Shown here in pieces: positions 1 to 57,272 of a stretch of 57,272 nt of DNA. The stretch covers positions 1 to 57,272 of the forward strand of contig JAFPZF010000052.1 in NCBI GenBank assembly GCA_017417385.1, given 5' to 3'. Source of the stretch: Bacteroidales bacterium. Lineage in GTDB: Bacteria; Bacteroidota; Bacteroidia; Bacteroidales; Marinilabiliaceae. A model generated the notes under the pieces. That model was given only the letters and a program-made list of their open reading frames with translations. It had not been told where the DNA came from and searched no databases. Positions within the stretch are counted from its first letter, which is position 1. Each line of letters starts with the position of its first letter. The translations under genes were made by a program, and so were the position numbers.

Positions 1-263
1 CCTTTCTCACGCTCGGCAATTGGAGCAAGCTCCATTGCACTCGCTTAATCGAAAGGTTTCCTCCAGTAAACTCCGGTATTCAAAGTCTCGTGCGCCTTGG
101 CTTCGCCTCATGTGCTACCGCTCGGCAATTAGAGCAAGCTCATTGACTAGCGTCTTACTTTCTCACGCTCGGCAGAACGAGCAAGTTCGTTCTGCATTCG
201 CTTAATCGAAAGTATGCACTCGCTTAATCGCACAAGTGAAAAATCTAATTTCTAGAACTCCCC
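1..263. repeat. Palindrome-rich intergenic repeat element, left part outside the window
   Basis: Three units of the form CGCTCGGCA...AGCAAGCT...TGC...CGCTTAATCG lie at about 15-50, 119-155 and 167-211. The right end, read on the minus strand from 263, is GGGGAGTTCTAGAAATTAG followed by about 30 bases nearly identical to the left end of the element at 48453-48713, so the two copies are in opposite orientation. The other terminus would lie just outside the window. No ORF in it looks like a real gene. This is a non-coding, MITE-like family. Confidence 0.75.
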
Positions 264-278
264 TTAGAATAATCAGAC

Positions 279-318
279 CCGAGGGCTGCTAGCGGATGCT
301 GGCAGCCCTCGGTGTTTA
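279..318 (+). terminator. Hairpin terminator ahead of argR
   Basis: A perfect 11-bp stem CCGAGGGCTGC (279-289) / GCAGCCCTCGG (302-312) with a 12-nt loop is followed by TGTTTA. It probably ends transcription of a gene left of the window. The T-run is short, so efficiency is uncertain. Confidence 0.55.
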
Positions 319-392
319 TACACACTTAGCCCTCACAGAGACCCCATTGAAAAATATTTTCCACTTCAAGAACAACATTCAAGTATATTGTA

Positions 393-400
393 TATTTTTG
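393..400 (+). promoter_or_regulatory. Bacteroidetes minus-7 box of argR
   Basis: TATTTTTG fits the TAnnTTTG consensus. It lies 28 nt before the proposed GTG start and just before a palindromic ARG-box candidate, which would place the operator at the start of transcription. No clear minus-33 element is visible. Confidence 0.5.
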
Positions 401-409
401 CAGTCGAAA

Positions 410-423
410 TGTATAAATATACA
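410..423 (+). promoter_or_regulatory. Candidate ARG box (ArgR operator) at argR
   Basis: TGTATAAATATACA is an inverted repeat (TGTATA-AA-TATACA). It matches the site before argG at 1578-1591 at 13 of 14 positions. Its size and AT-rich symmetry fit ArgR operators, and its place between promoter and start codon suggests autoregulation. This is inference; no binding data exist here. Confidence 0.5.
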
Positions 424-427
424 GAGT

Positions 428-880
428 GTGACTGCTAACAATAAAAGAGAACGGCTTCTGACTCTCCGTCAAATAGTCGCAAACAAGGATGTCCATCAAC
501 AGGACGTCCTCCTCAGCGAACTGCGCAACGAGGGCTTCTCCGTCACGCAGGCGACCCTCAGCCGAGACCTCAAGGAGCTGGGCATCAGCAAGGTTCCCGA
601 CGGCGAGGGGGGGTATCGCTACACTCAGCACAATGACAAGTCCATCTCAACGAAGTCCGACAAGGTGCTATCCGGCATAGTCAGCATCGAGGTCTCTGGG
701 CAGATGGCAGTCGTCAAGACCCTCCCGGGCTACGCCAGCGTCGCCGGCACGCTCGTCGACAGCCGCCGGCTTCCCCAGGTGATGGGGTCAATCGCTGGTG
801 ACGACACGCTGCTTGTCGTCCTCAGGCAGGGGACAGACGTCACACAGGCACAAAATGATTTAAAACAATTGTTTTTCTGA
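428..880 (+). CDS. argR: Arginine repressor ArgR
   Basis: Arginine-sensing repressor of the arginine genes. The open frame reaches back to an ATG at 296, but that part overlaps a terminator hairpin, the minus-7 box and the operator and looks non-coding. GTG at 428 gives 150 residues, the normal ArgR length, so I chose it. The N-terminal winged helix carries the family motif TQATLSRDLKELGI. The C-terminal oligomerisation and arginine-binding domain carries LPGYASVAGTLVD and IAGDDTLLVVL. It heads a co-directional cluster with the GNAT gene, argG, argC and argD. The start is inferred; the identity is secure. Confidence 0.9.
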   Translation: MTANNKRERLLTLRQIVANKDVHQQDVLLSELRNEGFSVTQATLSRDLKELGISKVPDGEGGYRYTQHNDKSISTKSDKVLSGIVSIEVSGQMAVVKTLPGYASVAGTLVDSRRLPQVMGSIAGDDTLLVVLRQGTDVTQAQNDLKQLFF

Positions 881-908
881 TAGTCTTATCATAACTTTAA
901 GGAGACAA

Positions 909-1559
909 ATGAGTAGGACACAAGACAAGAGCCCCGACTTTACGATCGTCGTGGCAACAGAGGCTCACCTCAAGTACGTCGACGAGATTCTCCAGACGAT
1001 TAGCGACGCTGCGAAGGTGAGAGGCACTGGTATAGCCAAGCGTAACCCAGGATACGTCAAGCAGAAGATGAGAGAAGGCAAGGCGGTCATCGCTCTTGAT
1101 GGCGAGCGCTTCGCCGGCTTCAGCTACATAGAGACGTGGGAACACAAGCACTACGTGACGACCTCTGGTCTTATCGTCCGCGACGAATACAGAGGCTGTG
1201 GACTCTCTCGTCGCATCAAGCACATGACATTCACCCTCGCGCGACTGCGCTGGCCAGAGGCAAAGATCTTCAGCCTCACATCTGGTGCGGCAGTCATGAA
1301 ACTCAACACCGACCACGGATACGTCCCTGTCACGTTCGCCCAGTTGACCGACGACGAGACATTCTGGAAGGGCTGTGAGGGCTGCATCAACCACGACATC
1401 CTCGTTCGTACCGGTCGTCGCTACTGTGTCTGCACAGGTATGCTCTACGACCCCGAGAGGCCACGCTCAGTCAGAGATGCCGACGAGGAGATCGACAAGG
1501 ACCCGGGCGTAAGAGAGAGGATATTGGAAGCCTTCCCAAACGGATTTCCAGAAGATTAA
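909..1559 (+). CDS. GNAT-family N-acyltransferase of the arginine cluster
   Basis: A 216-residue GNAT protein. The acyl-CoA-binding region around EYRGCGLSRRIKHM (about residues 96-109) is the recognisable motif A. Strong Shine-Dalgarno-like AAGGAG precedes the ATG by a few bases. It lies between argR and argG, and no argA or argJ is seen, so it probably performs the first acylation of glutamate. Bacteroides are known to make arginine through N-succinyl intermediates, so the acyl donor could be succinyl-CoA or acetyl-CoA. The C-terminal half has a CEGC pair and a YCVC pair (cysteines near residues 156-178), which could bind metal. Role is inferred from context; family is clear. Confidence 0.75.
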   Translation: MSRTQDKSPDFTIVVATEAHLKYVDEILQTISDAAKVRGTGIAKRNPGYVKQKMREGKAVIALDGERFAGFSYIETWEHKHYVTTSGLIVRDEYRGCGLSRRIKHMTFTLARLRWPEAKIFSLTSGAAVMKLNTDHGYVPVTFAQLTDDETFWKGCEGCINHDILVRTGRRYCVCTGMLYDPERPRSVRDADEEIDKDPGVRERILEAFPNGFPED

Positions 1560-1577
1560 CCGACGTATTCACATAAT

Positions 1578-1591
1578 TGTATAAACATACA
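1578..1591 (+). promoter_or_regulatory. Candidate ARG box before argG
   Basis: TGTATAAACATACA differs from the palindrome at 410-423 by one base. It lies 8 nt before the argG start codon in the 40-bp gap after the GNAT gene. Two near-identical sites at the two likeliest control points support a shared regulator, most simply ArgR. Confidence 0.5.
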
Positions 1592-1599
1592 CAAGATAT

Positions 1600-2823
1600 A
1601 TGGAAGCCAAGAAGAAAGTTGTAGTGGCATTCAGCGGAGGTCTCGACACCTCATTCACTGTCATGTACCTTGCCCTCGAAAAGGGCTACGAAGTCTACGC
1701 CGCATGCGCCAACACGGGCGGCTTCAGCCCCGAGCAGCTCAAGGCCAACGAGGAGAACGCCTACAAACTCGGAGCGAAGGAGTACGTCACCCTCGACGTC
1801 ACGAAGGAGTACTACTCCAAGAGCATCCGCTACATGATCTATGGCAACGTCCTCCGCAACAACACCTACCCGATCTCAGTCTCCTCGGAGCGTATATTTC
1901 AGGGCATGGCAATTGCCCGCTACGCTAAGCAGATCGGTGCACAGGCAATAGCACACGGTTCGACGGGAGCAGGCAACGACCAGGTACGCTTCGACATGAC
2001 TTTCCTCGTCATGGCTCCAGACATGGAGATCATCACGCTCACACGCGACATGGCCCTCACTCGCCAGTTCGAGGTCGACTACCTCAACCAGCACGGCTTC
2101 AAGGCAGACTTCACGAAGCTGAAGTACTCCTACAACGTCGGACTCTGGGGAACATCCATCTGCGGTGGTGAGATTCTCGACTCCGCACAGGGGCTCCCGG
2201 AGAGTGCATACCTCAAGCAGGTCACCAACAACGGCGAGGAGGACATAAAGATAGAGTTCGACAAGGGCGAGATTGTCGCTGTCAATGGCGAGAAGTTCAC
2301 CGACAAGGTGGCAGCCATCCAGAAGATAGAGTCGATCGCCGCACCATACGGCATCGGTCGTGACATGCACGTCGGCGACACCATCATCGGCATCAAGGGT
2401 CGAGTAGGCTTCGAGGCTGCAGCGCCAATGCTCATCATCGCCGCTCACCGATTCCTCGAGAAGTTCACCCTGTCCAAGTGGCAGCAGTACTGGAAGGACC
2501 AGATCTCCAACTGGTACGGACAGTTCCTCCACGAGAGCCAGTACCTCGAGCCAGTCATGAGAGACATGGAGGCCATGCTCGTCGAGAGCCAGAGGAACGT
2601 CAGTGGCACAGTCACGATGCACCTCATGCCACGCACGTTCTCCACCGTCGGCGTCGAGAGCAAGAACGACCTCGTCAAGAACAAGTTCGGCGAGTATGGC
2701 GAGATGCAGAAGGGCTGGACGAGCGAGGACGCCAAGGGCTTCATCAAAGTCCTCTCGACACCGCTCCGCGCATACTATGCTAACCACAAGGACGAAGCAG
2801 AACGTATCGAGAAGGAGCTATGA
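1600..2823 (+). CDS. argG: Argininosuccinate synthase
   Basis: ATP-dependent joining of citrulline and aspartate to argininosuccinate, the penultimate arginine step, in the cytoplasm. The 407-residue product has the N-type ATP-pyrophosphatase loop AFSGGLDTS (about residues 9-17) and the nucleotide and citrulline region AHGSTGAGNDQVRF (about 118-131). Length is normal for the family. The end overlaps the argC start by 4 bp (ATGA-type), so the two are probably translationally coupled. A candidate ARG box lies just before the start. Confidence 0.93.
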   Translation: MEAKKKVVVAFSGGLDTSFTVMYLALEKGYEVYAACANTGGFSPEQLKANEENAYKLGAKEYVTLDVTKEYYSKSIRYMIYGNVLRNNTYPISVSSERIFQGMAIARYAKQIGAQAIAHGSTGAGNDQVRFDMTFLVMAPDMEIITLTRDMALTRQFEVDYLNQHGFKADFTKLKYSYNVGLWGTSICGGEILDSAQGLPESAYLKQVTNNGEEDIKIEFDKGEIVAVNGEKFTDKVAAIQKIESIAAPYGIGRDMHVGDTIIGIKGRVGFEAAAPMLIIAAHRFLEKFTLSKWQQYWKDQISNWYGQFLHESQYLEPVMRDMEAMLVESQRNVSGTVTMHLMPRTFSTVGVESKNDLVKNKFGEYGEMQKGWTSEDAKGFIKVLSTPLRAYYANHKDEAERIEKEL

Positions 2824-3785
2824 TAAAGGTTGGAATCATCGGAGCTGCCGGCTACACAGCCGGCGAGCTCCTCCGCATACTCGTCAATCACCCGTGGGCC
2901 ACGGTCGTCTTTGCGCAGAGCGAGAGCCATGCAGGAGAGCCAGTATGGAGTGCGCACTCTGACCTCATCGGCGAGACGAGCCTGACGTTCACCGGAGTGG
3001 CGGACGTCAACACGGCAGACGTCATCTTCCTCTGCATGGGACACGGCAAGAGCCGCTCTTACGTCGAGTCACTGCCGGCAAACTTCTCGGGCAAGATCAT
3101 CGACCTCAGCAACGACTATCGCCTGCAAGCTACCGCTGACGGCTTCGTCTATGGACTGCCGGAAGCCTTCCGCCAGGACATCAAGGCGGCAGACAAGATA
3201 GCCAACCCAGGATGCTTCGCGACCGCCATCCAGCTTGCGTTGCTCCCGATGGCAAAGGCAGACAAGCTCGGCGAGGTTCACGTCACCGGCATAACAGGAT
3301 CTACGGGTGCGGGCCAGAAGCCAAGCGAGACGACGCACTTCAGCTGGAGAGCCAACAACCTCTCAGTCTACAAGGCGTTCACCCATCAGCACCTCGGCGA
3401 GATCGGCGAGACTCTCCATCGCCTCAGCCCAAGCTACAAGGGACAGATGAACTTCGTCCCTATACGCGGCGCCTTCCCTCGTGGCATCATGGCGAGCGTC
3501 TATTTCGAGTGCGACATGGAGGAGGACGAGGCACGCAAGCTGTATGACGACTACTACCGCGACGAGCCATTCGTCCACGTCATCGACGCAGAGCCCGACC
3601 TGAAGATGGTCGTCAACACCAACAAGTGCGTCCTCGGCGTCCACAAGCACGGCACCAAGCTCCACGTAGTCTCTTTCATCGACAACCTCGTCAAGGGTGC
3701 TGCAGGACAGGCAGTCGAGAACATGAACCTGATGTTCGGACTCCCGGAGAACACAGGCCTTAACCTCAAACCTATCGGATTTTAA
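2820..3785 (+). CDS. argC: N-acetyl(succinyl)-gamma-glutamyl-phosphate reductase
   Basis: NADPH-dependent reduction of the acyl-glutamyl phosphate to the semialdehyde. The 321-residue product begins with a Rossmann motif GAAGYTAGEL and has the active-site cysteine in ANPGCFATAI (near residue 130), the usual ArgC signature. Its start overlaps argG by 4 bp and argD follows after 3 bp. In this clade the natural substrate may be the N-succinyl form; the sequence does not decide this. Confidence 0.92.
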   Translation: MIKVGIIGAAGYTAGELLRILVNHPWATVVFAQSESHAGEPVWSAHSDLIGETSLTFTGVADVNTADVIFLCMGHGKSRSYVESLPANFSGKIIDLSNDYRLQATADGFVYGLPEAFRQDIKAADKIANPGCFATAIQLALLPMAKADKLGEVHVTGITGSTGAGQKPSETTHFSWRANNLSVYKAFTHQHLGEIGETLHRLSPSYKGQMNFVPIRGAFPRGIMASVYFECDMEEDEARKLYDDYYRDEPFVHVIDAEPDLKMVVNTNKCVLGVHKHGTKLHVVSFIDNLVKGAAGQAVENMNLMFGLPENTGLNLKPIGF

Positions 3786-3788
3786 GAC

Positions 3789-4922
3789 ATGAATCTTTTC
3801 GACGTATATACGCTCTTCGACGTCATCCCCGTCAAAGGTCAGGGATGCCACGTCTGGGACGACAAGGGGACAGAGTACCTCGACCTCTATGGTGGTCACG
3901 CCGTCATCAGCATCGGCCATACACATCCACACTATGTGAAGGCAGTCACAGACCAGCTCAACAAGATCGGCTTCTACTCGAATAGCGTCATCAACCCGCT
4001 ACAGAGCAAGCTCGCCGAGAAGCTTGGCAAGCTGAGCGGACTCACCGACTACAGCCTCTTCCTCTGCAACAGCGGAGCCGAGGCCAACGAGAACGCCCTC
4101 AAGCTCGCCTCGTTCCATACGGGACGCAGCAAGGTCGTCGCCTTCCGCCATAGCTTCCACGGACGTACGAGCGGTGCTGTCGCAGTGACAGACAACCCCA
4201 AGATAGTCTCGCCGTTCAACGCGTGCCACCAGGTATGCTGGGCAAACCTCAACGACAAGGATAGCGTCTGGAGCTACCTCTCAGCAGGGGACGTCGCAGC
4301 AGTCATCATCGAAGGCGTCCAGGGTGTCGGCGGCATCAACATCCCGACACCACAGTTTCTCGCCGACCTCCGCGAGATGTGCGACAAGACAGGCACACAG
4401 CTAGTTCTCGACGAGATACAGAGCGGCTACGGCAGGACGGGCAAGTTCTTCGCCTATCAGCACTCCGACATCAAGCCAGACATCGTGACCCTCGCCAAGG
4501 GCATCGCCAACGGCTTCCCTGTCGGTGCCATCATGGTCAACCCGAAATTCGAGCCAGTCAAGGGCAGACTCGGGACAACCTTCGGCGGCAACTACCTCGG
4601 AATGGCAGCCGCTATCGCAGTCGCTGAAGTCTATGAAGACGAAAAGCTGGAGAAGAACTCAGCAGAAATCGGCAAGTACCTCCTCGACTCCATCAAGACC
4701 ATCGCCAAGGGTTCCGACAAGATAAAGGACGTCCGTGGTGTCGGCCTCATGATAGGCATCGAGTTCCATGAGCCCATGGCCGAGATCAGGAAGAAACTGC
4801 TCTTCGAGAAGCACATCTTCACGGGTGTGGCAGGCGCCAACATGATACGCCTACTGCCGCCACTATGCCTCACCAAGGACGAGGCAGATAGATTCCTCAC
4901 TGCTTTCAAGGAGGTTATCTAA
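3789..4922 (+). CDS. argD: Acetyl(succinyl)ornithine aminotransferase
   Basis: PLP-dependent class III aminotransferase that converts the acyl-glutamate semialdehyde to acylornithine. The 377-residue product shows the CNSGAEANENALKLA cofactor loop, LDEIQSGYGRTGKF, and the PLP lysine in TLAKGIANGFP. It follows argC after 3 bp and completes the visible part of the arginine cluster; argB, argF and argH are not in the window. Confidence 0.92.
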   Translation: MNLFDVYTLFDVIPVKGQGCHVWDDKGTEYLDLYGGHAVISIGHTHPHYVKAVTDQLNKIGFYSNSVINPLQSKLAEKLGKLSGLTDYSLFLCNSGAEANENALKLASFHTGRSKVVAFRHSFHGRTSGAVAVTDNPKIVSPFNACHQVCWANLNDKDSVWSYLSAGDVAAVIIEGVQGVGGINIPTPQFLADLREMCDKTGTQLVLDEIQSGYGRTGKFFAYQHSDIKPDIVTLAKGIANGFPVGAIMVNPKFEPVKGRLGTTFGGNYLGMAAAIAVAEVYEDEKLEKNSAEIGKYLLDSIKTIAKGSDKIKDVRGVGLMIGIEFHEPMAEIRKKLLFEKHIFTGVAGANMIRLLPPLCLTKDEADRFLTAFKEVI

Positions 4923-4933
4923 CCGTTGCCACT

Positions 4934-5413
4934 ATGCTTCAAGAAGGTATCATTGCACCGCCGTTCCGGTTACCAGACCAGAACGGCGTCTTGCGCTCCC
5001 TCGACGAGTGGCGCGGCAAGAAAGTCGTACTATATTTCTACTCGAAGGACAACACGAGCGGCTGCACCAAGCAGGCACAAGGCTTCCAGGAGCACCTCGG
5101 CGAGTTTCTTGCTGCCGGTTACGACGTCATCGGCATCAGCAAAGACACGGTGGAGAGCCACCGCAAGTTTGCCGACAAGCATGGACTGAAATTCACGCTC
5201 CTCGCCGATACAGACCTGGCCGTCCATGAGGCTTACGACGTCCGTAAGGAGAAAAACATGTATGGCAAGAAAGTAATAGGCACAGTCCGAACAACTTACA
5301 TCATTGACGAAAAAGGGACAATAGTCAAGGCAATAGGCAAGGTGACGGCAGCGACAAGCGCGACCGACACACTCTGCTGCCTCAACGACGTCTGCTCCCT
5401 CTCTTCTCGCTAA
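4934..5413 (+). CDS. bcp: Bcp/PrxQ-type peroxiredoxin
   Basis: Thiol peroxidase of the AhpC-TSA superfamily that reduces hydroperoxides with thioredoxin. In its 159 residues the peroxidatic cysteine is C44 in DNTSGCTKQA, where most relatives have TPGCT. The resolving cysteine five residues on, found in many Bcp proteins, is absent, so it is either a 1-Cys type or uses C148 or C149 near the C terminus. It follows argD after 11 bp and shares its strand, so it may ride on the same transcript. Confidence 0.85.
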   Translation: MLQEGIIAPPFRLPDQNGVLRSLDEWRGKKVVLYFYSKDNTSGCTKQAQGFQEHLGEFLAAGYDVIGISKDTVESHRKFADKHGLKFTLLADTDLAVHEAYDVRKEKNMYGKKVIGTVRTTYIIDEKGTIVKAIGKVTAATSATDTLCCLNDVCSLSSR

Positions 5414-5425
5414 CAGCTATTATAG

Positions 5426-6541
5426 ATGTCCGAACGTTTGAAAGTGCTGGCCGACGACAAGATCAAGAGTATCAAGGGTATACTGGAGAGTGTCGCCGAC
5501 ATCAGCTACAAGACGGGAACAGAAATCACTGCCGCCGACGTCGCCAACGTCGACGCCCTGCTCGTCAGGACGCGTACTCGATGTGACGAGACGCTGCTGA
5601 AGGGCTCCTCGCTACGCGCTGTCCTGACAGCTACCATTGGCTACGACCATATCGACACCGCCTACTGCGAGGCCAACAACATAATCTGGCGCAACGCCCC
5701 GGGCTGCAACTCAGCCTCGGTCGAACAATACATAGCTTCTACGCTTGCACACCTCTACCTCCATTCTGGCGTCAGCCTAGCTGGCAAGGTGATCGCTGTC
5801 GTAGGCGTCGGTCACGTCGGCAGCCGTGTCGCCAAGCTCTGCAAGGCTCTCGGCATGAAGGTACTGCTCGTAGATCCGCCACGTGCTGCTCGCGAAGGTT
5901 CTTCAGACTTTACAAGCCTCCGTGACGCTCTGCCAATTGCCGACTTCGTCACGCTACATACGCCGCTGACAAAGACTGGTCAAGACGCCACATTCCACTT
6001 GATAGGCAAGGAGACTGTCAAATATCTGAAGAAGGGAGTCGCGCTCATCAACACGTCGCGCGGACAGGTTGCCGACACGTCGGTCATCAAGGACGCTATC
6101 AAAGACGGCACAATATCTCACGTCGTCGTCGACGTATGGGAGAACGAGCCGAATATAGATACCGAGCTACTCGAAATGGCAACTATAGCCACTCCACATA
6201 TCGCAGGCTATAGCGCTGACAGTAAACTTAGGGCGACAGAGATGACAATCGACGCCTTCGAGGAGATATTCGGACTGAAGGTATCATGGGACAAGCCACA
6301 ACTGCCTCCTCCATCTGAGCCAATTATCGACGTCACAACGGCAACCACTGCTGTCGATGCAGCTTGCCTACTTTTCTCCAAGATCTACGACGTCACTGTC
6401 GACTCGCTCCCGCTAAAAGCGGAGCCGACGGCCTTCGAAAGACTTCGCGGCAACTATTGGCCTAGACGTGAGATAGGCGCTTATCAGGTCAAGGCTCGCA
6501 AGGAGCATCTCGAACTACTCCACCAGCTCGGTGTGAGGTAG
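5426..6541 (+). CDS. pdxB: 4-phosphoerythronate dehydrogenase (PdxB-like)
   Basis: NAD-dependent D-2-hydroxyacid dehydrogenase of the DXP-independent pyridoxal phosphate pathway. The 371 residues include the PdxB-type substrate stretch LTATIGYDHIDTAYCEANN and NAPGCNSASVEQY, the NAD loop VGVGHVGSRVAKL, and a C-terminal extension of the length of the PdxB dimerisation domain. Spacing to the peroxiredoxin is 12 bp and to recO 15 bp. A generic 2-hydroxyacid dehydrogenase is less likely given the APGCN motif. Confidence 0.85.
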   Translation: MSERLKVLADDKIKSIKGILESVADISYKTGTEITAADVANVDALLVRTRTRCDETLLKGSSLRAVLTATIGYDHIDTAYCEANNIIWRNAPGCNSASVEQYIASTLAHLYLHSGVSLAGKVIAVVGVGHVGSRVAKLCKALGMKVLLVDPPRAAREGSSDFTSLRDALPIADFVTLHTPLTKTGQDATFHLIGKETVKYLKKGVALINTSRGQVADTSVIKDAIKDGTISHVVVDVWENEPNIDTELLEMATIATPHIAGYSADSKLRATEMTIDAFEEIFGLKVSWDKPQLPPPSEPIIDVTTATTAVDAACLLFSKIYDVTVDSLPLKAEPTAFERLRGNYWPRREIGAYQVKARKEHLELLHQLGVR

Positions 6542-6556
6542 CCCACTGCCATCGTA

Positions 6557-7288
6557 ATGACCGAAGAGAAGGAACGCAAGGACAAGATCGAAGGTATCGT
6601 CCTGTCATCCGTCCGATATGGCGAGAGCTCGAGGATTGTCAACGTCCTGACGAGGGACGAGGGCAAGGCAGGCTTTATGCTCCGTCAGAATGGCAAGCAC
6701 AAGTCGGGCAGTGGGATGCTGCTTCCTCTCTCTGGTGTCGAGTTCATAGCCTCAGGAGGTCGCAAGGGCGGGATGAGAACCATGAAGGACCTGTCGCTTC
6801 GCCATACCCCTGCCTCCTTCGGTTCAGACCCTGTCAGACGTAGCGAGGCGTTCTTCATAGCCGAGCTCCTCTGCCATACCCTCCCCGACGGCATAGGCGA
6901 CGAACTCCTCTACGAATACGTCGAGAATAGCATTCTGACACTTGAACAGGGCATCGACGGGATAGCTAATTTCCATCTGTACTTCATGATGCACCTGACA
7001 GACTACATCGGCATCGCCCCGTCAGTCGAACGAGACGAGCATACACATTTCGACCTGCTCTCTGGCGAGTGGACAGACGGATTCGGCAACATGTCGAACT
7101 CCATCAGCGGCGAGGAGGCCGAACTCTGGTACGACCTCGAGAACGTAGCACTTGACGAGCTCAACTCCCTCAATCTCAACCGCAACAGTCGCCAGCAGCT
7201 CATTGATTTGATGCAGCGATACTACAGTCTGCACCACCCAGGCTTCACTCTTCTTAAGTCTCAAGACATTTTAGCTATGCTTGCGTAG
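6557..7288 (+). CDS. recO: DNA repair protein RecO
   Basis: Recombination mediator that helps load RecA onto SSB-coated DNA in the RecFOR pathway. The 243-residue product has the N-terminal OB-fold pattern (IEGIVLSSVRYGESSRIVNV, then a glycine-rich FMLRQNGKHKS segment) followed by a helical C-terminal part, and its length is typical. The zinc-binding cysteines found in some RecO proteins are absent, as is common in this phylum. Confidence 0.85.
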   Translation: MTEEKERKDKIEGIVLSSVRYGESSRIVNVLTRDEGKAGFMLRQNGKHKSGSGMLLPLSGVEFIASGGRKGGMRTMKDLSLRHTPASFGSDPVRRSEAFFIAELLCHTLPDGIGDELLYEYVENSILTLEQGIDGIANFHLYFMMHLTDYIGIAPSVERDEHTHFDLLSGEWTDGFGNMSNSISGEEAELWYDLENVALDELNSLNLNRNSRQQLIDLMQRYYSLHHPGFTLLKSQDILAMLA

Positions 7289-7309
7289 ACAACATGTTGC
7301 TGTTTTTAC

Positions 7310-7317
7310 TACCTTTG
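7310..7317 (+). promoter_or_regulatory. Minus-7 box of the bifunctional nuclease gene
   Basis: TACCTTTG fits TAnnTTTG exactly and lies 18 nt before the ATG at 7336, with a TTG about 27 nt upstream (7281) as a possible minus-33. It also argues against the longer frame from 7294, which would start inside the promoter. Confidence 0.5.
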
Positions 7318-7335
7318 GGAAGGAAAAGCATCAAT

Positions 7336-7908
7336 ATGGATTTCTACGACGACGAGGATATAGACGATATGGCTGTCAAGATGTATGTCGCAGCCATCAT
7401 GGACGTAGGACAGAGCAGCAGCTACAATCTCGTACTCAAGGAGGTGGAGGGTACGAGACATCTCGCAATGTCTATTGGCATTGCCGAGGCTCAGTCTATC
7501 GCCGTTTACCTCGAACGCGTCAGCCTCCCGAGACCATTGGCTCACGATATCACAGTGAACCTCCTCAGGCAGCTCGAATGCAACGTGAAGCACATCGTCA
7601 TCGAAGAGTTGCGTCAAGGATACTTCATATCGAGCATAGTCTGTGAAAAAGACGGCAATATGTTTAGTCTCGATGCTCGCACATCCGACGCCGTCGCCAT
7701 CGCCCTCAGAGTCTCCGCCCCAATATATGCTAAGGAAAGGGTGCTATTCGAACTCAATGGCCGTCCGGCTATCAAGCACCACAGGGAACTCAACGAATTG
7801 AGCGACGAAGAGATTAACAAAGAAATTGAGCGCGCCGTAGAAAAAGAAGACTACGAACGCGCTCAGATGCTTAAACGTGAACTCGACAGCCGTCACTCAG
7901 CCGAGTAA
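7336..7908 (+). CDS. Bifunctional nuclease family protein (DUF151) with UVR-like tail
   Basis: The first part (about residues 1-145) matches the bifunctional nuclease domain, with SIGIAEAQSIAVYLE and the characteristic LDARTSDAVAIALRV. The last 40 residues form a charged helix (EIERAVEKEDYERAQMLKREL) like a UvrB/UvrC motif, a combination usual for this family in Bacteroidetes. I chose the ATG at 7336 over 7294 because a promoter box lies between them. Predicted product 190 residues. In plants a DUF151 protein has DNase and RNase activity; the bacterial role is not settled. Confidence 0.8.
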   Translation: MDFYDDEDIDDMAVKMYVAAIMDVGQSSSYNLVLKEVEGTRHLAMSIGIAEAQSIAVYLERVSLPRPLAHDITVNLLRQLECNVKHIVIEELRQGYFISSIVCEKDGNMFSLDARTSDAVAIALRVSAPIYAKERVLFELNGRPAIKHHRELNELSDEEINKEIERAVEKEDYERAQMLKRELDSRHSAE

Positions 7909-7917
7909 ACTTCCAAT

Positions 7918-8853
7918 CTATATCCCTGCTCCGTCGGTAAATATCGAACTGACGGCCCTGCTCTGCAAGACTAACGAGTTCGGCGGGACGTCTCGCGTCT
8001 GCCATACGTTGCCACCCAGGACAGAGTGGTGACCTATGGTGATTCGACCAAGCACCGAAGTATTGGAATATATCGTCACGTGATCCTCGATGATTGGATG
8101 ACGAGGGACGTTCAGTGGCACTCCGTCAGCACCATACGTAAAACTCTTCGCACCAAGGGTGACACCCTGGTACAACATGACGTGCGACCCGATAATACAC
8201 GTCTCGCCAATCACGATTCCTGTCCCGTGGTCGATACAGAAATGGTCTGATATCTGTGCACCTGGGTGAATGTCTATGCCCGTCCGCGAATGAGCCAACT
8301 CCGTGATGATACGCGGTATGACCGGGACACCCATCGTCAGCAGACAATGAGCGACACGATAGTGCACCATGACGTCTACCAGCGGATAGCAGAATATCAC
8401 TTCGCCGCTCGACTTGACAGCAGGGTCATTGTGGACCATGGCTTCCACGTCTGTATAGAGCAGGCGCTTTATCTCTGGCAAAGACTCGATGAACTCTATT
8501 GTCATCTCCTCAGCCTGACGCCGAACCTCATCCTCGGGGCGATCTGTCCCATATACAAGCCCACAGGCTATCTGCGTCTTTAGCAACGAAACAACCTGCT
8601 CGACGTTCGTCCCTATGTAGTAGGCCCTCAGTTCGTCGACTGCTGGTCGCTTGTCGAAATACCCTGGAAAAACTATGTCCTTGATGAGTGACACTATCTT
8701 CCGCAATGAGTCAACCGACGGAAGCGGCGAATTGCATCCGTTGGATGTTGTCTTTCTCTGCTCTGGCGTCACCTGCACGAGCCTATGTATTGCCTCGGTC
8801 AGACGCAGGCCCTCGCATCCACAATCTTTTTCGTTGATTTCCTCTGTCGTCAT
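7918..8853 (-). CDS. cysE: Serine O-acetyltransferase (EpsC/CysE type)
   Basis: Makes O-acetylserine from serine and acetyl-CoA, the carbon skeleton for cysteine. In 311 residues there is an N-terminal helical region and then a left-handed beta-helix of hexapeptide repeats with the family block GIDIHPGAQISDHFCIDHGTG and the catalytic histidine in DHGTGIV. It ends 9 bp from the convergent nuclease gene. It is the only cysteine-skeleton gene in the window and lies far from the sulfur cluster at 45-52 kb. Confidence 0.9.
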   Translation of the reverse strand: MTTEEINEKDCGCEGLRLTEAIHRLVQVTPEQRKTTSNGCNSPLPSVDSLRKIVSLIKDIVFPGYFDKRPAVDELRAYYIGTNVEQVVSLLKTQIACGLVYGTDRPEDEVRRQAEEMTIEFIESLPEIKRLLYTDVEAMVHNDPAVKSSGEVIFCYPLVDVMVHYRVAHCLLTMGVPVIPRIITELAHSRTGIDIHPGAQISDHFCIDHGTGIVIGETCIIGSHVMLYQGVTLGAKSFTYGADGVPLNVPRHPIIEDHVTIYSNTSVLGRITIGHHSVLGGNVWQTRDVPPNSLVLQSRAVSSIFTDGAGI

Positions 8854-8958
8854 CTTATATCTTATTGTTTCTCTTGTTGCTTATTCTTCAACCGCTGACT
8901 AGTCCACGTCTGCAGATACCATCACACCCTTCGTCGTGGGTCTGCAACTTGGGGAACC

Positions 8959-9705
8959 CTACTTGCCTATCTCCATGAGACGACGTGCCGACGCCATGAA
9001 GGAGTTCAGCTCCGGACAGTCGGACTGCAGGATGTTGTCCTGATTGCCATCCCACAACTTGTTGCCCTGCTCAATAAAGACGATATGCTCACCGATGCTG
9101 AAGACTGAGTTCATATCGTGCGTATTGATGATTGTCGTGATTCCACTCTCGTGCGTAATCTCGCTAATGAGGCTGTCGATGACGGAAGCCGTCACTGGGT
9201 CAAGACCCGAGTTAGGCTCGTCGCAGAATAGATATCGAGGCTCCTGCACGATGGCTCGGGCTATCGCAACTCGCTTCTGCATTCCACCACTTATCTGCGC
9301 AGGATATAGCGAGTCGGCATTGTCGAGGTTCACCCTGCGAAGACAACGCTTGGCCTTCTCGCGCCTGTCCGCTAGGCTTAGGTCCGAAAACATATCAAGC
9401 GGGAATCGTACGTTCTCCTCGACTGTCAACGAGTCAAAGAGTGCTGACCCCTGAAATATCATCCCTATCTCCTGACGCAGTCCCTGGCGCTGCTTACGCC
9501 CCATCTGACGGACACTTCGACCATCATAGAGGATGTCGCCACTGTCAGCCTCGTAGAGCCCGACAAGCGACTTCAACAGGACGGTCTTGCCCGAACCACT
9601 CTTACCGATGATGAGGTTCGTCTTCCCATCCTCAAACGTCGCCGTCACATGATTCATCACGGTCCGACCGTCAAAAGCCTTCGATATGTCGCGTGCCTCT
9701 ATCAT
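8959..9705 (-). CDS. mlaF: MlaF-like ABC transporter ATPase
   Basis: ATPase of a Mla-type phospholipid transporter that keeps outer-membrane lipid asymmetry. I start it at 9705, where ATG overlaps the mlaE stop as ATGA; the frame extends further but without homology. In 248 residues: Walker A GKSGSGKT (34-41), signature ISGGMQKRVAIARA, Walker B YLFCDEPNSGLDP. No MCE-domain partner (MlaD) is in the window, though one usually lies close by. Confidence 0.88.
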   Translation of the reverse strand: MIEARDISKAFDGRTVMNHVTATFEDGKTNLIIGKSGSGKTVLLKSLVGLYEADSGDILYDGRSVRQMGRKQRQGLRQEIGMIFQGSALFDSLTVEENVRFPLDMFSDLSLADRREKAKRCLRRVNLDNADSLYPAQISGGMQKRVAIARAIVQEPRYLFCDEPNSGLDPVTASVIDSLISEITHESGITTIINTHDMNSVFSIGEHIVFIEQGNKLWDGNQDNILQSDCPELNSFMASARRLMEIGK

Positions 9706-10454
9706 GACAGTAGGAATTGTGTGACCATAAGGTTTACCATCAGTATCAAGACGCAACTGATGACGACACTCTGCGTGCTCGCCTTTCCGACCTCAAGTGC
9801 CCCACCCCGGATATTATACCCGTAGTAGGACGAACAAGACGATATGATAAAGGCAAAAAGCGTTGACTTGAAAAGTGAATAGGCTATGTAGTAAGGCTTG
9901 AATGTGAAGTGGAGTCCGACGATAAAGTCGTCGAGAGGTACAAGCCCCGTCATCGAGCCTGCTATGACGCCACCGATGATGCCTATGAAAATGCTGTAGA
10001 CGACAAGCACAGGCACGCTGATTATCATCGCTACTATCTTCGGCCCTGCCAGATATGCCGCTGAGTTGATGCCCATGATGTCAAGAGCATCTATCTGCTC
10101 GGTTATCCTCATCGTCCCTATCTCACTCGATATGTTGGACCCGACCTTGCCTGCCAATATCAGACAGACTATCGTCGCAGAGAACTCGAGGACGATTGTC
10201 TCTCGCGCTGCAAAGGCTACTGTGTACTTCGGTATGAAGGGATTATCGAGGTTGTTGGCGACCTGTATGGTTATGACGGCTCCTATGAAGAATGATATCA
10301 GGGTCACGATCCCGAGTGAATCGACGCCGAGCTTGTTGACCTCGTCAAGGGTGCGCCTGAAGAACACGCTCCACTTCTCAGGCTTAGATATCACCTGATA
10401 CATAAATCGGCAGTACTTTCCGACCTCAGCGAGCGATGTATCTATGAGCATCAT
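9702..10454 (-). CDS. mlaE: MlaE-like permease of a phospholipid ABC transporter
   Basis: Integral membrane permease, 250 residues, with about five hydrophobic segments. The cytoplasmic coupling region SEIGTMRITEQIDALDIMG is the hallmark of MlaE/YrbE. It precedes mlaF with a 4-bp ATGA overlap, so the two subunits are coupled. The start could be either of two adjacent methionines. Confidence 0.9.
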   Translation of the reverse strand: MMLIDTSLAEVGKYCRFMYQVISKPEKWSVFFRRTLDEVNKLGVDSLGIVTLISFFIGAVITIQVANNLDNPFIPKYTVAFAARETIVLEFSATIVCLILAGKVGSNISSEIGTMRITEQIDALDIMGINSAAYLAGPKIVAMIISVPVLVVYSIFIGIIGGVIAGSMTGLVPLDDFIVGLHFTFKPYYIAYSLFKSTLFAFIISSCSSYYGYNIRGGALEVGKASTQSVVISCVLILMVNLMVTQFLLS

Positions 10455-10466
10455 ATCCCAAGCCTC

Positions 10467-11798
10467 CTATGCGTTTCCGTCCTCTATCTTCGGCGTATCA
10501 CCACTCATGAGCAATAAAGGCTCCTCTGTGCTTGCCTTCTTTACCGGCAAGTCATCCTTGACTGTCTTCCAAGACGATGTGACCTGATATGCCCTGAGCC
10601 CAAATCGATGCAACGTCGCTATGGTGTGGTCTAAGATCTCTGACAGTACGTGCTCGTACTCCTCCCAGACCTTTGTCCGTGTGAAGCAGTAGAGCTCGAC
10701 CGGCATGCCATATTGCGTCGCCTGTAGATATCTAACCATGACCCTCATGTTGGAGCCCGCCCCAGCCCTCACAAGCGACGGATGCCTAAGCAGGTAGGAA
10801 TACATGTATTCGCGGAACAAGGCCAGATTTGTCACCTCCTCTGCCGTTATCCCTTCACCCTTCCTGACTCGCTGATAATAGTTGTAGAGCTCTGGCATCT
10901 CGGTGAATGGCTTCTGCTCCTCCTCCGTGAGGAAACGGACGGAATCCATATTGATGTTGATCGAGCGCGAGATTCTCCTGCCATCACCTTCCTTCATTCC
11001 TCGCCAGTTGGTGAACGAATCTTTTAGGAGCGTCGACGGTGGGACGGTTGTTATGGTGTTATCCCAATTCCTTATCTTGACTGTATTGAGATTGACCTCC
11101 GTGACTATTCCGTTCGCCCCTGCCTTTGGCACGTCTATCCAGTCACCTGGCGAGAGCATGTTGTTCGCCGTCAACTGTATCCCTGCGACGAGGCTCTCTA
11201 TGGTCTCCTTGAAGACTAATGTCATGAGTGCCGCCGACGCACCAAGAGCCCCTATGATGGTCGTCGGATTCTTCTCGATGACTATGCTCACCATGACGAT
11301 GATCATCATGATGTAGACGATGTAGACGACCAACTGCCGTAGGCTGTTGAGCGACTGCATCTTGGGATACTTCTCGCTGATTGTTCGGAAGGACGATGTG
11401 ATTAGGGCTGCTAAGAATCGGCTGATGCTGAACGTCATATAGAGGAAGACAATCTTCATATATAACCTCAACAGCCAATTGTCGGTCGTTATGGCCTGAC
11501 CGAACGCCACCATTGAAAATATCGACGGTAAGAAGGCCGCCTTGTTGAGTACGTTCCTGTTGAATATCTTGTCGTCAAGATCTGTCTTCGTGGTCTTTGT
11601 GATTCGAGAGACTATCGCAAACAGCAACCATCGTACAGCCCAGAATATTGAAAATGATAATATGGTCGACACTGTCACCATCAACAACGTCGCCCATATC
11701 TCCGAGACATGCTCCGCTCCGAAGGCCCTCAAGATCATGCGAGCCATATCGATCATGAAGCCCTGTGCTTGTGTCTGTACTATCGGCGTCTCTACCAT
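10467..11798 (-). CDS. MscS-family mechanosensitive ion channel
   Basis: Inner-membrane tension-gated channel, 443 residues. After N-terminal membrane helices comes the pore helix and beta-domain signature: GALGASAALMTLVFKETIES, GDWIDVP, GIVTEVNLNTVKIRNWDN, then a long C-terminal cytoplasmic domain. The extra N-terminal helices and longer C-terminus make it more like YbdG-type than small MscS. It lies 12 bp before mlaE on the same strand. Confidence 0.85.
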   Translation of the reverse strand: MVETPIVQTQAQGFMIDMARMILRAFGAEHVSEIWATLLMVTVSTILSFSIFWAVRWLLFAIVSRITKTTKTDLDDKIFNRNVLNKAAFLPSIFSMVAFGQAITTDNWLLRLYMKIVFLYMTFSISRFLAALITSSFRTISEKYPKMQSLNSLRQLVVYIVYIMMIIVMVSIVIEKNPTTIIGALGASAALMTLVFKETIESLVAGIQLTANNMLSPGDWIDVPKAGANGIVTEVNLNTVKIRNWDNTITTVPPSTLLKDSFTNWRGMKEGDGRRISRSININMDSVRFLTEEEQKPFTEMPELYNYYQRVRKGEGITAEEVTNLALFREYMYSYLLRHPSLVRAGAGSNMRVMVRYLQATQYGMPVELYCFTRTKVWEEYEHVLSEILDHTIATLHRFGLRAYQVTSSWKTVKDDLPVKKASTEEPLLLMSGDTPKIEDGNA

Positions 11799-11839
11799 GT
11801 CCCTCGTGCTTTCTCCCTACCGCTATTCTCGCATTGCCC

Positions 11840-12376
11840 CTACGGCTTGCTCAAGACCTGTACCTTCACTTCGGCAACGCCCGCACGTACCATGTCTATC
11901 TTCTCCGCCGCAGCACGCGAGAGGTCTACTATCCTGCCAGCAACGAACGGACCGCGGTCGTTGACCTTCACATCGACGCTCTTGCCATTGGCGACGTTCG
12001 TGACCCTCAGCATTGTGCCGAATGGCAGCGTCTTATGTGCAGCCGTCATCTTAGTGGCAGAATATGGCTCGCCACTAGCTGTCTTCCTGCCTATGAACTT
12101 GTCGGCATAATACGATGCCTTGCCTGTCATGACCTCGCCCCCGCCATTGCTGTCGTCGGTCTTGTTCCTCTTGTTATCCTTGCTCTTGTCCGTAGATGTC
12201 TTCCCCGGCTTGTTGTCGGAGAGGTCCCACGTCTTGTTGGTCACTATCTTCTGCGAAGAGCTGGTCTTCCCACCACTACTGCTCTTCCCGCTATTCTTAT
12301 TTGACGAACAGCCTGCCGCCATCACGAGGACCGACAAGGTGAACAGAAATATGCGGAACAAATGTCTAATCCTCAT
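11840..12376 (-). CDS. rlpA: RlpA-like septal ring lipoprotein
   Basis: A 178-residue lipoprotein: signal peptide with lipobox VMAAGC (lipidated Cys near residue 23), then a low-complexity Ser/Lys/Asn linker (about 24-85), then a double-psi beta-barrel (about 86-175) with GKASYYADKFIGRKTASGE and DVKVNDRGPF. RlpA proteins cut naked glycan strands at the septum. No SPOR domain is present. Its start overlaps the end of ribE by 11 bp. Confidence 0.88.
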   Translation of the reverse strand: MRIRHLFRIFLFTLSVLVMAAGCSSNKNSGKSSSGGKTSSSQKIVTNKTWDLSDNKPGKTSTDKSKDNKRNKTDDSNGGGEVMTGKASYYADKFIGRKTASGEPYSATKMTAAHKTLPFGTMLRVTNVANGKSVDVKVNDRGPFVAGRIVDLSRAAAEKIDMVRAGVAEVKVQVLSKP

Positions 12377-12971
12377 AATGCCTCATCTTACAGATATACT
12401 TTCCGAGTATGTCGAACTCCAAATTGACGATGCTCCCAGCTACGATATTCTTGAAATTCGTATTGTCGTGGGTGTAAGGGATTATCGCTACTGAAAATCC
12501 GTCATCCTGACTGTTGACGACTGTCAAGCTCACCCCGTTGACACAGACTGAACCTTTCTCGACGGTGAAATAACCCTTGGCGGCCATCGCACGGTCCACT
12601 GTATACTTAAACGTGTACAGCCAACTGCCATCGGTCTCGCTGACGCTCTCGCACCTCGCTGTCGTATCGACGTGCCCCTGGACTATATGCCCGTCAAGCC
12701 GACCATTCATGACCATACTCCGCTCGACATTCACCTCGTCACCTGCTTGTAGCAGTCCAAGATTCGAACGGCGTAGCGTCTCCTCGACAGCCGTCACTGT
12801 ATAGGTCTTCCCCGTATTGCGGACTACTGTCAGACACACTCCGTTATGCGCGACGCTCTGGTCTATCGAAAGCTCCGACACGAAGGAGCATGTCAACTCG
12901 ATATGTATGTTGCCAGCGTCTTTTGTCACGCTGACTACTTTTGCACTCTCTTCTACTATGCCGGAAAACAT
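12366..12971 (-). CDS. ribE: Riboflavin synthase alpha subunit
   Basis: Dismutates two molecules of 6,7-dimethyl-8-ribityllumazine to riboflavin. The 201 residues hold two tandem lumazine-binding barrels, beginning with the canonical MFSGIVEE and with NGVCLTV and NGVSLTVV as the two repeat signatures. It follows hisS after 4 bp. No FMN riboswitch is visible, as expected for an internal operon position. Confidence 0.92.
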   Translation of the reverse strand: MFSGIVEESAKVVSVTKDAGNIHIELTCSFVSELSIDQSVAHNGVCLTVVRNTGKTYTVTAVEETLRRSNLGLLQAGDEVNVERSMVMNGRLDGHIVQGHVDTTARCESVSETDGSWLYTFKYTVDRAMAAKGYFTVEKGSVCVNGVSLTVVNSQDDGFSVAIIPYTHDNTNFKNIVAGSIVNLEFDILGKYICKMRHYED

Positions 12972-12975
12972 GGCC

Positions 12976-14337
12976 TTACGCTTTTATCTGTTCTACTGCT
13001 TCTGCTACTGTCAGTGTCCACTGCTCACCAGTCGCCATCTTCTTTAATGTCAACTGGTTGGCAGTCCTCTCATTCTCTCCGCAAAGCGCAACGAAGCGGA
13101 CGCCCTTCTTGTCTGCATACGCCATCTGCTTCTTCATCTTGGCTGCATCTGGATAGAGCTCGACCTGAAGCCCGCTATTGCGCAGCTCAGCCGCCACCTT
13201 CAAGGCATATAGCGTGTCGTCACCGCCAAAGTTGACGACGAGAACGTCTGTCGTCGCTGTTGCCGACTCAGGGAACAGTTCAAGCCGCGTCATGACGTCA
13301 TAGATGCGGTCCGCTCCAAATGAGATTCCGACACCCGAAAGGCCCGGAAGTCCAAAGATGCCAGTCAAGTTGTCGTACCTGCCACCTCCCGAGATGGAAC
13401 CTATCTCTGTATCAAGCGCCTTGACCTCGAATATTGCTCCTGTATAGTAGTTCAACCCTCGCGCCAGCGTCAAGTCCAACTCTGTCTTGAGTGGCAAGCC
13501 GAGCTGCTCGACGAGATTGAGGAGCGTCTCAGCCTCCTCAATGCCCTTCTGCCCAGCTTCGGATGTCAAGACTGTCTTGAGCGTCGAGAGCTTCTCCCTG
13601 TCGCTGCCACTCAGAAGGAGGATTGGCTGCAGCTTCTGGACCTGCTCGTCGGTAAGTCCCTTCTCCCTCAACTCTGCATTGACATTCTCGAGCCCTATCT
13701 TGTCGAGCTTGTCTATCGCGACGGTGATATCTACCATCTTGTCCGCAGCACCTATGCTGTCGGCCATGCCTGCCAATATCTTCCTGTTGTTGATCTTCAG
13801 GCAGACATTTATCTTGAGCGCCGAGAATACGTCCGAGACTATCTGGACAAGCTCGGTCTCTGCTAGCAGCGAGTCTGTGCCGACTACATCGGCATCGCAC
13901 TGGTAGAACTCTCTATAACGTCCCTTCTGCGGACGATCCGCACGCCATACTGGCTGTATCTGATATCGCTTAAATGGTAGCGTCAGCTCGCTCTGGTGCT
14001 GGACTACGAACCGTGCAAACGGCACTGTCAAATCGTATCGCAGTCCCTTCTCAGAGATCTGTAGCGCCGCCTTCTCCGACGATGCTGCCAACGGCCCTCC
14101 TGCTGACGACAGGAAATCGCCCGAGTTGAGTATCTTGAAGAGTAGCTTGTCGCCCTCCTCGCCATACTTGCCGAGAAGGGTCGTCAGATTCTCCTGCGCA
14201 GGCGTCTCTATCGGCATATAGCCATACTTGCGGAACACGCTCCTGATTGTGTCGAAGATGTAGTTCCTCCTGACCATCTCCTGCGGCCCGAAATCCCTCG
14301 TACCCTTCGGTATGCTTGGCTTGACTATATTTCCCAT
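12976..14337 (-). CDS. hisS: Histidyl-tRNA synthetase
   Basis: Class II aminoacyl-tRNA synthetase, 453 residues. Motif 1 lies near [10 protein letters not shown], motif 2 near [22 protein letters not shown] (read in part), the histidine-A region around [15 protein letters not shown], and motif 3 in [16 protein letters not shown]-terminal anticodon-binding domain completes it. It lies between ychF and ribE in a co-directional series. Confidence 0.95.
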
Positions 14338-14361
14338 GATGCTCCTGTGCCTTTTTATTTG

Positions 14362-15462
14362 TTATACGTTGAATCGGAAATGCATGATGTCGCCATCCTG
14401 TACCTCATAGTCCTTTCCCTCGATGCCCAGCTTTCCTGCCTCTCTGCATGCCGCCTCGCTCTTGAGATTGACGTAGTCCTCATACTTGATGACCTCGGCT
14501 CGTATGAAGCCCTTCTCGAAGTCGGTGTGTATCACGCCCGCTGCCTGTGGCGCCTTGTCCCCAGCATGGAATGTCCACGCCTTGACCTCCTTAGGCCCGA
14601 CGGTGAAGAATGTCCTGAGGTTAAGTATCGCATACGCAGCCTTGATCAGCTGCGCCACTCCGCTCTCCTTGAGCCCTATATCCTCGAGGAACATCTGGCG
14701 CTCCTCGTATGTCTCGAGCTCGGCTATCTCGCTCTCTGTCTGCGCTGCGATTGTCAAGACCTGTGCTCCCTCTGCTGCAACGGCCTTCTTGACGGCCTCG
14801 ACAAAGGCGTTCCCACTGACTGCACTGCCCTCATCGACATTGCAGACGTAGATGACCGGCTTCCGCGTCAATAGGAAGAGCTCCTTGTCTAGCTTCACCT
14901 CGGCCTCCGTCAGTTCGACGGTCCTGAGGTTCTCGCCCTTCTGCAACGCCTCACGGTAACGGAGGAGTAGCTCGAGCATCTTCTTCGCATCGGCATCCTT
15001 GCCAGAGTTCGCCTGCTTCTCGACTTTCTGTATGCGAGCCTCGACGGTCTCCAAGTCCTTGATCTGCAGCTCGGTGTCTATGACTTCCTTGTCGCGGACT
15101 GGATCGACACTGCCATCGACGTGCGTGATGTTGTCGTCCTCGAAACACCTGAGGACGTGTATGATTGCATCCGTCTCGCGTATGTTTGCAAGGAACTTGT
15201 TGCCAAGTCCCTCTCCCTTACTCGCTCCCTTGACTAGCCCGGCTATGTCGACTATCTCGACTGTCGTCGGGACGACCTGCGCCGGATGCTCTATCTCGTT
15301 GAGCACCGAGAGTCGCTCGTCTGGCACGGTGATAACTCCGACGTTCGGCTCGATTGTGCAGAACGGGAAGTTTGCACTCTGTGCCTTGGCATTAGATAGG
15401 CAATTGAAGAGTGTCGACTTGCCGACGTTGGGTAGTCCGACGATTCCGCATTGAAGTCCCAT
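14362..15462 (-). CDS. ychF: Redox-regulated ATPase YchF
   Basis: Obg-family P-loop protein that binds ATP and associates with ribosomes. In its 366 residues: G1 [12 protein letters not shown] (residues 9-20), G3 [17 protein letters not shown], a coiled-coil insertion, and a C-terminal TGS domain ([20 protein letters not shown]). Length and motifs are typical. It lies 22 bp after the outer-membrane barrel gene. Confidence 0.95.
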
Positions 15463-15484
15463 GACTCGTGTGAAGAATTATCGG

Positions 15485-16189
15485 TTAAAATACGTAGCTG
15501 AAACAGAACGCCCATACTCGATCATGCGAGTTCGGATTGTAACATCCCGGATCGTTCTTCTTGAACACTGGCGTAATGCCTAGCTGACACCTGAAATCAA
15601 ATCCTATGCCCGTCGGCGAATCATAACCCACACCAACTACGGCCTGTGCCGTGCAGACGTTCTGTGCTCGAGCTATATCGACGAGGGCATTTATGCCTTC
15701 ACCCGTAGGTCCCATCTGCCCATCCTTGAGGTAAGCAATCGGACTGACCGTGTGCGCTGAATAGTCAAAACGCACACTGAAGAGTGGTCCCGCATGTACG
15801 TTCAAGCCCTCCAACAGCGTTGCCGGCATGTAATACTTGAAGATGACCGGGAGCTGCATGTTGTCCGTCGTCAAGTGCAACTTGAACTTGGTCGGATTCA
15901 ACTTCTGACCTGTACCATACTCGTAACCATCGTTGGCATATAGTACGTTCTCGAGGGAACGGACACCCATCTTGGAGTAGAAGAGCTCTGGCTGGACTGC
16001 AAAATGATCGTTGAGCTTCCAGCGACATAGTAAGCCCCACTGTCCCATGTGTCCTTGCAAGTCGTCGCAGTCGCTGTCATACGTGGTGATGTTCATTCCA
16101 CCCTTGAAGCCCCAATGAAATTCTGTCTGCGCTATCGCTCCGATAGCAGCCTGGCATAGCAGCAACGCCGCAAATATCAGTTTCCTCAT
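15485..16189 (-). CDS. Outer-membrane beta-barrel protein (PorT-like)
   Basis: A 234-residue protein with a cleavable signal peptide (MRKLIFAALLLC...AIAQ), alternating hydrophobic strands and a C-terminal aromatic (FSYVF), as in barrel proteins inserted by BamA. HWGFKGGMNI and QWGLLCRWKLNDHFAVQPE resemble the opening of PorT/OmpA-like barrels of Bacteroidetes. The precise role is unknown. It has its own promoter box at 16264-16271. Confidence 0.75.
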   Translation of the reverse strand: MRKLIFAALLLCQAAIGAIAQTEFHWGFKGGMNITTYDSDCDDLQGHMGQWGLLCRWKLNDHFAVQPELFYSKMGVRSLENVLYANDGYEYGTGQKLNPTKFKLHLTTDNMQLPVIFKYYMPATLLEGLNVHAGPLFSVRFDYSAHTVSPIAYLKDGQMGPTGEGINALVDIARAQNVCTAQAVVGVGYDSPTGIGFDFRCQLGITPVFKKNDPGCYNPNSHDRVWAFCFSYVF

Positions 16190-16263
16190 CTTTTGTTTTT
16201 GTTCCGCTTTATAACTCGGCTATGTTCGTAGCCCTTTGTTTTTCTTTTGTTTTATTCTGTCTG

Positions 16264-16271
16264 CAAATTTA
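16264..16271 (-). promoter_or_regulatory. Minus-7 box for the barrel gene operon
   Basis: On the minus strand the sequence reads TAAATTTG, an exact TAnnTTTG box, about 75 bp before the barrel start. It lies in the 209-bp gap after the long biosynthetic run and suggests that transcription restarts here. Confidence 0.5.
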
Positions 16272-16398
16272 ATAGTTTTTCGCCTATAGTTTTCCCTTTG
16301 TTCGACGAAAAACGCTTTTCTACCTATGAATGTATGTTTTTGGGGGTACAAACGTCGTTTTACACCCTACGTACGTATTCGGCTTCTCACCCCTCTTC

Positions 16399-19300
16399 TT
16401 AACGAAATAGGGTCGTGACCGGAGTGGAATACACGGCAAGGTCTGCCGACGTCGGTGTGAACAGGAATACTGTGAGCGACGGATGTGAGGACCGCACCGC
16501 TGTGAACTGCTGTGAGTCGGTCTTGACTATGAACTCGAGATTGCTGACGAGCGTCTCTGCTGAATATGTCCCGACGCGTAGCGCATCATCATCGGCCACG
16601 AGCGCTATCACCTCGACTTCTGGATTCGCTAGCGCAAAGAGTAGCGCAAGCTCGCCATAACCGGCATTGACGAACAGCACTGTCCGTGAGACTGTATGCT
16701 CCGACAGGACTGGAGACGCCGCATGGCGCGAGAGCGACCGACGTACCGTCGTGGTTATGTCATATCCTTTGTACCGATAACGGTCGACTACGAGGCTCTC
16801 GAAATAGGTCGTGGTCTCTGTCTGCCGCCTCACCTCTGTGTATGTCTTTGCATAGTCATACACTCTTGCATCGACTGGCATCCCGACATATATGGTCAGC
16901 CGCCCCGGGAAAAGGCATCTGCTGTCTCTCGGCGCTACATGGTCGGCTCCATGGATGTGGACCGGCACTATCTGCCTGCCGCGACGAGTGAGGCTCTCGA
17001 CGACGCCGGATAGTCTATCTCCCGAGACGAGCAACGCTACGTTCTCCGTCCCCTTGCCATCCCCTCCGAGGCTCGACTCGTCAAGTGCCGATATGTCAGC
17101 GACCGTTACGACTCCTGCCCACGCCGCCATTCGACGCGGCAACCGCAACCCTTCCTCTTCTCCGACGACTACCAACGTGACGCTCGGACTGAGACTCATG
17201 ATGCACAACGCATCTATCGACGACGTGCGCCGGCAGACAAGGCATGCCCCAGATGGTAGCTCCGCCCCTCCCGCTTGCCGATACGTCAGCTCTACGCCCG
17301 AGATGTGTCCGAGACAGAACCTGAGTCCTCGCGATACTAACCGACGATATGACGGCCGTCGCTCCGCACGCTGCCTATCTGTCGCCAGTGTGAATCTGAA
17401 AAAGCCTACGAGATATGCGTATGCAAGGAATAGGCGATACGTCACGCCCGCACAAATCGTCGACGATATTACTCGTATGCTCAACGGACGTAGTCTATAC
17501 TCCCCGCCCGTCTTGACTAACCACCCGAATATGAGCGGCGGCAGGAGATACGCCATCAAGACGACTGAGAACATGCCGACTATCGTCACCTCCGCTAGCG
17601 ACAACAGCGCTGGATGCTTGGCGAATATGAGGGTCCCGATGCCTATGAACATGATCAGCGCCGAGATGATGATGCTGTTCTTATACGAGGATAGCATCTT
17701 CCGACGATGCGCATACTCGAACTGGCATCCCTCTGTCATGAATATGGTGTAGTCGTCGCCCTGTCCGAATATGAATGTGGCTAGTATTATGTTGACGACG
17801 TTGAACTGTATGTCGAGCAACGTCATTATCCCCAGTATCCATAGCCAGCTCAACGCCATGGGCAGGAACGACAGCATCGAGAGCTCTACGCTCCCTAGCG
17901 AGAACCACAAGAACAAGAACACTATCAGTCCACACGCCCAGCCTATGTAGTTGAAATCCGCTGACAATGTGCTCGTTATCGTGGAATTCATGCCGCGTAT
18001 GTCAAAGGCGAAGCTCCCAGGAGACAAGGCGTCTATCCGCGCAACGACACTCTCTACCGACGACTCGGGGACTGTCAGAAGGCTGACGACGTTGTACGTG
18101 TTCTCCGCGGTATCTACTCTGACGTTGGTCGTGAACACGGTCTCGATAAGTGGCTTGAAGTGTGCCGGGTCCTGTGCCTCATACTCGCTCTCGAGCGTGG
18201 CAAAGAACTCGTCGAAGGTGCCCGGTCGAAATCCATTCTCTGCCGCAGCCGCTGCGACGCTCTCCCTGAGCGCTGTCTTATGTTTGCCTACGAAATCTGC
18301 CCATAACCCCAGTCTCCTGCGCTGCTCGGTTTCCGAACTGACGAACGGCTCGCACCCATACGAGGACTTGACGACGCCTGTCTTTACGAGCGAATCAAGC
18401 GACGGCGCTATCTTCTCGCTCATCTCGACGGCAGCATCAAGTGTCTCCCCCGTACTGACTACATAGACGGTGCGACCTGTCGTGTCTGGCGACGACAACG
18501 AGGAGAAATAGGCCATGTCCGCCCGCTGCTGTGGCGTCATGTAGTTGATGTGGCTGATGTCCGAGTCAAAGGACATGCCGAAACTGTAATACGCCAGAAA
18601 GCCTGTCATGATGAACGTCACCACGACGACCCACCGCTTGTTCTCTAGCGAAAAGTCTCCAAAGCTGAGCAGCGACTTGCTCGCACTCGCTCGGGCCTTC
18701 CCGACAAGATGGGGCAGGAATACTAAGACGAATAGTATGGTCCCGACAAGCAGCAACGCACTGAACAACCCTAGGTCTCGCAACGCGACGGACTTGAGCG
18801 GGACAAGGGTCAGGAACGCTCCGACGGTCGTCACGTTGCCGACGACGAGCGGCATGACTATCTCCTTCAGCGCTGTCTTGATGTCTGGCGTGTGCTGCAT
18901 GTGAGCTATGAGATGCAACGGGTAGTTGACGGCTATGCCGAGTATGACGGACGAGATGCCTATGACGATGACCGACACGCCGTCATGAAAGATTGACAAT
19001 GTCCCGACTGCAAAAAGCCACCCCCACGAGATTGACAAGACGATCAACAGCAGACTGCGAAAACGTCTGAAGAAGAGATACAGGAGCAGGACTATCAAGA
19101 AGACGGATAGCACGACTGAGAGTATGCTGTCTGTCTTGATCTGGCTGGCATTGCCGACGGCTATTATCGGACCTCCTATCAAGTGCACGCCGACGCTCGG
19201 GACTGCCGCCATTGTCGCCGCCGCACACGAGTCGAGCTTCTCTATGAGCCGCCCGTTCTTCTCTGTCTCGCTCGACCCGTATGGCGAGACCATCGTGACT

Positions 19301-19941
19301 AGCGCACGACTCATGTCGGGCGAAAAGATGTATCCGTCATAGTTCTCAAACGACATGTTGGGCGCCCGCCCCTGGAGCCTCGCCACGACTGGCGTGAAAA
19401 GGTTCAGCGGGTCCCTCTGGAGATTGTCGGATAAGATGCTCGAGACTGGGAAGAGGAGCATCTGACGATCCTGCGCTATCTGCGTCGAGACGAAGTCGGG
19501 CTTGCTCAAGAGGCTGTCTATGCGGCGATAGTCTCCGTCGGTCAGGAAATATGGGATGTGCTGATAGACGTAGTCGGAGACTTCGGCTATCTTCTCCATG
19601 TCTATCTGATAGGTGACGCTGCTCGCGACTCCGCAATCGTCCGCCTCCCTCAACGTCTCGACGAAGCTGTCTATCGCAGCGACTATGCTGTCCGGGTCCG
19701 CAACGGTACTATCTCTGTACTGGAAGACGGCAACTATCCTGTCCGCCCCAGAGATGCCCTGATAGACTTTCATCGCCTCCGAATACTTCTTGTCGAGTGG
19801 CAGAAAGTCGGAGATGTCCTCCTTGTATGTCTGACGCGCTACGAGTAGGGCTAAGATGGCGGTTGCTGCAAATAATATCAGCAGAAAAACGCTACGACGC
19901 GACCTGAGACTGTCGTAGAGTCTGAGTACCAACTCGACCAT
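16399..19941 (-). CDS. MMPL/RND exporter fused to degenerate acyltransferase and methyltransferase-like regions
   Basis: A 1180-residue protein. Residues about 1-825 form an RND/MMPL permease: a first membrane helix near 16-35, a large periplasmic loop, helix clusters near 280-430, a second loop, and a second cluster from about 690. Residues about 830-1010 resemble a PlsC-type acyltransferase, but the NHxSxxD motif appears as CRRTSSID (about 913-920), so the catalytic His is Arg. Residues about 1040-1180 resemble a SAM methyltransferase, with NAGYGELALLFAL as a weak motif I. Such exporters in aryl-polyene and flexirubin clusters are thought to move the lipid product to the outer membrane. It is the last gene of the run. 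Confidence 0.8.
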   Translation of the reverse strand: MVELVLRLYDSLRSRRSVFLLILFAATAILALLVARQTYKEDISDFLPLDKKYSEAMKVYQGISGADRIVAVFQYRDSTVADPDSIVAAIDSFVETLREADDCGVASSVTYQIDMEKIAEVSDYVYQHIPYFLTDGDYRRIDSLLSKPDFVSTQIAQDRQMLLFPVSSILSDNLQRDPLNLFTPVVARLQGRAPNMSFENYDGYIFSPDMSRALVTMVSPYGSSETEKNGRLIEKLDSCAAATMAAVPSVGVHLIGGPIIAVGNASQIKTDSILSVVLSVFLIVLLLYLFFRRFRSLLLIVLSISWGWLFAVGTLSIFHDGVSVIVIGISSVILGIAVNYPLHLIAHMQHTPDIKTALKEIVMPLVVGNVTTVGAFLTLVPLKSVALRDLGLFSALLLVGTILFVLVFLPHLVGKARASASKSLLSFGDFSLENKRWVVVVTFIMTGFLAYYSFGMSFDSDISHINYMTPQQRADMAYFSSLSSPDTTGRTVYVVSTGETLDAAVEMSEKIAPSLDSLVKTGVVKSSYGCEPFVSSETEQRRRLGLWADFVGKHKTALRESVAAAAAENGFRPGTFDEFFATLESEYEAQDPAHFKPLIETVFTTNVRVDTAENTYNVVSLLTVPESSVESVVARIDALSPGSFAFDIRGMNSTITSTLSADFNYIGWACGLIVFLFLWFSLGSVELSMLSFLPMALSWLWILGIMTLLDIQFNVVNIILATFIFGQGDDYTIFMTEGCQFEYAHRRKMLSSYKNSIIISALIMFIGIGTLIFAKHPALLSLAEVTIVGMFSVVLMAYLLPPLIFGWLVKTGGEYRLRPLSIRVISSTICAGVTYRLFLAYAYLVGFFRFTLATDRQRAERRPSYRRLVSRGLRFCLGHISGVELTYRQAGGAELPSGACLVCRRTSSIDALCIMSLSPSVTLVVVGEEEGLRLPRRMAAWAGVVTVADISALDESSLGGDGKGTENVALLVSGDRLSGVVESLTRRGRQIVPVHIHGADHVAPRDSRCLFPGRLTIYVGMPVDARVYDYAKTYTEVRRQTETTTYFESLVVDRYRYKGYDITTTVRRSLSRHAASPVLSEHTVSRTVLFVNAGYGELALLFALANPEVEVIALVADDDALRVGTYSAETLVSNLEFIVKTDSQQFTAVRSSHPSLTVFLFTPTSADLAVYSTPVTTLFR

Positions 19942-19945
19942 GTCC

Positions 19946-21073
19946 CTATCGGTTGTCTACTGGATTGGCATAGATGCTGAGGAATATCTGCCTGAGGCTG
20001 TCTCGGTCGCAATTGGTGTACTTGTCAAGCGCAGCGAGGTGCGAGACGAACGCCTGCTTCTGCTCTGCCGTGTACTTGTCGCTGTTATCCGATGTGCCTC
20101 TGAGGATGTCGTGCGCTATGTAGTTGTTGGGATACAGTCTATAGCCCGCCCGTATCTTGCTGTCGAGCAGATGCGCGACCGACTTGTGATACTCGTTGTT
20201 GGTCTGAGCCCCATACGCCTCCAGCTCTTCGACGGCTACTGGCTTCCCTATCTGGAAGTGTACATGTCCCTTGGGCTGCAATATGCCCGTCAAGATGCTG
20301 TTGAGGTCCTCACCCTCCTTCTTGACATATCTCGCACTCTGCGACTCATATAGCTCCACGGCCTTCAATACGTCACACGGCTCCCACTCATACGAGACGG
20401 TCACCGGCACTATGTTGAGCTCCGAGAGTGCCTTGATCTTGTCCTTGGTCTCGCTCATGCAGAACATCTTGATGATGCCCTGGTCTGTCGTGTCAATCCC
20501 ATTCTTTGTGCGACCGTTGCGCTGCGCTATCCAGACTGACTCGCCCTTCTCGGTGATGGCATAGCGTATGTACTCCGAGAGATGCAGCGAGGCCCTGTAG
20601 AACTCTTTGATGTCTGTCCCGGGGCGCTCGACGCGGAACATCTTGTTGCTCCTCCCGACGTCGATTATGACGGGATTCATCATCAGGTTTGCACCAAATG
20701 TGATCTCGGTTGTATGATATCCGCTGTTGACGAGATAATACTGGAGCAGGCACGCGTCCAGCACTATGTCCCTGTGATTCGAGACGAATAGGTAGTTTTT
20801 GGTGAAATCGAGGTTCTCCGCACCCTCCCCGGTAAACTCGGTCATGCTCCGCGCTATCACCTGCTCGTTGACTCGCCGCATGGTGTCCAGCTGGAACTCG
20901 TCTATCGTCTTTGTCGCCCGTATCTTCTCTCTGACCTTCTCTATTGGCTCGCCCGGATATACGTAATCAGCAAGGATCGGAAACACCTCGCTGTCCGCTA
21001 TCCGCTGCATCGCCGCCGGTAGCTCTTCCTCGTAGTAGGGACGTATGTCGTCAAACTTTGGATCCTTTACCAT
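19946..21073 (-). CDS. Glycerol-3-phosphate-type acyltransferase
   Basis: A 375-residue member of the lysophospholipid acyltransferase superfamily. The acceptor-catalytic motif NHRDIVLD lies at residues 99-106, and later blocks FRVERPG and VWIAQRNGRTKNG correspond to the acyl-acceptor sites. It probably esterifies the polyene or a fatty acid to a glycerol-type carrier. It lies 4 bp before the exporter gene and has its own promoter-like box at 21096-21103. Confidence 0.8.
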   Translation of the reverse strand: MVKDPKFDDIRPYYEEELPAAMQRIADSEVFPILADYVYPGEPIEKVREKIRATKTIDEFQLDTMRRVNEQVIARSMTEFTGEGAENLDFTKNYLFVSNHRDIVLDACLLQYYLVNSGYHTTEITFGANLMMNPVIIDVGRSNKMFRVERPGTDIKEFYRASLHLSEYIRYAITEKGESVWIAQRNGRTKNGIDTTDQGIIKMFCMSETKDKIKALSELNIVPVTVSYEWEPCDVLKAVELYESQSARYVKKEGEDLNSILTGILQPKGHVHFQIGKPVAVEELEAYGAQTNNEYHKSVAHLLDSKIRAGYRLYPNNYIAHDILRGTSDNSDKYTAEQKQAFVSHLAALDKYTNCDRDSLRQIFLSIYANPVDNR

Positions 21074-21095
21074 ATCTCGATAATCTTTCTGACTT

Positions 21096-21103
21096 CAAAA
21101 GTA
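21096..21103 (-). promoter_or_regulatory. Possible internal promoter of the polyene cluster
   Basis: TACTTTTG on the minus strand fits TAnnTTTG and lies 22 bp before the acyltransferase ATG. The 37-bp gap here is one of the few in this run. It could give separate expression of the acyltransferase and exporter. No convincing minus-33 box is seen. Confidence 0.35.
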
Positions 21104-21110
21104 ATGCTTT

Positions 21111-21965
21111 TCAGCGAAACTTACCATACTGCTCCCCCAACCATTGTATAAACTTCTCTTTCCACTGCCGACATTCCTCCGACCCCTTGACAGCACTCGC
21201 CCCAAATCCATGCCCCCCGGTCTCATATTGTAGGTAGCAATGGGGCACCTTCGCCGCCGTCAATGCTGAGTCCAGCAAGACGGAGTTGCGATAGTCGACT
21301 ATCGGGTCGTCCTTGCAGTTCACGAGGAATACTGGCGGACAGTCCTCCGGCACATGCCTCTCAAGTGACAACTTGTCACATCTCGACGTGTCTCCTATCT
21401 CCGCCTCCCCGAGCAACCCCCTTCTCGACCGCTCGTGCACACACGGCTCTGTCATCGTGACGACAGGATACACGGGGACTACAAAACTCGGCCAGTCCGC
21501 CCTGTCAAACAGCTCTACGGCCGACATCACGAGATGTCCTCCCGCTGAAAAACCCATCATCCCTATCCGTTCAGTGTCTATCCCGAACTTCTCTGAATTG
21601 GCTCGTATGTATCGCAACGCCTGACGCAGGTCATTCTGCGGGTCGGGATAACGATTGCCTCTGAAAAGCAACCTGTGATGAAATATGAACGCCGGCACCA
21701 ACGCTGTCCTATACTCGAGAACAAAGGCGGATATGCCCTCCGACTGTAGCCACTTCGCAACCTCATGTCCCTCGGTCTCGTAGTCAAGCCAGAAATAGCT
21801 CCCCCCAGGACATACTATGACGGCCATGTTTTCCTTCCCAGGCACTATATATGGCGTCAAGTACACTCTCTTCTTCCCTGCTATGCCCTTCCAGATGTTC
21901 TCCTGAGACATGCACGAGAGGCTGACTTGTATCGCTAATATGATTATCGCTACGACTCTGTACAT
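21111..21965 (-). CDS. Exported alpha/beta hydrolase (esterase-like)
   Basis: A 284-residue protein with an N-terminal hydrophobic segment ending SLSC, which may be a lipobox or a signal peptidase I site. The hydrolase core has the oxyanion stretch VCPGGSYFWLDY, the nucleophile in GFSAGGH (S140), an acid in CKDDPIVDY and a His in GGHGFG. This pattern is that of acetyl-xylan or feruloyl esterase-like enzymes. Inside the polyene run it may hydrolyse or transfer an acyl ester outside the cytoplasm. Its start overlaps the upstream FAD gene by 16 bp. Substrate unknown. Confidence 0.75.
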   Translation of the reverse strand: MYRVVAIIILAIQVSLSCMSQENIWKGIAGKKRVYLTPYIVPGKENMAVIVCPGGSYFWLDYETEGHEVAKWLQSEGISAFVLEYRTALVPAFIFHHRLLFRGNRYPDPQNDLRQALRYIRANSEKFGIDTERIGMMGFSAGGHLVMSAVELFDRADWPSFVVPVYPVVTMTEPCVHERSRRGLLGEAEIGDTSRCDKLSLERHVPEDCPPVFLVNCKDDPIVDYRNSVLLDSALTAAKVPHCYLQYETGGHGFGASAVKGSEECRQWKEKFIQWLGEQYGKFR

Positions 21966-23458
21966 TCGTTGATCTTGTTGATGATGTAATTCTGTCCCAA
22001 TATCACCTCGCTCGTGTTTATCGCTGTCAAGGGGACTCCACAGATTCCATGTAGATTGCTGTTCTGACCCGTCAACAACAAATTCTTCACCTTGGTCACT
22101 ACTGGCACCTGAGACTGCATCATGTCATTGCAGTCCTTGCTGAATCCGCACATGCTCCCCTCCTTCACTCCGTAATAGTCCCTGATTGTCAACGGAGACG
22201 ACGCCTCGACGGCTTCGACTTTCTCCCTAAATCTCGGATGTATCTCCTCGATATGCCCGAGCAGCTCCTCGACTCTCGCCCGCTTCCATGCCAGATACTC
22301 CTCACCTCGCCTCCCGACGGTCGTGTATTCCCACTGTCTTACGTTCTCAAACGCCATCGGCGCGACGACAACGACGGTATCGCTATACGTCCCCTGTCCC
22401 TCGACTGGCGGTGTCATCATTATGAACCCTCGCAGCCACTCTCCCGCTCCCGAAAAGCCCCATACGTCGGCTCCCTTCGCCAGATAGTACTCTGAATAAT
22501 TCATGAACGGAAACGCCCCAGCCTTCATCTTGATGTAGAGTGAGAACGCTGATATGCTGTTGGGTATCGAGTTCAGCCTGTCCCGATACGACTTCGGCAA
22601 CGCCTTATCGCTCAGCAACCCGAACATTGTGCACGGATGTATCGCGGATATGTAATAGTCGGCCCTATAGACGTTTCCGCTCTCGGTCCGGACCTCCCGC
22701 ACTGTCTTGTCCTCCACCTCGATATGGCTGACGCCGTCACCCGCGACGACCTCGCCGCCATTCTCTCTGATGACTCCGGCTAAGAGTGTCGCCATCTGGC
22801 CACTCCCACCGACGAATCGCGTGGAGCCTTTGATGTATAGTGTGCTGACTATCGCATGTATATACGCCGGCGTCTTCCCGCCGACTCCCCCGTAGTGCGG
22901 ACTCTTATACGCCAGGAGCATCCGCAGTCTCGCGTCTTTCACAAATTGTGCTATGTACTCGTCCGCCGGCTTTAGGAATCCGTCGGACGTCGGCATCATG
23001 CTTAGCTGCGCACTCGACGGCCGCAGGTTGAAGAGGTCGACCTTCCCTGCCATGCCGACTATGGCCTCGACATACTGACGGATGTTCGCCTCCTCCTCCG
23101 GGAAATAGGCCGCGAGGGTCTTTACGAATCCTTCCTCGCCACTCCCGACTTCATAGCTGCTCCCGTCCTCCGCGAAATATATTTTGTCGCTGCACGTGTC
23201 CGAGACGTCCATCAGCCGCAACTTGTCCGCTATGCCGAGATACTCGCATATCCGCCAGACGCTGCCGCCCTTCCTCATCCCTCCGAGCACGTGCATCCCG
23301 GTGTCAAACTCCTCCCCGAATCTCTCGAATGTCTGGAGCCCACCGCCTATCGTCCGGTTCTTCTCGATGACTGTCACGCCTATCCCCTCCTTCGCAAGCA
23401 TCGCGCCCGCAAAGAGTCCTCCGAGTCCCCCGCCTACTATCACTACTGTCCGCTTCAC
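21950..23458 (-). CDS. CrtI-like FAD-dependent oxidoreductase (second)
   Basis: Phytoene-desaturase-like flavoprotein. The open frame goes to 23617, but the first 53 residues are a polar non-homologous stretch lying within the preceding gene. GTG at 23458 overlaps that gene's TGA as GTGA and places the dinucleotide-binding motif GGGLGGLFAG directly at the N terminus, so I start there (502 residues). A C-terminal NLLLTGQNSNLHGICGVPL block is the usual flavin-binding end. It is related to its upstream neighbour, suggesting tandem duplication and two successive redox steps. Confidence 0.85.
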   Translation of the reverse strand: MKRTVVIVGGGLGGLFAGAMLAKEGIGVTVIEKNRTIGGGLQTFERFGEEFDTGMHVLGGMRKGGSVWRICEYLGIADKLRLMDVSDTCSDKIYFAEDGSSYEVGSGEEGFVKTLAAYFPEEEANIRQYVEAIVGMAGKVDLFNLRPSSAQLSMMPTSDGFLKPADEYIAQFVKDARLRMLLAYKSPHYGGVGGKTPAYIHAIVSTLYIKGSTRFVGGSGQMATLLAGVIRENGGEVVAGDGVSHIEVEDKTVREVRTESGNVYRADYYISAIHPCTMFGLLSDKALPKSYRDRLNSIPNSISAFSLYIKMKAGAFPFMNYSEYYLAKGADVWGFSGAGEWLRGFIMMTPPVEGQGTYSDTVVVVAPMAFENVRQWEYTTVGRRGEEYLAWKRARVEELLGHIEEIHPRFREKVEAVEASSPLTIRDYYGVKEGSMCGFSKDCNDMMQSQVPVVTKVKNLLLTGQNSNLHGICGVPLTAINTSEVILGQNYIINKINECTES

Positions 23459-24951
23459 TTGCTGCTCTCTACTATTTGTTGATATATGGTCCGCGCTGTC
23501 AGAAACTCGCTGCACGTGACTATGGTCCCGACTATCACTCCGAGCATCCCGTGAGAGTTTATGTTCTGCCCGGTCTGATATAGGTTCGGTATCTTTGTCT
23601 TGTGAGGCACCCGACACGCCATCCCGAGGCTGATGTCTTTCGCGACGCCATACATGGAACCTCCCTCCGCACCTGTGTAGTCGTAATACGTCAGCGGCGT
23701 CGAGCTATACACGTTCTTGATGCACGCTCCTATCCCCGGGAAATGTTTCTCGAGCGACGCTAATAGGGCTCTGGTCTTCCGCTCCTTCAACGCCTCATAG
23801 TCCGCTCCCCTATGCCCGACTTGTGTCCCTATCCACTTCCCGACTTCCTCCATCCGCATGTACGACAGGATTACTCCTGTATTAGCAAAGGCGGGCTTCT
23901 CCTGCTGGCAAAAATGCATGTACAGGAATCCCTTCGGCCACGTCTCCTCGGTATAGTTCTCGCAGCTCCACGGACTGTCGGTGTTATAACCGTAATAGTT
24001 GTAGTTCATGTATGGGACTGTCCCCTCCTTGAACTCTATGTATACTGAGAAACTGCCGACTGTCTGCGGGATCATGTCTATCCTCTGACGAAACGCCGGC
24101 TTGATGAGCTTCGAGTCTATCAGCTCCAACGTCCGCTTCGGATGTGCATCGGATATGACGTAGTCTGCCTCATAGACTTCCTCGCCATTGACCTCGACAC
24201 CCGTCGCCTTCGTGCTGTCGCATATTACTCTCGTCGCCTTCTTCCCGCTGAGGACTCGCCCTCCATACTTTTCTATGGTCCCGACCAGCGACCGCGCGAC
24301 GGCATCACTGCCTCCCACGAATCTGTACGCACTCTGATTGTAGAAGTCTGTGATGAACGCATGTGTCGAAAATGGCGTCTTGTCTTTCTCCGCCGCATAG
24401 AGCGGCAAGTTGCCGACTAGCACTTTCGCCAGCATCGGATCCCGGACGGTCTCGTCTATCACGCTGTTTATCGAACTGAGCTGATACTTCATGCTGACCA
24501 CCGCATCGCTCTCCGCATACTTCAGCGAGTGTAGAGACGACGCACCAGCCACTTTCTCGACAAGGTCGTAATATGCTGCTATGTTGTCCTTCTCCCTCGG
24601 GAAATAACTCCCCATCTGCTCGATGAATGCCTCCCGACCATTGGCATACTTGAACGTCTGCCCCTCTAGGTGCACCTGCTCATACCCGTCCTCGTCGAGC
24701 TTCGACAAGACGACGTCCTTCCGTATCTCGAGATACTTCATCAGCCGGTCGAGGGTCTGACCCTCCGACGCACTCCCGACGAAATGCATCCCGGTCTCGA
24801 ACTTGGCTCCCCGCCGACTGAAACACTGGAGACAGCCGCCTAGCTGCCTCTGCTGCTCCAGAACGGTCACGTCATACCCGTTCTTCGACAAGACGACACC
24901 ACATGTCAGCCCGCCTAACCCACTGCCTATTATGACGACTCTCTTAGACAT
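23455..24951 (-). CDS. CrtI-like FAD-dependent oxidoreductase (first)
   Basis: A 498-residue flavoprotein that starts with IIGSGLGGLTCGVVLSKNGY (Rossmann FAD site), followed by a second block GGCLQCFSRRGAKFETGMHF and the C-terminal TGQNINSHGMLGV. It resembles phytoene desaturases and the retinol-saturase-like enzymes found in flexirubin and aryl-polyene clusters. Its ATG overlaps the stop of the GT2 fusion gene by 8 bp and its stop overlaps the next GTG. The reaction is not known; saturation, desaturation or isomerisation of a polyene is plausible. Confidence 0.85.
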   Translation of the reverse strand: MSKRVVIIGSGLGGLTCGVVLSKNGYDVTVLEQQRQLGGCLQCFSRRGAKFETGMHFVGSASEGQTLDRLMKYLEIRKDVVLSKLDEDGYEQVHLEGQTFKYANGREAFIEQMGSYFPREKDNIAAYYDLVEKVAGASSLHSLKYAESDAVVSMKYQLSSINSVIDETVRDPMLAKVLVGNLPLYAAEKDKTPFSTHAFITDFYNQSAYRFVGGSDAVARSLVGTIEKYGGRVLSGKKATRVICDSTKATGVEVNGEEVYEADYVISDAHPKRTLELIDSKLIKPAFRQRIDMIPQTVGSFSVYIEFKEGTVPYMNYNYYGYNTDSPWSCENYTEETWPKGFLYMHFCQQEKPAFANTGVILSYMRMEEVGKWIGTQVGHRGADYEALKERKTRALLASLEKHFPGIGACIKNVYSSTPLTYYDYTGAEGGSMYGVAKDISLGMACRVPHKTKIPNLYQTGQNINSHGMLGVIVGTIVTCSEFLTARTIYQQIVESSK

Positions 24952-26458
24952 CTTGCTCTATCCTGTTAGAGATCGACTCGTACTTCTCTATGTATCGTCT
25001 CCTCATCGCCGACGCCTGCTGCAGGTTGTCACCCATGCCGCTCAACTCCTCCCGACTGACGACTTCCCCGACTTCTATATATACTGGCCCCTTCTTGATT
25101 GTTCGCGCGCCCTTCGGCAACACTTTTCCAGGCCCATACAGATACATCGGCAGTATGTCTACCCCGAGCTGCTCCGCCACGTGAAAGGCCCCCTGATGAA
25201 ACCTCCCTATGCTGCAGTCCTTCGACCGTGTCCCCTCCGGAAATATGGCTATGCTATAACCCCTGTCTCTTAAAGACTTCAACTTGGGCATCAGGCTGTC
25301 TATGCCCTCCGCCACAGGATAATACTCGGCATTCCTGATCATGAACCCGTAGAACGGATTGTTCCAGACCCAGTTGTTCGTCAGGAATATTATCTTCGGC
25401 GTGAATATCAACTGGCACAACAAGTCGAAATGCGACTGATGATTGCAGATGATGACCCTCGGCTCGTCAAACGTCACTCCCTCGGCGACTTTGCTCGAGA
25501 AGTCTATCCCGGGCACCCCCGTCTTGAACAGGAGGAAGCGAGACACCCACTGCATGAACTTGTGGATCCCCATCCGCTTCTTCTCGCTCATCTTACCTAT
25601 CTTGACGTATAGCCAGACACCCGGCGTCACGACGAGAAACGAGAAGACTACGAATATGATCAGGTCGAAATATGTCCTCCCATACTTCATGAAGAACCGC
25701 CACAACCTCAACGGAAGCCCATATATCACCGCCAGGAAACACAAGACGGTGTTCAATATGCTTATCCTGACGAAGTCCATCGTCGGACGGAAATGGCTGA
25801 CTCTCTCCTCCCGCGGCGGATAATACACGTCTATGGGGATCGACTCTATCTGCACCCCATGCCACGACGAGAATACGAGGAGCTCCAGCTCGGCCTCATA
25901 CCTGTACGTCAATAGCTTCAGCCCCCAGAGCTTCTTGATGGGGTACAGTCTGTACCCGGTCTGCGTGTCCTCCAGCCTCTTCCCGGTCTGTACGAAGAAC
26001 CAGAAGTTTGCGAACTTGTTCGCAAAGCTGCTCCCCTTCGACCTGTCGACATTCTCGAGGTTCCTGTTCCCGACTATCAACGCCCCTGGATGCTTCCTGT
26101 TGGCCTCGAGGAACTTCCCTATGTCCTTGGTGTAATGCTGCCCGTCTCCGTCCAGCGTGATGGCATACGCAAATCCTTTCTCGAGTGCCTTCTCAAATCC
26201 TCTCCTCAACGCATACCCCTTCCCCTTGTTCTCTGCATACTCGACGAGTGTGATGCCTTCTATGCCCCTCAATATCTCTCCCGTCCTGTCCGTCGCCCCG
26301 TCACAGACGACTATCACGTCCTGGCACTCCTCCATGGCTCCCCTGACGACGCTCTCTATCGTCCCCTCGTTGTTATACGTCGGGATTACGACACAGATTC
26401 CCCTGTCTCGTAGCAACGCCTTCTGCCTATCGACTTCCATCGCTCTCTCCACCTCCAC
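24944..26458 (-). CDS. Glycosyltransferase 2 - acyltransferase fusion
   Basis: A 504-residue two-domain protein. Residues about 20-240 are a GT-A fold like dolichol-phosphate mannosyltransferase (VVIPTYNNEGTIE, CDGATDRTG, DGDGQH at 103-108). Residues about 250-290 carry membrane segments. Residues about 310-490 are a PlsC-type acyltransferase with intact NHQSHFD (339-345; H340, D344) and FPEGTRS (406-412). Such fusions are a signature of flexirubin and aryl-polyene clusters. A start at M7 is also possible; either overlaps the upstream gene. Confidence 0.85.
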   Translation of the reverse strand: MEVERAMEVDRQKALLRDRGICVVIPTYNNEGTIESVVRGAMEECQDVIVVCDGATDRTGEILRGIEGITLVEYAENKGKGYALRRGFEKALEKGFAYAITLDGDGQHYTKDIGKFLEANRKHPGALIVGNRNLENVDRSKGSSFANKFANFWFFVQTGKRLEDTQTGYRLYPIKKLWGLKLLTYRYEAELELLVFSSWHGVQIESIPIDVYYPPREERVSHFRPTMDFVRISILNTVLCFLAVIYGLPLRLWRFFMKYGRTYFDLIIFVVFSFLVVTPGVWLYVKIGKMSEKKRMGIHKFMQWVSRFLLFKTGVPGIDFSSKVAEGVTFDEPRVIICNHQSHFDLLCQLIFTPKIIFLTNNWVWNNPFYGFMIRNAEYYPVAEGIDSLMPKLKSLRDRGYSIAIFPEGTRSKDCSIGRFHQGAFHVAEQLGVDILPMYLYGPGKVLPKGARTIKKGPVYIEVGEVVSREELSGMGDNLQQASAMRRRYIEKYESISNRIEQDV

Positions 26459-26876
26459 GTTCTATGGGATCAAATGTATATGTGATTCTGTTCCGCTTGT
26501 TCTCATATCTGCGCCCACCGCGCCTGAGCTCTTTCATGACTTCCCGCAGGTCCGCCTTCAACGTCCGCCGTATATACCACTTGTCCATCATCTTGACGAC
26601 TGTGTGGAGCTTCACCTTGTCCTTGTCTATCCTGTACGTGAAGTCCATGGCGGATATGCCGAACTCGTTGAAGATGCTACCCTTCACTGTCTCGCCTTCC
26701 CTCCGCAATATGCACAGCCCGCTGACATACGCCTTCGGCATCTCTATTATGCACTTCATGGTCGCCTTCCCGCCTTCTTCCTGCGGAAAGACGACCTGCG
26801 CCCTCACCCCGACTGCCGATATTATCAGCAGCACCAAACTAATCAATAGTGAACTTCCCTGGACTGACGGCCTCAT
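26427..26876 (-). CDS. Exported protein of unknown function in the polyene cluster
   Basis: A 149-residue protein with a clear signal peptide (a hydrophobic run LLISLVLLIISAVGV, then RAQ). The rest is mixed alpha/beta, with MKCIIEMPKAYVSGLCILRR and a basic C-terminal tail. I do not recognise a family. It follows the LolA-like gene with a 38-bp overlap and precedes the GT2 fusion, so a periplasmic role alongside LolA in carrying the lipid product is reasonable. It could be a LolB or DUF3261 equivalent; there is no lipobox. Confidence 0.6.
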   Translation of the reverse strand: MRPSVQGSSLLISLVLLIISAVGVRAQVVFPQEEGGKATMKCIIEMPKAYVSGLCILRREGETVKGSIFNEFGISAMDFTYRIDKDKVKLHTVVKMMDKWYIRRTLKADLREVMKELRRGGRRYENKRNRITYTFDPIERGGGESDGSR

Positions 26877-27474
26877 TTATCTTGATGTTTTTCAACTCTA
26901 TTGTTGTCTTGTCTCCGTTCTTCTCATACAGCTCCACCCGCGAGACGCACACCTGGCTCTTGTCGAAGTGCAGGACGATTTTCTGGAATAACTGCTTCAT
27001 GTCTTTCTTCTGTGGCTGCAACGTCGCTACCCACTCGCTTCCCTCTTCGCCTATCTGGGTCTTGAAGGTCTTCCCGTCGTTCAGGCTGTTCCCGACGACG
27101 CTGTCCATCATGATCCGGGCTATCTCCTTGAAGACTTTGTTCTGATTGACGTCGATGACGTCGCTCTTCCGCTCGTTCTTCAGGTACACTTTGTCCTTGT
27201 TCAAGATGAAGGTATATGTATACGGCGTCTTGTACTCCCACCGGAGCTTGTCCGCCTGCTCATAGCTCATCTCCCCCTTCGAGACCATCTCGTCATCGAG
27301 TATCCTGAGGTGCTTCGTCTGCACGAAGTCTGCCTGCACGCTTCTCATGGTCTTGACGTTCTCGCCTATCCGCTGCCTTATCTGCTCCTCGCTCATCTGC
27401 TGACCAGATACTGCCGTGCTCGTCATGACGAACGCCACGACGAGTAGCCACCATATTTGTCTCGCTCCTCTCAT
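26839..27474 (-). CDS. LolA-like outer-membrane lipid carrier
   Basis: A 211-residue periplasmic protein with a signal peptide ending SGQQ. The body fits LolA: IGENVKTMRSVQADFVQTKHL, a SKGEMSYEQADKLRWEY block and a C-terminal IELKNIKINEAVSPGKFTI. Dedicated LolA proteins are regular members of aryl-polyene and flexirubin clusters and probably carry the hydrophobic product across the periplasm. It begins 1 bp after the EamA-like gene. Confidence 0.8.
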   Translation of the reverse strand: MRGARQIWWLLVVAFVMTSTAVSGQQMSEEQIRQRIGENVKTMRSVQADFVQTKHLRILDDEMVSKGEMSYEQADKLRWEYKTPYTYTFILNKDKVYLKNERKSDVIDVNQNKVFKEIARIMMDSVVGNSLNDGKTFKTQIGEEGSEWVATLQPQKKDMKQLFQKIVLHFDKSQVCVSRVELYEKNGDKTTIELKNIKINEAVSPGKFTID

Positions 27475-27475
27475 C

Positions 27476-27838
27476 TTACTTTGCTATTAAGAAACATCCC
27501 GCCATGATGCACCCGACGCCTATCCACTTCGTCACAGATACGCTCTCCCCGAAAAAAATCATCGCTGCAAACATCCCAAAGACGTAGCTCAGGCTCACCA
27601 TGGGATACGCCGTGCTGAATGGAAAGGTCTTCACTATGTACATCCATAGCACCGAACCCGCTCCAAAGAATATGCCACATATTGCAAATCGCCAATTCTG
27701 TAGCATCCCCGACCAGAATTCCCAGTTCCACCCGAACTTCGGCATCCGCTCCAATGCCATCTTCAAGAAGACCTGCCCACCGACTAGTAGCAGGCTCTGC
27801 AACACTGAGCAACCGAGGATTTTCAACGTGCCTCCCAT
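27476..27838 (-). CDS. Small EamA/SMR-type membrane transporter
   Basis: A 120-residue protein with four hydrophobic segments, like the half-size DMT/SMR proteins EmrE and ArnE/ArnF. Recognisable parts are SVLQSLLLVGGQVFLKMALE and the terminal GVGCIMAGCFLI. In this cluster it may flip a glycosylated or acylated intermediate across the inner membrane, as ArnE/F do for undecaprenyl-linked sugar, fitting the GT2 gene nearby. It overlaps the end of the large ketosynthase gene by 16 bp. Confidence 0.75.
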   Translation of the reverse strand: MGGTLKILGCSVLQSLLLVGGQVFLKMALERMPKFGWNWEFWSGMLQNWRFAICGIFFGAGSVLWMYIVKTFPFSTAYPMVSLSYVFGMFAAMIFFGESVSVTKWIGVGCIMAGCFLIAK

Positions 27839-29532
27839 CTCTCGACTTCCTCCAACCTTATGTCCGCCTCGAATCTTTCCTCGTCTTCATAGTCTATCCA
27901 CCCTGTCACGATGCTCTGCGTCGCCTCGTCGCGTAGCGTCACCCTGACTACTCTCTCTATCATCTCCTCGTCCCTCTCCGCCAAGACGTAGAACGAGGTC
28001 TCGCCATGATAATGATTCCTGATTGCTATCTCGCCCGTCACGATGTTGGGCAGTGTATAGACGAATAGCGCCGGACTCGGGAAGTACTTCCCCGCGTCGG
28101 CTATGGTCTCCTGATAGTGTCTGTCTGTGTCTATGGACGACGTCCTGTTGAAAAATACTATGGCCCTGTCTTCCCTGTCGACGAACCGCTCGCCGCCCTC
28201 TGCCCCGAGCAACAACTCTGTCGCTATGAATCCGAGCTTGCTGAGCATGTCCATCTTATGGTACTTCGGATAGTCCCCTACCCTCTCGTGATATAGCTCT
28301 GTCAACATCTCCCTCCCCGTACTCTTGGTCTCTATCTTCTCCCCGTCGACTTCTACTGTCCCCGGCGTTATCCTGACTCTGTGCGTCGTCTTGGTCGCCC
28401 TCTTGCCTATCATCATCTCTGCCCGCTCTTCTTTGCTGCACCACGTCGCCGCATTGCAGCCTCCGAAGCCCGACAACATCTTGACGAAACTTGTCTTGTC
28501 TGTCTTCCCGTTCTCTTTCTGGACTTTTATCTTTCCCGAGACTCCACGCTCTCCATACCCTCGCGTCCCCAATACTGTTCCTTCCTCGATGGCTTTCATG
28601 GTGACTATGGTCTCGAGGACTCCAGCCGCTCCCATGGTGTGACCGTAATATCCTTTCAGGCTGTTCACTGCTATGTCGCCCAGCCCCGAACCTTCTATCG
28701 CGACGGACTCCATCTGGTCATTGAACATCGTCGCCGTCCCATGCGCATTGACGCACGCTATCTCGCCCCGCTCTCGTCCCTCGATGACGGCCTCTATCGC
28801 CTTCCGCGCCCCGAGTCCTGTCCTCGACGGCGCACTGATATGGTATCCGTCATTCCTGACATACCCGGCTCCTATGGTCCACTGTCCCTCCTGCGTCTTC
28901 TTCCTCCCTAATATCATGGTCGCCGCAGCCTCTCCGAGGTTTAGTCCCATCCGCTCCTCGTCAAATGGCCGACACTGCTCTGCCGACAACGCCTTCAACG
29001 ACTGAAATCCGGATATGATGAACTTCCCCTGGCTGTCCGCCCCGCTGACTATGGCATAGTCATACTCGCCACCCGACAGCAGTCGCTCGGCCAATATGAT
29101 CGCCGCCAACCCGGATATGCACGCGTTGCATACGACGATTGGCGCCGTCCTGACTCCTATCCGCTCCGCTATCCTCCGCGCACTGACTCCGGGGTACTCT
29201 CTCTCGTCTCTTCCTCCCTCCGCTACTAGAGCTATATTGCCCTTGGTGGTGCTCAAGATGAAGACGACACGCTCGCTCCCTACTTCGATAGCCGACACCT
29301 CCAACGCCTTCCTGACGGACGCGACGACCATCGACTCGAACGGCGTCAGCCCTTCCTCCTGCATCCCACGCCTCTGCTCCTTGCTGAACAACGACGCGGT
29401 GAACGCCTCCGGTATGCCCTCGTAGTCCTGATACTGACGCAACGCCGAACCGCCCGAGACTACCGTTCGTAGATTCTCCTCCGTAGTCCCGCCAAGTGGC
29501 GTCGTGACGTTATCCGCTATCTTATAGACCAT
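27823..29532 (-). CDS. Ketosynthase with C-terminal KS-like extension
   Basis: A 569-residue protein. Residues about 1-375 are a ketosynthase with the full triad: C138 (CNACISG), H264 (NAHGTAT) and H298 (GYYGHTMGAAG). Residues about 380-569 form a second region (RAIVFFNRTSSIDTDRHYQ, then GEIAIRNHYHGETSFYVL) that resembles the small truncated KS-like protein usually encoded separately in aryl-polyene clusters. The fusion should extend an acyl chain on one of the two ACPs. It precedes the EamA-like gene with a 16-bp overlap. Confidence 0.82.
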   Translation of the reverse strand: MVYKIADNVTTPLGGTTEENLRTVVSGGSALRQYQDYEGIPEAFTASLFSKEQRRGMQEEGLTPFESMVVASVRKALEVSAIEVGSERVVFILSTTKGNIALVAEGGRDEREYPGVSARRIAERIGVRTAPIVVCNACISGLAAIILAERLLSGGEYDYAIVSGADSQGKFIISGFQSLKALSAEQCRPFDEERMGLNLGEAAATMILGRKKTQEGQWTIGAGYVRNDGYHISAPSRTGLGARKAIEAVIEGRERGEIACVNAHGTATMFNDQMESVAIEGSGLGDIAVNSLKGYYGHTMGAAGVLETIVTMKAIEEGTVLGTRGYGERGVSGKIKVQKENGKTDKTSFVKMLSGFGGCNAATWCSKEERAEMMIGKRATKTTHRVRITPGTVEVDGEKIETKSTGREMLTELYHERVGDYPKYHKMDMLSKLGFIATELLLGAEGGERFVDREDRAIVFFNRTSSIDTDRHYQETIADAGKYFPSPALFVYTLPNIVTGEIAIRNHYHGETSFYVLAERDEEMIERVVRVTLRDEATQSIVTGWIDYEDEERFEADIRLEEVERWEAR

Positions 29533-29541
29533 CCTCGCGCC

Positions 29542-29901
29542 CTATCCCAATATCTTCTTTATGGTCTCCTTATCGACCTGATGATACCTGTGCTGCAGGT
29601 CCGCCGTGAAGTCTACGACGTAATACTCCTCGTCATAGAACGACAACTTGCTGTTCGTGTCCGGCGCACACTCGACATACACTATCTTCTCCGGGTCCAG
29701 CCCCTTCGCCTTGCACACCTGCTCCCGCAACGTCTCACCTGCATACGTGATGCTCGTCCCGGGATTCTCCTGATACAGCTCCGTCACTATGACGTAGTCC
29801 TTCCCGTCGTGCTTCCTGATCTTTAGTCCACACGCCGACGGCAATCCCCACCGGTCGTCAAAGTTGAACACTTCGTCGTAATATTCCTTTGGTACTTTCA
29901 T
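29542..29901 (-). CDS. Small cytoplasmic protein of unknown function
   Basis: A 119-residue protein with no signal peptide or membrane segment. It is rich in aromatic and acidic residues (YYDEVFNFDDRWGLP, FYDEEYYVVDF). I do not recognise a family. It lies between the radical SAM gene (25 bp upstream) and the KS fusion (9 bp downstream), so it is almost surely co-transcribed. A partner or cofactor-handling subunit for the radical SAM enzyme is one guess; nothing in the sequence proves it. Confidence 0.65.
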   Translation of the reverse strand: MKVPKEYYDEVFNFDDRWGLPSACGLKIRKHDGKDYVIVTELYQENPGTSITYAGETLREQVCKAKGLDPEKIVYVECAPDTNSKLSFYDEEYYVVDFTADLQHRYHQVDKETIKKILG

Positions 29902-29926
29902 CGTCTACTGCTGTTTGTTGATTCCT

Positions 29927-31207
29927 CTATACGTTGACGTTCCTCTTCGTCCTGTCTACGTCTCGACCGAAACTCCTGTTCGCGAGTTTCCTGTCCCTCG
30001 GCCTGTACGTCCCGTCAGCCATCTCTCTGAGTGCTACCTGGCAGAAGAGGTTGAACATCTTCTGCTCCTGCGTCTCGTCCTTGTAGAACGACTTCCACGC
30101 ATAGTCATACACGTTCTGCAACGCCTCGACACTCATCAACTTGGGCTGGAACACGACGGTCCCCGCATTGTAATGATCCCAGTCGAAGTCGAATATCCTC
30201 CCCTGCCTGAGCAGGTCATCATACCCCTTCGTGTGTGGGAACGGCGTCATGACGGTGAACTCCGCCAGGTCGAGGTCTATCTCCCCGAGGAAATCTATCA
30301 GTCGCTTGCAGTCGTCCTCGGTCTGATTGTCGAGTCCGAGCAATATGGTGCCCTCGACTCCGATGCCGTGGTCATGATACCTCTTGACACGCTCCTTGAT
30401 GTAGTTGCTCGTGTCATACACGGCCTGATATACATACCACGCCCCCGCATCGTATGCGAGCTTCAAGACCTCGTCGTCGTCCTCTATGGTATGGCTTATC
30501 CACTTCTTCTTCAATGGCGCTATAGCCCTGAAGAGTTCCTTCTCCCACTCCTTGTCCTGCGCCAGCGAGTTGTCGACGATGAACAGTCTGTTGTTGTCTA
30601 TCGACGCCATGTCCTCGACGACCTTGTCTATCGGCCTCGGCCTGAACTTCCTGCCTCCGAGGTAGCTGACTGCACACGGATAGCAGCTGAACCGGCAGCC
30701 CCTCGACGCATGGAACAGGTCTACCATCTGGACGCCCTTGTGGTTGTACAGCTCTCTCTTGTATAGGTCGCGCCTGCACTTCCCGACACTCTCGATCGGC
30801 GGCAGCTGTCCCATGTAGTTATATACTTTCTTGAGTCTCCCGTGGAGGAAGTCCTGCATGACGCCGTCCATCCTTCCCTCGCTCTCTCCCATGAAGAGGC
30901 AGTCGACGTGGTCCACCATCTCCTCCGCATGCAACATCGACGAGATTCCTCCCGCCATCACTATCTTACCCCTCTTATGATACTCCTCGGCTATCGCCCA
31001 GCCGCGCTTGACCTGCGTCGAGAGCATCATCGACAACGCTACGATGTCACACTCCTCGTCAAAGTCTATCGGCTCGACGTTCTCGTCGGTGAATGTCACG
31101 TCGACATAGTCCGGCAACGTCCCCGCAAAGGCAACCGGTCCATGAGGCGGCAAGTTGAATGTCGTCTGACCCGGCAGCTTCTTCCACTTCGGGTATATTA
31201 GCTTCAT
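29927..31207 (-). CDS. Cobalamin-type radical SAM enzyme
   Basis: About 426 residues from the ATG at 31207 (an ATG at 31222 is also possible). The N-terminal 130 residues have the Rossmann-like pattern of B12-binding radical SAM proteins (ECDIVALSMMLSTQVKRGW, KIVMAGGISS) but no DxHxxG motif. The core has the Fe-S triad CRFSCYPC (C171, C175, C178), then a TIM-barrel with GIGVEGTILLGLDNQTEDD. Class B enzymes of this type methylate unactivated carbons or rearrange rings. Aryl-polyene clusters do not normally need one, so it may set the structure of this product apart. Confidence 0.82.
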   Translation of the reverse strand: MKLIYPKWKKLPGQTTFNLPPHGPVAFAGTLPDYVDVTFTDENVEPIDFDEECDIVALSMMLSTQVKRGWAIAEEYHKRGKIVMAGGISSMLHAEEMVDHVDCLFMGESEGRMDGVMQDFLHGRLKKVYNYMGQLPPIESVGKCRRDLYKRELYNHKGVQMVDLFHASRGCRFSCYPCAVSYLGGRKFRPRPIDKVVEDMASIDNNRLFIVDNSLAQDKEWEKELFRAIAPLKKKWISHTIEDDDEVLKLAYDAGAWYVYQAVYDTSNYIKERVKRYHDHGIGVEGTILLGLDNQTEDDCKRLIDFLGEIDLDLAEFTVMTPFPHTKGYDDLLRQGRIFDFDWDHYNAGTVVFQPKLMSVEALQNVYDYAWKSFYKDETQEQKMFNLFCQVALREMADGTYRPRDRKLANRSFGRDVDRTKRNVNV

Positions 31208-31307
31208 CCGTATTCTTTCCATGGCTTCTTCTGTTTTATGTTCCCGTCACCACGTCTCGACCCGACTCCTCTGCCTGTCAAGACGTATGCCGCCTGTTTT
31301 GTGTTGG

Positions 31308-31673
31308 TTATCTCTCTGTTTTCTTGAACACGACGGAGAACTTTGTCTTTATGACTTCTCCATCGAGCACTGTACCTTTCCCCGTCACCTCGTCTCCACT
31401 CTCCTCTATGCTCGCGAAGTCTACTCTTATCACGACTCCCTCCGTCGGCGCTATCGGCGAGATGAACTTTAGGTTTACTATCTTGCTGAGCTCCAATCGC
31501 ACCCCGACGATGTCCTCCATCATCTCTCCTATCATCTGCAATATGCAGACTCCTGGCATGACTGGGTTCCCCGGGAAATGCGCCTTGAAGATAAAATGCT
31601 CGGCTCTCAGGCTGACGGTCACCCGCTTGTCTTCTCTGCTGACGACCTGATACATCTGGTTCCTCAACTCCAT
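31308..31673 (-). CDS. FabZ-like hot-dog dehydratase, catalytic acid replaced
   Basis: A 121-residue hot-dog protein with the FabZ/ApeI block AHFPGNPVMPGVCILQ. The catalytic His is kept (H32), but the residue fourteen on, Glu in FabZ, is Gln (Q46). It may still dehydrate 3-hydroxyacyl-ACP if another acid helps, as in some polyene clusters, or pair with the second hot-dog protein at 34618. It ends 1 bp from the chain-length-factor-like gene. Confidence 0.8.
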   Translation of the reverse strand: MELRNQMYQVVSREDKRVTVSLRAEHFIFKAHFPGNPVMPGVCILQMIGEMMEDIVGVRLELSKIVNLKFISPIAPTEGVVIRVDFASIEESGDEVTGKGTVLDGEVIKTKFSVVFKKTER

Positions 31674-31674
31674 A

Positions 31675-32688
31675 TCACTCAGCCCTCCTCATTGTCAAGA
31701 ATGTGTACTCCCGACCGTCACTATGATTGACGACGAATATCCGCCGGACACCTTCTATCGGCTCTCCTCCATCGACTCTCATCACGGCTGGTACTGTCCC
31801 TTCTTTCAGCATCTGCGCCGCAGCATACACCCCGAGCCCAGACGCTGTATAGCTCTCTCCGAAGAGATGCTTATAGCGCAGTATAGGCGCCTTGGGCAAC
31901 TTGCCCTCGATATCTCTATACGCCTCGTCATTGCTCCTCTCTCCGCTCAGCCCCATCAGTATCGCATCGACCGGCCCCGCTGTATTCAACGTGTCCTCGC
32001 CAATGTTCTCCTTCCTATAGACCATCTTGAAGTCCTCTATCTCACACAAGGTGTCCTCCGCATCCGTCGTCAGCATCATCGCTACCGACGCCTCGCCGGC
32101 TGGCACCTGACCCTCCTGACCGACATACCCGCTCCTCTTCAGTATGCTGAAGTATGTCGGCGTGATCTCGTCGTTTCCCGTCACCAGGGCATTATTGATG
32201 TCTCCCAGCCGCATCTGGACTATGGCGTCCATCAGTGCACTGTCAAACGACACTCCCTTATGGCTGTACGTCGAGTTATACCCGTGTATCTTGCCGTTGA
32301 TGCCTATCAGCGAACTGACGGTGTTGTGCGTCGACTGCATGAAATATGTCGGCTTCAGCAACTCCTCGCCCTCCCGGCACAACTGGTTCAGGAAGAGCTC
32401 CGTGTTCTCTATGCACCCGAGACCAGTCCCCGTGATGACTGCCTCCGGCTGCTCTATCCCCGAGTCTCTCTTGACCTTTATCGCCGTGACAAGTGCTCGC
32501 TTCAATATGTTGCTCAGCCGACGACTCTCCATCGGATTCAGCCACTCCCGGAACTGAGGATCCTCACTCCTGACGTACGACTCTCTCGTCAGCCGAGGCT
32601 CACGCATCCAGCTCTCCGACATCGGACTCTGTATCGAGATATGCGTGGCTCGCTTGATGTATATCCTCCGTCTATCCACGTTCCCCAT
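31675..32688 (-). CDS. Chain-length-factor-like ketosynthase homologue
   Basis: A 337-residue thiolase-fold protein that has lost the ketosynthase triad: the nucleophile position reads STYSHKGVS (about residues 139-147) with Ser/His instead of the TACSS cysteine, and there is no NAHGTxT histidine. A later LFGESYTASGLGVYAA matches the third KS block. Such proteins pair with the active KS (next gene upstream, overlapping by 17 bp) to set chain length, as KS-CLF pairs do in aryl-polyene synthases. Confidence 0.8.
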   Translation of the reverse strand: MGNVDRRRIYIKRATHISIQSPMSESWMREPRLTRESYVRSEDPQFREWLNPMESRRLSNILKRALVTAIKVKRDSGIEQPEAVITGTGLGCIENTELFLNQLCREGEELLKPTYFMQSTHNTVSSLIGINGKIHGYNSTYSHKGVSFDSALMDAIVQMRLGDINNALVTGNDEITPTYFSILKRSGYVGQEGQVPAGEASVAMMLTTDAEDTLCEIEDFKMVYRKENIGEDTLNTAGPVDAILMGLSGERSNDEAYRDIEGKLPKAPILRYKHLFGESYTASGLGVYAAAQMLKEGTVPAVMRVDGGEPIEGVRRIFVVNHSDGREYTFLTMRRAE

Positions 32689-33868
32689 ACTCTGAGATGA
32701 TTAAACTTGAATCGTTTCCGCCAAATCCAAACGAGTTGCACATGATGTGCCGCATCGCCTGCCCTGTCCTGTTCTCCCCGACTGGCGTGATTCCACTCTC
32801 CATCGGAGTCTTCCACCCGTAGTTCCCTGGCACGAAATGTCCCTGCAACGCTATTAGGCATATCGTCGCCTCTATCGACCCTGACGCACTCGTCGTATGC
32901 CCCGTCAACCCCTTGGTCGACGAGACCATCGGCATCCTGCCCCCGAAGACTCGCTTCAACGCCTCGCTCTCGCTCGCATCATTGTTCGGAGTCCCGGTCC
33001 CATGGGCATTGACATAGTCTATGTCCTCCGGCCGTAGCCCTGCCATCCTGAGCGCCTTGCTCATCGCGAGATACGCCCCCTCGCCGTCTTCGCTCGACGC
33101 CGTCTGGTGAAACGCATCACACGCATTGCCATATCCGCTCAGCTGACCTATTATCTTCACTCCCCTACGCTTCGCCGAACTCTCGGTCTCGATGACTAGA
33201 TAAGACGCCCCCTCGCCAAGATTCAACCCCGCACGCGTGCCGTCAAACGGCCTGCACTGCTCGCGGTCGAGTATCATGAGTGAGTTGAACCCGTTCAGGT
33301 GAAACTTGGTTATGCACTCCGACCCTCCGACAACGGCCACCTCGGTCTGTCCACTCCTGATGAGATTCGCGCCCAACTCTATGGCATTGGCCGCCGACGA
33401 ACATGCGGTCGAGATGCTCGTCACCATTGTGAAGATTCCGAAATGATCTGCTATCAGCTCTGTCGTCGCCCCGCAGTCATGCGTCCTGATATACGCATTC
33501 TTGCTGTCGTTCTCGAGATAGTCGAGATAGTAACGCTCGCTCTTGTCCATCCCGCCGACTGTAGTCCCCGAGACTAAGACGGGACGACTCTCTGCCGTCA
33601 GCCCTGACTCCTCAAGCGCCTCCTTCATCGCCAGTATCCCCATCAGCGACGTCCGGGTCGTTGGCTCTCCCGCTATACCGCACATCTCCTTCATCTCCTC
33701 GTCGCTGAGCTTCACCTCTCCGACGGGAAACTCCTTGTGCGACGTCCGTAGATACTGCAACGCACCTACGCCCGTCCGCTGCGCCAACAACGTCTCCGCC
33801 GTCTCGCCCTTGCCAACTCCCAACGCCGATACTATCCCGGCTCCGGTTATTACTATCTTTTCTCCCAT
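32672..33868 (-). CDS. FabF-like beta-ketoacyl synthase
   Basis: A 398-residue ketosynthase with all catalytic residues: C156 (STACSS), H289 (NAHGTGT) and H324 (LTGHTTSASG). It carries out iterative Claisen condensation on the ACP. Overlap with the chain-length-factor-like gene and the ACP gene 20 bp upstream define the minimal KS-CLF-ACP set of this cluster. Confidence 0.9.
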   Translation of the reverse strand: MGEKIVITGAGIVSALGVGKGETAETLLAQRTGVGALQYLRTSHKEFPVGEVKLSDEEMKEMCGIAGEPTTRTSLMGILAMKEALEESGLTAESRPVLVSGTTVGGMDKSERYYLDYLENDSKNAYIRTHDCGATTELIADHFGIFTMVTSISTACSSAANAIELGANLIRSGQTEVAVVGGSECITKFHLNGFNSLMILDREQCRPFDGTRAGLNLGEGASYLVIETESSAKRRGVKIIGQLSGYGNACDAFHQTASSEDGEGAYLAMSKALRMAGLRPEDIDYVNAHGTGTPNNDASESEALKRVFGGRMPMVSSTKGLTGHTTSASGSIEATICLIALQGHFVPGNYGWKTPMESGITPVGENRTGQAMRHIMCNSFGFGGNDSSLIISEYGERG

Positions 33869-33888
33869 CTCCCGACTTCGCCTATCGA

Positions 33889-34146
33889 CTACTTCGTCCT
33901 GTTCGCCTTGACGAACTCGGCCATAGTGTTGACGGACTTGAAGATCTCCTTGCCGGCCGACGGATCCTTGATCCTGATGCCATACTCCCTCTCCATCATC
34001 ACTATCAACTCCAACGCATCGATGGAGTCCAGCCCTAAGCCCTCGCCAAACAATGGCGCGTCGTCCTCTATGTCCTCTGGCGTCATGTCTGCCAAGTTCA
34101 ACGCCTCGATTATCTGCTTCTTTAAGTTCAATACTAATTCTTCCAT
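33889..34146 (-). CDS. Acyl carrier protein
   Basis: An 85-residue four-helix acyl carrier protein. The phosphopantetheine serine is S41 in GLGLDSIDALE. It lies directly before the FabF-like gene and is probably its chain carrier. A second ACP is encoded at 35959-36207; the cluster has no visible phosphopantetheinyl transferase. Confidence 0.9.
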   Translation of the reverse strand: MEELVLNLKKQIIEALNLADMTPEDIEDDAPLFGEGLGLDSIDALELIVMMEREYGIRIKDPSAGKEIFKSVNTMAEFVKANRTK

Positions 34147-34171
34147 TTCCTCGGTTTTTATTGTCTTTGGT

Positions 34172-34621
34172 TTAGTCTATTAGTTTCCACATCCTTTTCC
34201 ACTCCTGATAAAAGTCAGGATTGGTCCACACGAGCTCGTAGTCTTTGTTCATGAACACCTGGACGCTCCGCCCAGTCGCCATCAAGTCTCCCGTAGCCGT
34301 GTCATATATCTCATAGTCGAAGACTATCTTCGCCGCCTCCGTCAACCTGTAGATGATGTCTATCCGCGGACGCATCCCGTACTTCAACGCCTTGTGATAG
34401 TGAAACTGCAAGTCGACGAGCGGAGCATAATACCCGAAATCCGCCATGCGCAGATACTCTAGCTTGTACTGCCGACCAAACTCCTCCCTCGCATCTTCAA
34501 AATACAACGGATACGACCCGTGCCATACGATGTTCATCGAGTCTACCTCGCTGAACCGTATGTCGAACTCCTTGCTCGCCCTCAGCGTCTTCCCGCTCTC
34601 CTCTTCTCTCCTCCGTCTCAT
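34172..34621 (-). CDS. 4HBT-type acyl-ACP thioesterase
   Basis: A 149-residue hot-dog protein of the 4-hydroxybenzoyl-CoA thioesterase type: FDIRFSEVDSMNIVWHGSYPLYFEDARE is the recognisable active-site helix (D and the H of WHG), followed by RIDIIYRLTEAAKIVFDYEI. It may release or edit acyl-ACP intermediates. Its ATG overlaps the upstream hot-dog gene stop as ATGA. Confidence 0.82.
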   Translation of the reverse strand: MRRRREEESGKTLRASKEFDIRFSEVDSMNIVWHGSYPLYFEDAREEFGRQYKLEYLRMADFGYYAPLVDLQFHYHKALKYGMRPRIDIIYRLTEAAKIVFDYEIYDTATGDLMATGRSVQVFMNKDYELVWTNPDFYQEWKRMWKLID

Positions 34622-35073
34622 ACCTCCATGTCTGTCAACGCTATCTTCATCTCAGCCCTCACTATCTCCTCTCCCCCGACCTTCACTGTCGCCTCGACGA
34701 GCGTCAGGCTCAAAACCTCCTGCTTGACCTCTATGCTCGTCGTCAATACTTCCCCGACTTTCGGACACCGACGTATCTCCATGTTCCTGACGCTACCGAT
34801 GAAGCCTATCCGGACCTTGTCCTTCGTGATGTATGCATTGATATACCCCATCCGCGCTGCACACGTCTGGGCTATGTTCTCGACCAACGCACACGCCGAC
34901 ATCACCCCGCCTTCGACATATATGTCGTCCGCTCTCACCTCTTTCTCGGTCGTCGTGACGACTTCGTCGTAATGGACGAGTCTGTCTATCAAGACGAACG
35001 GCTCACGCTGTGGCAACAACGTCCTGACATCTATCTTCCTCAATTCACTCTCCTGCTCCATCCCAAAACTCAT
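34618..35073 (-). CDS. ApeP-like hot-dog dehydratase
   Basis: A 151-residue hot-dog protein with the ApeP opening RTLLPQREPFVLIDRL and a central helix SACALVENIAQT. The His of FabZ is missing, as in other ApeP-type proteins, and a Glu (E65) is kept. It probably works with the FabZ-like protein at 31308 as a dehydratase pair. Its start overlaps the acyltransferase end by 29 bp. Confidence 0.78.
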   Translation of the reverse strand: MSFGMEQESELRKIDVRTLLPQREPFVLIDRLVHYDEVVTTTEKEVRADDIYVEGGVMSACALVENIAQTCAARMGYINAYITKDKVRIGFIGSVRNMEIRRCPKVGEVLTTSIEVKQEVLSLTLVEATVKVGGEEIVRAEMKIALTDMEV

Positions 35074-35944
35074 AATAGTTGAACCACTGCTCGGGATACT
35101 CCTTCAGGACGCTCTCCATCTCGCTGGCAAACGCCTGAGTGACCCGCATCGCCCTCTCCTTCCTGTTTATCCCCTCCTCGCTCGTATTTAGCTCCCTGAT
35201 ATATACTTTATACTTGTATGTCGCCTCCTTCATGACGAAGATGGCTATGACTTTGCTGTCCCTCTGGACCGCCAACGTCATCGGACCTATCGGGAATCTA
35301 GCCTTCCCATTCATGAAGTCACATGTCGCATACTTGGGCGAACCGAATATCCTGTCCCCTGGTATGCTGACTATGTCCCCGTCCGCCAACGCATTGTTCA
35401 TCTCGAAGATATGGCTCATGTCGTCCCTGACAGGTATCATCCTGATGTTGTTCCCGCTCAGCAACCGATTCCTGTTCTCCATGACGGTCTTAGCCTCTCC
35501 TCCAAACACGAGCGCATTGTACTTCTTCTTCTCCGACGCAAATGTATATCCGGCTATCTCGTAGTTCCCGACGTGACTGCTCACTATGACGAATCCCTCC
35601 GGCCTGTCCATCAACTCCATCAGCCTGTCATTCCCGATCAGCTCGAAGTCGAACTTGCGCCCCGAATAATTCGCAAACCTGTCCAGTATTATCTGCCCAA
35701 ATCGATAATGGTTCAGATATGTGTACCAGAACGACTTCCAGACCGAATACTTATGCCGCCGCCTGAAGTAATGGTATATCGAGAGGTACGCCTTGTGGTT
35801 GAACAACATGTACGACGGCGCGACAAATATCCCCATCACTGCATACATGGGTCTGACCCCGATGCAACGAAATATCCACATCAGGCCCTTGTGCATCCAC
35901 GTGCTGCCACCCGTACTACCGCGCCATTCCTCGTGCTCCGGCAT
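35045..35944 (-). CDS. HtrB/LpxL-like acyltransferase
   Basis: I start it at 35944 (ATG, MPEHEEWRG), 14 bp after the ACP stop; the longer frame to 36046 lies within the ACP gene. The 299-residue product resembles lipid A late acyltransferases: a hydrophobic N-terminal segment, then VIVSSHVGNYEIAG with the HxxxxE motif, and FPIGPMTLAVQRDSKVI. In aryl-polyene clusters a relative transfers acyl chains during lipid assembly. Confidence 0.82.
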   Translation of the reverse strand: MPEHEEWRGSTGGSTWMHKGLMWIFRCIGVRPMYAVMGIFVAPSYMLFNHKAYLSIYHYFRRRHKYSVWKSFWYTYLNHYRFGQIILDRFANYSGRKFDFELIGNDRLMELMDRPEGFVIVSSHVGNYEIAGYTFASEKKKYNALVFGGEAKTVMENRNRLLSGNNIRMIPVRDDMSHIFEMNNALADGDIVSIPGDRIFGSPKYATCDFMNGKARFPIGPMTLAVQRDSKVIAIFVMKEATYKYKVYIRELNTSEEGINRKERAMRVTQAFASEMESVLKEYPEQWFNYYEFWDGAGE

Positions 35945-35958
35945 CTCTCCCTGTCTCC

Positions 35959-36207
35959 CTACTTGCTTCCTACTTTGCTCTCTATATAGTCGCAGAACTG
36001 ATGCAACGTGACGACGTTTGCCATCTCCTCCGGATTTATCCTGCAACCGAACTTCTTCTCTACTATCACTACTATGTCGACAAAGTCTAGGCTGTCTATC
36101 CCCAGGTCGTCCCGCAACTTAGCCTCGTCACTGATCTTATCCTCGTCTATCTCGAGGTCCTCTATCATGAACGCCTTGACTTTCTCTTCAATCTCTGTCC
36201 TTGTCAT
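35959..36207 (-). CDS. Acyl carrier protein (second)
   Basis: An 82-residue ACP with the phosphopantetheine serine S39 in DDLGIDSLDFVD. It differs enough from the ACP at 33889 to suggest a separate partner enzyme. It stands between the O-methyltransferase and acyltransferase genes. Confidence 0.9.
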   Translation of the reverse strand: MTRTEIEEKVKAFMIEDLEIDEDKISDEAKLRDDLGIDSLDFVDIVVIVEKKFGCRINPEEMANVVTLHQFCDYIESKVGSK

Positions 36208-36254
36208 CTTTCTTCGTTTTATTCTTTGGTTTTATCTTCTCGTTTAATGGTTTA

Positions 36255-37358
36255 TCACCTCAACTTGCAGACCATTATCGAATGTCCCTGACCCAGATGG
36301 TCGTGGATCCGCTCGACTTCTAGCCCTGCCGCCTCGACACACTTGGTCATGTCCTCGGTGTTATACATCTTCGAGTTCCCATTCGCTATCGCACTGAAAT
36401 ACAGGCTCGTCATCGTCAGGCAGAACGCCGCCGGCTCAAACCTCTGCCTGTCCCACAACGTCTCCATGATGTAGACGCGTGTCTCGGCGCCCATCGCCTC
36501 CTTCGCCCTGCTCAATATGCCGACGATCTCCTCCATGCTGAAGCAGTCGAGGAACTGGCTCATCCATATCGCGTCCAGTCCTCCTTCCCTCTTCGGAAAC
36601 TTCGCCGACGGGTCCAACAGGTTGATTCCATGCCCTCCTATGCGCGCCGCTCCCTCCTTGCCCGCTACGTTTGCCTCCATCATCTTGATCTGCTGCGGCA
36701 GGTCGAGTATCGTGACCTCTACGTCCTTGTCATACCCTACACACTGCAATGCCCACTTGCCGGTATTTCCCCCGACGTCATACAGGCTCCTGACATGGTG
36801 CTCGTCAAAGATGATCTTCAGCGCATCTGGAAACGACGAGTCACTGTAGAAATTGTCAAACCCGAACCAGCTCTTCTGTACCTGCGCCGGCAGGCTCGAC
36901 AACCCTTCATATACTGTCGGCCAACTGCCGAAATGCTTCAACCCCTCCGGCTTCCCGTTCAACAACGACTCTTCGAGATGAAACCACCCCTCGTAGTTCA
37001 CGTCATGATTGAAGTCTATGTTCACCCGCGTCGCCCTGTCGTTGATAAGGAACCACCCAGCCTTCGAAAGGGTGAACCGCTCACTCTCCGGGTCCACCAA
37101 CACTGTCCCTATGCACAACGACGCCTCTAGCAGGCACTTCACGGCATAGTCGCTCAACTTGGTCTTCTCGACTATCTCCGCCCTCGTCAGCCCTTCCTTC
37201 GAGTCCCTGATGAGGTCGAGTATCCCAAACTTCAACATCAACCTCGACGCCTGGAACACGACCGGGCCCCACGCTATGAATTCTGCCAGCCGCTGCGCCT
37301 CCTTGGCTGTCTGCTGCTCCTTCGTGTACTTCGCCTTTAATGCTTCTGATAAGTTCAT
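36255..37358 (-). CDS. SAM-dependent O-methyltransferase
   Basis: A 367-residue class I methyltransferase of the plant-type/acetylserotonin OMT family: an N-terminal dimerisation winged helix (residues about 15-110, with LTRAEIVEKTKLSDYAVKCLLE) and a Rossmann domain with motif I SLYDVGGNTGKW and the DAIWMSQFLDCF block. The usual catalytic His of plant OMTs is not evident. It would methylate a hydroxyl of the product head group or of a carrier-bound intermediate. It lies between the first KS and the second ACP. Confidence 0.82.
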   Translation of the reverse strand: MNLSEALKAKYTKEQQTAKEAQRLAEFIAWGPVVFQASRLMLKFGILDLIRDSKEGLTRAEIVEKTKLSDYAVKCLLEASLCIGTVLVDPESERFTLSKAGWFLINDRATRVNIDFNHDVNYEGWFHLEESLLNGKPEGLKHFGSWPTVYEGLSSLPAQVQKSWFGFDNFYSDSSFPDALKIIFDEHHVRSLYDVGGNTGKWALQCVGYDKDVEVTILDLPQQIKMMEANVAGKEGAARIGGHGINLLDPSAKFPKREGGLDAIWMSQFLDCFSMEEIVGILSRAKEAMGAETRVYIMETLWDRQRFEPAAFCLTMTSLYFSAIANGNSKMYNTEDMTKCVEAAGLEVERIHDHLGQGHSIMVCKLR

Positions 37359-37412
37359 CTGCTCCCTTTCTTCTGCTGTGGTGATCGTCTCTCCTTTCCC
37401 TAAATCACCCCT

Positions 37413-38639
37413 TTATTTGACTTTTCTTATTATCAACGCTGAGTTCGTCCCGCCAAATCCGAACGAATTGCTCAACACTGTGTTCACCTCCATGTCGACG
37501 GTCTTCTCCGTCAGGTTTATCTTCTCCGAATACTCGTCCCTGTTCTCGAGATTGATGTTCGGCGCGACGAAATTGTTCTGCATCATGATAATGGAATAGA
37601 CGAGCTCGCTAGCCCCAGCCATCCAGCACTCATGACCAGTCATCGACTTCGTCGAACTTATCAACGCCCGCTGTCCCTCAAACATCCTCCCCAACGCCAT
37701 CGCCTCATACATGTCGCCCTGCTTCGTCGACGTAGCATGTGCATTGATGTAGTCTATGTCGTCCAGCTTGACGCCGGCATCCTTCACCGCACGCCTCATC
37801 GCTATCTCACTCCCCTTGTCACTAGGCGTCGATATGCCTCCCCCATTGCTCGAGAATCCATAGCCGACGACCTCCGCTAGTATCGGCGCTCCTCTCTTCA
37901 CGGCATGCTCATAGTCCTCGAGGACGAGTGCAGCAGCCCCTCCACTCGGGACCAGCCCGTCCCTGTCTCGGTCAAACGGCCTGCTCGCCTTCGTCGGCTC
38001 AGCCATCCGAGTCGAGAACGCACCAAGCGCATCAAACGACGGCATAGAATAGTAGTTCGTCTCCTGCGCTCCCCCACATAGCACCATCTCCTGTAGCCCC
38101 TGCTTGATCATCATGTACCCCAGCCCTATCGAATGACTGCCACTCGAACATGCCGCACTGACGGTGAAGTTTACTCCGCACAAATGGAATATGGTGCTCA
38201 GGTTCATCGTGACGGTCGAGTTCATCGACTGGAATACGAGGCCATACCCGAGCATCGCCGAGTCCTTCTGCTCCTCCATGGTCTTCGCACTCTCTATCAC
38301 TGGCTTCGCCGTCGAGTCGTTCCCAAATATGCACCCTATCTCGTTCCCCTTCATGTACTCCTCGTCTATCCCAGACTGTGCAAAAGCCTGACGACTCGCC
38401 ATGTATGCATATTGCGCCGGTTCCGACATCCCTGCTCGTGTGTGCCTGTCGACCATCTGCTTCGTGATGACCGGTGTCTCTACTATGCCCGTCAGCCCCG
38501 AACGGTATCCATACGTCAACCGCTCCTGCTGGATGCCTATGCCCGAACGACCTTCATACAGAGACTGACGTACCTTCTCGACGTCCGTCCCTATGCACGA
38601 CCAAATGCCGACACCTGTTATCACTACTCTCCTTGCCAT
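37413..38639 (-). CDS. Beta-ketoacyl synthase (first gene of the polyene cluster)
   Basis: I start it at 38639 (ATG, MARRVVITGVGIW); the frame reaches 38735, but the extra residues lack KS homology. The 408-residue product has C164 (SAACSS), H301 (NAHATST) and H336 (SMTGHECWM). It uses NAHAT in place of the common NAHGT, as several aryl-polyene KS do. It is the promoter-proximal gene of the 22-gene run. Confidence 0.88.
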   Translation of the reverse strand: MARRVVITGVGIWSCIGTDVEKVRQSLYEGRSGIGIQQERLTYGYRSGLTGIVETPVITKQMVDRHTRAGMSEPAQYAYMASRQAFAQSGIDEEYMKGNEIGCIFGNDSTAKPVIESAKTMEEQKDSAMLGYGLVFQSMNSTVTMNLSTIFHLCGVNFTVSAACSSGSHSIGLGYMMIKQGLQEMVLCGGAQETNYYSMPSFDALGAFSTRMAEPTKASRPFDRDRDGLVPSGGAAALVLEDYEHAVKRGAPILAEVVGYGFSSNGGGISTPSDKGSEIAMRRAVKDAGVKLDDIDYINAHATSTKQGDMYEAMALGRMFEGQRALISSTKSMTGHECWMAGASELVYSIIMMQNNFVAPNINLENRDEYSEKINLTEKTVDMEVNTVLSNSFGFGGTNSALIIRKVK

Positions 38640-38787
38640 CACTTTGACATTTTCGTTTCTTCTGTTTTCTGCTGGTACACGAAAACCCTCTCCACATTGG
38701 TTTTCAAGACGATAACGACTCACCACCGTCACCACCTCGTCCGCACAAAATGGGCTCTAGGCTACGCAACACCCTACAAAACGACTG

Positions 38788-38818
38788 CAATTTACACAAT
38801 AATTTTATAATGTTCAAA
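38788..38818 (-). promoter_or_regulatory. Possible promoter of the polyene cluster
   Basis: On the minus strand TTTG (38818-38815) is followed after 20 nt by TAAATTG (38794-38788), a degenerate TAnnTTTG. The first gene begins about 150 bp further on. The long leader has no recognisable riboswitch. This is the best candidate I see, but it departs from the consensus at two positions. Confidence 0.3.
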
Positions 38819-38830
38819 TCTTATAGTAAA

Positions 38831-39262
38831 TGCGGCGGGCGAAGCCTCTTCGACTCCGCCCGCCGCATCCCTTATGGAATGGTCGCGTATTATTCCCGAC
38901 CTATTCCCCTATCTGCCTCTCGACGCTACGATCTTCCTGACGGCGACTACGAGCTTGTCCACATCGTCCTTGGTGTTGTATATCGCAAACGTCGGACGTA
39001 CGCTCATCTCATACCCGAGCGCCCGCAACGCTGGCTGCGCACAGTGATGACCCGCCCTGACAGCTATGCCCTCCTTGTCCAGCAGCTGACCTGTCTCCGG
39101 CACTGATATTCCATCTATGACGAACGACACTACCGACACTCTCCGCTTCGGATTGCCTATCAGCGTGACGCCCGAGATCTGGCTGAGCTGCTCCCTCGCA
39201 TACTCGGTCAACTGATGCTCGTGTCGCTCTATGCTCCGCATCCCGACAGCTCTTACTTAGTC
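38831..39262. repeat. Direct repeat A: duplicated 3' end of the desulfurase gene
   Basis: About 430 bp matching 44991-45422 at a constant offset of 6160 bp, with only about a dozen differences. It starts at the hairpin TGCGGCGGGC...GCCCGCCGCA and stops just before the IS5-like remnant. Here the hairpin is followed by a T-run on the minus strand, so this copy may keep the original gene end. Confidence 0.9.
38909..39256 (-). pseudogene. Truncated cysteine desulfurase (C-terminal fragment)
   Basis: About 110 residues matching the last part of the desulfurase at 45069-46607, including the loop RAGHHCAQPALRALG with the active Cys, but lacking the PLP-lysine domain. Differences are few (for example IDGIS against IEGVS). 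The fragment has lost its start and is not expected to act. It was cut off by the island at 39263-44990. Confidence 0.85.
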
Positions 39263-39264
39263 GA

Positions 39265-39814
39265 CCTTCAAAAACCCAGTTTTTCTTGATAAGCGACAAC
39301 AGACGGCCGTTGGACTAGTCCGCAATTGATCTCCACATGCTGAAATAGCCATTTAGCCACCATTTCGATAAGGCGCAAAAAGAGCCTCATGGCTCTTTTG
39401 AAGTTGAAAGCAGTTGTGAACGAGTCCATTCCGCAGAAGTACTGGTAGTAGGCGTTCTCGCCGAACTGGGCGACCACGCTCGCGTCCGAAATATTGCGCA
39501 GATGCTTTAAGATAAGAAGTCCGACCATCAGGCGAATGGCTTTGCTGCCCGACCGTTGTTCTTACAGTAAAGTGGAGCAAAGGACTGTTCGAACATATTC
39601 CAGTCTATCATGTTGGCCAACTTATACATTGGGTGCTCGGCGTCGAGCATGGATCTTAGATCCCAGAACAAGGAGACCTGGCAGCAGGCGGATGGCGTTT
39701 TGTACATCTCTAAACTACAAGGTTTTACTATGCAAAGATACAAAATCTTGCTAAACCCCGCAAGAAAAATATAGCTATTTATTTGTGCATCAGTAATTTA
39801 AATGTTTTTGAGGG
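39265..39814 (-). mobile_element. Internally deleted IS5-family remnant
   Basis: Possible terminal inverted repeats CCTTCAAAAAC (39265-39275) and, on the other strand, CCCTCAAAAAC (39814-39804). Between them, on the minus strand, lies the N-terminal part of an IS5-type transposase (MYKLANMIDWNMFEQSF..., YCKNNGRAAKP) with a frameshift near 39530, then LMVGLLILKHLRNISDASVV and YYQYFCGMDSF. This is joined directly to a C-terminal-like AFNFKRAMRLFLRLIE. The catalytic DDE core is absent. A TATCTTTG promoter box remains at 39733-39740. Confidence 0.75.
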
Positions 39815-39822
39815 ACGACTAA

Positions 39823-41646
39823 TTATATAGATATGTTATATATTTCTTTAAGATAATCGTCAACTTCTGCTTTTGTTTTTATGGATAAAATGTGTTGTTT
39901 TTGCTCGTCATTGAACGGATAGATGCCAAACGACTTTACATAGTTCTTTGCATATGAATAATACCCTGTGGAATACGGCTTACTCGTATTTTTCATATAG
40001 TAGTCGAAAACGCACGACTCAAGAACACGTTTCAAGAAAAGCAATTCTTTTTCGGAGTCATTATAGATGGCATAACCGCAATATATCAGCATGTCCTTCT
40101 TGGGCATATATACAAAATGAGGCAAGTCGCTCATGTACGGGAATAGTAGTTTCAGACCTTTGTCTGCAATGGCCTGAGTTCTACCAAAAGCGTACCAAGC
40201 CCCGTAATCACCTTCTCCCTTGTCGCGTGCATCAAGGACTTTGCGGCACGATTCCAAGTATCTATATGCTAGCGGATACTCTCTAATGAAGAAATCCTCC
40301 TCAATCAAGTTGCTCTCTGAATCATATGGAGAAATAATTTTCTCCTGCTTTTCAGGAATCTCGTCTTCCGTTTTCAATATGTTTGGCTTGATAATGTCCC
40401 TGCAAACACCCTTTTCTATGGGGTATTCCTTGCCATCTTTAATCATGTAGTAGTACATGTCGTCGGAGTGGACAGGGCGAAATATAAATACGTCATTGGC
40501 TAATGTCGCAATGCCGTTCTTGATGATATACTTATCACCAAGAGGTTCGCCAGCAGTTTCTATGCGACGTATGTTCTGTAAGATTTCGTTTTGGTTCAGG
40601 TGCCAACCACGGTGATTGTCAAGTGCAGAGTATTCTATTCTTCCAAATGTCATTATTTTGCCATTTTGTACATCAGGAATGTCAGCCTTTGCGAAAAGTA
40701 GTGAGCAGCTGGGGGTTTTGGACAAGAAGACAAGACAAGTATAGGCCAGTTTTTTTTTGAATACCAATTGTTCGCCGAAGTTTATGATGCTCAAAGAAAT
40801 CTCGCCAGCTGAAAGGTACTTGCGCAATTGTCGAGCATTGACACTCTTGAAGAATGTGTTGACTGTGATGTAACCTAGAACCCCGGTCTCACTCAATATT
40901 GAGTTGCCGATCTCGAAGAAGGGGATATAGAGGTCTGCATTGCCTATGCGCGATGTGTTCCAACGAGACAGATTCTGCTTTATTTCGGGGGTTATATGTT
41001 TGGAACGCACGTATGGTGGATTACCAACAATCACATCAATACCATGATTCTCCCATACTCTCGGCATCTGCCAAAAGTCGAAGGTCAGCGAATCTCCTTT
41101 GTAGAGGTTGAAACAATTCTCTTCTACGGTCTCACCATGAGCCGATGCTACAAGTGCCAACAGTATTTTGGCTCTTCGGATGCTTATCTCGCTGATGTCA
41201 ATGCCATAAAGATTGTGATAGATCTTGGCGAATGGTAGGCCTGTTTCTGTATGGATATAGTCGGCAAGTGTGAACAGGAATGCGCCACATCCACAAGATA
41301 TGTCTGCACACAGACATTCAGCCAACGGCTTCCCCACTGATGGAAATACATGGCTTACAATATAGTCCCTGATATATTTGGGGGTATATACTGCACCATT
41401 GGCAGTTTTCTCAGCTTGCGGTATGACAAGCTCAAAGATATTGATGACATCTTCTATTGTACAGCAGTCTGAGAGCAATGTGATGTCCTGTTCCAATCCG
41501 TCGTTTTCTTTTGCGAAGAACCGAACCAGATAGCCCTCGTGGACATCAAGGTTATGATGTCTGATAAATGAGTTGACCACCAACTTGTCGAGAAGCAACT
41601 CGTTGTCAGCATATTTGTTCAGTAGCGTGCTAATTATCTTGTCCAT
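39823..41646 (-). CDS. Adenine-specific DNA methyltransferase (Eco57I-like)
   Basis: From the ATG at 41646 (MDKIISTLLNKYADNE) the product is 607 residues; the frame goes back to 41736 inside the previous gene. It is an N6-adenine methylase with AVYTPKYIRDYI (86-97), motif I ADISCGCGAF (114-123) and motif IV NPPYV (209-213), and a long C-terminal region likely to recognise target DNA. There is no nuclease motif that I can see. It overlaps the nuclease-methylase gene by 17 bp, so the pair are probably translated together. Confidence 0.82.
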   Translation of the reverse strand: MDKIISTLLNKYADNELLLDKLVVNSFIRHHNLDVHEGYLVRFFAKENDGLEQDITLLSDCCTIEDVINIFELVIPQAEKTANGAVYTPKYIRDYIVSHVFPSVGKPLAECLCADISCGCGAFLFTLADYIHTETGLPFAKIYHNLYGIDISEISIRRAKILLALVASAHGETVEENCFNLYKGDSLTFDFWQMPRVWENHGIDVIVGNPPYVRSKHITPEIKQNLSRWNTSRIGNADLYIPFFEIGNSILSETGVLGYITVNTFFKSVNARQLRKYLSAGEISLSIINFGEQLVFKKKLAYTCLVFLSKTPSCSLLFAKADIPDVQNGKIMTFGRIEYSALDNHRGWHLNQNEILQNIRRIETAGEPLGDKYIIKNGIATLANDVFIFRPVHSDDMYYYMIKDGKEYPIEKGVCRDIIKPNILKTEDEIPEKQEKIISPYDSESNLIEEDFFIREYPLAYRYLESCRKVLDARDKGEGDYGAWYAFGRTQAIADKGLKLLFPYMSDLPHFVYMPKKDMLIYCGYAIYNDSEKELLFLKRVLESCVFDYYMKNTSKPYSTGYYSYAKNYVKSFGIYPFNDEQKQHILSIKTKAEVDDYLKEIYNISI

Positions 41647-44641
41647 AGGGATTTCTGTCTTTGCGGATTGTAGAATATAACAATGCTTTATCTTCGGTCT
41701 TCTGTATGTCATACAACTTATCACATATCTGGTCAATCTGTCGCCATAGGGAGTTCAGAGATAGTAAGAGTCCCGATGTCTGTGATCCTACACTGTTGCG
41801 TATCAGTTCATTAGTCTGCTCTATCTGCTTCGCAATGTTTGCCAGCCTTGCAATGTCCTGCCCACATTCTGTGAAAGCATCTTTGGGGAAAGGAACTGGG
41901 TCAAGGAACTGTTTGTTGAACTTATAGTAACCGCCTTGTTGTGGATTTGCTATTGAGCGGGCAAGGGTGTTGAAAATTGTCGAGTTGATGATAGCTGCGA
42001 GAGCGTAAAGATGTTTCTCATCTGGTTGATTCACCTGAATGAAAAACATGTTAGCATTGTCGCAATAGACATGTTTTTGCAACACGACAGATGCTTGTGG
42101 ATACTGGGCTGTCATCGGGACGCACAGTTTCTCATATACCGCTCCATGATTGTTGGCTCGCGTAAACAGATGCCAATGGTCAGTAGCGTTGTACTCACTA
42201 TTCCTTTGGGGAAGAGTCTCTACATTCTTGCATATCAAATCTTTGTGTTTTGCAAGATAGGCTCCAGCCTTGGGGAACATGGCAGTAAAGTCGGAAAAGT
42301 TGAGTTCTGTCACTTCTCCATTATCAGTTACAGTGTATGGGAACAGAGCGAAAGTTGTGTGTGGTCGTCTTGTCAATGGTGCAAAATGCTCATTGCAGAG
42401 CAATGGGCGACAAGCCTCTATCTCCAATTCGACATGCTTGTCAATCGCAGAATGACCATATAGAATACCGTTGGACACTTTGTCTCCAACTATTTGGTAG
42501 GCATCGTTCCACAACATCTGCAACCCCACTTTGATATTGCATACATCTCCGAGCGTGCCTAACTCCTCTGACAATCTAAGACGCAAGGCATTAAGTGGAG
42601 CATGTTCAAAGTTCCAAGGAGTTTCACTGAGGGCCTTTGCTGGTAACAATTGCAATCTATCGTCAGTTGAATTCTGATACCACACCTGGGCATTGTTGTC
42701 CTTGTTATTGTCGCAAACCAAAATAGCTACGTAAGTTATCCTGTCTGCAAACAAGTCCGTCTCTGCATAATCGTAGATGCCATTAAGCAATTGTCGAGTG
42801 GTTAGCAGTTTCCTAATCCCCTTGCCGTAATCTGTTTTGAAAAACCTTTTCTGAACTATGTATCCCAACCGCCCATTGTTGTTCAGTAAAGAGATTGCAC
42901 GTTCTATGAATGGGATGGCAAGATCTATCTTGCCATTCTTGCTTGAAGAATATACAGATTTGACATAAATAGCCATTTGGGGTAGGTTGACATTGTATTT
43001 TTTCACCTCCACGTATGGAGGATTGCCTATTACGTAGTCAAAGCCTCCTTGCTCAAAGACCTCAGGGAATGCCTGCTGCCAATCGAAGGCATTGGTGGCT
43101 TGCAATTCGATGATGTCATCATTGATGGACGGGCATATTTCTTCAATGTCTGCACCGACCAAAGAATTGCCACATCTGATATTTGCACCTATTCCGTTCA
43201 AAATCTGAGCGCCAAGCATCCCCACTGCCCCAAAGTTCTTAGGCGCACAGTCATCTATCATTTTAAGCGAGAGCGACATCTTAGTCACCTCAACAGCCTC
43301 TGGATTGATGTCAACTCCGTATAGACAATTGTTTATGACGGCCTTTCGCCCATCAATAGTCAACGTAACAATCCCATCCTGTAGAATATAGAAGCTATCA
43401 TCAATTTGTTCTCCAGCTCTAATGCGTTTTTCTATTTCCCTCACAAGGTATTCGTATGCACCAACAATGAAGACACCGCTACCACAAGCGATGTCAACTA
43501 TTTTTAGTTTTAAAATCTGAGAAACGGAAAAGCATTTAGGGAAATTGGAGAATGCACAATCAATAACATGATTCACTATATGTCCTGGGGTTGTTACTGC
43601 CCCATTGCTTTTTTGAAACTCTTCTTTCAACTCATCAGTCACTTCTCCGTCCCGAACCACAAGTTGATAACCAAGAAACAGATCGTATATGTCGCTGATA
43701 GTTTTAAGTGGTATTACATCAAAACGATATGGTGATGGGTAGTATAGGCTGTTCAGGAATAGTGTGAACACTTCGTTGTCTATCACCAAACTCTGCAATG
43801 GCGCTATTTTTTGGAACATCGGGCCATCGTAGTGGTTGTAGAAGTCGGCATATGAACTCCGTTTGAATGACTCCCAGAAGTTGTTAGAAGCGAAGTCTAA
43901 TAGTAGGTTGCCCTTTTCTAATCCTCGTGATTCGCAAACCCTGATAAACAGCACTCGGTTAATGATAGTCTGTACGTAGAAACTCAAAGTGGCAATATCC
44001 CGAACATCGTTTCTCTCTAGTATGGCTTTAGCTAGTTCCTTTCTGAAGTTTCCAAGCAGTCTTGAAAAGTTTTCATCAAGCGTATTGCCTTTTCCCCTAA
44101 CGAACTGCAAATTGTGCTTGATAATACTTTCTCTGGAAAGATACTCCTTTAGCGTATCGTGCATTTCCACGTATTGTGTATAGTCGCAGAAGAAGATGCG
44201 GGCAAAATCTGCTTCGTCGTTCACGTTGGGCATGACAGAACAATCATAGATAGCCAATTGCTCGAAATTTGTAACGATGGAAAATGGAGCGTTGATAGAC
44301 CATCCGTATGAACGGATCTGAAATGCGACATCTTTATTCGTACTGATGTGTACGGCAAGGCTCTTTGCATCGACAAATGTTAGTGTCACGCTGCCGTTAA
44401 CCAGAGTATAGTCAGGGCGTGTATTTGTAGAACCTATGCCACGTAGTTTTTCTTTCTCGTTGCGACCAAGGGTATGCTCTGTGAGAACTTGTTGTGTGTT
44501 CTGAACGTCCCATCCAAACACCGACAAAAACTCGTCAATCCAAGTCCTCATGGTCGCTTCAGATGAATTGTTAAGTTGACCAGACGACTTGGCATCTTGA
44601 TACTTTCGTATGAGATTTGCTAATAATTCTTTTCTTTGCAT
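41630..44641 (-). CDS. Type IIG-like restriction-modification enzyme
   Basis: A 1003-residue fusion. The N-terminal region holds a PD-(D/E)xK nuclease site: P76-D77 and D91-A-K93 (RPDYTL ... FVDAK). The middle has an adenine methylase with motif I DIACGSGVF (383-391) and NPPYV (540-544). The C-terminal part (about 700-960) resembles a TaqI-like target-recognition domain (QPDEKHLYALAAIINSTIF). Base composition is more AT-rich than the surrounding genes, a sign of transfer. With the separate methylase downstream it forms a compact two-gene system. Confidence 0.82.
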   Translation of the reverse strand: MQRKELLANLIRKYQDAKSSGQLNNSSEATMRTWIDEFLSVFGWDVQNTQQVLTEHTLGRNEKEKLRGIGSTNTRPDYTLVNGSVTLTFVDAKSLAVHISTNKDVAFQIRSYGWSINAPFSIVTNFEQLAIYDCSVMPNVNDEADFARIFFCDYTQYVEMHDTLKEYLSRESIIKHNLQFVRGKGNTLDENFSRLLGNFRKELAKAILERNDVRDIATLSFYVQTIINRVLFIRVCESRGLEKGNLLLDFASNNFWESFKRSSYADFYNHYDGPMFQKIAPLQSLVIDNEVFTLFLNSLYYPSPYRFDVIPLKTISDIYDLFLGYQLVVRDGEVTDELKEEFQKSNGAVTTPGHIVNHVIDCAFSNFPKCFSVSQILKLKIVDIACGSGVFIVGAYEYLVREIEKRIRAGEQIDDSFYILQDGIVTLTIDGRKAVINNCLYGVDINPEAVEVTKMSLSLKMIDDCAPKNFGAVGMLGAQILNGIGANIRCGNSLVGADIEEICPSINDDIIELQATNAFDWQQAFPEVFEQGGFDYVIGNPPYVEVKKYNVNLPQMAIYVKSVYSSSKNGKIDLAIPFIERAISLLNNNGRLGYIVQKRFFKTDYGKGIRKLLTTRQLLNGIYDYAETDLFADRITYVAILVCDNNKDNNAQVWYQNSTDDRLQLLPAKALSETPWNFEHAPLNALRLRLSEELGTLGDVCNIKVGLQMLWNDAYQIVGDKVSNGILYGHSAIDKHVELEIEACRPLLCNEHFAPLTRRPHTTFALFPYTVTDNGEVTELNFSDFTAMFPKAGAYLAKHKDLICKNVETLPQRNSEYNATDHWHLFTRANNHGAVYEKLCVPMTAQYPQASVVLQKHVYCDNANMFFIQVNQPDEKHLYALAAIINSTIFNTLARSIANPQQGGYYKFNKQFLDPVPFPKDAFTECGQDIARLANIAKQIEQTNELIRNSVGSQTSGLLLSLNSLWRQIDQICDKLYDIQKTEDKALLYSTIRKDRNPYGQDN

Positions 44642-44720
44642 AATTCACCCGATATATAGCGTCTTTACTTGTCCCTTAAATCCGTAACAAACGTACAGAA
44701 ACATTTATAACTAATTAATA

Positions 44721-44728
44721 CAAAGGTA
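44721..44728 (-). promoter_or_regulatory. Minus-7 box of the restriction-modification genes
   Basis: TACCTTTG on the minus strand fits TAnnTTTG, about 80 bp before the ATG at 44641, in an AT-rich gap. The rest of 44642-44840 holds no gene that I can recognise. Confidence 0.5.
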
Positions 44729-44840
44729 TTTGGATATGTCGTTTAAATCACCTAAATAGGTGTGTAAATTCAAAAGCAAACAACAAGACCCAAATGCCAT
44801 GACAAAAATAGCTATAAAAACTCAATCTGCAACTAATTGA

Positions 44841-44999
44841 ATTGAATATGGTGGCGCTGCTGTCGTAGATGGACTGTTACGTCCTTTTTCAATTGACAGC
44901 CTAATCGACCAGAAGCTTGGACTTAGGGGTAAGACTATAGCCGCCTTCAAGTATAGCGAAATATTTAGGAGCGTCCTATCCACGACATTGTGCGGCGGG
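44841..44999 (+). mobile_element. IS1380-like transposase fragment
   Basis: The plus-strand frame reads IEYGGAAVVDGLLRPFS..., then SLIDQKLGLRG, KYSEIFRSVL and TTLCGG, which follows the N terminus of IS1380-family transposases (an LIDxxLGxR ... YSxIxRS ... CGG pattern). It is cut exactly where the direct repeat begins (the TGC GGC GGG codons). It has no start codon and no catalytic part. Confidence 0.6.
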
Positions 45000-45027
45000 C
45001 GAAGCCTCTTCGACTCCGCCCGCCGCA
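44991..45027 (-). terminator. Hairpin after the desulfurase gene
   Basis: A GC-rich stem TGCGGCGGGC (44991-45000) / GCCCGCCGCA (45018-45027), with an inner GAAG/CTTC pairing. In this copy the run of Ts that follows in the other copy (38830 and lower) has been replaced by IS1380-like sequence, so termination may be weakened. Confidence 0.55.
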
Positions 45028-45422
45028 TTCCTTATGGAATGGTCGCGTATTATTCCCGACCTACTCCCCTATCTGCCTCTCGACGCTACGATCTTCCTGA
45101 CGGCGACTACGAGCTTGTCCACATCGTCCTTTGTGTTGTATATCGCAAACGTCGGACGTACGCTCATCTCATACCCGAGCGCCCGCAACGCTGGCTGCGC
45201 ACAGTGATGACCCGCCCTGACGGCTATGCCCTCCTTGTCCAGCAGCTGACCTGTCTCCGGCACCGACACGCCCTCTATGACGAACGACACTACTGACACT
45301 CTCCGCTTCGGATTGCCTATCAGCGTGACGCCCGAGATCTGGCTGAGCTGCTCCCTCGCATACTCGGTCAACTGATGCTCGTGTCGCTCTATGCTCCGCA
45401 TCCCGACAGCTCTGACGTAGTC
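44991..45422. repeat. Direct repeat B: 3' end of the intact desulfurase gene
   Basis: Partner of 38831-39262. It includes the end of the desulfurase gene and its hairpin. At the left border the sequence joins the IS1380-like fragment at TGCGGCGG, which both sequences share. Confidence 0.9.
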
Positions 45423-46607
45423 TATCGCCGCCCCGAGTCCTATCGCATCAGCGACATTCGGAGTCCCAGCCTCAAAACGCGCCGGCGCGGCGTTATACTC
45501 GGTCCTCTCTATGGTGACGTCCTTGATCATGTTGCCACCTCCCTGCCACGGCTGCATCTTGTCGAGCAGCTCCTTCTTGCCATAGACGACGCCTATGCCG
45601 TGAGGCCCGTAGATCTTATGCCCGCTGAAGACGAAGAAGTCTGCATCGAGGCGCTGCACATCGACTGTCGTATGCGCTATCGACTGCGCCCCGTCTATGA
45701 GGACGGGTATCCCATGCCTGTGTGCTATGTCGATGATCTTCTCGACGTCGTTGATGGTCCCAAAGGTGTTGTTGACGTGACCGACGCTGACGAATCGTGT
45801 CCTCGGCGTTATCAACCGCTCATACTCGCTCAGTATCAGGTCACCATTGCTGTCGATGGGTATCGCCTTCAGATTCGCTCCCCTCTCGTTGCAGACCTGC
45901 TGCCACGGGACTATGTTCGCATGATGGTCGAGGGCCGAGACTATCACCTCGTCGCCCGGCACGAGGAACTGCCGCCCGTAGGTCTGAGCAACGAGGTTTA
46001 TCCCCTCTGTCGTCCCCCTGACGAAGACTATCTCCTCGACGCTCTTGGCATTGATGAACGCCCTCACCTTCTCTCTCGACTCCTCATACGCGTCTGTCGC
46101 ACGAGCCGCAAGGGTGTGTGCACCCCTGTGTATGTTGCTGTTATAGTTGGTATAGTAGTCGGTTAGCTTGTCGATGACGCTCTGGGGCTTCTGCGTCGTC
46201 GCTCCATTGTCGAGCCATACGAGGTCATGCCCGTTCACTTTCTGCCTGAGGACGGGGAAGTCTTTCTTGACGATCTCTGCATTCAGGGTGTCGGTGTCCT
46301 CGTAGTTCATCGCCCGCAGCTTCTCGCTCTCGGGGATCCCAATGCCAAAACCATAGTTGTTGTCGAGCCCTATGCTTCCGAGGCTTCTCTCGGCCCCACT
46401 CTGCACTCCTCCCCTCTGCCCGACTCCGACTATCTGGTCTAGGCTCCTCGCTATGCCCTCGAGGTTCAAGGCCTCGTCGGGTATCACCTCCCGACGCGCC
46501 TCGACTATCTCCTCGGGACAGTACTTCCGAGCCACCTCCCTCAGCAACGCGAACGTCTCCTCCTCGCTCCCCGTGCTCAGGTTGGTTATGTTATCGATTC
46601 CTGTCAT
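45069..46607 (-). CDS. sufS: Cysteine desulfurase with encapsulin-cargo N-terminal extension
   Basis: A 512-residue PLP enzyme that takes sulfur from cysteine. Residues about 1-107 are an extension rich in Gly, Ser and charged residues, with short helices (EETFALLREVARKY); they are not part of SufS and have the look of the disordered targeting domain of encapsulin cargo. The SufS core follows (FPVLRQKVNGHDLVWLDNGA), with PLP lysine K331 (SGHK) and catalytic Cys C469 (RAGHHCAQPA). Its ATG shares one base with the shell stop codon (TAATG), so shell and cargo are coupled. The last 110 residues are repeated at 38909. Confidence 0.9.
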   Translation of the reverse strand: MTGIDNITNLSTGSEEETFALLREVARKYCPEEIVEARREVIPDEALNLEGIARSLDQIVGVGQRGGVQSGAERSLGSIGLDNNYGFGIGIPESEKLRAMNYEDTDTLNAEIVKKDFPVLRQKVNGHDLVWLDNGATTQKPQSVIDKLTDYYTNYNSNIHRGAHTLAARATDAYEESREKVRAFINAKSVEEIVFVRGTTEGINLVAQTYGRQFLVPGDEVIVSALDHHANIVPWQQVCNERGANLKAIPIDSNGDLILSEYERLITPRTRFVSVGHVNNTFGTINDVEKIIDIAHRHGIPVLIDGAQSIAHTTVDVQRLDADFFVFSGHKIYGPHGIGVVYGKKELLDKMQPWQGGGNMIKDVTIERTEYNAAPARFEAGTPNVADAIGLGAAIDYVRAVGMRSIERHEHQLTEYAREQLSQISGVTLIGNPKRRVSVVSFVIEGVSVPETGQLLDKEGIAVRAGHHCAQPALRALGYEMSVRPTFAIYNTKDDVDKLVVAVRKIVASRGR

Positions 46608-48070
46608 TACTTCTCGACTTTATTCCTGTGCTGGTAATCATGATAGTACCCGACCTCAACGTTCTCGAGGACTGCTATCGCATCGTCTGTCAACGACGCC
46701 AGACTGAAATACTTCGTCAGCAGATAAGACGCTACGCCGAACTTGTCCAGCCCCATCAACCGTGCACTCAGCGACGGCGCTATCTCCCCAGGGATTCCGC
46801 TCTGATGGAGCCCGACGACACCCTGGTTCTGCTCGCCGACTCTGACGAGTATGATCTTCGTCGTACCGACGCCCCTGCCGGTCAGGTACTGTCCCTCGAC
46901 CTCGACTTTGTCGGATGGGATGATCGGGACGCCTCTCCAGAGTATTACTCGCGTCCCGTGTATGTCTGTCGTCACCGGCGGGACTCCCCTCCACGTGCAC
47001 TCCCGCTCAAAGGCTGCTATCGCCCTCGGATTGGCTACGAAGAATGATGGCTCCTTCCATACGAGGCTCAACAGCTCGTCAAGATCGTCCGGCGTCGGCG
47101 CCCCATACCTCGTCGAAATCCTATACGCCGGGTCGACCGACGCTATCAGTCCGAATCGGCTGTTGTTGATGAGTTCCCACTCCTGTCTCTCCTTGATGCT
47201 CTCGATCGAGAGGCGTAGCTGCTCCTCGAGCTGGTTGTACGGCCCGTTATACAGGTCGGAGACTCTCGTGTGTACCCTGACGACGGTCTGCAGGGTGTTC
47301 AGCTGATACTCGGTCGGAGTCTCCTCATAGTCGATGTACGTCTCCGGGATTATGTTGTCCTCCTCATGCCCGCTGACGAGGTCTATGTGCTTCTCCCCGT
47401 GCTCGTTGACTGTCGCCCGCAATCTCAACTGGTTCTCTACCGCTGCCTTGAACTGGTCCTTGAACTCGGGTACCTCGTCGATGATCTTCAAGAGCTCCGA
47501 CAGTCTGAGGCTCAACAACGTCGCCGGCGTCAACGCCCTGACTGTCACACTGCTCGACGCCTCACTCGTGATGTCCGCCTCGCCAAAGTACTCGCCGTCC
47601 GAGAGTAGCGCTATCCGCAGCTCCTCCCCGTGAGACCCGTGCTTGATGACCTCTACCTGTCCGCTCCCGACGATGAAGAACTTCTGCTTGTCCTTGCCCT
47701 CGCTGACGAAGTTGTTGCCTATCTCGACGTCCTTTGTCTCAAACGATGAGGCAAGTCTGTCGACTATTCCCTCGTCGATGTCGGTGAAGAGGGCTATGGT
47801 CTTCAGGCTCGATGCCGTCACGCTGATCTTGCCGTCCTCTTTGCTCAGTGCGATGCGCTGGCTCCTCTTGTTCTCGACCTTCGTCCTGTTTACTCTGTAT
47901 GTGCCTCCCGTCACCTGTACCCACGGCAGCAACTTCAATAGCAGCCTCGGGGTGATGCTCCCCATCTGAGGCGCCGTCTTCGCTGTCGTTGCCAGTTTTC
48001 TTGCCGTGCTCGTCGTGACGCTCCTCTGGAGGTTGCCGTCGTTCGTTCCGTTGTTCTCTATTGTTGCCAT
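46607..48070 (-). CDS. Family 2B encapsulin shell protein with cNMP-binding-type domain
   Basis: A 487-residue shell protein. Residues about 1-85 form the N-arm and first HK97 part, about 88-215 a cyclic-nucleotide-binding-type domain (ALFTDIDEGIVDRLASSF, FFIVGSGQVEVI, YFGEADI), and about 220-487 the rest of the HK97 fold (SRFGLIASVDPAYRIS, FFVANPRAIAAFE, LTGRGVGTTKIILVRVG). This arrangement is that of family 2B encapsulins; automatic annotation tends to call such proteins Crp-like regulators. The Arg that binds cyclic-nucleotide phosphate in CRP is replaced (EASSSVTVRA). The neighbouring desulfurase is the expected cargo. Confidence 0.88.
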   Translation of the reverse strand: MATIENNGTNDGNLQRSVTTSTARKLATTAKTAPQMGSITPRLLLKLLPWVQVTGGTYRVNRTKVENKRSQRIALSKEDGKISVTASSLKTIALFTDIDEGIVDRLASSFETKDVEIGNNFVSEGKDKQKFFIVGSGQVEVIKHGSHGEELRIALLSDGEYFGEADITSEASSSVTVRALTPATLLSLRLSELLKIIDEVPEFKDQFKAAVENQLRLRATVNEHGEKHIDLVSGHEEDNIIPETYIDYEETPTEYQLNTLQTVVRVHTRVSDLYNGPYNQLEEQLRLSIESIKERQEWELINNSRFGLIASVDPAYRISTRYGAPTPDDLDELLSLVWKEPSFFVANPRAIAAFERECTWRGVPPVTTDIHGTRVILWRGVPIIPSDKVEVEGQYLTGRGVGTTKIILVRVGEQNQGVVGLHQSGIPGEIAPSLSARLMGLDKFGVASYLLTKYFSLASLTDDAIAVLENVEVGYYHDYQHRNKVEK

Positions 48071-48122
48071 TTTCTATTTTGTTTATTTTGTTTGTTGTAT
48101 TGGTTTCTGTTCGTTTTTATGA

Positions 48123-48179
48123 GGGAACTTCTAGATATTAGGTTTTGCAAGGCAGTAAAACCCATTTACAGAAGTTCGC
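48123..48179. repeat. Short inverted-repeat element (mini-MITE-like)
   Basis: Ends GGGAACTTCTAGATATT (48123-48139) and, on the other strand, GCGAACTTCTGTAAATG (48179-48163) resemble the termini of the larger element at 48453-48713. Between them are about 20 bp only. It lies between the TusA-like gene and the shell gene and may be a solo derivative. Confidence 0.5.
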
Positions 48180-48189
48180 TTTTCTCGCC

Positions 48190-48414
48190 CTACTTCTCTA
48201 TGACGACCCGATACGTCGTCCCCTCGACATGCTCTGTCGAGAGCACCTTGTAGCCCTGCTCCTGCGCATTCCTCGGGACGTTGTCGAGCGGCTCACCCTC
48301 GCTCAGCAGAACTTCCAGCGTCTCGCCCTTCTGCAGCTTCGTCAACTCTATCTTCGTCCGGACAAACGTCATCGGGCAATGCTCCTTCGTGATGTCTAAT
48401 GTCTTTGTTGCCAT
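48190..48414 (-). CDS. TusA-like sulfur carrier protein
   Basis: A 74-residue protein of the TusA/SirA fold. The active cysteine is C13 in EHCPMTFVRTK, where classic TusA has CPxP; the CPMTF form is found in a sulfurtransferase subgroup of the family. The C-terminal GTTYRVVIEK is also typical. TusA proteins take persulfide sulfur from cysteine desulfurases and pass it on, which fits the desulfurase two genes away. Confidence 0.85.
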   Translation of the reverse strand: MATKTLDITKEHCPMTFVRTKIELTKLQKGETLEVLLSEGEPLDNVPRNAQEQGYKVLSTEHVEGTTYRVVIEK

Positions 48415-48452
48415 TGTATTCTATCTGTTTTGCGTTTCCTATCATTGCTTAT

Positions 48453-48713
48453 GGGAAGTTCTAGAAATTAGATTTTTCACTTGTGCGATTAAGCGAGTGC
48501 AATAGAGCTTGCTCTAATTGCCGAGCGGTAGCACATGAGGCGAAGCCAAGGCGCACGAGGCGTTGAATACCGGAGTGTACTGGAGTACATGAGGATTTTA
48601 ACGTCCGAAGTGCAACATTCCGATTAAGCGAGAGCAATGGAGCTTGCTCCTATTGCCGAGCGTGAGGAATGAAGGCAACGCCAACGCCGAAAAAGCAATT
48701 TATAGAAATTCCC
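48453..48713. repeat. MITE-like element with terminal inverted repeats
   Basis: 261 bp with terminal repeats GGGAAGTTCTAGAAATT (48453-48469) and, on the minus strand, GGGAATTTCTATAAATT (48713-48697), 15 of 17 identical. Inside are palindromic CAATAGAGCTTGCTCTAATTG and CAATGGAGCTTGCTCCTATTG units and CGATTAAGCGAG. It is non-coding and fills most of the 304-bp gap between the TusA- and DsrE-like genes. A second copy lies at 1-263. Confidence 0.75.
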
Positions 48714-48718
48714 TTCCA

Positions 48719-49198
48719 TTATATAAACAGGGTCTGCCCCCCTTCGCTCAACCTCAAGAACGACGCCACCCCGAGCACATCCTTCACCTCCGGTATGAAG
48801 TCCTCCTTCTTGAGTCCCAACACGTGCATCGCCATCTCGCACGCATACATGTTGACCCCCAGCACCTTCGCAGCCTCTACGAGCTCCTCCAGAGTCGCCA
48901 CGTTGTTCTTCTTCATCAGGCTCCGGAATATCTTCGGACCTATCCCCCAGAAGTTGAATCGCGTCGTTGGCGTCACGCTAAGTCCACCCATCATGAAGCC
49001 GAATATCTTTGTCAGCCAGTTTCCTCCGACAAACGACCGACCCTTCTTCACCTTGATGGCGTCCAGCCCCCAGAACGTGAAAAAGAGGTTCACCTCATAT
49101 CCGACTGCCGCCGCGCCTGTCGCCAAAGTGAAGACTGCTGTCAGCTTGTCAAAGTCCCCACTGAACGCTATAATGCTTAGTTTCTTCTCCTGTGCCAT
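48719..49198 (-). CDS. DsrE2-like sulfur-transfer protein
   Basis: A 159-residue protein of the DsrE/DsrF/DrsH-like superfamily (DsrE2 or peroxiredoxin-like type). It has LSIIAFSGDFDKLTAVFTLA, a hydrophobic middle with FFTFWGLDAIKV, and the conserved cysteine C120 in NMYACEMAMHVLGL. Relatives carry persulfide sulfur between TusA and other partners. It starts a sub-operon with a promoter box at 49328-49335, followed by the TusA-like gene, the shell gene and the desulfurase. Confidence 0.82.
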   Translation of the reverse strand: MAQEKKLSIIAFSGDFDKLTAVFTLATGAAAVGYEVNLFFTFWGLDAIKVKKGRSFVGGNWLTKIFGFMMGGLSVTPTTRFNFWGIGPKIFRSLMKKNNVATLEELVEAAKVLGVNMYACEMAMHVLGLKKEDFIPEVKDVLGVASFLRLSEGGQTLFI

Positions 49199-49327
49199 TT
49201 CTGTCTGTTATTCTTGCTCAATATCTATTATCCACCTCCCCTACGTTCCTATGCGCAATTTTCTTCACTTTCTTCTATTTGCAGTGTACTCAAACGCATA
49301 TTTACGTATTCTTGGAAGTATATACTG

Positions 49328-49358
49328 CAAAATTAGCAATGTTAGAATTAATATCCAA
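49328..49358 (-). promoter_or_regulatory. Promoter of the dsrE2-tusA-encapsulin-desulfurase genes
   Basis: On the minus strand the minus-7 box is TAATTTTG (49335-49328) and a TTG (49358-49356) lies 20 nt before it, near the normal spacing. Transcription would start near 49321, with a leader of about 120 nt. It lies in the 364-bp gap between hcyD and dsrE2, which also holds two tandem copies of GGTTAGACCTG (49434-49455) and the terminator at 49500. Confidence 0.5.
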
Positions 49359-49499
49359 TACCAACCTGATATTATTTTCCCTACCACGTTTATGGCATCT
49401 TCCCGCTCTCCATACCGCACCTATATGCCACTCAGGTTAGACCTGGGTTAGACCTGGTATAGAGATGCTCCCCTTCTCCTCCAACATTCTCACCCCACT

Positions 49500-49530
49500 A
49501 AAAAACATCGGGGCGAGACTTCCGCCCCAC
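49500..49530 (-). terminator. Rho-independent terminator of the hcyS-hcyF-hcyD genes
   Basis: Read on the minus strand: stem GGGGCG (49528-49523), loop, CGCCCC (49515-49510), then GATG and six Ts (49505-49500). It lies 35 bp after the JAMM protease gene and separates that group from dsrE2. Confidence 0.7.
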
Positions 49531-49562
49531 CCCGACTGTCAATAGTTTTCTTCTTATTGGCC

Positions 49563-49964
49563 TTAACTCTCCCCCTCAACAAGCACCTGCTTCTCAACGA
49601 CTGCCTTGTCCTTTATCTTGAACGAGTTGACGTTCACCACCCCGTCGAGCAACGACACTATGACGTACTCTATCGTCGGGTCCGCAGCAAGCCGCAAGTC
49701 CTCCTCCGACGGCCGCGACGGCGACGCAGGATGGCTATGCCAGTTGGCTACTATCCTCAGCCCCTTCTCTCTCGCATACCTCATCGCCGCAAACTGCGCC
49801 TTCGGGTCAAGCGTGAAATGCTCCTCCGAATGGTCTATGTTCTCCATCGCATAGTTCTCGGTCACGACATCTCCCTTCCCGAGCAACAGCCCGCACGCCT
49901 CTATCGGCGCCTCAGCCTTGGCGGTCCTGACTATCTCGTCGAGTATCTCTCTGCCTATCTCCAT
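49563..49964 (-). CDS. hcyD: JAMM/MPN+ metalloprotease (HcyD/Mec+-like)
   Basis: A 133-residue zinc isopeptidase of the M67 family. The JAMM motif is complete: E22 and the block HSHPASPSRPSEED with H76, H78, S86 and D89. Relatives trim residues after the GG of ThiS-like carriers (HcyD of Wolinella) or release cysteine from CysO (Mec+). Because the carrier encoded two genes upstream ends GGGAA, its most likely job is removing the terminal alanines. It lies 5 bp after the E1 gene. Confidence 0.85.
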   Translation of the reverse strand: MEIGREILDEIVRTAKAEAPIEACGLLLGKGDVVTENYAMENIDHSEEHFTLDPKAQFAAMRYAREKGLRIVANWHSHPASPSRPSEEDLRLAADPTIEYVIVSLLDGVVNVNSFKIKDKAVVEKQVLVEGES

Positions 49965-49969
49965 AGCAC

Positions 49970-50779
49970 TTAGTGTTTCTTCAGGTCACACGCGGCCTGC
50001 TCGTAGTCTATCAACTTGTCTATCGTCGGATTCTTTCCGCATATCGGGCACTTCTCGCCCTTCTTGACATTGAAGGTCTTGAAGTTCATCGTCTTCGCGT
50101 CAAACGTCAACAGCTTGTTGGTCAACAGCTCCCCGACTCCCGTGAAGTACTTCAGGACCTCCGCCGCCTGTATCGTACCGAGCATACCGGCTATGGCTCC
50201 GAGGACCCCCGCCTGCGAGCACGTCGGCACTGCTCCTACTGGGGGCGGCTCCTTGAAGAGGCACCTGTAACATGCCGAGCCTGGCACGTGGGTGAACGTC
50301 TGCCCGTTGAACCTCAATATGCCTCCGTGGCTGAACGGCTTCCCCGCCATCACGCACGCATCGTTGATCAAAAACTTGACTGGGAAATTATCCGTCCCGT
50401 CGACTATGAAGTCATACTTGCTGATTATTTCGAGTGCATTCCCGCTCCAGAGGAAGTCCTGATATGTCTCGACTTTGACGTCGGGATTTATCGCCCTTAT
50501 CTTCTCAGCTGCACTCTCTACCTTGGGTCTCCCGACGTCCTTTGTGAAGTGTATCACTTGCCTCTGGAGGTTCGAGAGATCGACGACGTCTGCGTCTATC
50601 AACCCTATCCTTCCGATACCAGCCGCAGCAAGGTATAGGCTCACCGGAGCCCCGAGCCCGCCCGCCCCTACGACGAGGACGCTCGCATTCATTATCTTCT
50701 CCTGACCCTCGACGCCGACATCCTGAAGCAATATGTGCCTCGAGTAGCGTACTATCTGGTCTTCGTTTAGCTCTATCAT
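49970..50779 (-). CDS. hcyF: ThiF/MoeB-type adenylyltransferase (HcyF-like E1)
   Basis: A 269-residue E1-like enzyme that adenylates the C-terminal Gly of a ubiquitin-like sulfur carrier. It has GAGGLGAPVSLYLA (nucleotide loop), SNLQRQVIHF, DGTDNFPVKFLINDAC, and zinc cysteines in CYRC and CPIC. There is no rhodanese domain, so sulfur must come from another donor. Its start overlaps the carrier gene by 4 bp (ATGA). ThiF or MoeB proper are alternatives; context favours the Hcy type. Confidence 0.82.
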   Translation of the reverse strand: MIELNEDQIVRYSRHILLQDVGVEGQEKIMNASVLVVGAGGLGAPVSLYLAAAGIGRIGLIDADVVDLSNLQRQVIHFTKDVGRPKVESAAEKIRAINPDVKVETYQDFLWSGNALEIISKYDFIVDGTDNFPVKFLINDACVMAGKPFSHGGILRFNGQTFTHVPGSACYRCLFKEPPPVGAVPTCSQAGVLGAIAGMLGTIQAAEVLKYFTGVGELLTNKLLTFDAKTMNFKTFNVKKGEKCPICGKNPTIDKLIDYEQAACDLKKH

Positions 50780-50988
50780 GCCGCACCTCCTCCCATGAAG
50801 TACAGGAAGTCTATGCTGTCACCTTCCTTGATCACTGTCCTGTCCCACTCCTCGCGCTCCGCAAACTGCTCGTTCAGCTGGACCGAGACCATATCTGGCT
50901 GCAACACTCCGCTCTCCTCTATCAACGCCTTCAACGTGATGCCGTCGCGGACTTCCTTGCTCTCGCCGTTTACTGTTATCTTTGCCAT
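50776..50988 (-). CDS. hcyS: ThiS/MoaD-like sulfur carrier with GGGAA tail (HcyS-like)
   Basis: A 70-residue ubiquitin-fold sulfur carrier. It opens with ITVNGESKEVRDG and ends YFMGGGAA. Active carriers such as ThiS end in Gly-Gly; here two alanines follow, so it needs trimming before adenylation. The same logic is established for HcyS in Wolinella succinogenes, where HcyD and HcyF act on it and the thiocarboxylate gives sulfur for homocysteine. Both partner genes follow directly. It is the first gene of this group, with a promoter box at 51068-51075. Confidence 0.85.
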   Translation of the reverse strand: MAKITVNGESKEVRDGITLKALIEESGVLQPDMVSVQLNEQFAEREEWDRTVIKEGDSIDFLYFMGGGAA

Positions 50989-51067
50989 GTCTGTCTATGT
51001 TGTTTTATTATTGTCTGTTCCTATTGTTGTCCCGAGGACCCGCACTGCTCATCCTCGTTTCTGCTTG

Positions 51068-51075
51068 CAAAGTTA
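51068..51075 (-). promoter_or_regulatory. Minus-7 box of the hcyS operon
   Basis: TAACTTTG on the minus strand, an exact TAnnTTTG, with ATTG about 20 nt upstream as minus-33. Transcription would start about 73 nt before hcyS. Confidence 0.5.
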
Positions 51076-51120
51076 CGTCGTCACGCTCTTTCTGGCAATA
51101 ACTTTGATATGTTATCTTTC

Positions 51121-51136
51121 TACCACTGATGTGGTA
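51121..51136. promoter_or_regulatory. Inverted repeat between divergent sulfur genes
   Basis: TACCAC-TGAT-GTGGTA is a perfect 6-bp inverted repeat centred between the hcyS and sulfhydrylase promoters. A looser pair GTATAG (51144-51149) / CTATAC (51168-51173) lies next to it. A dimeric regulator controlling both directions could bind here; which one is unknown. Confidence 0.4.
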
Positions 51137-51175
51137 TTTTGCAGTATAGCTATTCTATTTCTGATTTCTATACCA

Positions 51176-51183
51176 TAATTTTG
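51176..51183 (+). promoter_or_regulatory. Minus-7 box of the O-acetylhomoserine sulfhydrylase gene
   Basis: TAATTTTG fits TAnnTTTG and lies 29 nt before the ATG at 51213, giving a leader of about 22 nt. Confidence 0.5.
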
Positions 51184-51212
51184 TCCTGCAAATATAGAAA
51201 CGGACAGCAATT

Positions 51213-52448
51213 ATGAATGCTCAGACAAAGATCATCAAATCCCCATTCCAGAAGCCCGACGCCCACGGCGCCCTCGCTATGCCGGTCTACTACTCCGCAG
51301 CCTTCGAGTTCCCCTCAGCCAAGGCTATGAGCGACGCCTTCTGCGGCCGCTCTCCTTCCCACTCCTACTCTCGTATATCGAACCCGACTGTCGCCTTCCT
51401 CGAGGATCGTGTCAAGACGGTCACGGGCGCCATTAGCGTCACCGCTCTCACCTCCGGTATGGCGGCTATCTCCTACTCGCTCCTCGCTGTCTCCGCCGCT
51501 GGCCTCAACATCGTCGCCTCCAAGCACCTCTTCGGCAACAGCGTGTCCCTCATGCGAGACACTCTCGGCGGTCTCGGCGTCGAAGTGCGTTTCGTGGACT
51601 TCCGGGACATCAACGAGGTCGCTGCCGCTATCGACGACAAGACCTGCGCCGTCTTCTTCGAGATTATTACTAACCCTCAGCTCTTTGTCACCGACATCAG
51701 GGCTGTCGCCCGTCTGGCTCACGACGCCTCCGTCCCTGTCATCGCCGACACTACTATTATTCCTTTCACTGAATTCTCCTCCCGCGAGCTCGGCGTCGAC
51801 ATCGAGGTCGTGTCAAGTACTAAATATGTCTCCGGCGGCGGCACTGGTCTCGGCGGCCTCCTGATAGACAACGGTATCTTCGACTGGTCTAAGTCTCACA
51901 CCCCAGCCCTCAAGTCGCTCGCCTCCAAGGTCAGCGGTCGCCTCGCCCTCACCGCCCGCGTCAAGACGGAACTTCTGACGAACGTGGGCGCTATCATGAC
52001 TCCCCAGGTTGCCTATATGGAGACTCTCGGCCTCGAAGCGCTCTCCCTCCGCTACCGCCAGCAGTCTCAGTCGGCCTTCTTCCTCGCCCAGCACTGCCAG
52101 TCGCTCCCGGGTATCTCGCGAGTCAACTACGCGGCTCTCGACGGCAACCCCTACAAGGAGCTCGTCGAGAGTCAGTTTCACTCCCTCCCCGGCGCTGTCT
52201 TCACTATCGACGTCGCCTCTCCCGAAGCCGCCTTCTCTTTCATCGACCACCTGTCGGTCATCCACCGCGCGACGAATCTCTTCGACAACCGCTCTCTGGC
52301 TATTCACCCGGCCTCTACTATCTTCGGCCGCTTCACCCCCGCTCAGCGCGAGGCTATGGGCGTCCTCGATACCACTATCCGCCTCAGCATCGGCCTCGAA
52401 GACCCTCAGGACCTCCTCGCAGACATTGCTCAGGCTCTCAACGCCTGA
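51213..52448 (+). CDS. metY: O-acetylhomoserine sulfhydrylase-like PLP enzyme
   Basis: A 411-residue enzyme of the Cys/Met-metabolism PLP family. It has YSRISNPTVAFLEDRV (cofactor-phosphate loop), SGMAAISYSLLA, and the PLP lysine K204 in SSTKYVSGGGTGLGG. MetY and its relatives make homocysteine from O-acetylhomoserine and sulfide or a thiocarboxylate donor. It is divergent from the hcy genes, as expected for the acceptor enzyme of HcyS. Cystathionine gamma-synthase or methionine gamma-lyase are alternatives within the same family that the sequence alone does not exclude. Confidence 0.82.
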   Translation: MNAQTKIIKSPFQKPDAHGALAMPVYYSAAFEFPSAKAMSDAFCGRSPSHSYSRISNPTVAFLEDRVKTVTGAISVTALTSGMAAISYSLLAVSAAGLNIVASKHLFGNSVSLMRDTLGGLGVEVRFVDFRDINEVAAAIDDKTCAVFFEIITNPQLFVTDIRAVARLAHDASVPVIADTTIIPFTEFSSRELGVDIEVVSSTKYVSGGGTGLGGLLIDNGIFDWSKSHTPALKSLASKVSGRLALTARVKTELLTNVGAIMTPQVAYMETLGLEALSLRYRQQSQSAFFLAQHCQSLPGISRVNYAALDGNPYKELVESQFHSLPGAVFTIDVASPEAAFSFIDHLSVIHRATNLFDNRSLAIHPASTIFGRFTPAQREAMGVLDTTIRLSIGLEDPQDLLADIAQALNA

Positions 52449-52467
52449 CCTCTCCACTCTGTGCCGT

Positions 52468-52522
52468 TCCGAGCCTAAGACCTCGCCACTCCTCTCTTGG
52501 CGTCGCCTTAGGCTCGGATTTC
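52468..52522 (+). terminator. Terminator-like inverted repeat after metY
   Basis: A perfect 12-bp stem TCCGAGCCTAAG (52468-52479) / CTTAGGCTCGGA (52507-52518) with a 27-nt loop that can pair further, followed by TTTCT. The rest of the 318-bp gap to the next gene is C-rich and then A-rich, with no gene that I recognise. Confidence 0.55.
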
Positions 52523-52766
52523 TGCCCGCCCCTCCCCTTCTCTCCCCTTCCCCAACACCCCTATGCTCGATTTTGCCTTTTCCACTTTGAGCGGAATGCG
52601 CCTTCCTGCTCCTCCTTTTCAATGACCGCCGAGATGCTCTTCCCTACCACAAAACCCTTCCTAAACATCTTTTCTACAAAAAAAGGAAAAAAATCCTCCC
52701 TCTCAATACGTGTTTCTATCACTTCAGTTGTCTACAGTATGAAAACATGACAAAAAAGGCGAGGCA

Positions 52767-53426
52767 ATGAACGTTACCACAATAAATAGAATCGGCTCCG
52801 AAGCCATATATGCAAACATACCATCTGCAAATATTATCCGCTCCCTGGCTACGTCAGGCGACTGCATAGACCGTTTCTATCTCACTGGTTTCGAGGGCCT
52901 GTGCCTCTCCATGAACCACGCACAGCTGACCGAGGCCGTCATATCGAGCGTCGTCCCTATGGGCGGCGAACTGCTCGTCGTCGGTAGCGAGGACTGCTGC
53001 TCTCTCTGGAGAAATGTCTGCCACTCCCTCAATATCCGCGTGAGCGCTGTCGACACCGCCAAAGAGGACGTCGTGACTGCCGTCGCTACTATCCTCTCTG
53101 TCAACCCTCGCATATCTCACGTCATGACGTCAACGCACCTCGACTCTAATGTTCTCTGCCAGCTCGGCGCTACTATCCGCAGCTACCACAAGCAGCTGGT
53201 CGTCGACAACTCGGATGACGAACTGACAGTCGAGGCTATCACTGAGGCCGGCATCGATTTCGCTATCGCCGCCTCCGAGACCGAGGACAACGTATCTGTC
53301 ATCATCGCGCGCCGTAGCCGCCTCGTCATGACCGAGGGCAACGCACGCCGCTCCTCTCACGACATCTACGCCCTGTGGCAGTCCTCCCTCTCATCGCGGA
53401 ATTCCACTTGGCTCCCGATGGCGTAA
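52767..53426 (+). CDS. PhnW-like transaminase fold, truncated and lacking the PLP lysine
   Basis: A 219-residue protein that follows 2-aminoethylphosphonate-pyruvate transaminase through the large domain: SVVPMGGELLVVGSEDC, NPRISHVMTST, QLVVDNSDDEL, and GNARRSSHDIYALWQSS. In PhnW the PLP lysine lies in a SSNKC-like stretch; here the same place is AASETED (168-174), so no Schiff base can form. The C-terminal domain (about 140 residues) is missing. There is no frameshift or internal stop, so it may be a maintained non-catalytic relative or an old remnant. Confidence 0.65.
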   Translation: MNVTTINRIGSEAIYANIPSANIIRSLATSGDCIDRFYLTGFEGLCLSMNHAQLTEAVISSVVPMGGELLVVGSEDCCSLWRNVCHSLNIRVSAVDTAKEDVVTAVATILSVNPRISHVMTSTHLDSNVLCQLGATIRSYHKQLVVDNSDDELTVEAITEAGIDFAIAASETEDNVSVIIARRSRLVMTEGNARRSSHDIYALWQSSLSSRNSTWLPMA

Positions 53427-53462
53427 AAAAGTACACACTATCCACTCTTTTTCATAAATCGC

Positions 53463-53503
53463 GTAGGAGTCAAGCGAATCTCGTTTGACTCCTACTTTGT
53501 TTT
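53463..53503 (+). terminator. Rho-independent terminator
   Basis: Stem GTAGGAGTCAA (53463-53473) / TTGACTCCTAC (53485-53495) with a loop of 11 nt, then TTTGTTTT. It ends the PhnW-like gene. Confidence 0.75.
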
Positions 53504-53580
53504 CCCCCACCCCTCACCCCCAGTCCCCCTTTTTCGTCACAATTATTCTGATTCTGACTTTAACGTACGCGTTTTATTAT

Positions 53581-53588
53581 TATCTTTG
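53581..53588 (+). promoter_or_regulatory. Minus-7 box of the nicotinamidase-like gene
   Basis: TATCTTTG, an exact TAnnTTTG, 16 nt before the ATG at 53605. Its position supports that ATG over the GTG at 53596. Confidence 0.55.
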
Positions 53589-53604
53589 TTAAAAGGTGAT
53601 AGAC

Positions 53605-54117
53605 ATGAAAAAAGTACTGATTGTAGTCGACATGCAGAACGATTTCTGCACAGGTTCTTTGTCCAACAAGACTGCTTGCGACGTCTCTGCCAACATTGCG
53701 AAGCTGATCAAGCAGGCCAGAGACAACGGGATGAGCGTCATCTACACACGGGACACTCACGACTCCGACTATCTGACGACTATGGAGGGCAAGAAATTGC
53801 CTGTCGTCCACTGCGTCAAGGGCACCGACGGGTGGAACATTATCGACAGTCTCAAGCCCCTCCCATCCGACACTATTATCGACAAGAAGCACTTCGGCTA
53901 CGACGACTGGCAGTCGCTCATCTCCCCTGGCGACGAGGTCTGGATGTGCGGGACGTGCACGGATATCTGCGTCGTCTCCAATGCTCTTATCATCAAGGCA
54001 ATCGACAATGTCAGCGTGACGGTCTTCGAGAACTGCTGCGCTGGCACCACCGTGGACAATCACGATGCCGCCATCCAGGTGATGAGGATGTGCCAGTGTG
54101 AGATCGAAAATGTCTGA
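53605..54117 (+). CDS. pncA: Isochorismatase-fold cysteine hydrolase, nicotinamidase-like
   Basis: A 170-residue protein from ATG 53605; a GTG nine bases earlier would add three residues. It has D9 in IVVDMQNDF, a lysine in DKKHFGYDD, and the nucleophile Cys in GTCTDICVVSNAL, the Asp-Lys-Cys triad of nicotinamidases. As pncB follows, deamidation of nicotinamide to nicotinate is the likeliest reaction. The metal-binding DxHxxxH of classic PncA is not obvious (DTHDSDY is nearest), so another amide could be the substrate. Confidence 0.75.
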   Translation: MKKVLIVVDMQNDFCTGSLSNKTACDVSANIAKLIKQARDNGMSVIYTRDTHDSDYLTTMEGKKLPVVHCVKGTDGWNIIDSLKPLPSDTIIDKKHFGYDDWQSLISPGDEVWMCGTCTDICVVSNALIIKAIDNVSVTVFENCCAGTTVDNHDAAIQVMRMCQCEIENV

Positions 54118-54118
54118 C

Positions 54119-54150
54119 GGCTACTCCCCTGAGTAGCTTTCTTTGTTTTT
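54119..54150 (+). terminator. Terminator after the nicotinamidase-like gene
   Basis: Stem GCTACTC (54120-54126) / GAGTAGC (54131-54137), loop CCCT, then TTTCTTTGTTTTT. It lies before pncB, so pncB needs its own promoter or read-through. Confidence 0.7.
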
Positions 54151-54207
54151 AGATGCTCACTGATAGCTTGTATTCAATGAAACAATAACCTATTAGACAT
54201 ATTGACT

Positions 54208-55485
54208 ATGTGGGAGATTAACGGACAGTTGACCAACGACTTGGAACTGGTCAAGCAGCATTTTGGTCTGAAGCACTTGCCTATGGTGAGGTCGTTGCTC
54301 GACCAGGATATGTACAAGTTCAGCATGGGGCAGTGCTATCTTCATCAGTTCAGCACTGTGTCGACTGTATGGGATTTCAAGGCGAGGAACGTTGGCGAGG
54401 GAAAGAAGGAGAAGTACACGGAGGCTGATGTCGAGGAGGTGAAACGTCAGCTTCAGGCGTATTGCTCCCTGAGATATACAAATGACGAACTGAACTGGCT
54501 GGGAAACGCTGACCGCCCATGGATTCACAAGGACTATGTCGAGGTCCTGCGCGACTGGCGTCCGCATATTGAGGACTTCGAGGTGACGACCGACCCGCAG
54601 ACTGGTCTCGCTATTCATTTCCATGGCGTCCAGTGGAAGGTCAGCTACTACGAAATTCCGGTACTAGAGATCGCTGCCGAGGTCTACTACCGCAATCATT
54701 GCGACTACGAGGAGCTCAGCAAATCGTTCAAGAGAGAGACGGAGGAGAAGATCCGCAAGGTTAAATCAGGCACTTACGACATCGGCAACTTCTCGGAGTT
54801 CGGCGCCCGCAGACGCGTGTCGTTCGAACTGCAGGACTGGCTGATTGCGTCGCTGAAGGAGGCTAAGATCCCGGGCTTCATCGGGACGTCCAACGTCTTC
54901 CTGGCAATGAAGCACGGACTGAAGCCTGTGGGCACGATGGCTCACGAGTTCTTTGAGACTATGCAGGGATACCGCCTCTACAACTTGGCATATACCAACA
55001 AGGTAGCTCTGGACGCATGGGTCCGCGAGTATGGCGTCATGAATGGGATTGCATTGACCGACACCCTCGGGACGGACATCTTCCTGCGTGACTTCAAGAC
55101 GACTTTCGCAACGCTGTTCTCGGGCGTCAGGCACGACAGCGGAGACCCTTACGACTGGGGACACAAGATGATCGCCCACTACAAGAAGCTCGGCATAGAC
55201 TCCAAGCAGAAGACGCTGCTCTTCAGCGACAGTCTCAACTTCGAGAAGGCTACCAACCTCAACAAGCATTTCAAGGGACTGATAAACACTGCCTTCGGCA
55301 TTGGCACCTACCTGAGCGGTCCGCAGACTATCGAGGCTCTCAACATTGTCTGCAAGGTCGTACTGGTCGACGGCAAGGATGTCGTCAAGCTGAGCGACTC
55401 GCCGGGCAAGTGCATGTGCAGGAACCAGGAGTATATCGACTACGCAGCAAGGACTATCAAATGGAGGCTGGAGCATGAAGAATGA
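54208..55485 (+). CDS. pncB: Nicotinate phosphoribosyltransferase
   Basis: Joins nicotinate to PRPP, the committed step of the Preiss-Handler NAD salvage route. From ATG 54208 the product is 425 residues (a TTG at 54202 would add two). Features are LLDQDMYKFSMGQ near the N terminus, NFSEFGARRRVSFELQ, the catalytic-His region GTMAHEFFETMQGY, and GVRHDSGDPYDWGHK for phosphate binding. The N terminus is about 25 residues longer than the usual start at the LLDQD motif. Its end overlaps the NUDIX gene by 11 bp. Confidence 0.9.
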   Translation: MWEINGQLTNDLELVKQHFGLKHLPMVRSLLDQDMYKFSMGQCYLHQFSTVSTVWDFKARNVGEGKKEKYTEADVEEVKRQLQAYCSLRYTNDELNWLGNADRPWIHKDYVEVLRDWRPHIEDFEVTTDPQTGLAIHFHGVQWKVSYYEIPVLEIAAEVYYRNHCDYEELSKSFKRETEEKIRKVKSGTYDIGNFSEFGARRRVSFELQDWLIASLKEAKIPGFIGTSNVFLAMKHGLKPVGTMAHEFFETMQGYRLYNLAYTNKVALDAWVREYGVMNGIALTDTLGTDIFLRDFKTTFATLFSGVRHDSGDPYDWGHKMIAHYKKLGIDSKQKTLLFSDSLNFEKATNLNKHFKGLINTAFGIGTYLSGPQTIEALNIVCKVVLVDGKDVVKLSDSPGKCMCRNQEYIDYAARTIKWRLEHEE

Positions 55486-56026
55486 CAATATGATTAAGAC
55501 TCACGAGGAGGTCCTGCTCAAGACGCCGGTATTCGACGTAGTTCAGAAGACGTTTGAGAACAATCATGAGCCGATAGGCTTCAAGCCGGTCGGTCTGAAC
55601 TGTCACGACTGGGTCATGATAATCGTCCTGTCACGAGACAAGAAGATGACGGTGGGCGTCCGTCAGCACAGATGGGGAATCGAGAGGGAGACTCTTGAAT
55701 TTCCTTGCGGTACTGTCGAAGAGAACGAGCAACCTGTCGACGCTGCAATCAGGGAGTTCAAGGAGGAGACGAGCATCGACATCGACAACCTGAAGGAGAT
55801 AGCTTGCTTCAATCCCAATGCTGCCTACTTCAACAACACGATGCACATCTTCGTCGGCTACGCTGACTTGCCTCGTCAGTTTGGCGAACTGTCATTGGAC
55901 GAGTTTGAAGATTGCGAGCCATTCATAGCGAAGGTCGAGGAGATAATGCCTTATCTGCAAGAACATGCGATGGGATGGGCTGCGATAGGGGCGCTGATGT
56001 CTAATGGTATCATCAAGACTCGTTAG
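55475..56026 (+). CDS. NUDIX hydrolase (NAD-salvage neighbour)
   Basis: A 183-residue NUDIX protein. The Nudix box begins at GTVEENEQPVDAAIREF and continues KEETSID, with the REF-KEE-x-S core. It resembles the ADP-ribose pyrophosphatase group, with an N-terminal KTPVFDVVQKTFENN strand region. Overlap with pncB by 11 bp suggests joint work on nicotinate or ADP-ribose metabolites; the substrate cannot be read from the sequence. Confidence 0.85.
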   Translation: MKNDNMIKTHEEVLLKTPVFDVVQKTFENNHEPIGFKPVGLNCHDWVMIIVLSRDKKMTVGVRQHRWGIERETLEFPCGTVEENEQPVDAAIREFKEETSIDIDNLKEIACFNPNAAYFNNTMHIFVGYADLPRQFGELSLDEFEDCEPFIAKVEEIMPYLQEHAMGWAAIGALMSNGIIKTR

Positions 56027-56072
56027 CACGTCGGACGGCTGTCTGTCATGACGTAAGAAGAGAGAATAAAGA

Positions 56073-56120
56073 GGCTCGCCTCCAGAGGTGTTCAACGCAC
56101 CTTTGGAGGCGAGTGTTTTT
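56073..56120. terminator. Terminator between convergent nudix and yfcE
   Basis: Long stem GGCTCGCCTCCAGAGGTG (56073-56090) pairing with CACCTTTGGAGGCGAG (56098-56113), then GTGTTTTT. It stops nudix transcription on the plus strand and probably also yfcE on the minus strand. Confidence 0.75.
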
Positions 56121-56135
56121 GTATTCAGTCGTGCG

Positions 56136-56681
56136 CTACAAAGCGAGGCTGGAGAGTGTCTCGCCAGAGGTGTTGAGGACGCTCAGCGAGGAGCCGTCAT
56201 AGAAGGCGAAGGTAGGCTGTCGGCCTTGCTTGGGGAAGGTGGGCGAGCCGGTGTTGAGGTGGACGGTGCCGTCGGCGTCGCGGTGGAGGTCCCAGAGGTG
56301 AGTGTGACCGGAGACGATGACGTCGGCCTTGAACCAGGGACTCTTATTATCGTCGAGGAACTTGTGGCCGTGAGTGATGAGGAAGCGGCGAGAGCCGTCG
56401 GCGACGAGCGCGTAGTCCGCCATCATGGGGAAGTTGAGAAGCATCTGGTCGACCTCGGAGTCGCAGTTGCCACGGACAGCGATAATCCTATCGCTCAGAG
56501 CGTTGAGGCTGTCGGCGACGTCGCGCGGCGAGAGGCCGTCAGGGAGACCGTTGCGAGGTCCGTAGTTGATGATGTCGCCGCCGATGCAGAGGAGGTCGCA
56601 ACGGAGCGAGGAGAAGAAGTGGAGGACGGCGTCGAGAGCCGTAGCAGAACCGTGGATGTCTGAGACAAAGAGTATCTTCAT
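56136..56681 (-). CDS. yfcE: YfcE-type metallophosphodiesterase
   Basis: A 181-residue calcineurin-like phosphodiesterase: VSDIHGSATAL (metal ligands D, H), LCIGGDIINYGPR, VRGNCDSEVD, ITHGHKF and VSGHTHLWDLH. This is the full metal-binding set. YfcE of E. coli splits phosphodiester test substrates; the natural substrate is not known. It is convergent with the NUDIX gene and has a promoter box at 56717-56724. Confidence 0.9.
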   Translation of the reverse strand: MKILFVSDIHGSATALDAVLHFFSSLRCDLLCIGGDIINYGPRNGLPDGLSPRDVADSLNALSDRIIAVRGNCDSEVDQMLLNFPMMADYALVADGSRRFLITHGHKFLDDNKSPWFKADVIVSGHTHLWDLHRDADGTVHLNTGSPTFPKQGRQPTFAFYDGSSLSVLNTSGETLSSLAL

Positions 56682-56716
56682 GAGAAATATGTTCGTTACG
56701 GGGGAGTAAGCGCAGA

Positions 56717-56724
56717 CAAAAGTA
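56717..56724 (-). promoter_or_regulatory. Minus-7 box of yfcE
   Basis: TACTTTTG on the minus strand, an exact TAnnTTTG, about 36 nt before the start codon. No clear minus-33. Confidence 0.45.
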
Positions 56725-56774
56725 ATCAGAGATTTTCAATTCAGGAGAGTTGAAGATGAGAAAGCAAGACGACC

Positions 56775-56969
56775 ATGAGCGTCTCGGCAGTCATCGACGG
56801 ATTTGTCCCGCAGGCAGGCGACCGCATAGTAGCGTATGCGGACGACGAAATGTGTGGCGCGGCCGATGCTCAGAACACGGAGAACGTCGTCTACATGAAC
56901 ATCGAGGGCGAGGGCAACAAGTCACTCTGGTTCGAGATAGAGCGCGATGGCGAGATCGTGGCACGATGA
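56775..56969 (+). pseudogene. Fragment of a surface or secreted Bacteroidetes protein
   Basis: A 64-residue frame (MSVSAVIDGFVPQAGDRIVAYADDE, in part) that resembles a C-terminal-type domain repeated in Bacteroidetes cell-surface proteins (a GDxIxAxxxxExxGxA pattern and an FEIERDGEIVA end). No signal peptide or longer frame is present, so I take it as a remnant. A terminator follows at 57006. It could also be a small real gene. Confidence 0.4.
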
Positions 56970-57005
56970 AGATAGAATTAGGGAGGAGGAATAGGTCAGA
57001 AAGAG

Positions 57006-57041
57006 AAGAGAGTCGCATGAAGAAGGCGGCTCTCTTTTTTA
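57006..57041 (+). terminator. Terminator after the small fragment
   Basis: Stem GAGAGTCGC (57008-57016) / GCGGCTCTC (57026-57034) followed by TTTTTT. It supports a former or present transcript across 56775-56969. Confidence 0.6.
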
Positions 57042-57272
57042 GGTGTAGATAACAAATATGGTAAAACTGGAAGCAGGGGCAGGAGAGGTGAAGGGGGGAC
57101 AAGTATATATCAAGTCTAACCCAGAGCTAACTTAACGTGAGTTCGATGAAATTAGAACAATGCTAACTGCCTGTTATTTGCATCGTTACAAAACTCAACC
57201 CTTATACTCGGCTTTTTCGGCAAGAAGCAATAAGCGGATAGAGCAGCGAAACCATTGGATAGGAAGTTCGAG
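57042..57272. other. Non-coding end of window
   Basis: No gene that I can support. The last bases, AGGAAGTTCGAG, look a little like the terminus GGGAAGTTCTAG of the repeat element at 48453, so another copy may begin here, but the match is too short to claim. Confidence 0.3.

Follow-up and report, generated by a model that had tools for sequence, protein, structure and literature searches.

A Family 2B encapsulin and cysteine desulfurase encoded beside a thiocarboxylate sulfur-carrier module in Bacteroidales: a candidate sulfur-assimilation locus

A thiocarboxylate pathway of methionine biosynthesis, built from HcyS, HcyD, HcyF and MetY, was reportedly described by Krishnamoorthy and Begley in 2011. 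Row 4e of Iyer et al. (2006; PMC1779556, in the sections drawn on here) contains operons of ThiS, JAB, E1, SirA, sulfite reductase and O-acetylhomoserine sulfhydrylase. Family 2 encapsulins with cysteine desulfurase (CD) are the other close system (SrpI/CyD, and the 2B CD operons reported by Andreas and Giessen in 2021; PMC8346489); as accessory genes, the text sections drawn on name serine acetyltransferases and rhodaneses, unlike the set found here, and the main text holds no mention of TusA, DsrE, ThiF, MoeB, sulfurtransferase, sulfur carrier or Prevotella. According to the sections used of the eLife paper describing desulfurase-loaded encapsulins, clues to their role may come from what becomes of the cysteine sulfur, and knockouts displayed no growth defect (PMC8049743). 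The carrier operons (2006) and the Family 2 shells are already known. The sequence-only reading that preceded this work knew of no description of their full combination, and a literature search that covered PMC8346489 in its main text likewise returned none joining an encapsulin-desulfurase pair to HcyS, HcyF and HcyD.

The window is the whole stretch of DNA analysed, 57,272 nucleotides from a Bacteroidales bacterium. An eight-gene cluster had been proposed at 45069..52448, and open reading frames together with domain profile searches recovered every one of its genes in place:

45069..46607, minus strand: SufS-type CD with an N-terminal extension of about 105-110 residues, a putative loading domain (Aminotran_5, 500.7 bits; above the SufS family cut-off)
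46607..48070, minus strand: Family 2B encapsulin shell protein, an HK97-type SrpI-like domain with an inserted cNMP-type domain (NF041163 encap_f2b, 568.7 bits against a cut-off of 400)
48190..48414, minus strand: TusA-like persulfide carrier with a CPMT motif (Pfam TusA)
48719..49198, minus strand: DsrE2-like protein with a conserved Cys in YACEMAMH (Pfam DrsE_2, 135.6 bits)
49563..49964, minus strand: HcyD-like JAMM peptidase with an intact HxH..S..D motif (Pfam Prok-JAB)
49970..50779, minus strand: HcyF-like E1 of the ThiF/MoeB type with no rhodanese domain (Pfam ThiF only; alignment)
50776..50988, minus strand: HcyS-like sulfur carrier of the ThiS fold, C-terminus ..FMGGGAA (TIGR01683, 64.2 bits, above the cut-off)
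51213..52448, plus strand: MetY-class O-acetylhomoserine sulfhydrylase, divergent from the other seven (best PDB match 3ri6)

The genes had also been called contiguous, which holds insofar as all eight are present and the CD and shell genes share a 1-base overlap, but gaps of 364, 304 and 119 bp lie between HcyD, DsrE2, TusA and the shell gene. From these sequence comparisons we hypothesize that the locus serves sulfur assimilation by coupling a Family 2B encapsulin, with a cysteine desulfurase inside, to a thiocarboxylate carrier pathway, a reading that we place slightly above even odds (a probability of roughly 0.55).

The shell and the desulfurase resemble the Family 2 CD encapsulins as presented in the relevant sections of PMC8346489, since the shell passes the 2B model, in line with the earlier family call, and a SufS-type CD with a long extension adjoins it. 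The SrpI-like HK97-type domain (PF19307) reached 370.8 bits (cut-off 22.8), the cNMP-type domain (PF00027) covers residues 120-198, and PDB 9bje was matched with 383 bits across residues 7-474. Gating of the shell by cyclic nucleotides was set aside, because the consulted sections of PMC12407261 report that 2B domains of this type do not bind them. The catalytic Cys of the CD sits in AGHHCAQP; among 82 loci (the window, L034 and 80 relatives, with one best ORF per locus in all motif and tail counts) the motif was missed in L081, L087, L123 and L125, where the ORF ends earlier. A cargo-type extension had been proposed for this enzyme, and the claim stands in part: the N-terminal extension is long and predicted with low confidence, but the full-length 2A-cargo CD model was missed, NF041166 giving 729.3 bits, below its cut-off of 800, over profile positions 217-623 only. 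Compared with the Family 2 cargo described in the sections used of PMC8346489, the extension lies outside the matched part of the 2A model, and GFG[IV]GIP, found in 67 of the 82 CD ORFs, takes the place of the two published cargo-extension motifs, neither of which was present by eye. It also falls outside the matched PDB stretches among the matches listed. The desulfurase could be cut in 79 of the 82 loci, one of them being a 15-residue stub. In the predicted structure, residues 61-103 have pLDDT below 50 and residues 1-110 form blocks of mean pLDDT 29-72, the remainder being mostly above 80, which suggests that the extension is a disordered loading region, low pLDDT being an indication and no proof of disorder. 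We infer that the CD resides inside the 2B shell, loaded through this extension.

The carrier module shares with the HcyS/HcyD/HcyF/MetY pathway a tailed carrier, a JAMM protease, a rhodanese-free E1 and a MetY of the 3ri6 class, features that bear out the identities first assigned to these genes. The window HcyS ends GGGAA, and at least one residue follows the Gly run in 65 of 65 HcyS examined, as expected of a carrier matured by a JAMM protease, which would need to remove this tail. Such a tail is not exclusive to HcyS, as the thiamine-type ThiS of the same genome ends GGMI. The JAMM motif of HcyD is intact in 60 of 61 ORFs (that of L071 stops before it), and the protein matches PDB 2kks (96 bits). 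HcyF has 269 aa and consists of a ThiF domain alone; its motif was missed in L123, where the ORF is another protein (29%). Against the PDB, the window MetY ranked 3ri6 first at 331 bits, the next match reaching 269 (a 62-bit lead), while an ordinary MetY from the same genome, taken as a control, ranked it 35th; we take 3ri6 to be the HcyS-dependent enzyme of Wolinella. In contrast to the HcyS/HcyD/HcyF/MetY pathway, the loci here have DsrE2 almost invariably and CysK often, and next to the module lies a desulfurase that is probably shelled.

A carrier devoted to thiamine, molybdenum cofactor or protein tagging instead of amino-acid synthesis seems very improbable. It is true that HcyS passes the ThiS model, that HcyF has a ThiF domain, that the JAMM protein matches the desampylase model (70.2 bits, below the cut-off of 130) and that at locus L038 of family f19 the shell lies near ThiS, ThiG, a ThiH-like radical SAM protein and ThiF. 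Both its gene content and the linkage of ThiS to cysteine synthase given for Chlorobium/Pelodictyon in the sections used of PMC1779556 make this family resemble Chlorobium. However, a separate thiamine-type ThiS adjoining ThiG was found in the window's own genome (contig C80), so that a thiamine role of HcyS became unlikely and was dropped; neither ThiG nor ThiH lies beside HcyS in the window, and a reading of the families present in at least 8 of the 80 Prevotella-type loci found no ThiG, ThiH or Moa, yet MetY and CysK are there.

A lack of conservation of the neighbourhood in relatives had been set beforehand as a point of refutation, and the relatives clearly contradict it: the full eight-gene set was present in 53 of 80 Prevotella-type loci. 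These are the best 80 of 259 relatives from a genome scan with two short peptide patterns taken from two shells, so that the sample is confined by design to the closest relatives; contig ends truncate many of the loci, and one isolate name is shared by L081 and L083. The same patterns gave zero matches in viral contigs. Among the loci of this best 80 with at least 5 kb on either side of the shell, TusA, DsrE2 and CD occurred together in 43 of 43, HcyS, HcyF and HcyD in 38 and MetY in 41. Unsupervised neighbour clustering of the 80 loci, with ORFs of at least 100 aa (a length that HcyS and TusA do not reach) and no genes named beforehand, indicates more than a chance grouping: it returned the shell in 80, CD in 75, DsrE2 in 72, MetY in 65, HcyF in 59, HcyD in 54, CysK in 45 and a LuxR-type regulator in 36, all remaining families reaching at most 19. 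The order of the genes is less fixed: five joint placements of HcyF and MetY were seen, and a quick tree of the shells implies at least 10 changes between them (93 loci, both genes placed in 59). For 17 genomes the shell locus has no HcyF: 11 of these encode an HcyF of at least 78% identity elsewhere, a search at E 1e-60 found no HcyF in 5, and one has only a 57% match. In Bacteroidales bacterium KHT7 (shell locus L080), HcyF is encoded on a different contig.

TusA is usually the nearest gene upstream of the shell, at a median distance of 55 nt (88 loci), and the HCPxT motif is present in 81 of 81 TusA. The DsrE2 Cys motif is present in 80 of 81, the miss being L076, where DsrE2 lies in two fragments; the DsrE2-like protein matches the broader Pfam families DrsE_2 and DsrE and stays short of the NCBIfam DsrE2 equivalog NF047629 (69.7 bits against a cut-off of 210). 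Adjacent DsrE-type and TusA genes with conserved cysteines are likewise reported from sulfur oxidisers (e.g., PMC4175335), there in energy metabolism and here in a biosynthetic setting. Both proteins also accompany the carrier module in shell-free Bacteroidales genomes; therefore, their presence alone is no evidence for a relay at the shell, and their treatment as parts of the shell system was dropped once such loci were found. Judged from gene content, the carrier module is where DsrE2 and TusA belong. The proposed passage of cysteine sulfur through TusA and DsrE2 to HcyS and then to homocysteine thus keeps the support of the conserved neighbourhood and the conserved relay cysteines, but is weakened by these shell-free occurrences and by the probability that homocysteine is not the sole product.

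In shell-free Bacteroidales the neighbour of the carrier module is, in several cases, a sulfite reductase that bears a TusA domain at its C-terminus. These loci are close to row 4e of Iyer et al. (2006), where, in the sections used of PMC1779556, the same carrier module occurs with SirA (TusA-type) and sulfite reductase and, unlike the window, no encapsulin, desulfurase or DsrE2 is named. In an order sample of 393 genomes, sulfite reductase matches were found in 12, all 12 HcyF-positive (10 over query positions 1-772 or 1-773, G782 over 1-558 and G584 as two contig-end pieces); no sulfite reductase lies within the 88 shell loci as fetched. A strict either/or of sulfur donors was dropped because 4 of the 10 shell genomes in this sample (G000, G526, G757 and G841) have both; in G526 reductase and shell share a contig and are 16 kb apart. 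The window's own genome also encodes a sulfite reductase-TusA, with cysD/cysN nearby; therefore, the shell probably acts as an alternative source of sulfur. As the genome further holds two other full-length Cys/Met-family enzymes, one of them compared with the PDB, neither the donor nor the homocysteine route is unique.

The shell and the carrier module nevertheless co-occur closely. In a family sample (151 genomes of the family of one Prevotella genome), the shell was found in 19 and HcyF of at least 77% identity in 21, that is, in 19 of 19 shell genomes versus 2 of 132 shell-free ones, a line drawn after the gap was seen; 12 further shell-free genomes had weaker matches of 53-63%. Shell and HcyF are spaced by 1.1-2.1 kb in 16 of the 19. 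This sample includes its centre G864 and G847, G850 and G855, shell genomes already known. In the order sample HcyF occurred in 9 of 10 shell genomes, the lone negative being 65% complete, and in 15 of 383 others; the Fisher values for co-occurrence ignore kinship among genomes. Both the pattern in the family sample, tighter than a general sulfur regulon needs, and the 55-nt distance between TusA and shell argue against a reading that we hold to be possible and distinctly the weaker one, namely a shared regulon with no direct transfer, in which the carrier would assimilate the sulfur of sulfide or sulfite and the shell with its CD would be a downstream store of surplus cysteine sulfur. The genes would then stand together since both serve one sulfur supply, like CysE and CysK beside other Family 2 desulfurase shells. 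In favour of it, serine acetyltransferases are enriched with CD shells and CysE/CysK neighbours are shared with the window's relatives (PMC8346489, sections used), and sulfur storage is the role that PMC12407261 (sections used) names for such cargo. CysK occurs in 47 and CysE in 12 of the 80 loci (best 80 of 259), both flank the operon in L034 and both lie beside the shell in L038, and the sulfite reductase-TusA of the window's genome fits the same reading.

The frequency of CysK also bears on the product: CysK being a frequent member, cysteine may be made as well, and the pathway probably does not end in homocysteine alone. A carrier that is mainly cysteine-making (CysO-like), with homocysteine as a side branch or second product, would be compatible with the coupled shell and carrier that we favour, and appears rather doubtful as the prevailing arrangement. 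It is suggested, besides the CysK count, by genome G058 and most order-level module loci, where CysK adjoins HcyS or DsrE2, by the lack of MetY in the 20 kb taken from G058, whose MetY (55% identical to the window's) is on another contig, and by published ThiS-JAB-E1-cysteine synthase operons (PMC1779556, sections used). Against it, the window lacks a CysK beside HcyS, the CysK match of its genome being on another contig, and does have MetY, which belongs to the 3ri6 class and is present in 68 of the 80 loci (best 80 of 259).

For the coupled shell and carrier we propose the following course. The desulfurase would be loaded into the shell through its N-terminal extension and would strip sulfur from cysteine; this sulfur would stay, as persulfide or as a store, inside the shell or at its surface, where TusA, with DsrE2, would pick it up. 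HcyD would trim HcyS and HcyF would adenylate it, and the relay, or sulfide freed from the relay, would yield HcyS-COSH. MetY would then form homocysteine from HcyS-COSH and O-acetylhomoserine and, in many relatives, CysK would form cysteine from HcyS-COSH and O-acetylserine, while HcyD may cleave the amino acid off the carrier. The direction from cysteine to shell to carrier is likewise inferred, and an objection to shell-fed homocysteine is that desulfuration spends cysteine. As a sulfite reductase-TusA fusion would serve the same carrier module in related bacteria, the shell-desulfurase would be an exchangeable or additional donor, probably using stored sulfur or cysteine at times of scarce sulfate or sulfide. 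More tentatively, and with the odds somewhat against it, the nanocompartment may act as an organelle that supplies a ubiquitin-like carrier with sulfur: TusA and DsrE2 would dock at the 2B shell, unload the sulfur freed by the CD and load HcyS for methionine and cysteine, in replacement of the sulfite reductase-TusA of shell-free relatives.

The locus names a concrete acceptor chain for the sulfur of an encapsulin-desulfurase, conserved in dozens of Prevotella-type genomes, and it offers a natural comparison, as the same carrier module occurs with the shell, with sulfite reductase and with both. It would join the fields of encapsulins and of ubiquitin-like sulfur carriers and, the genes being paired in some rumen and gut bacteria, would bear on the supply of sulfur and methionine in the rumen.

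All eight genes that a sequence-only reading had assigned to one sulfur locus were located in the window by ORFs and domain models, arranged as follows.

50988 down to 45069, minus strand: HcyS-like, HcyF-like, HcyD-like, DsrE2-like, TusA, Family 2B shell and SufS-type desulfurase
start 51213, plus strand: MetY-class enzyme

According to the window ORF coordinates, HcyS and HcyF overlap by 4 bp, 5 bp separate HcyF from HcyD, and the shell and desulfurase genes overlap by one base; the remaining gaps measure 364 bp (HcyD-DsrE2), 304 bp (DsrE2-TusA) and 119 bp (TusA-shell). A short ORF 3' of MetY (52767-53426) resembles part of PhnW-type aminotransferases (NCBIfam, below cut-off), had no match in a Pfam search and is probably a remnant. 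A CysE-like ORF (7918-8853) lies about 38 kb from the shell and is 59% identical to the CysE adjoining the shell in another fetched locus, L034. Elsewhere in the window, consecutive genes for an isochorismatase-fold hydrolase, a nicotinate phosphoribosyltransferase and a NUDIX protein (53596-56026) probably serve NAD salvage, and a series of ketoacyl-synthase-like, acyltransferase-like and phytoene-desaturase-like ORFs, read from translations (16399-38735), resembles an aryl polyene or flexirubin-type cluster.

The window shell protein scored far above the cut-off of the 2B encapsulin model; the three solved structures that match it best cover it at near full length. Among the matches listed, those of the desulfurase to known structures begin at residue 106 or later. 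Its predicted model (28 aligned sequences; mean pLDDT 76.7) is mostly above 80 in the enzyme domain, with block means of 29-72 over residues 1-110 and values below 50 at residues 61-103, which fits a putative, largely disordered N-terminal loading extension. The motif GFG[IV]GIP is present in 67 of 82 desulfurase ORFs, the rest of the extension being variable among relatives. A 432-nt repeat (38831-39262 and 44991-45422, 97.2% identity) represents two copies of the desulfurase 3' end, between which lie a type II methyltransferase and a type IIG restriction-modification gene (39823-44641; PADLOC); the stretch 38831-45422 has the look of an insertion accompanied by a long duplication. The reading frame of the desulfurase itself is open to its end.

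Conservation of the neighbourhood in relatives, which the same reading had named as a test, was examined by scanning genomes for two peptide patterns, taken from the shells of the window and of a relative (G058). The 80 best loci from 259 relatives were retained, every one in a record bearing the name Prevotella, Prevotellaceae, Bacteroidaceae or Bacteroidales, and many labelled by a rumen, omasum, abomasum or reticulum sample. In these loci, genes were counted above per-gene identity floors within 8 kb of the shell. The complete set of eight occurred in 53 of these 80 loci, with TusA, DsrE2 and desulfurase each in 79, MetY in 68, HcyS and HcyF in 63 each, HcyD in 59, CysK in 47, a LuxR-type regulator in 37 and CysE in 12. 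When at least 5 kb was available on both sides of the shell (n = 43), TusA, DsrE2 and desulfurase were found in 43/43, MetY in 41/43 and HcyS, HcyF and HcyD together in 38/43. Clustering of neighbour ORFs free of naming recovered the same gene set in the 80 loci, and outside it only CysK and the LuxR-type regulator reached more than 19. The regulator, with a weak receiver domain (Pfam), accompanies 36-37 of the 80 Prevotella-type shell loci (for example L054:5256-5900), and a query with it matched nothing in the window or L034. Gene order is variable: across 93 loci, HcyF can be found downstream of the shell or upstream of it, in the latter case on the same or the opposite strand, and the position of MetY varies likewise; the 59 loci having both show five joint placements, for which a quick shell tree requires no fewer than 10 changes. 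We infer that selection maintains the association of these reshuffled yet neighbouring genes.

The association was also seen at the genome level. Among 151 genomes from the family of Prevotella sp. UBA2754, the shell occurred in 19, all of them among the 21 with HcyF of at least 77% identity, a line set after the gap was seen; 12 further shell-free genomes had matches of just 53-63%, so that at E 1e-80, counting all matches, HcyF was present in 19/19 shell genomes vs 14/132 shell-free ones. The two genes lie 1.1-2.1 kb apart in 16 of the 19. Two close exceptions lack the shell: in G892, HcyS-HcyF-HcyD adjoins CysH, CysN, CysD and a sulfite reductase-TusA, and in G903 the order is CysK-HcyS-HcyF-DsrE2-TusA-HcyD and then CysE, with neither shell nor desulfurase between them. 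In a sample of 393 genomes of the order, 10 had the shell, 24 had HcyF at E 1e-80 or better and 9 had both (Fisher p 2e-11, relatedness ignored). Evidence against a coupling of shell and carrier comes from 17 Prevotella-type loci where HcyF is missing from the vicinity of the shell: 11 of their genomes hold HcyF of at least 78% identity elsewhere, one has a 57% match only, and five have none at E 1e-60. The shell is rare in the window's own family (2/71 genomes, the window's included), a rarity that points to acquisition by transfer or to frequent loss.

In four shell-free Bacteroidales loci (L161, L165, L168 and L169), HcyF, DsrE2, TusA and HcyD adjoin sulfite reductase, with HcyS also present in three; since DsrE2 and TusA keep this company without a shell, they are parts of the carrier module. 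In L169, CysK and MetY lie within the run and siroheme genes adjoin the reductase; the L165 copy ends at the contig end. Two of these reductases are proteins of about 780 residues with a C-terminal TusA domain, and the window's genome holds a match.

L161:4058-6376, sulfite reductase with C-terminal TusA domain (Pfam)
L169:8946-11321, sulfite reductase with C-terminal TusA domain (Pfam)
G000:C61:15123-17438, sulfite reductase-TusA match in the window's genome

The fusion, matched in 12 of the 393 genomes of the order sample, all 12 HcyF-positive, suggests that reduced sulfur is passed to TusA without free sulfide. Reductase and shell occur together in four of these genomes, including the window's own, where the reductase has cysD, cysN and, by reading, heme/siroheme genes as neighbours. 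No reductase falls within the retrieved extent of the 88 shell loci; in G526 the two are 16 kb apart on one contig. Thus, the shell-desulfurase and the sulfite reductase seem to be donors to the carrier module that can replace or supplement each other. An outside sulfur source such as TusA would be needed because the window E1, HcyF, lacks a rhodanese domain (Pfam; alignment), a need argued in 2006 for operons of this kind (PMC1779556). Carrier operons with sulfite reductase are already known: row 4e of Table 1 in that paper combines O-acetylhomoserine sulfhydrylase and sulfite reductase with a ThiS/MoaD-like protein, JAB, E1 and SirA (PMC1779556). Shells of Family 2 with a desulfurase have been described as well, the neighbours named there being serine acetyltransferases and rhodaneses, with no mention of ThiF, TusA, DsrE, MoeB, a sulfur carrier or Prevotella in the main text (PMC8346489); in contrast to these, the window locus adds TusA, DsrE2 and ThiF-type neighbours. 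A full-text literature search, with most subscription journals and all preprints outside its scope, found no description of the shell-carrier combination, its few hits being unrelated as judged by title, in agreement with the sequence-only reading, which knew of none.

The best PDB match of the window MetY was 3ri6 (331 bits; next 269), presumably the Wolinella enzyme of the HcyS pathway, whereas an ordinary MetY from the same genome, used as control, best matched 8wko, 8sf5, 7kb0 and 4kam, with 3ri6 ranking 35th. In that pathway, HcyS is reportedly trimmed by HcyD. All 65 HcyS sequences carry at least one residue beyond the Gly run, a tail that, as sequence, fits JAMM trimming; the thiamine-type ThiS of the window's genome (L134:6367-6594) likewise runs past Gly-Gly, ending GGMI. 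The thiamine-type ThiS of G055 and G064 end at GG. A thiamine role of the window HcyS is unlikely, because the other ThiS adjoins ThiG in that genome. CysK also occurs in L034, L153-L160, L169, L175 and L200, besides the 47 Prevotella-type loci, and being so frequent it makes cysteine probably a second product. The homocysteine pathway proposed earlier is supported by MetY and the HcyS tails, homocysteine probably not being the only product; two further full-length Cys/Met-family enzymes in the window's genome indicate that the locus is probably not its sole homocysteine route.

We hypothesize a relay in which the shelled desulfurase would release sulfur from cysteine, TusA with DsrE2 would pick it up at the shell, HcyF would charge the trimmed HcyS, and MetY and CysK would make homocysteine and cysteine, respectively, from the charged carrier. 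The residues expected of such a relay are conserved (HCPxT in 81/81 TusA; YACEMAMH in 80/81 DsrE2; GHHC in 78/82 desulfurases, the remaining four ORFs stopping earlier; the E1 Cys in 65/66 and the JAMM motif in 60/61 sequences) and allow this best reading, direction of flow aside. In the step as first proposed, TusA and DsrE2 keep their relay residues, but the presence of the two genes is not in itself evidence for a relay at the shell, since both also accompany the carrier module without it. The chief alternative is a common sulfur regulon, with the shell serving as a store that the carrier module fills. Both the relay and the store agree that shell and carrier systems share one sulfur economy.

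Shell loci were also fetched from another family of the same phylum, f19. Of its 16 loci, five gave matches to both the ThiS and the ThiF query and a sixth to ThiF only; in L036, L038, L042, L043 and L053, genes of ThiS and ThiF type and enzymes of Cys/Met metabolism share the locus with shell and desulfurase, and L038 also has ThiG, a ThiH-like radical SAM protein and CysK-type and CysE-type proteins (Pfam). A similar LuxR-type regulator lies near the shell in L038 (13069-13713), beside an HPr-like ORF. The f19 desulfurase ORFs of 637-724 aa (L038, L043 and L040) imply a much longer extension. Family f19 would thereby offer another case in which a desulfurase shell is paired with a thiocarboxylate carrier.
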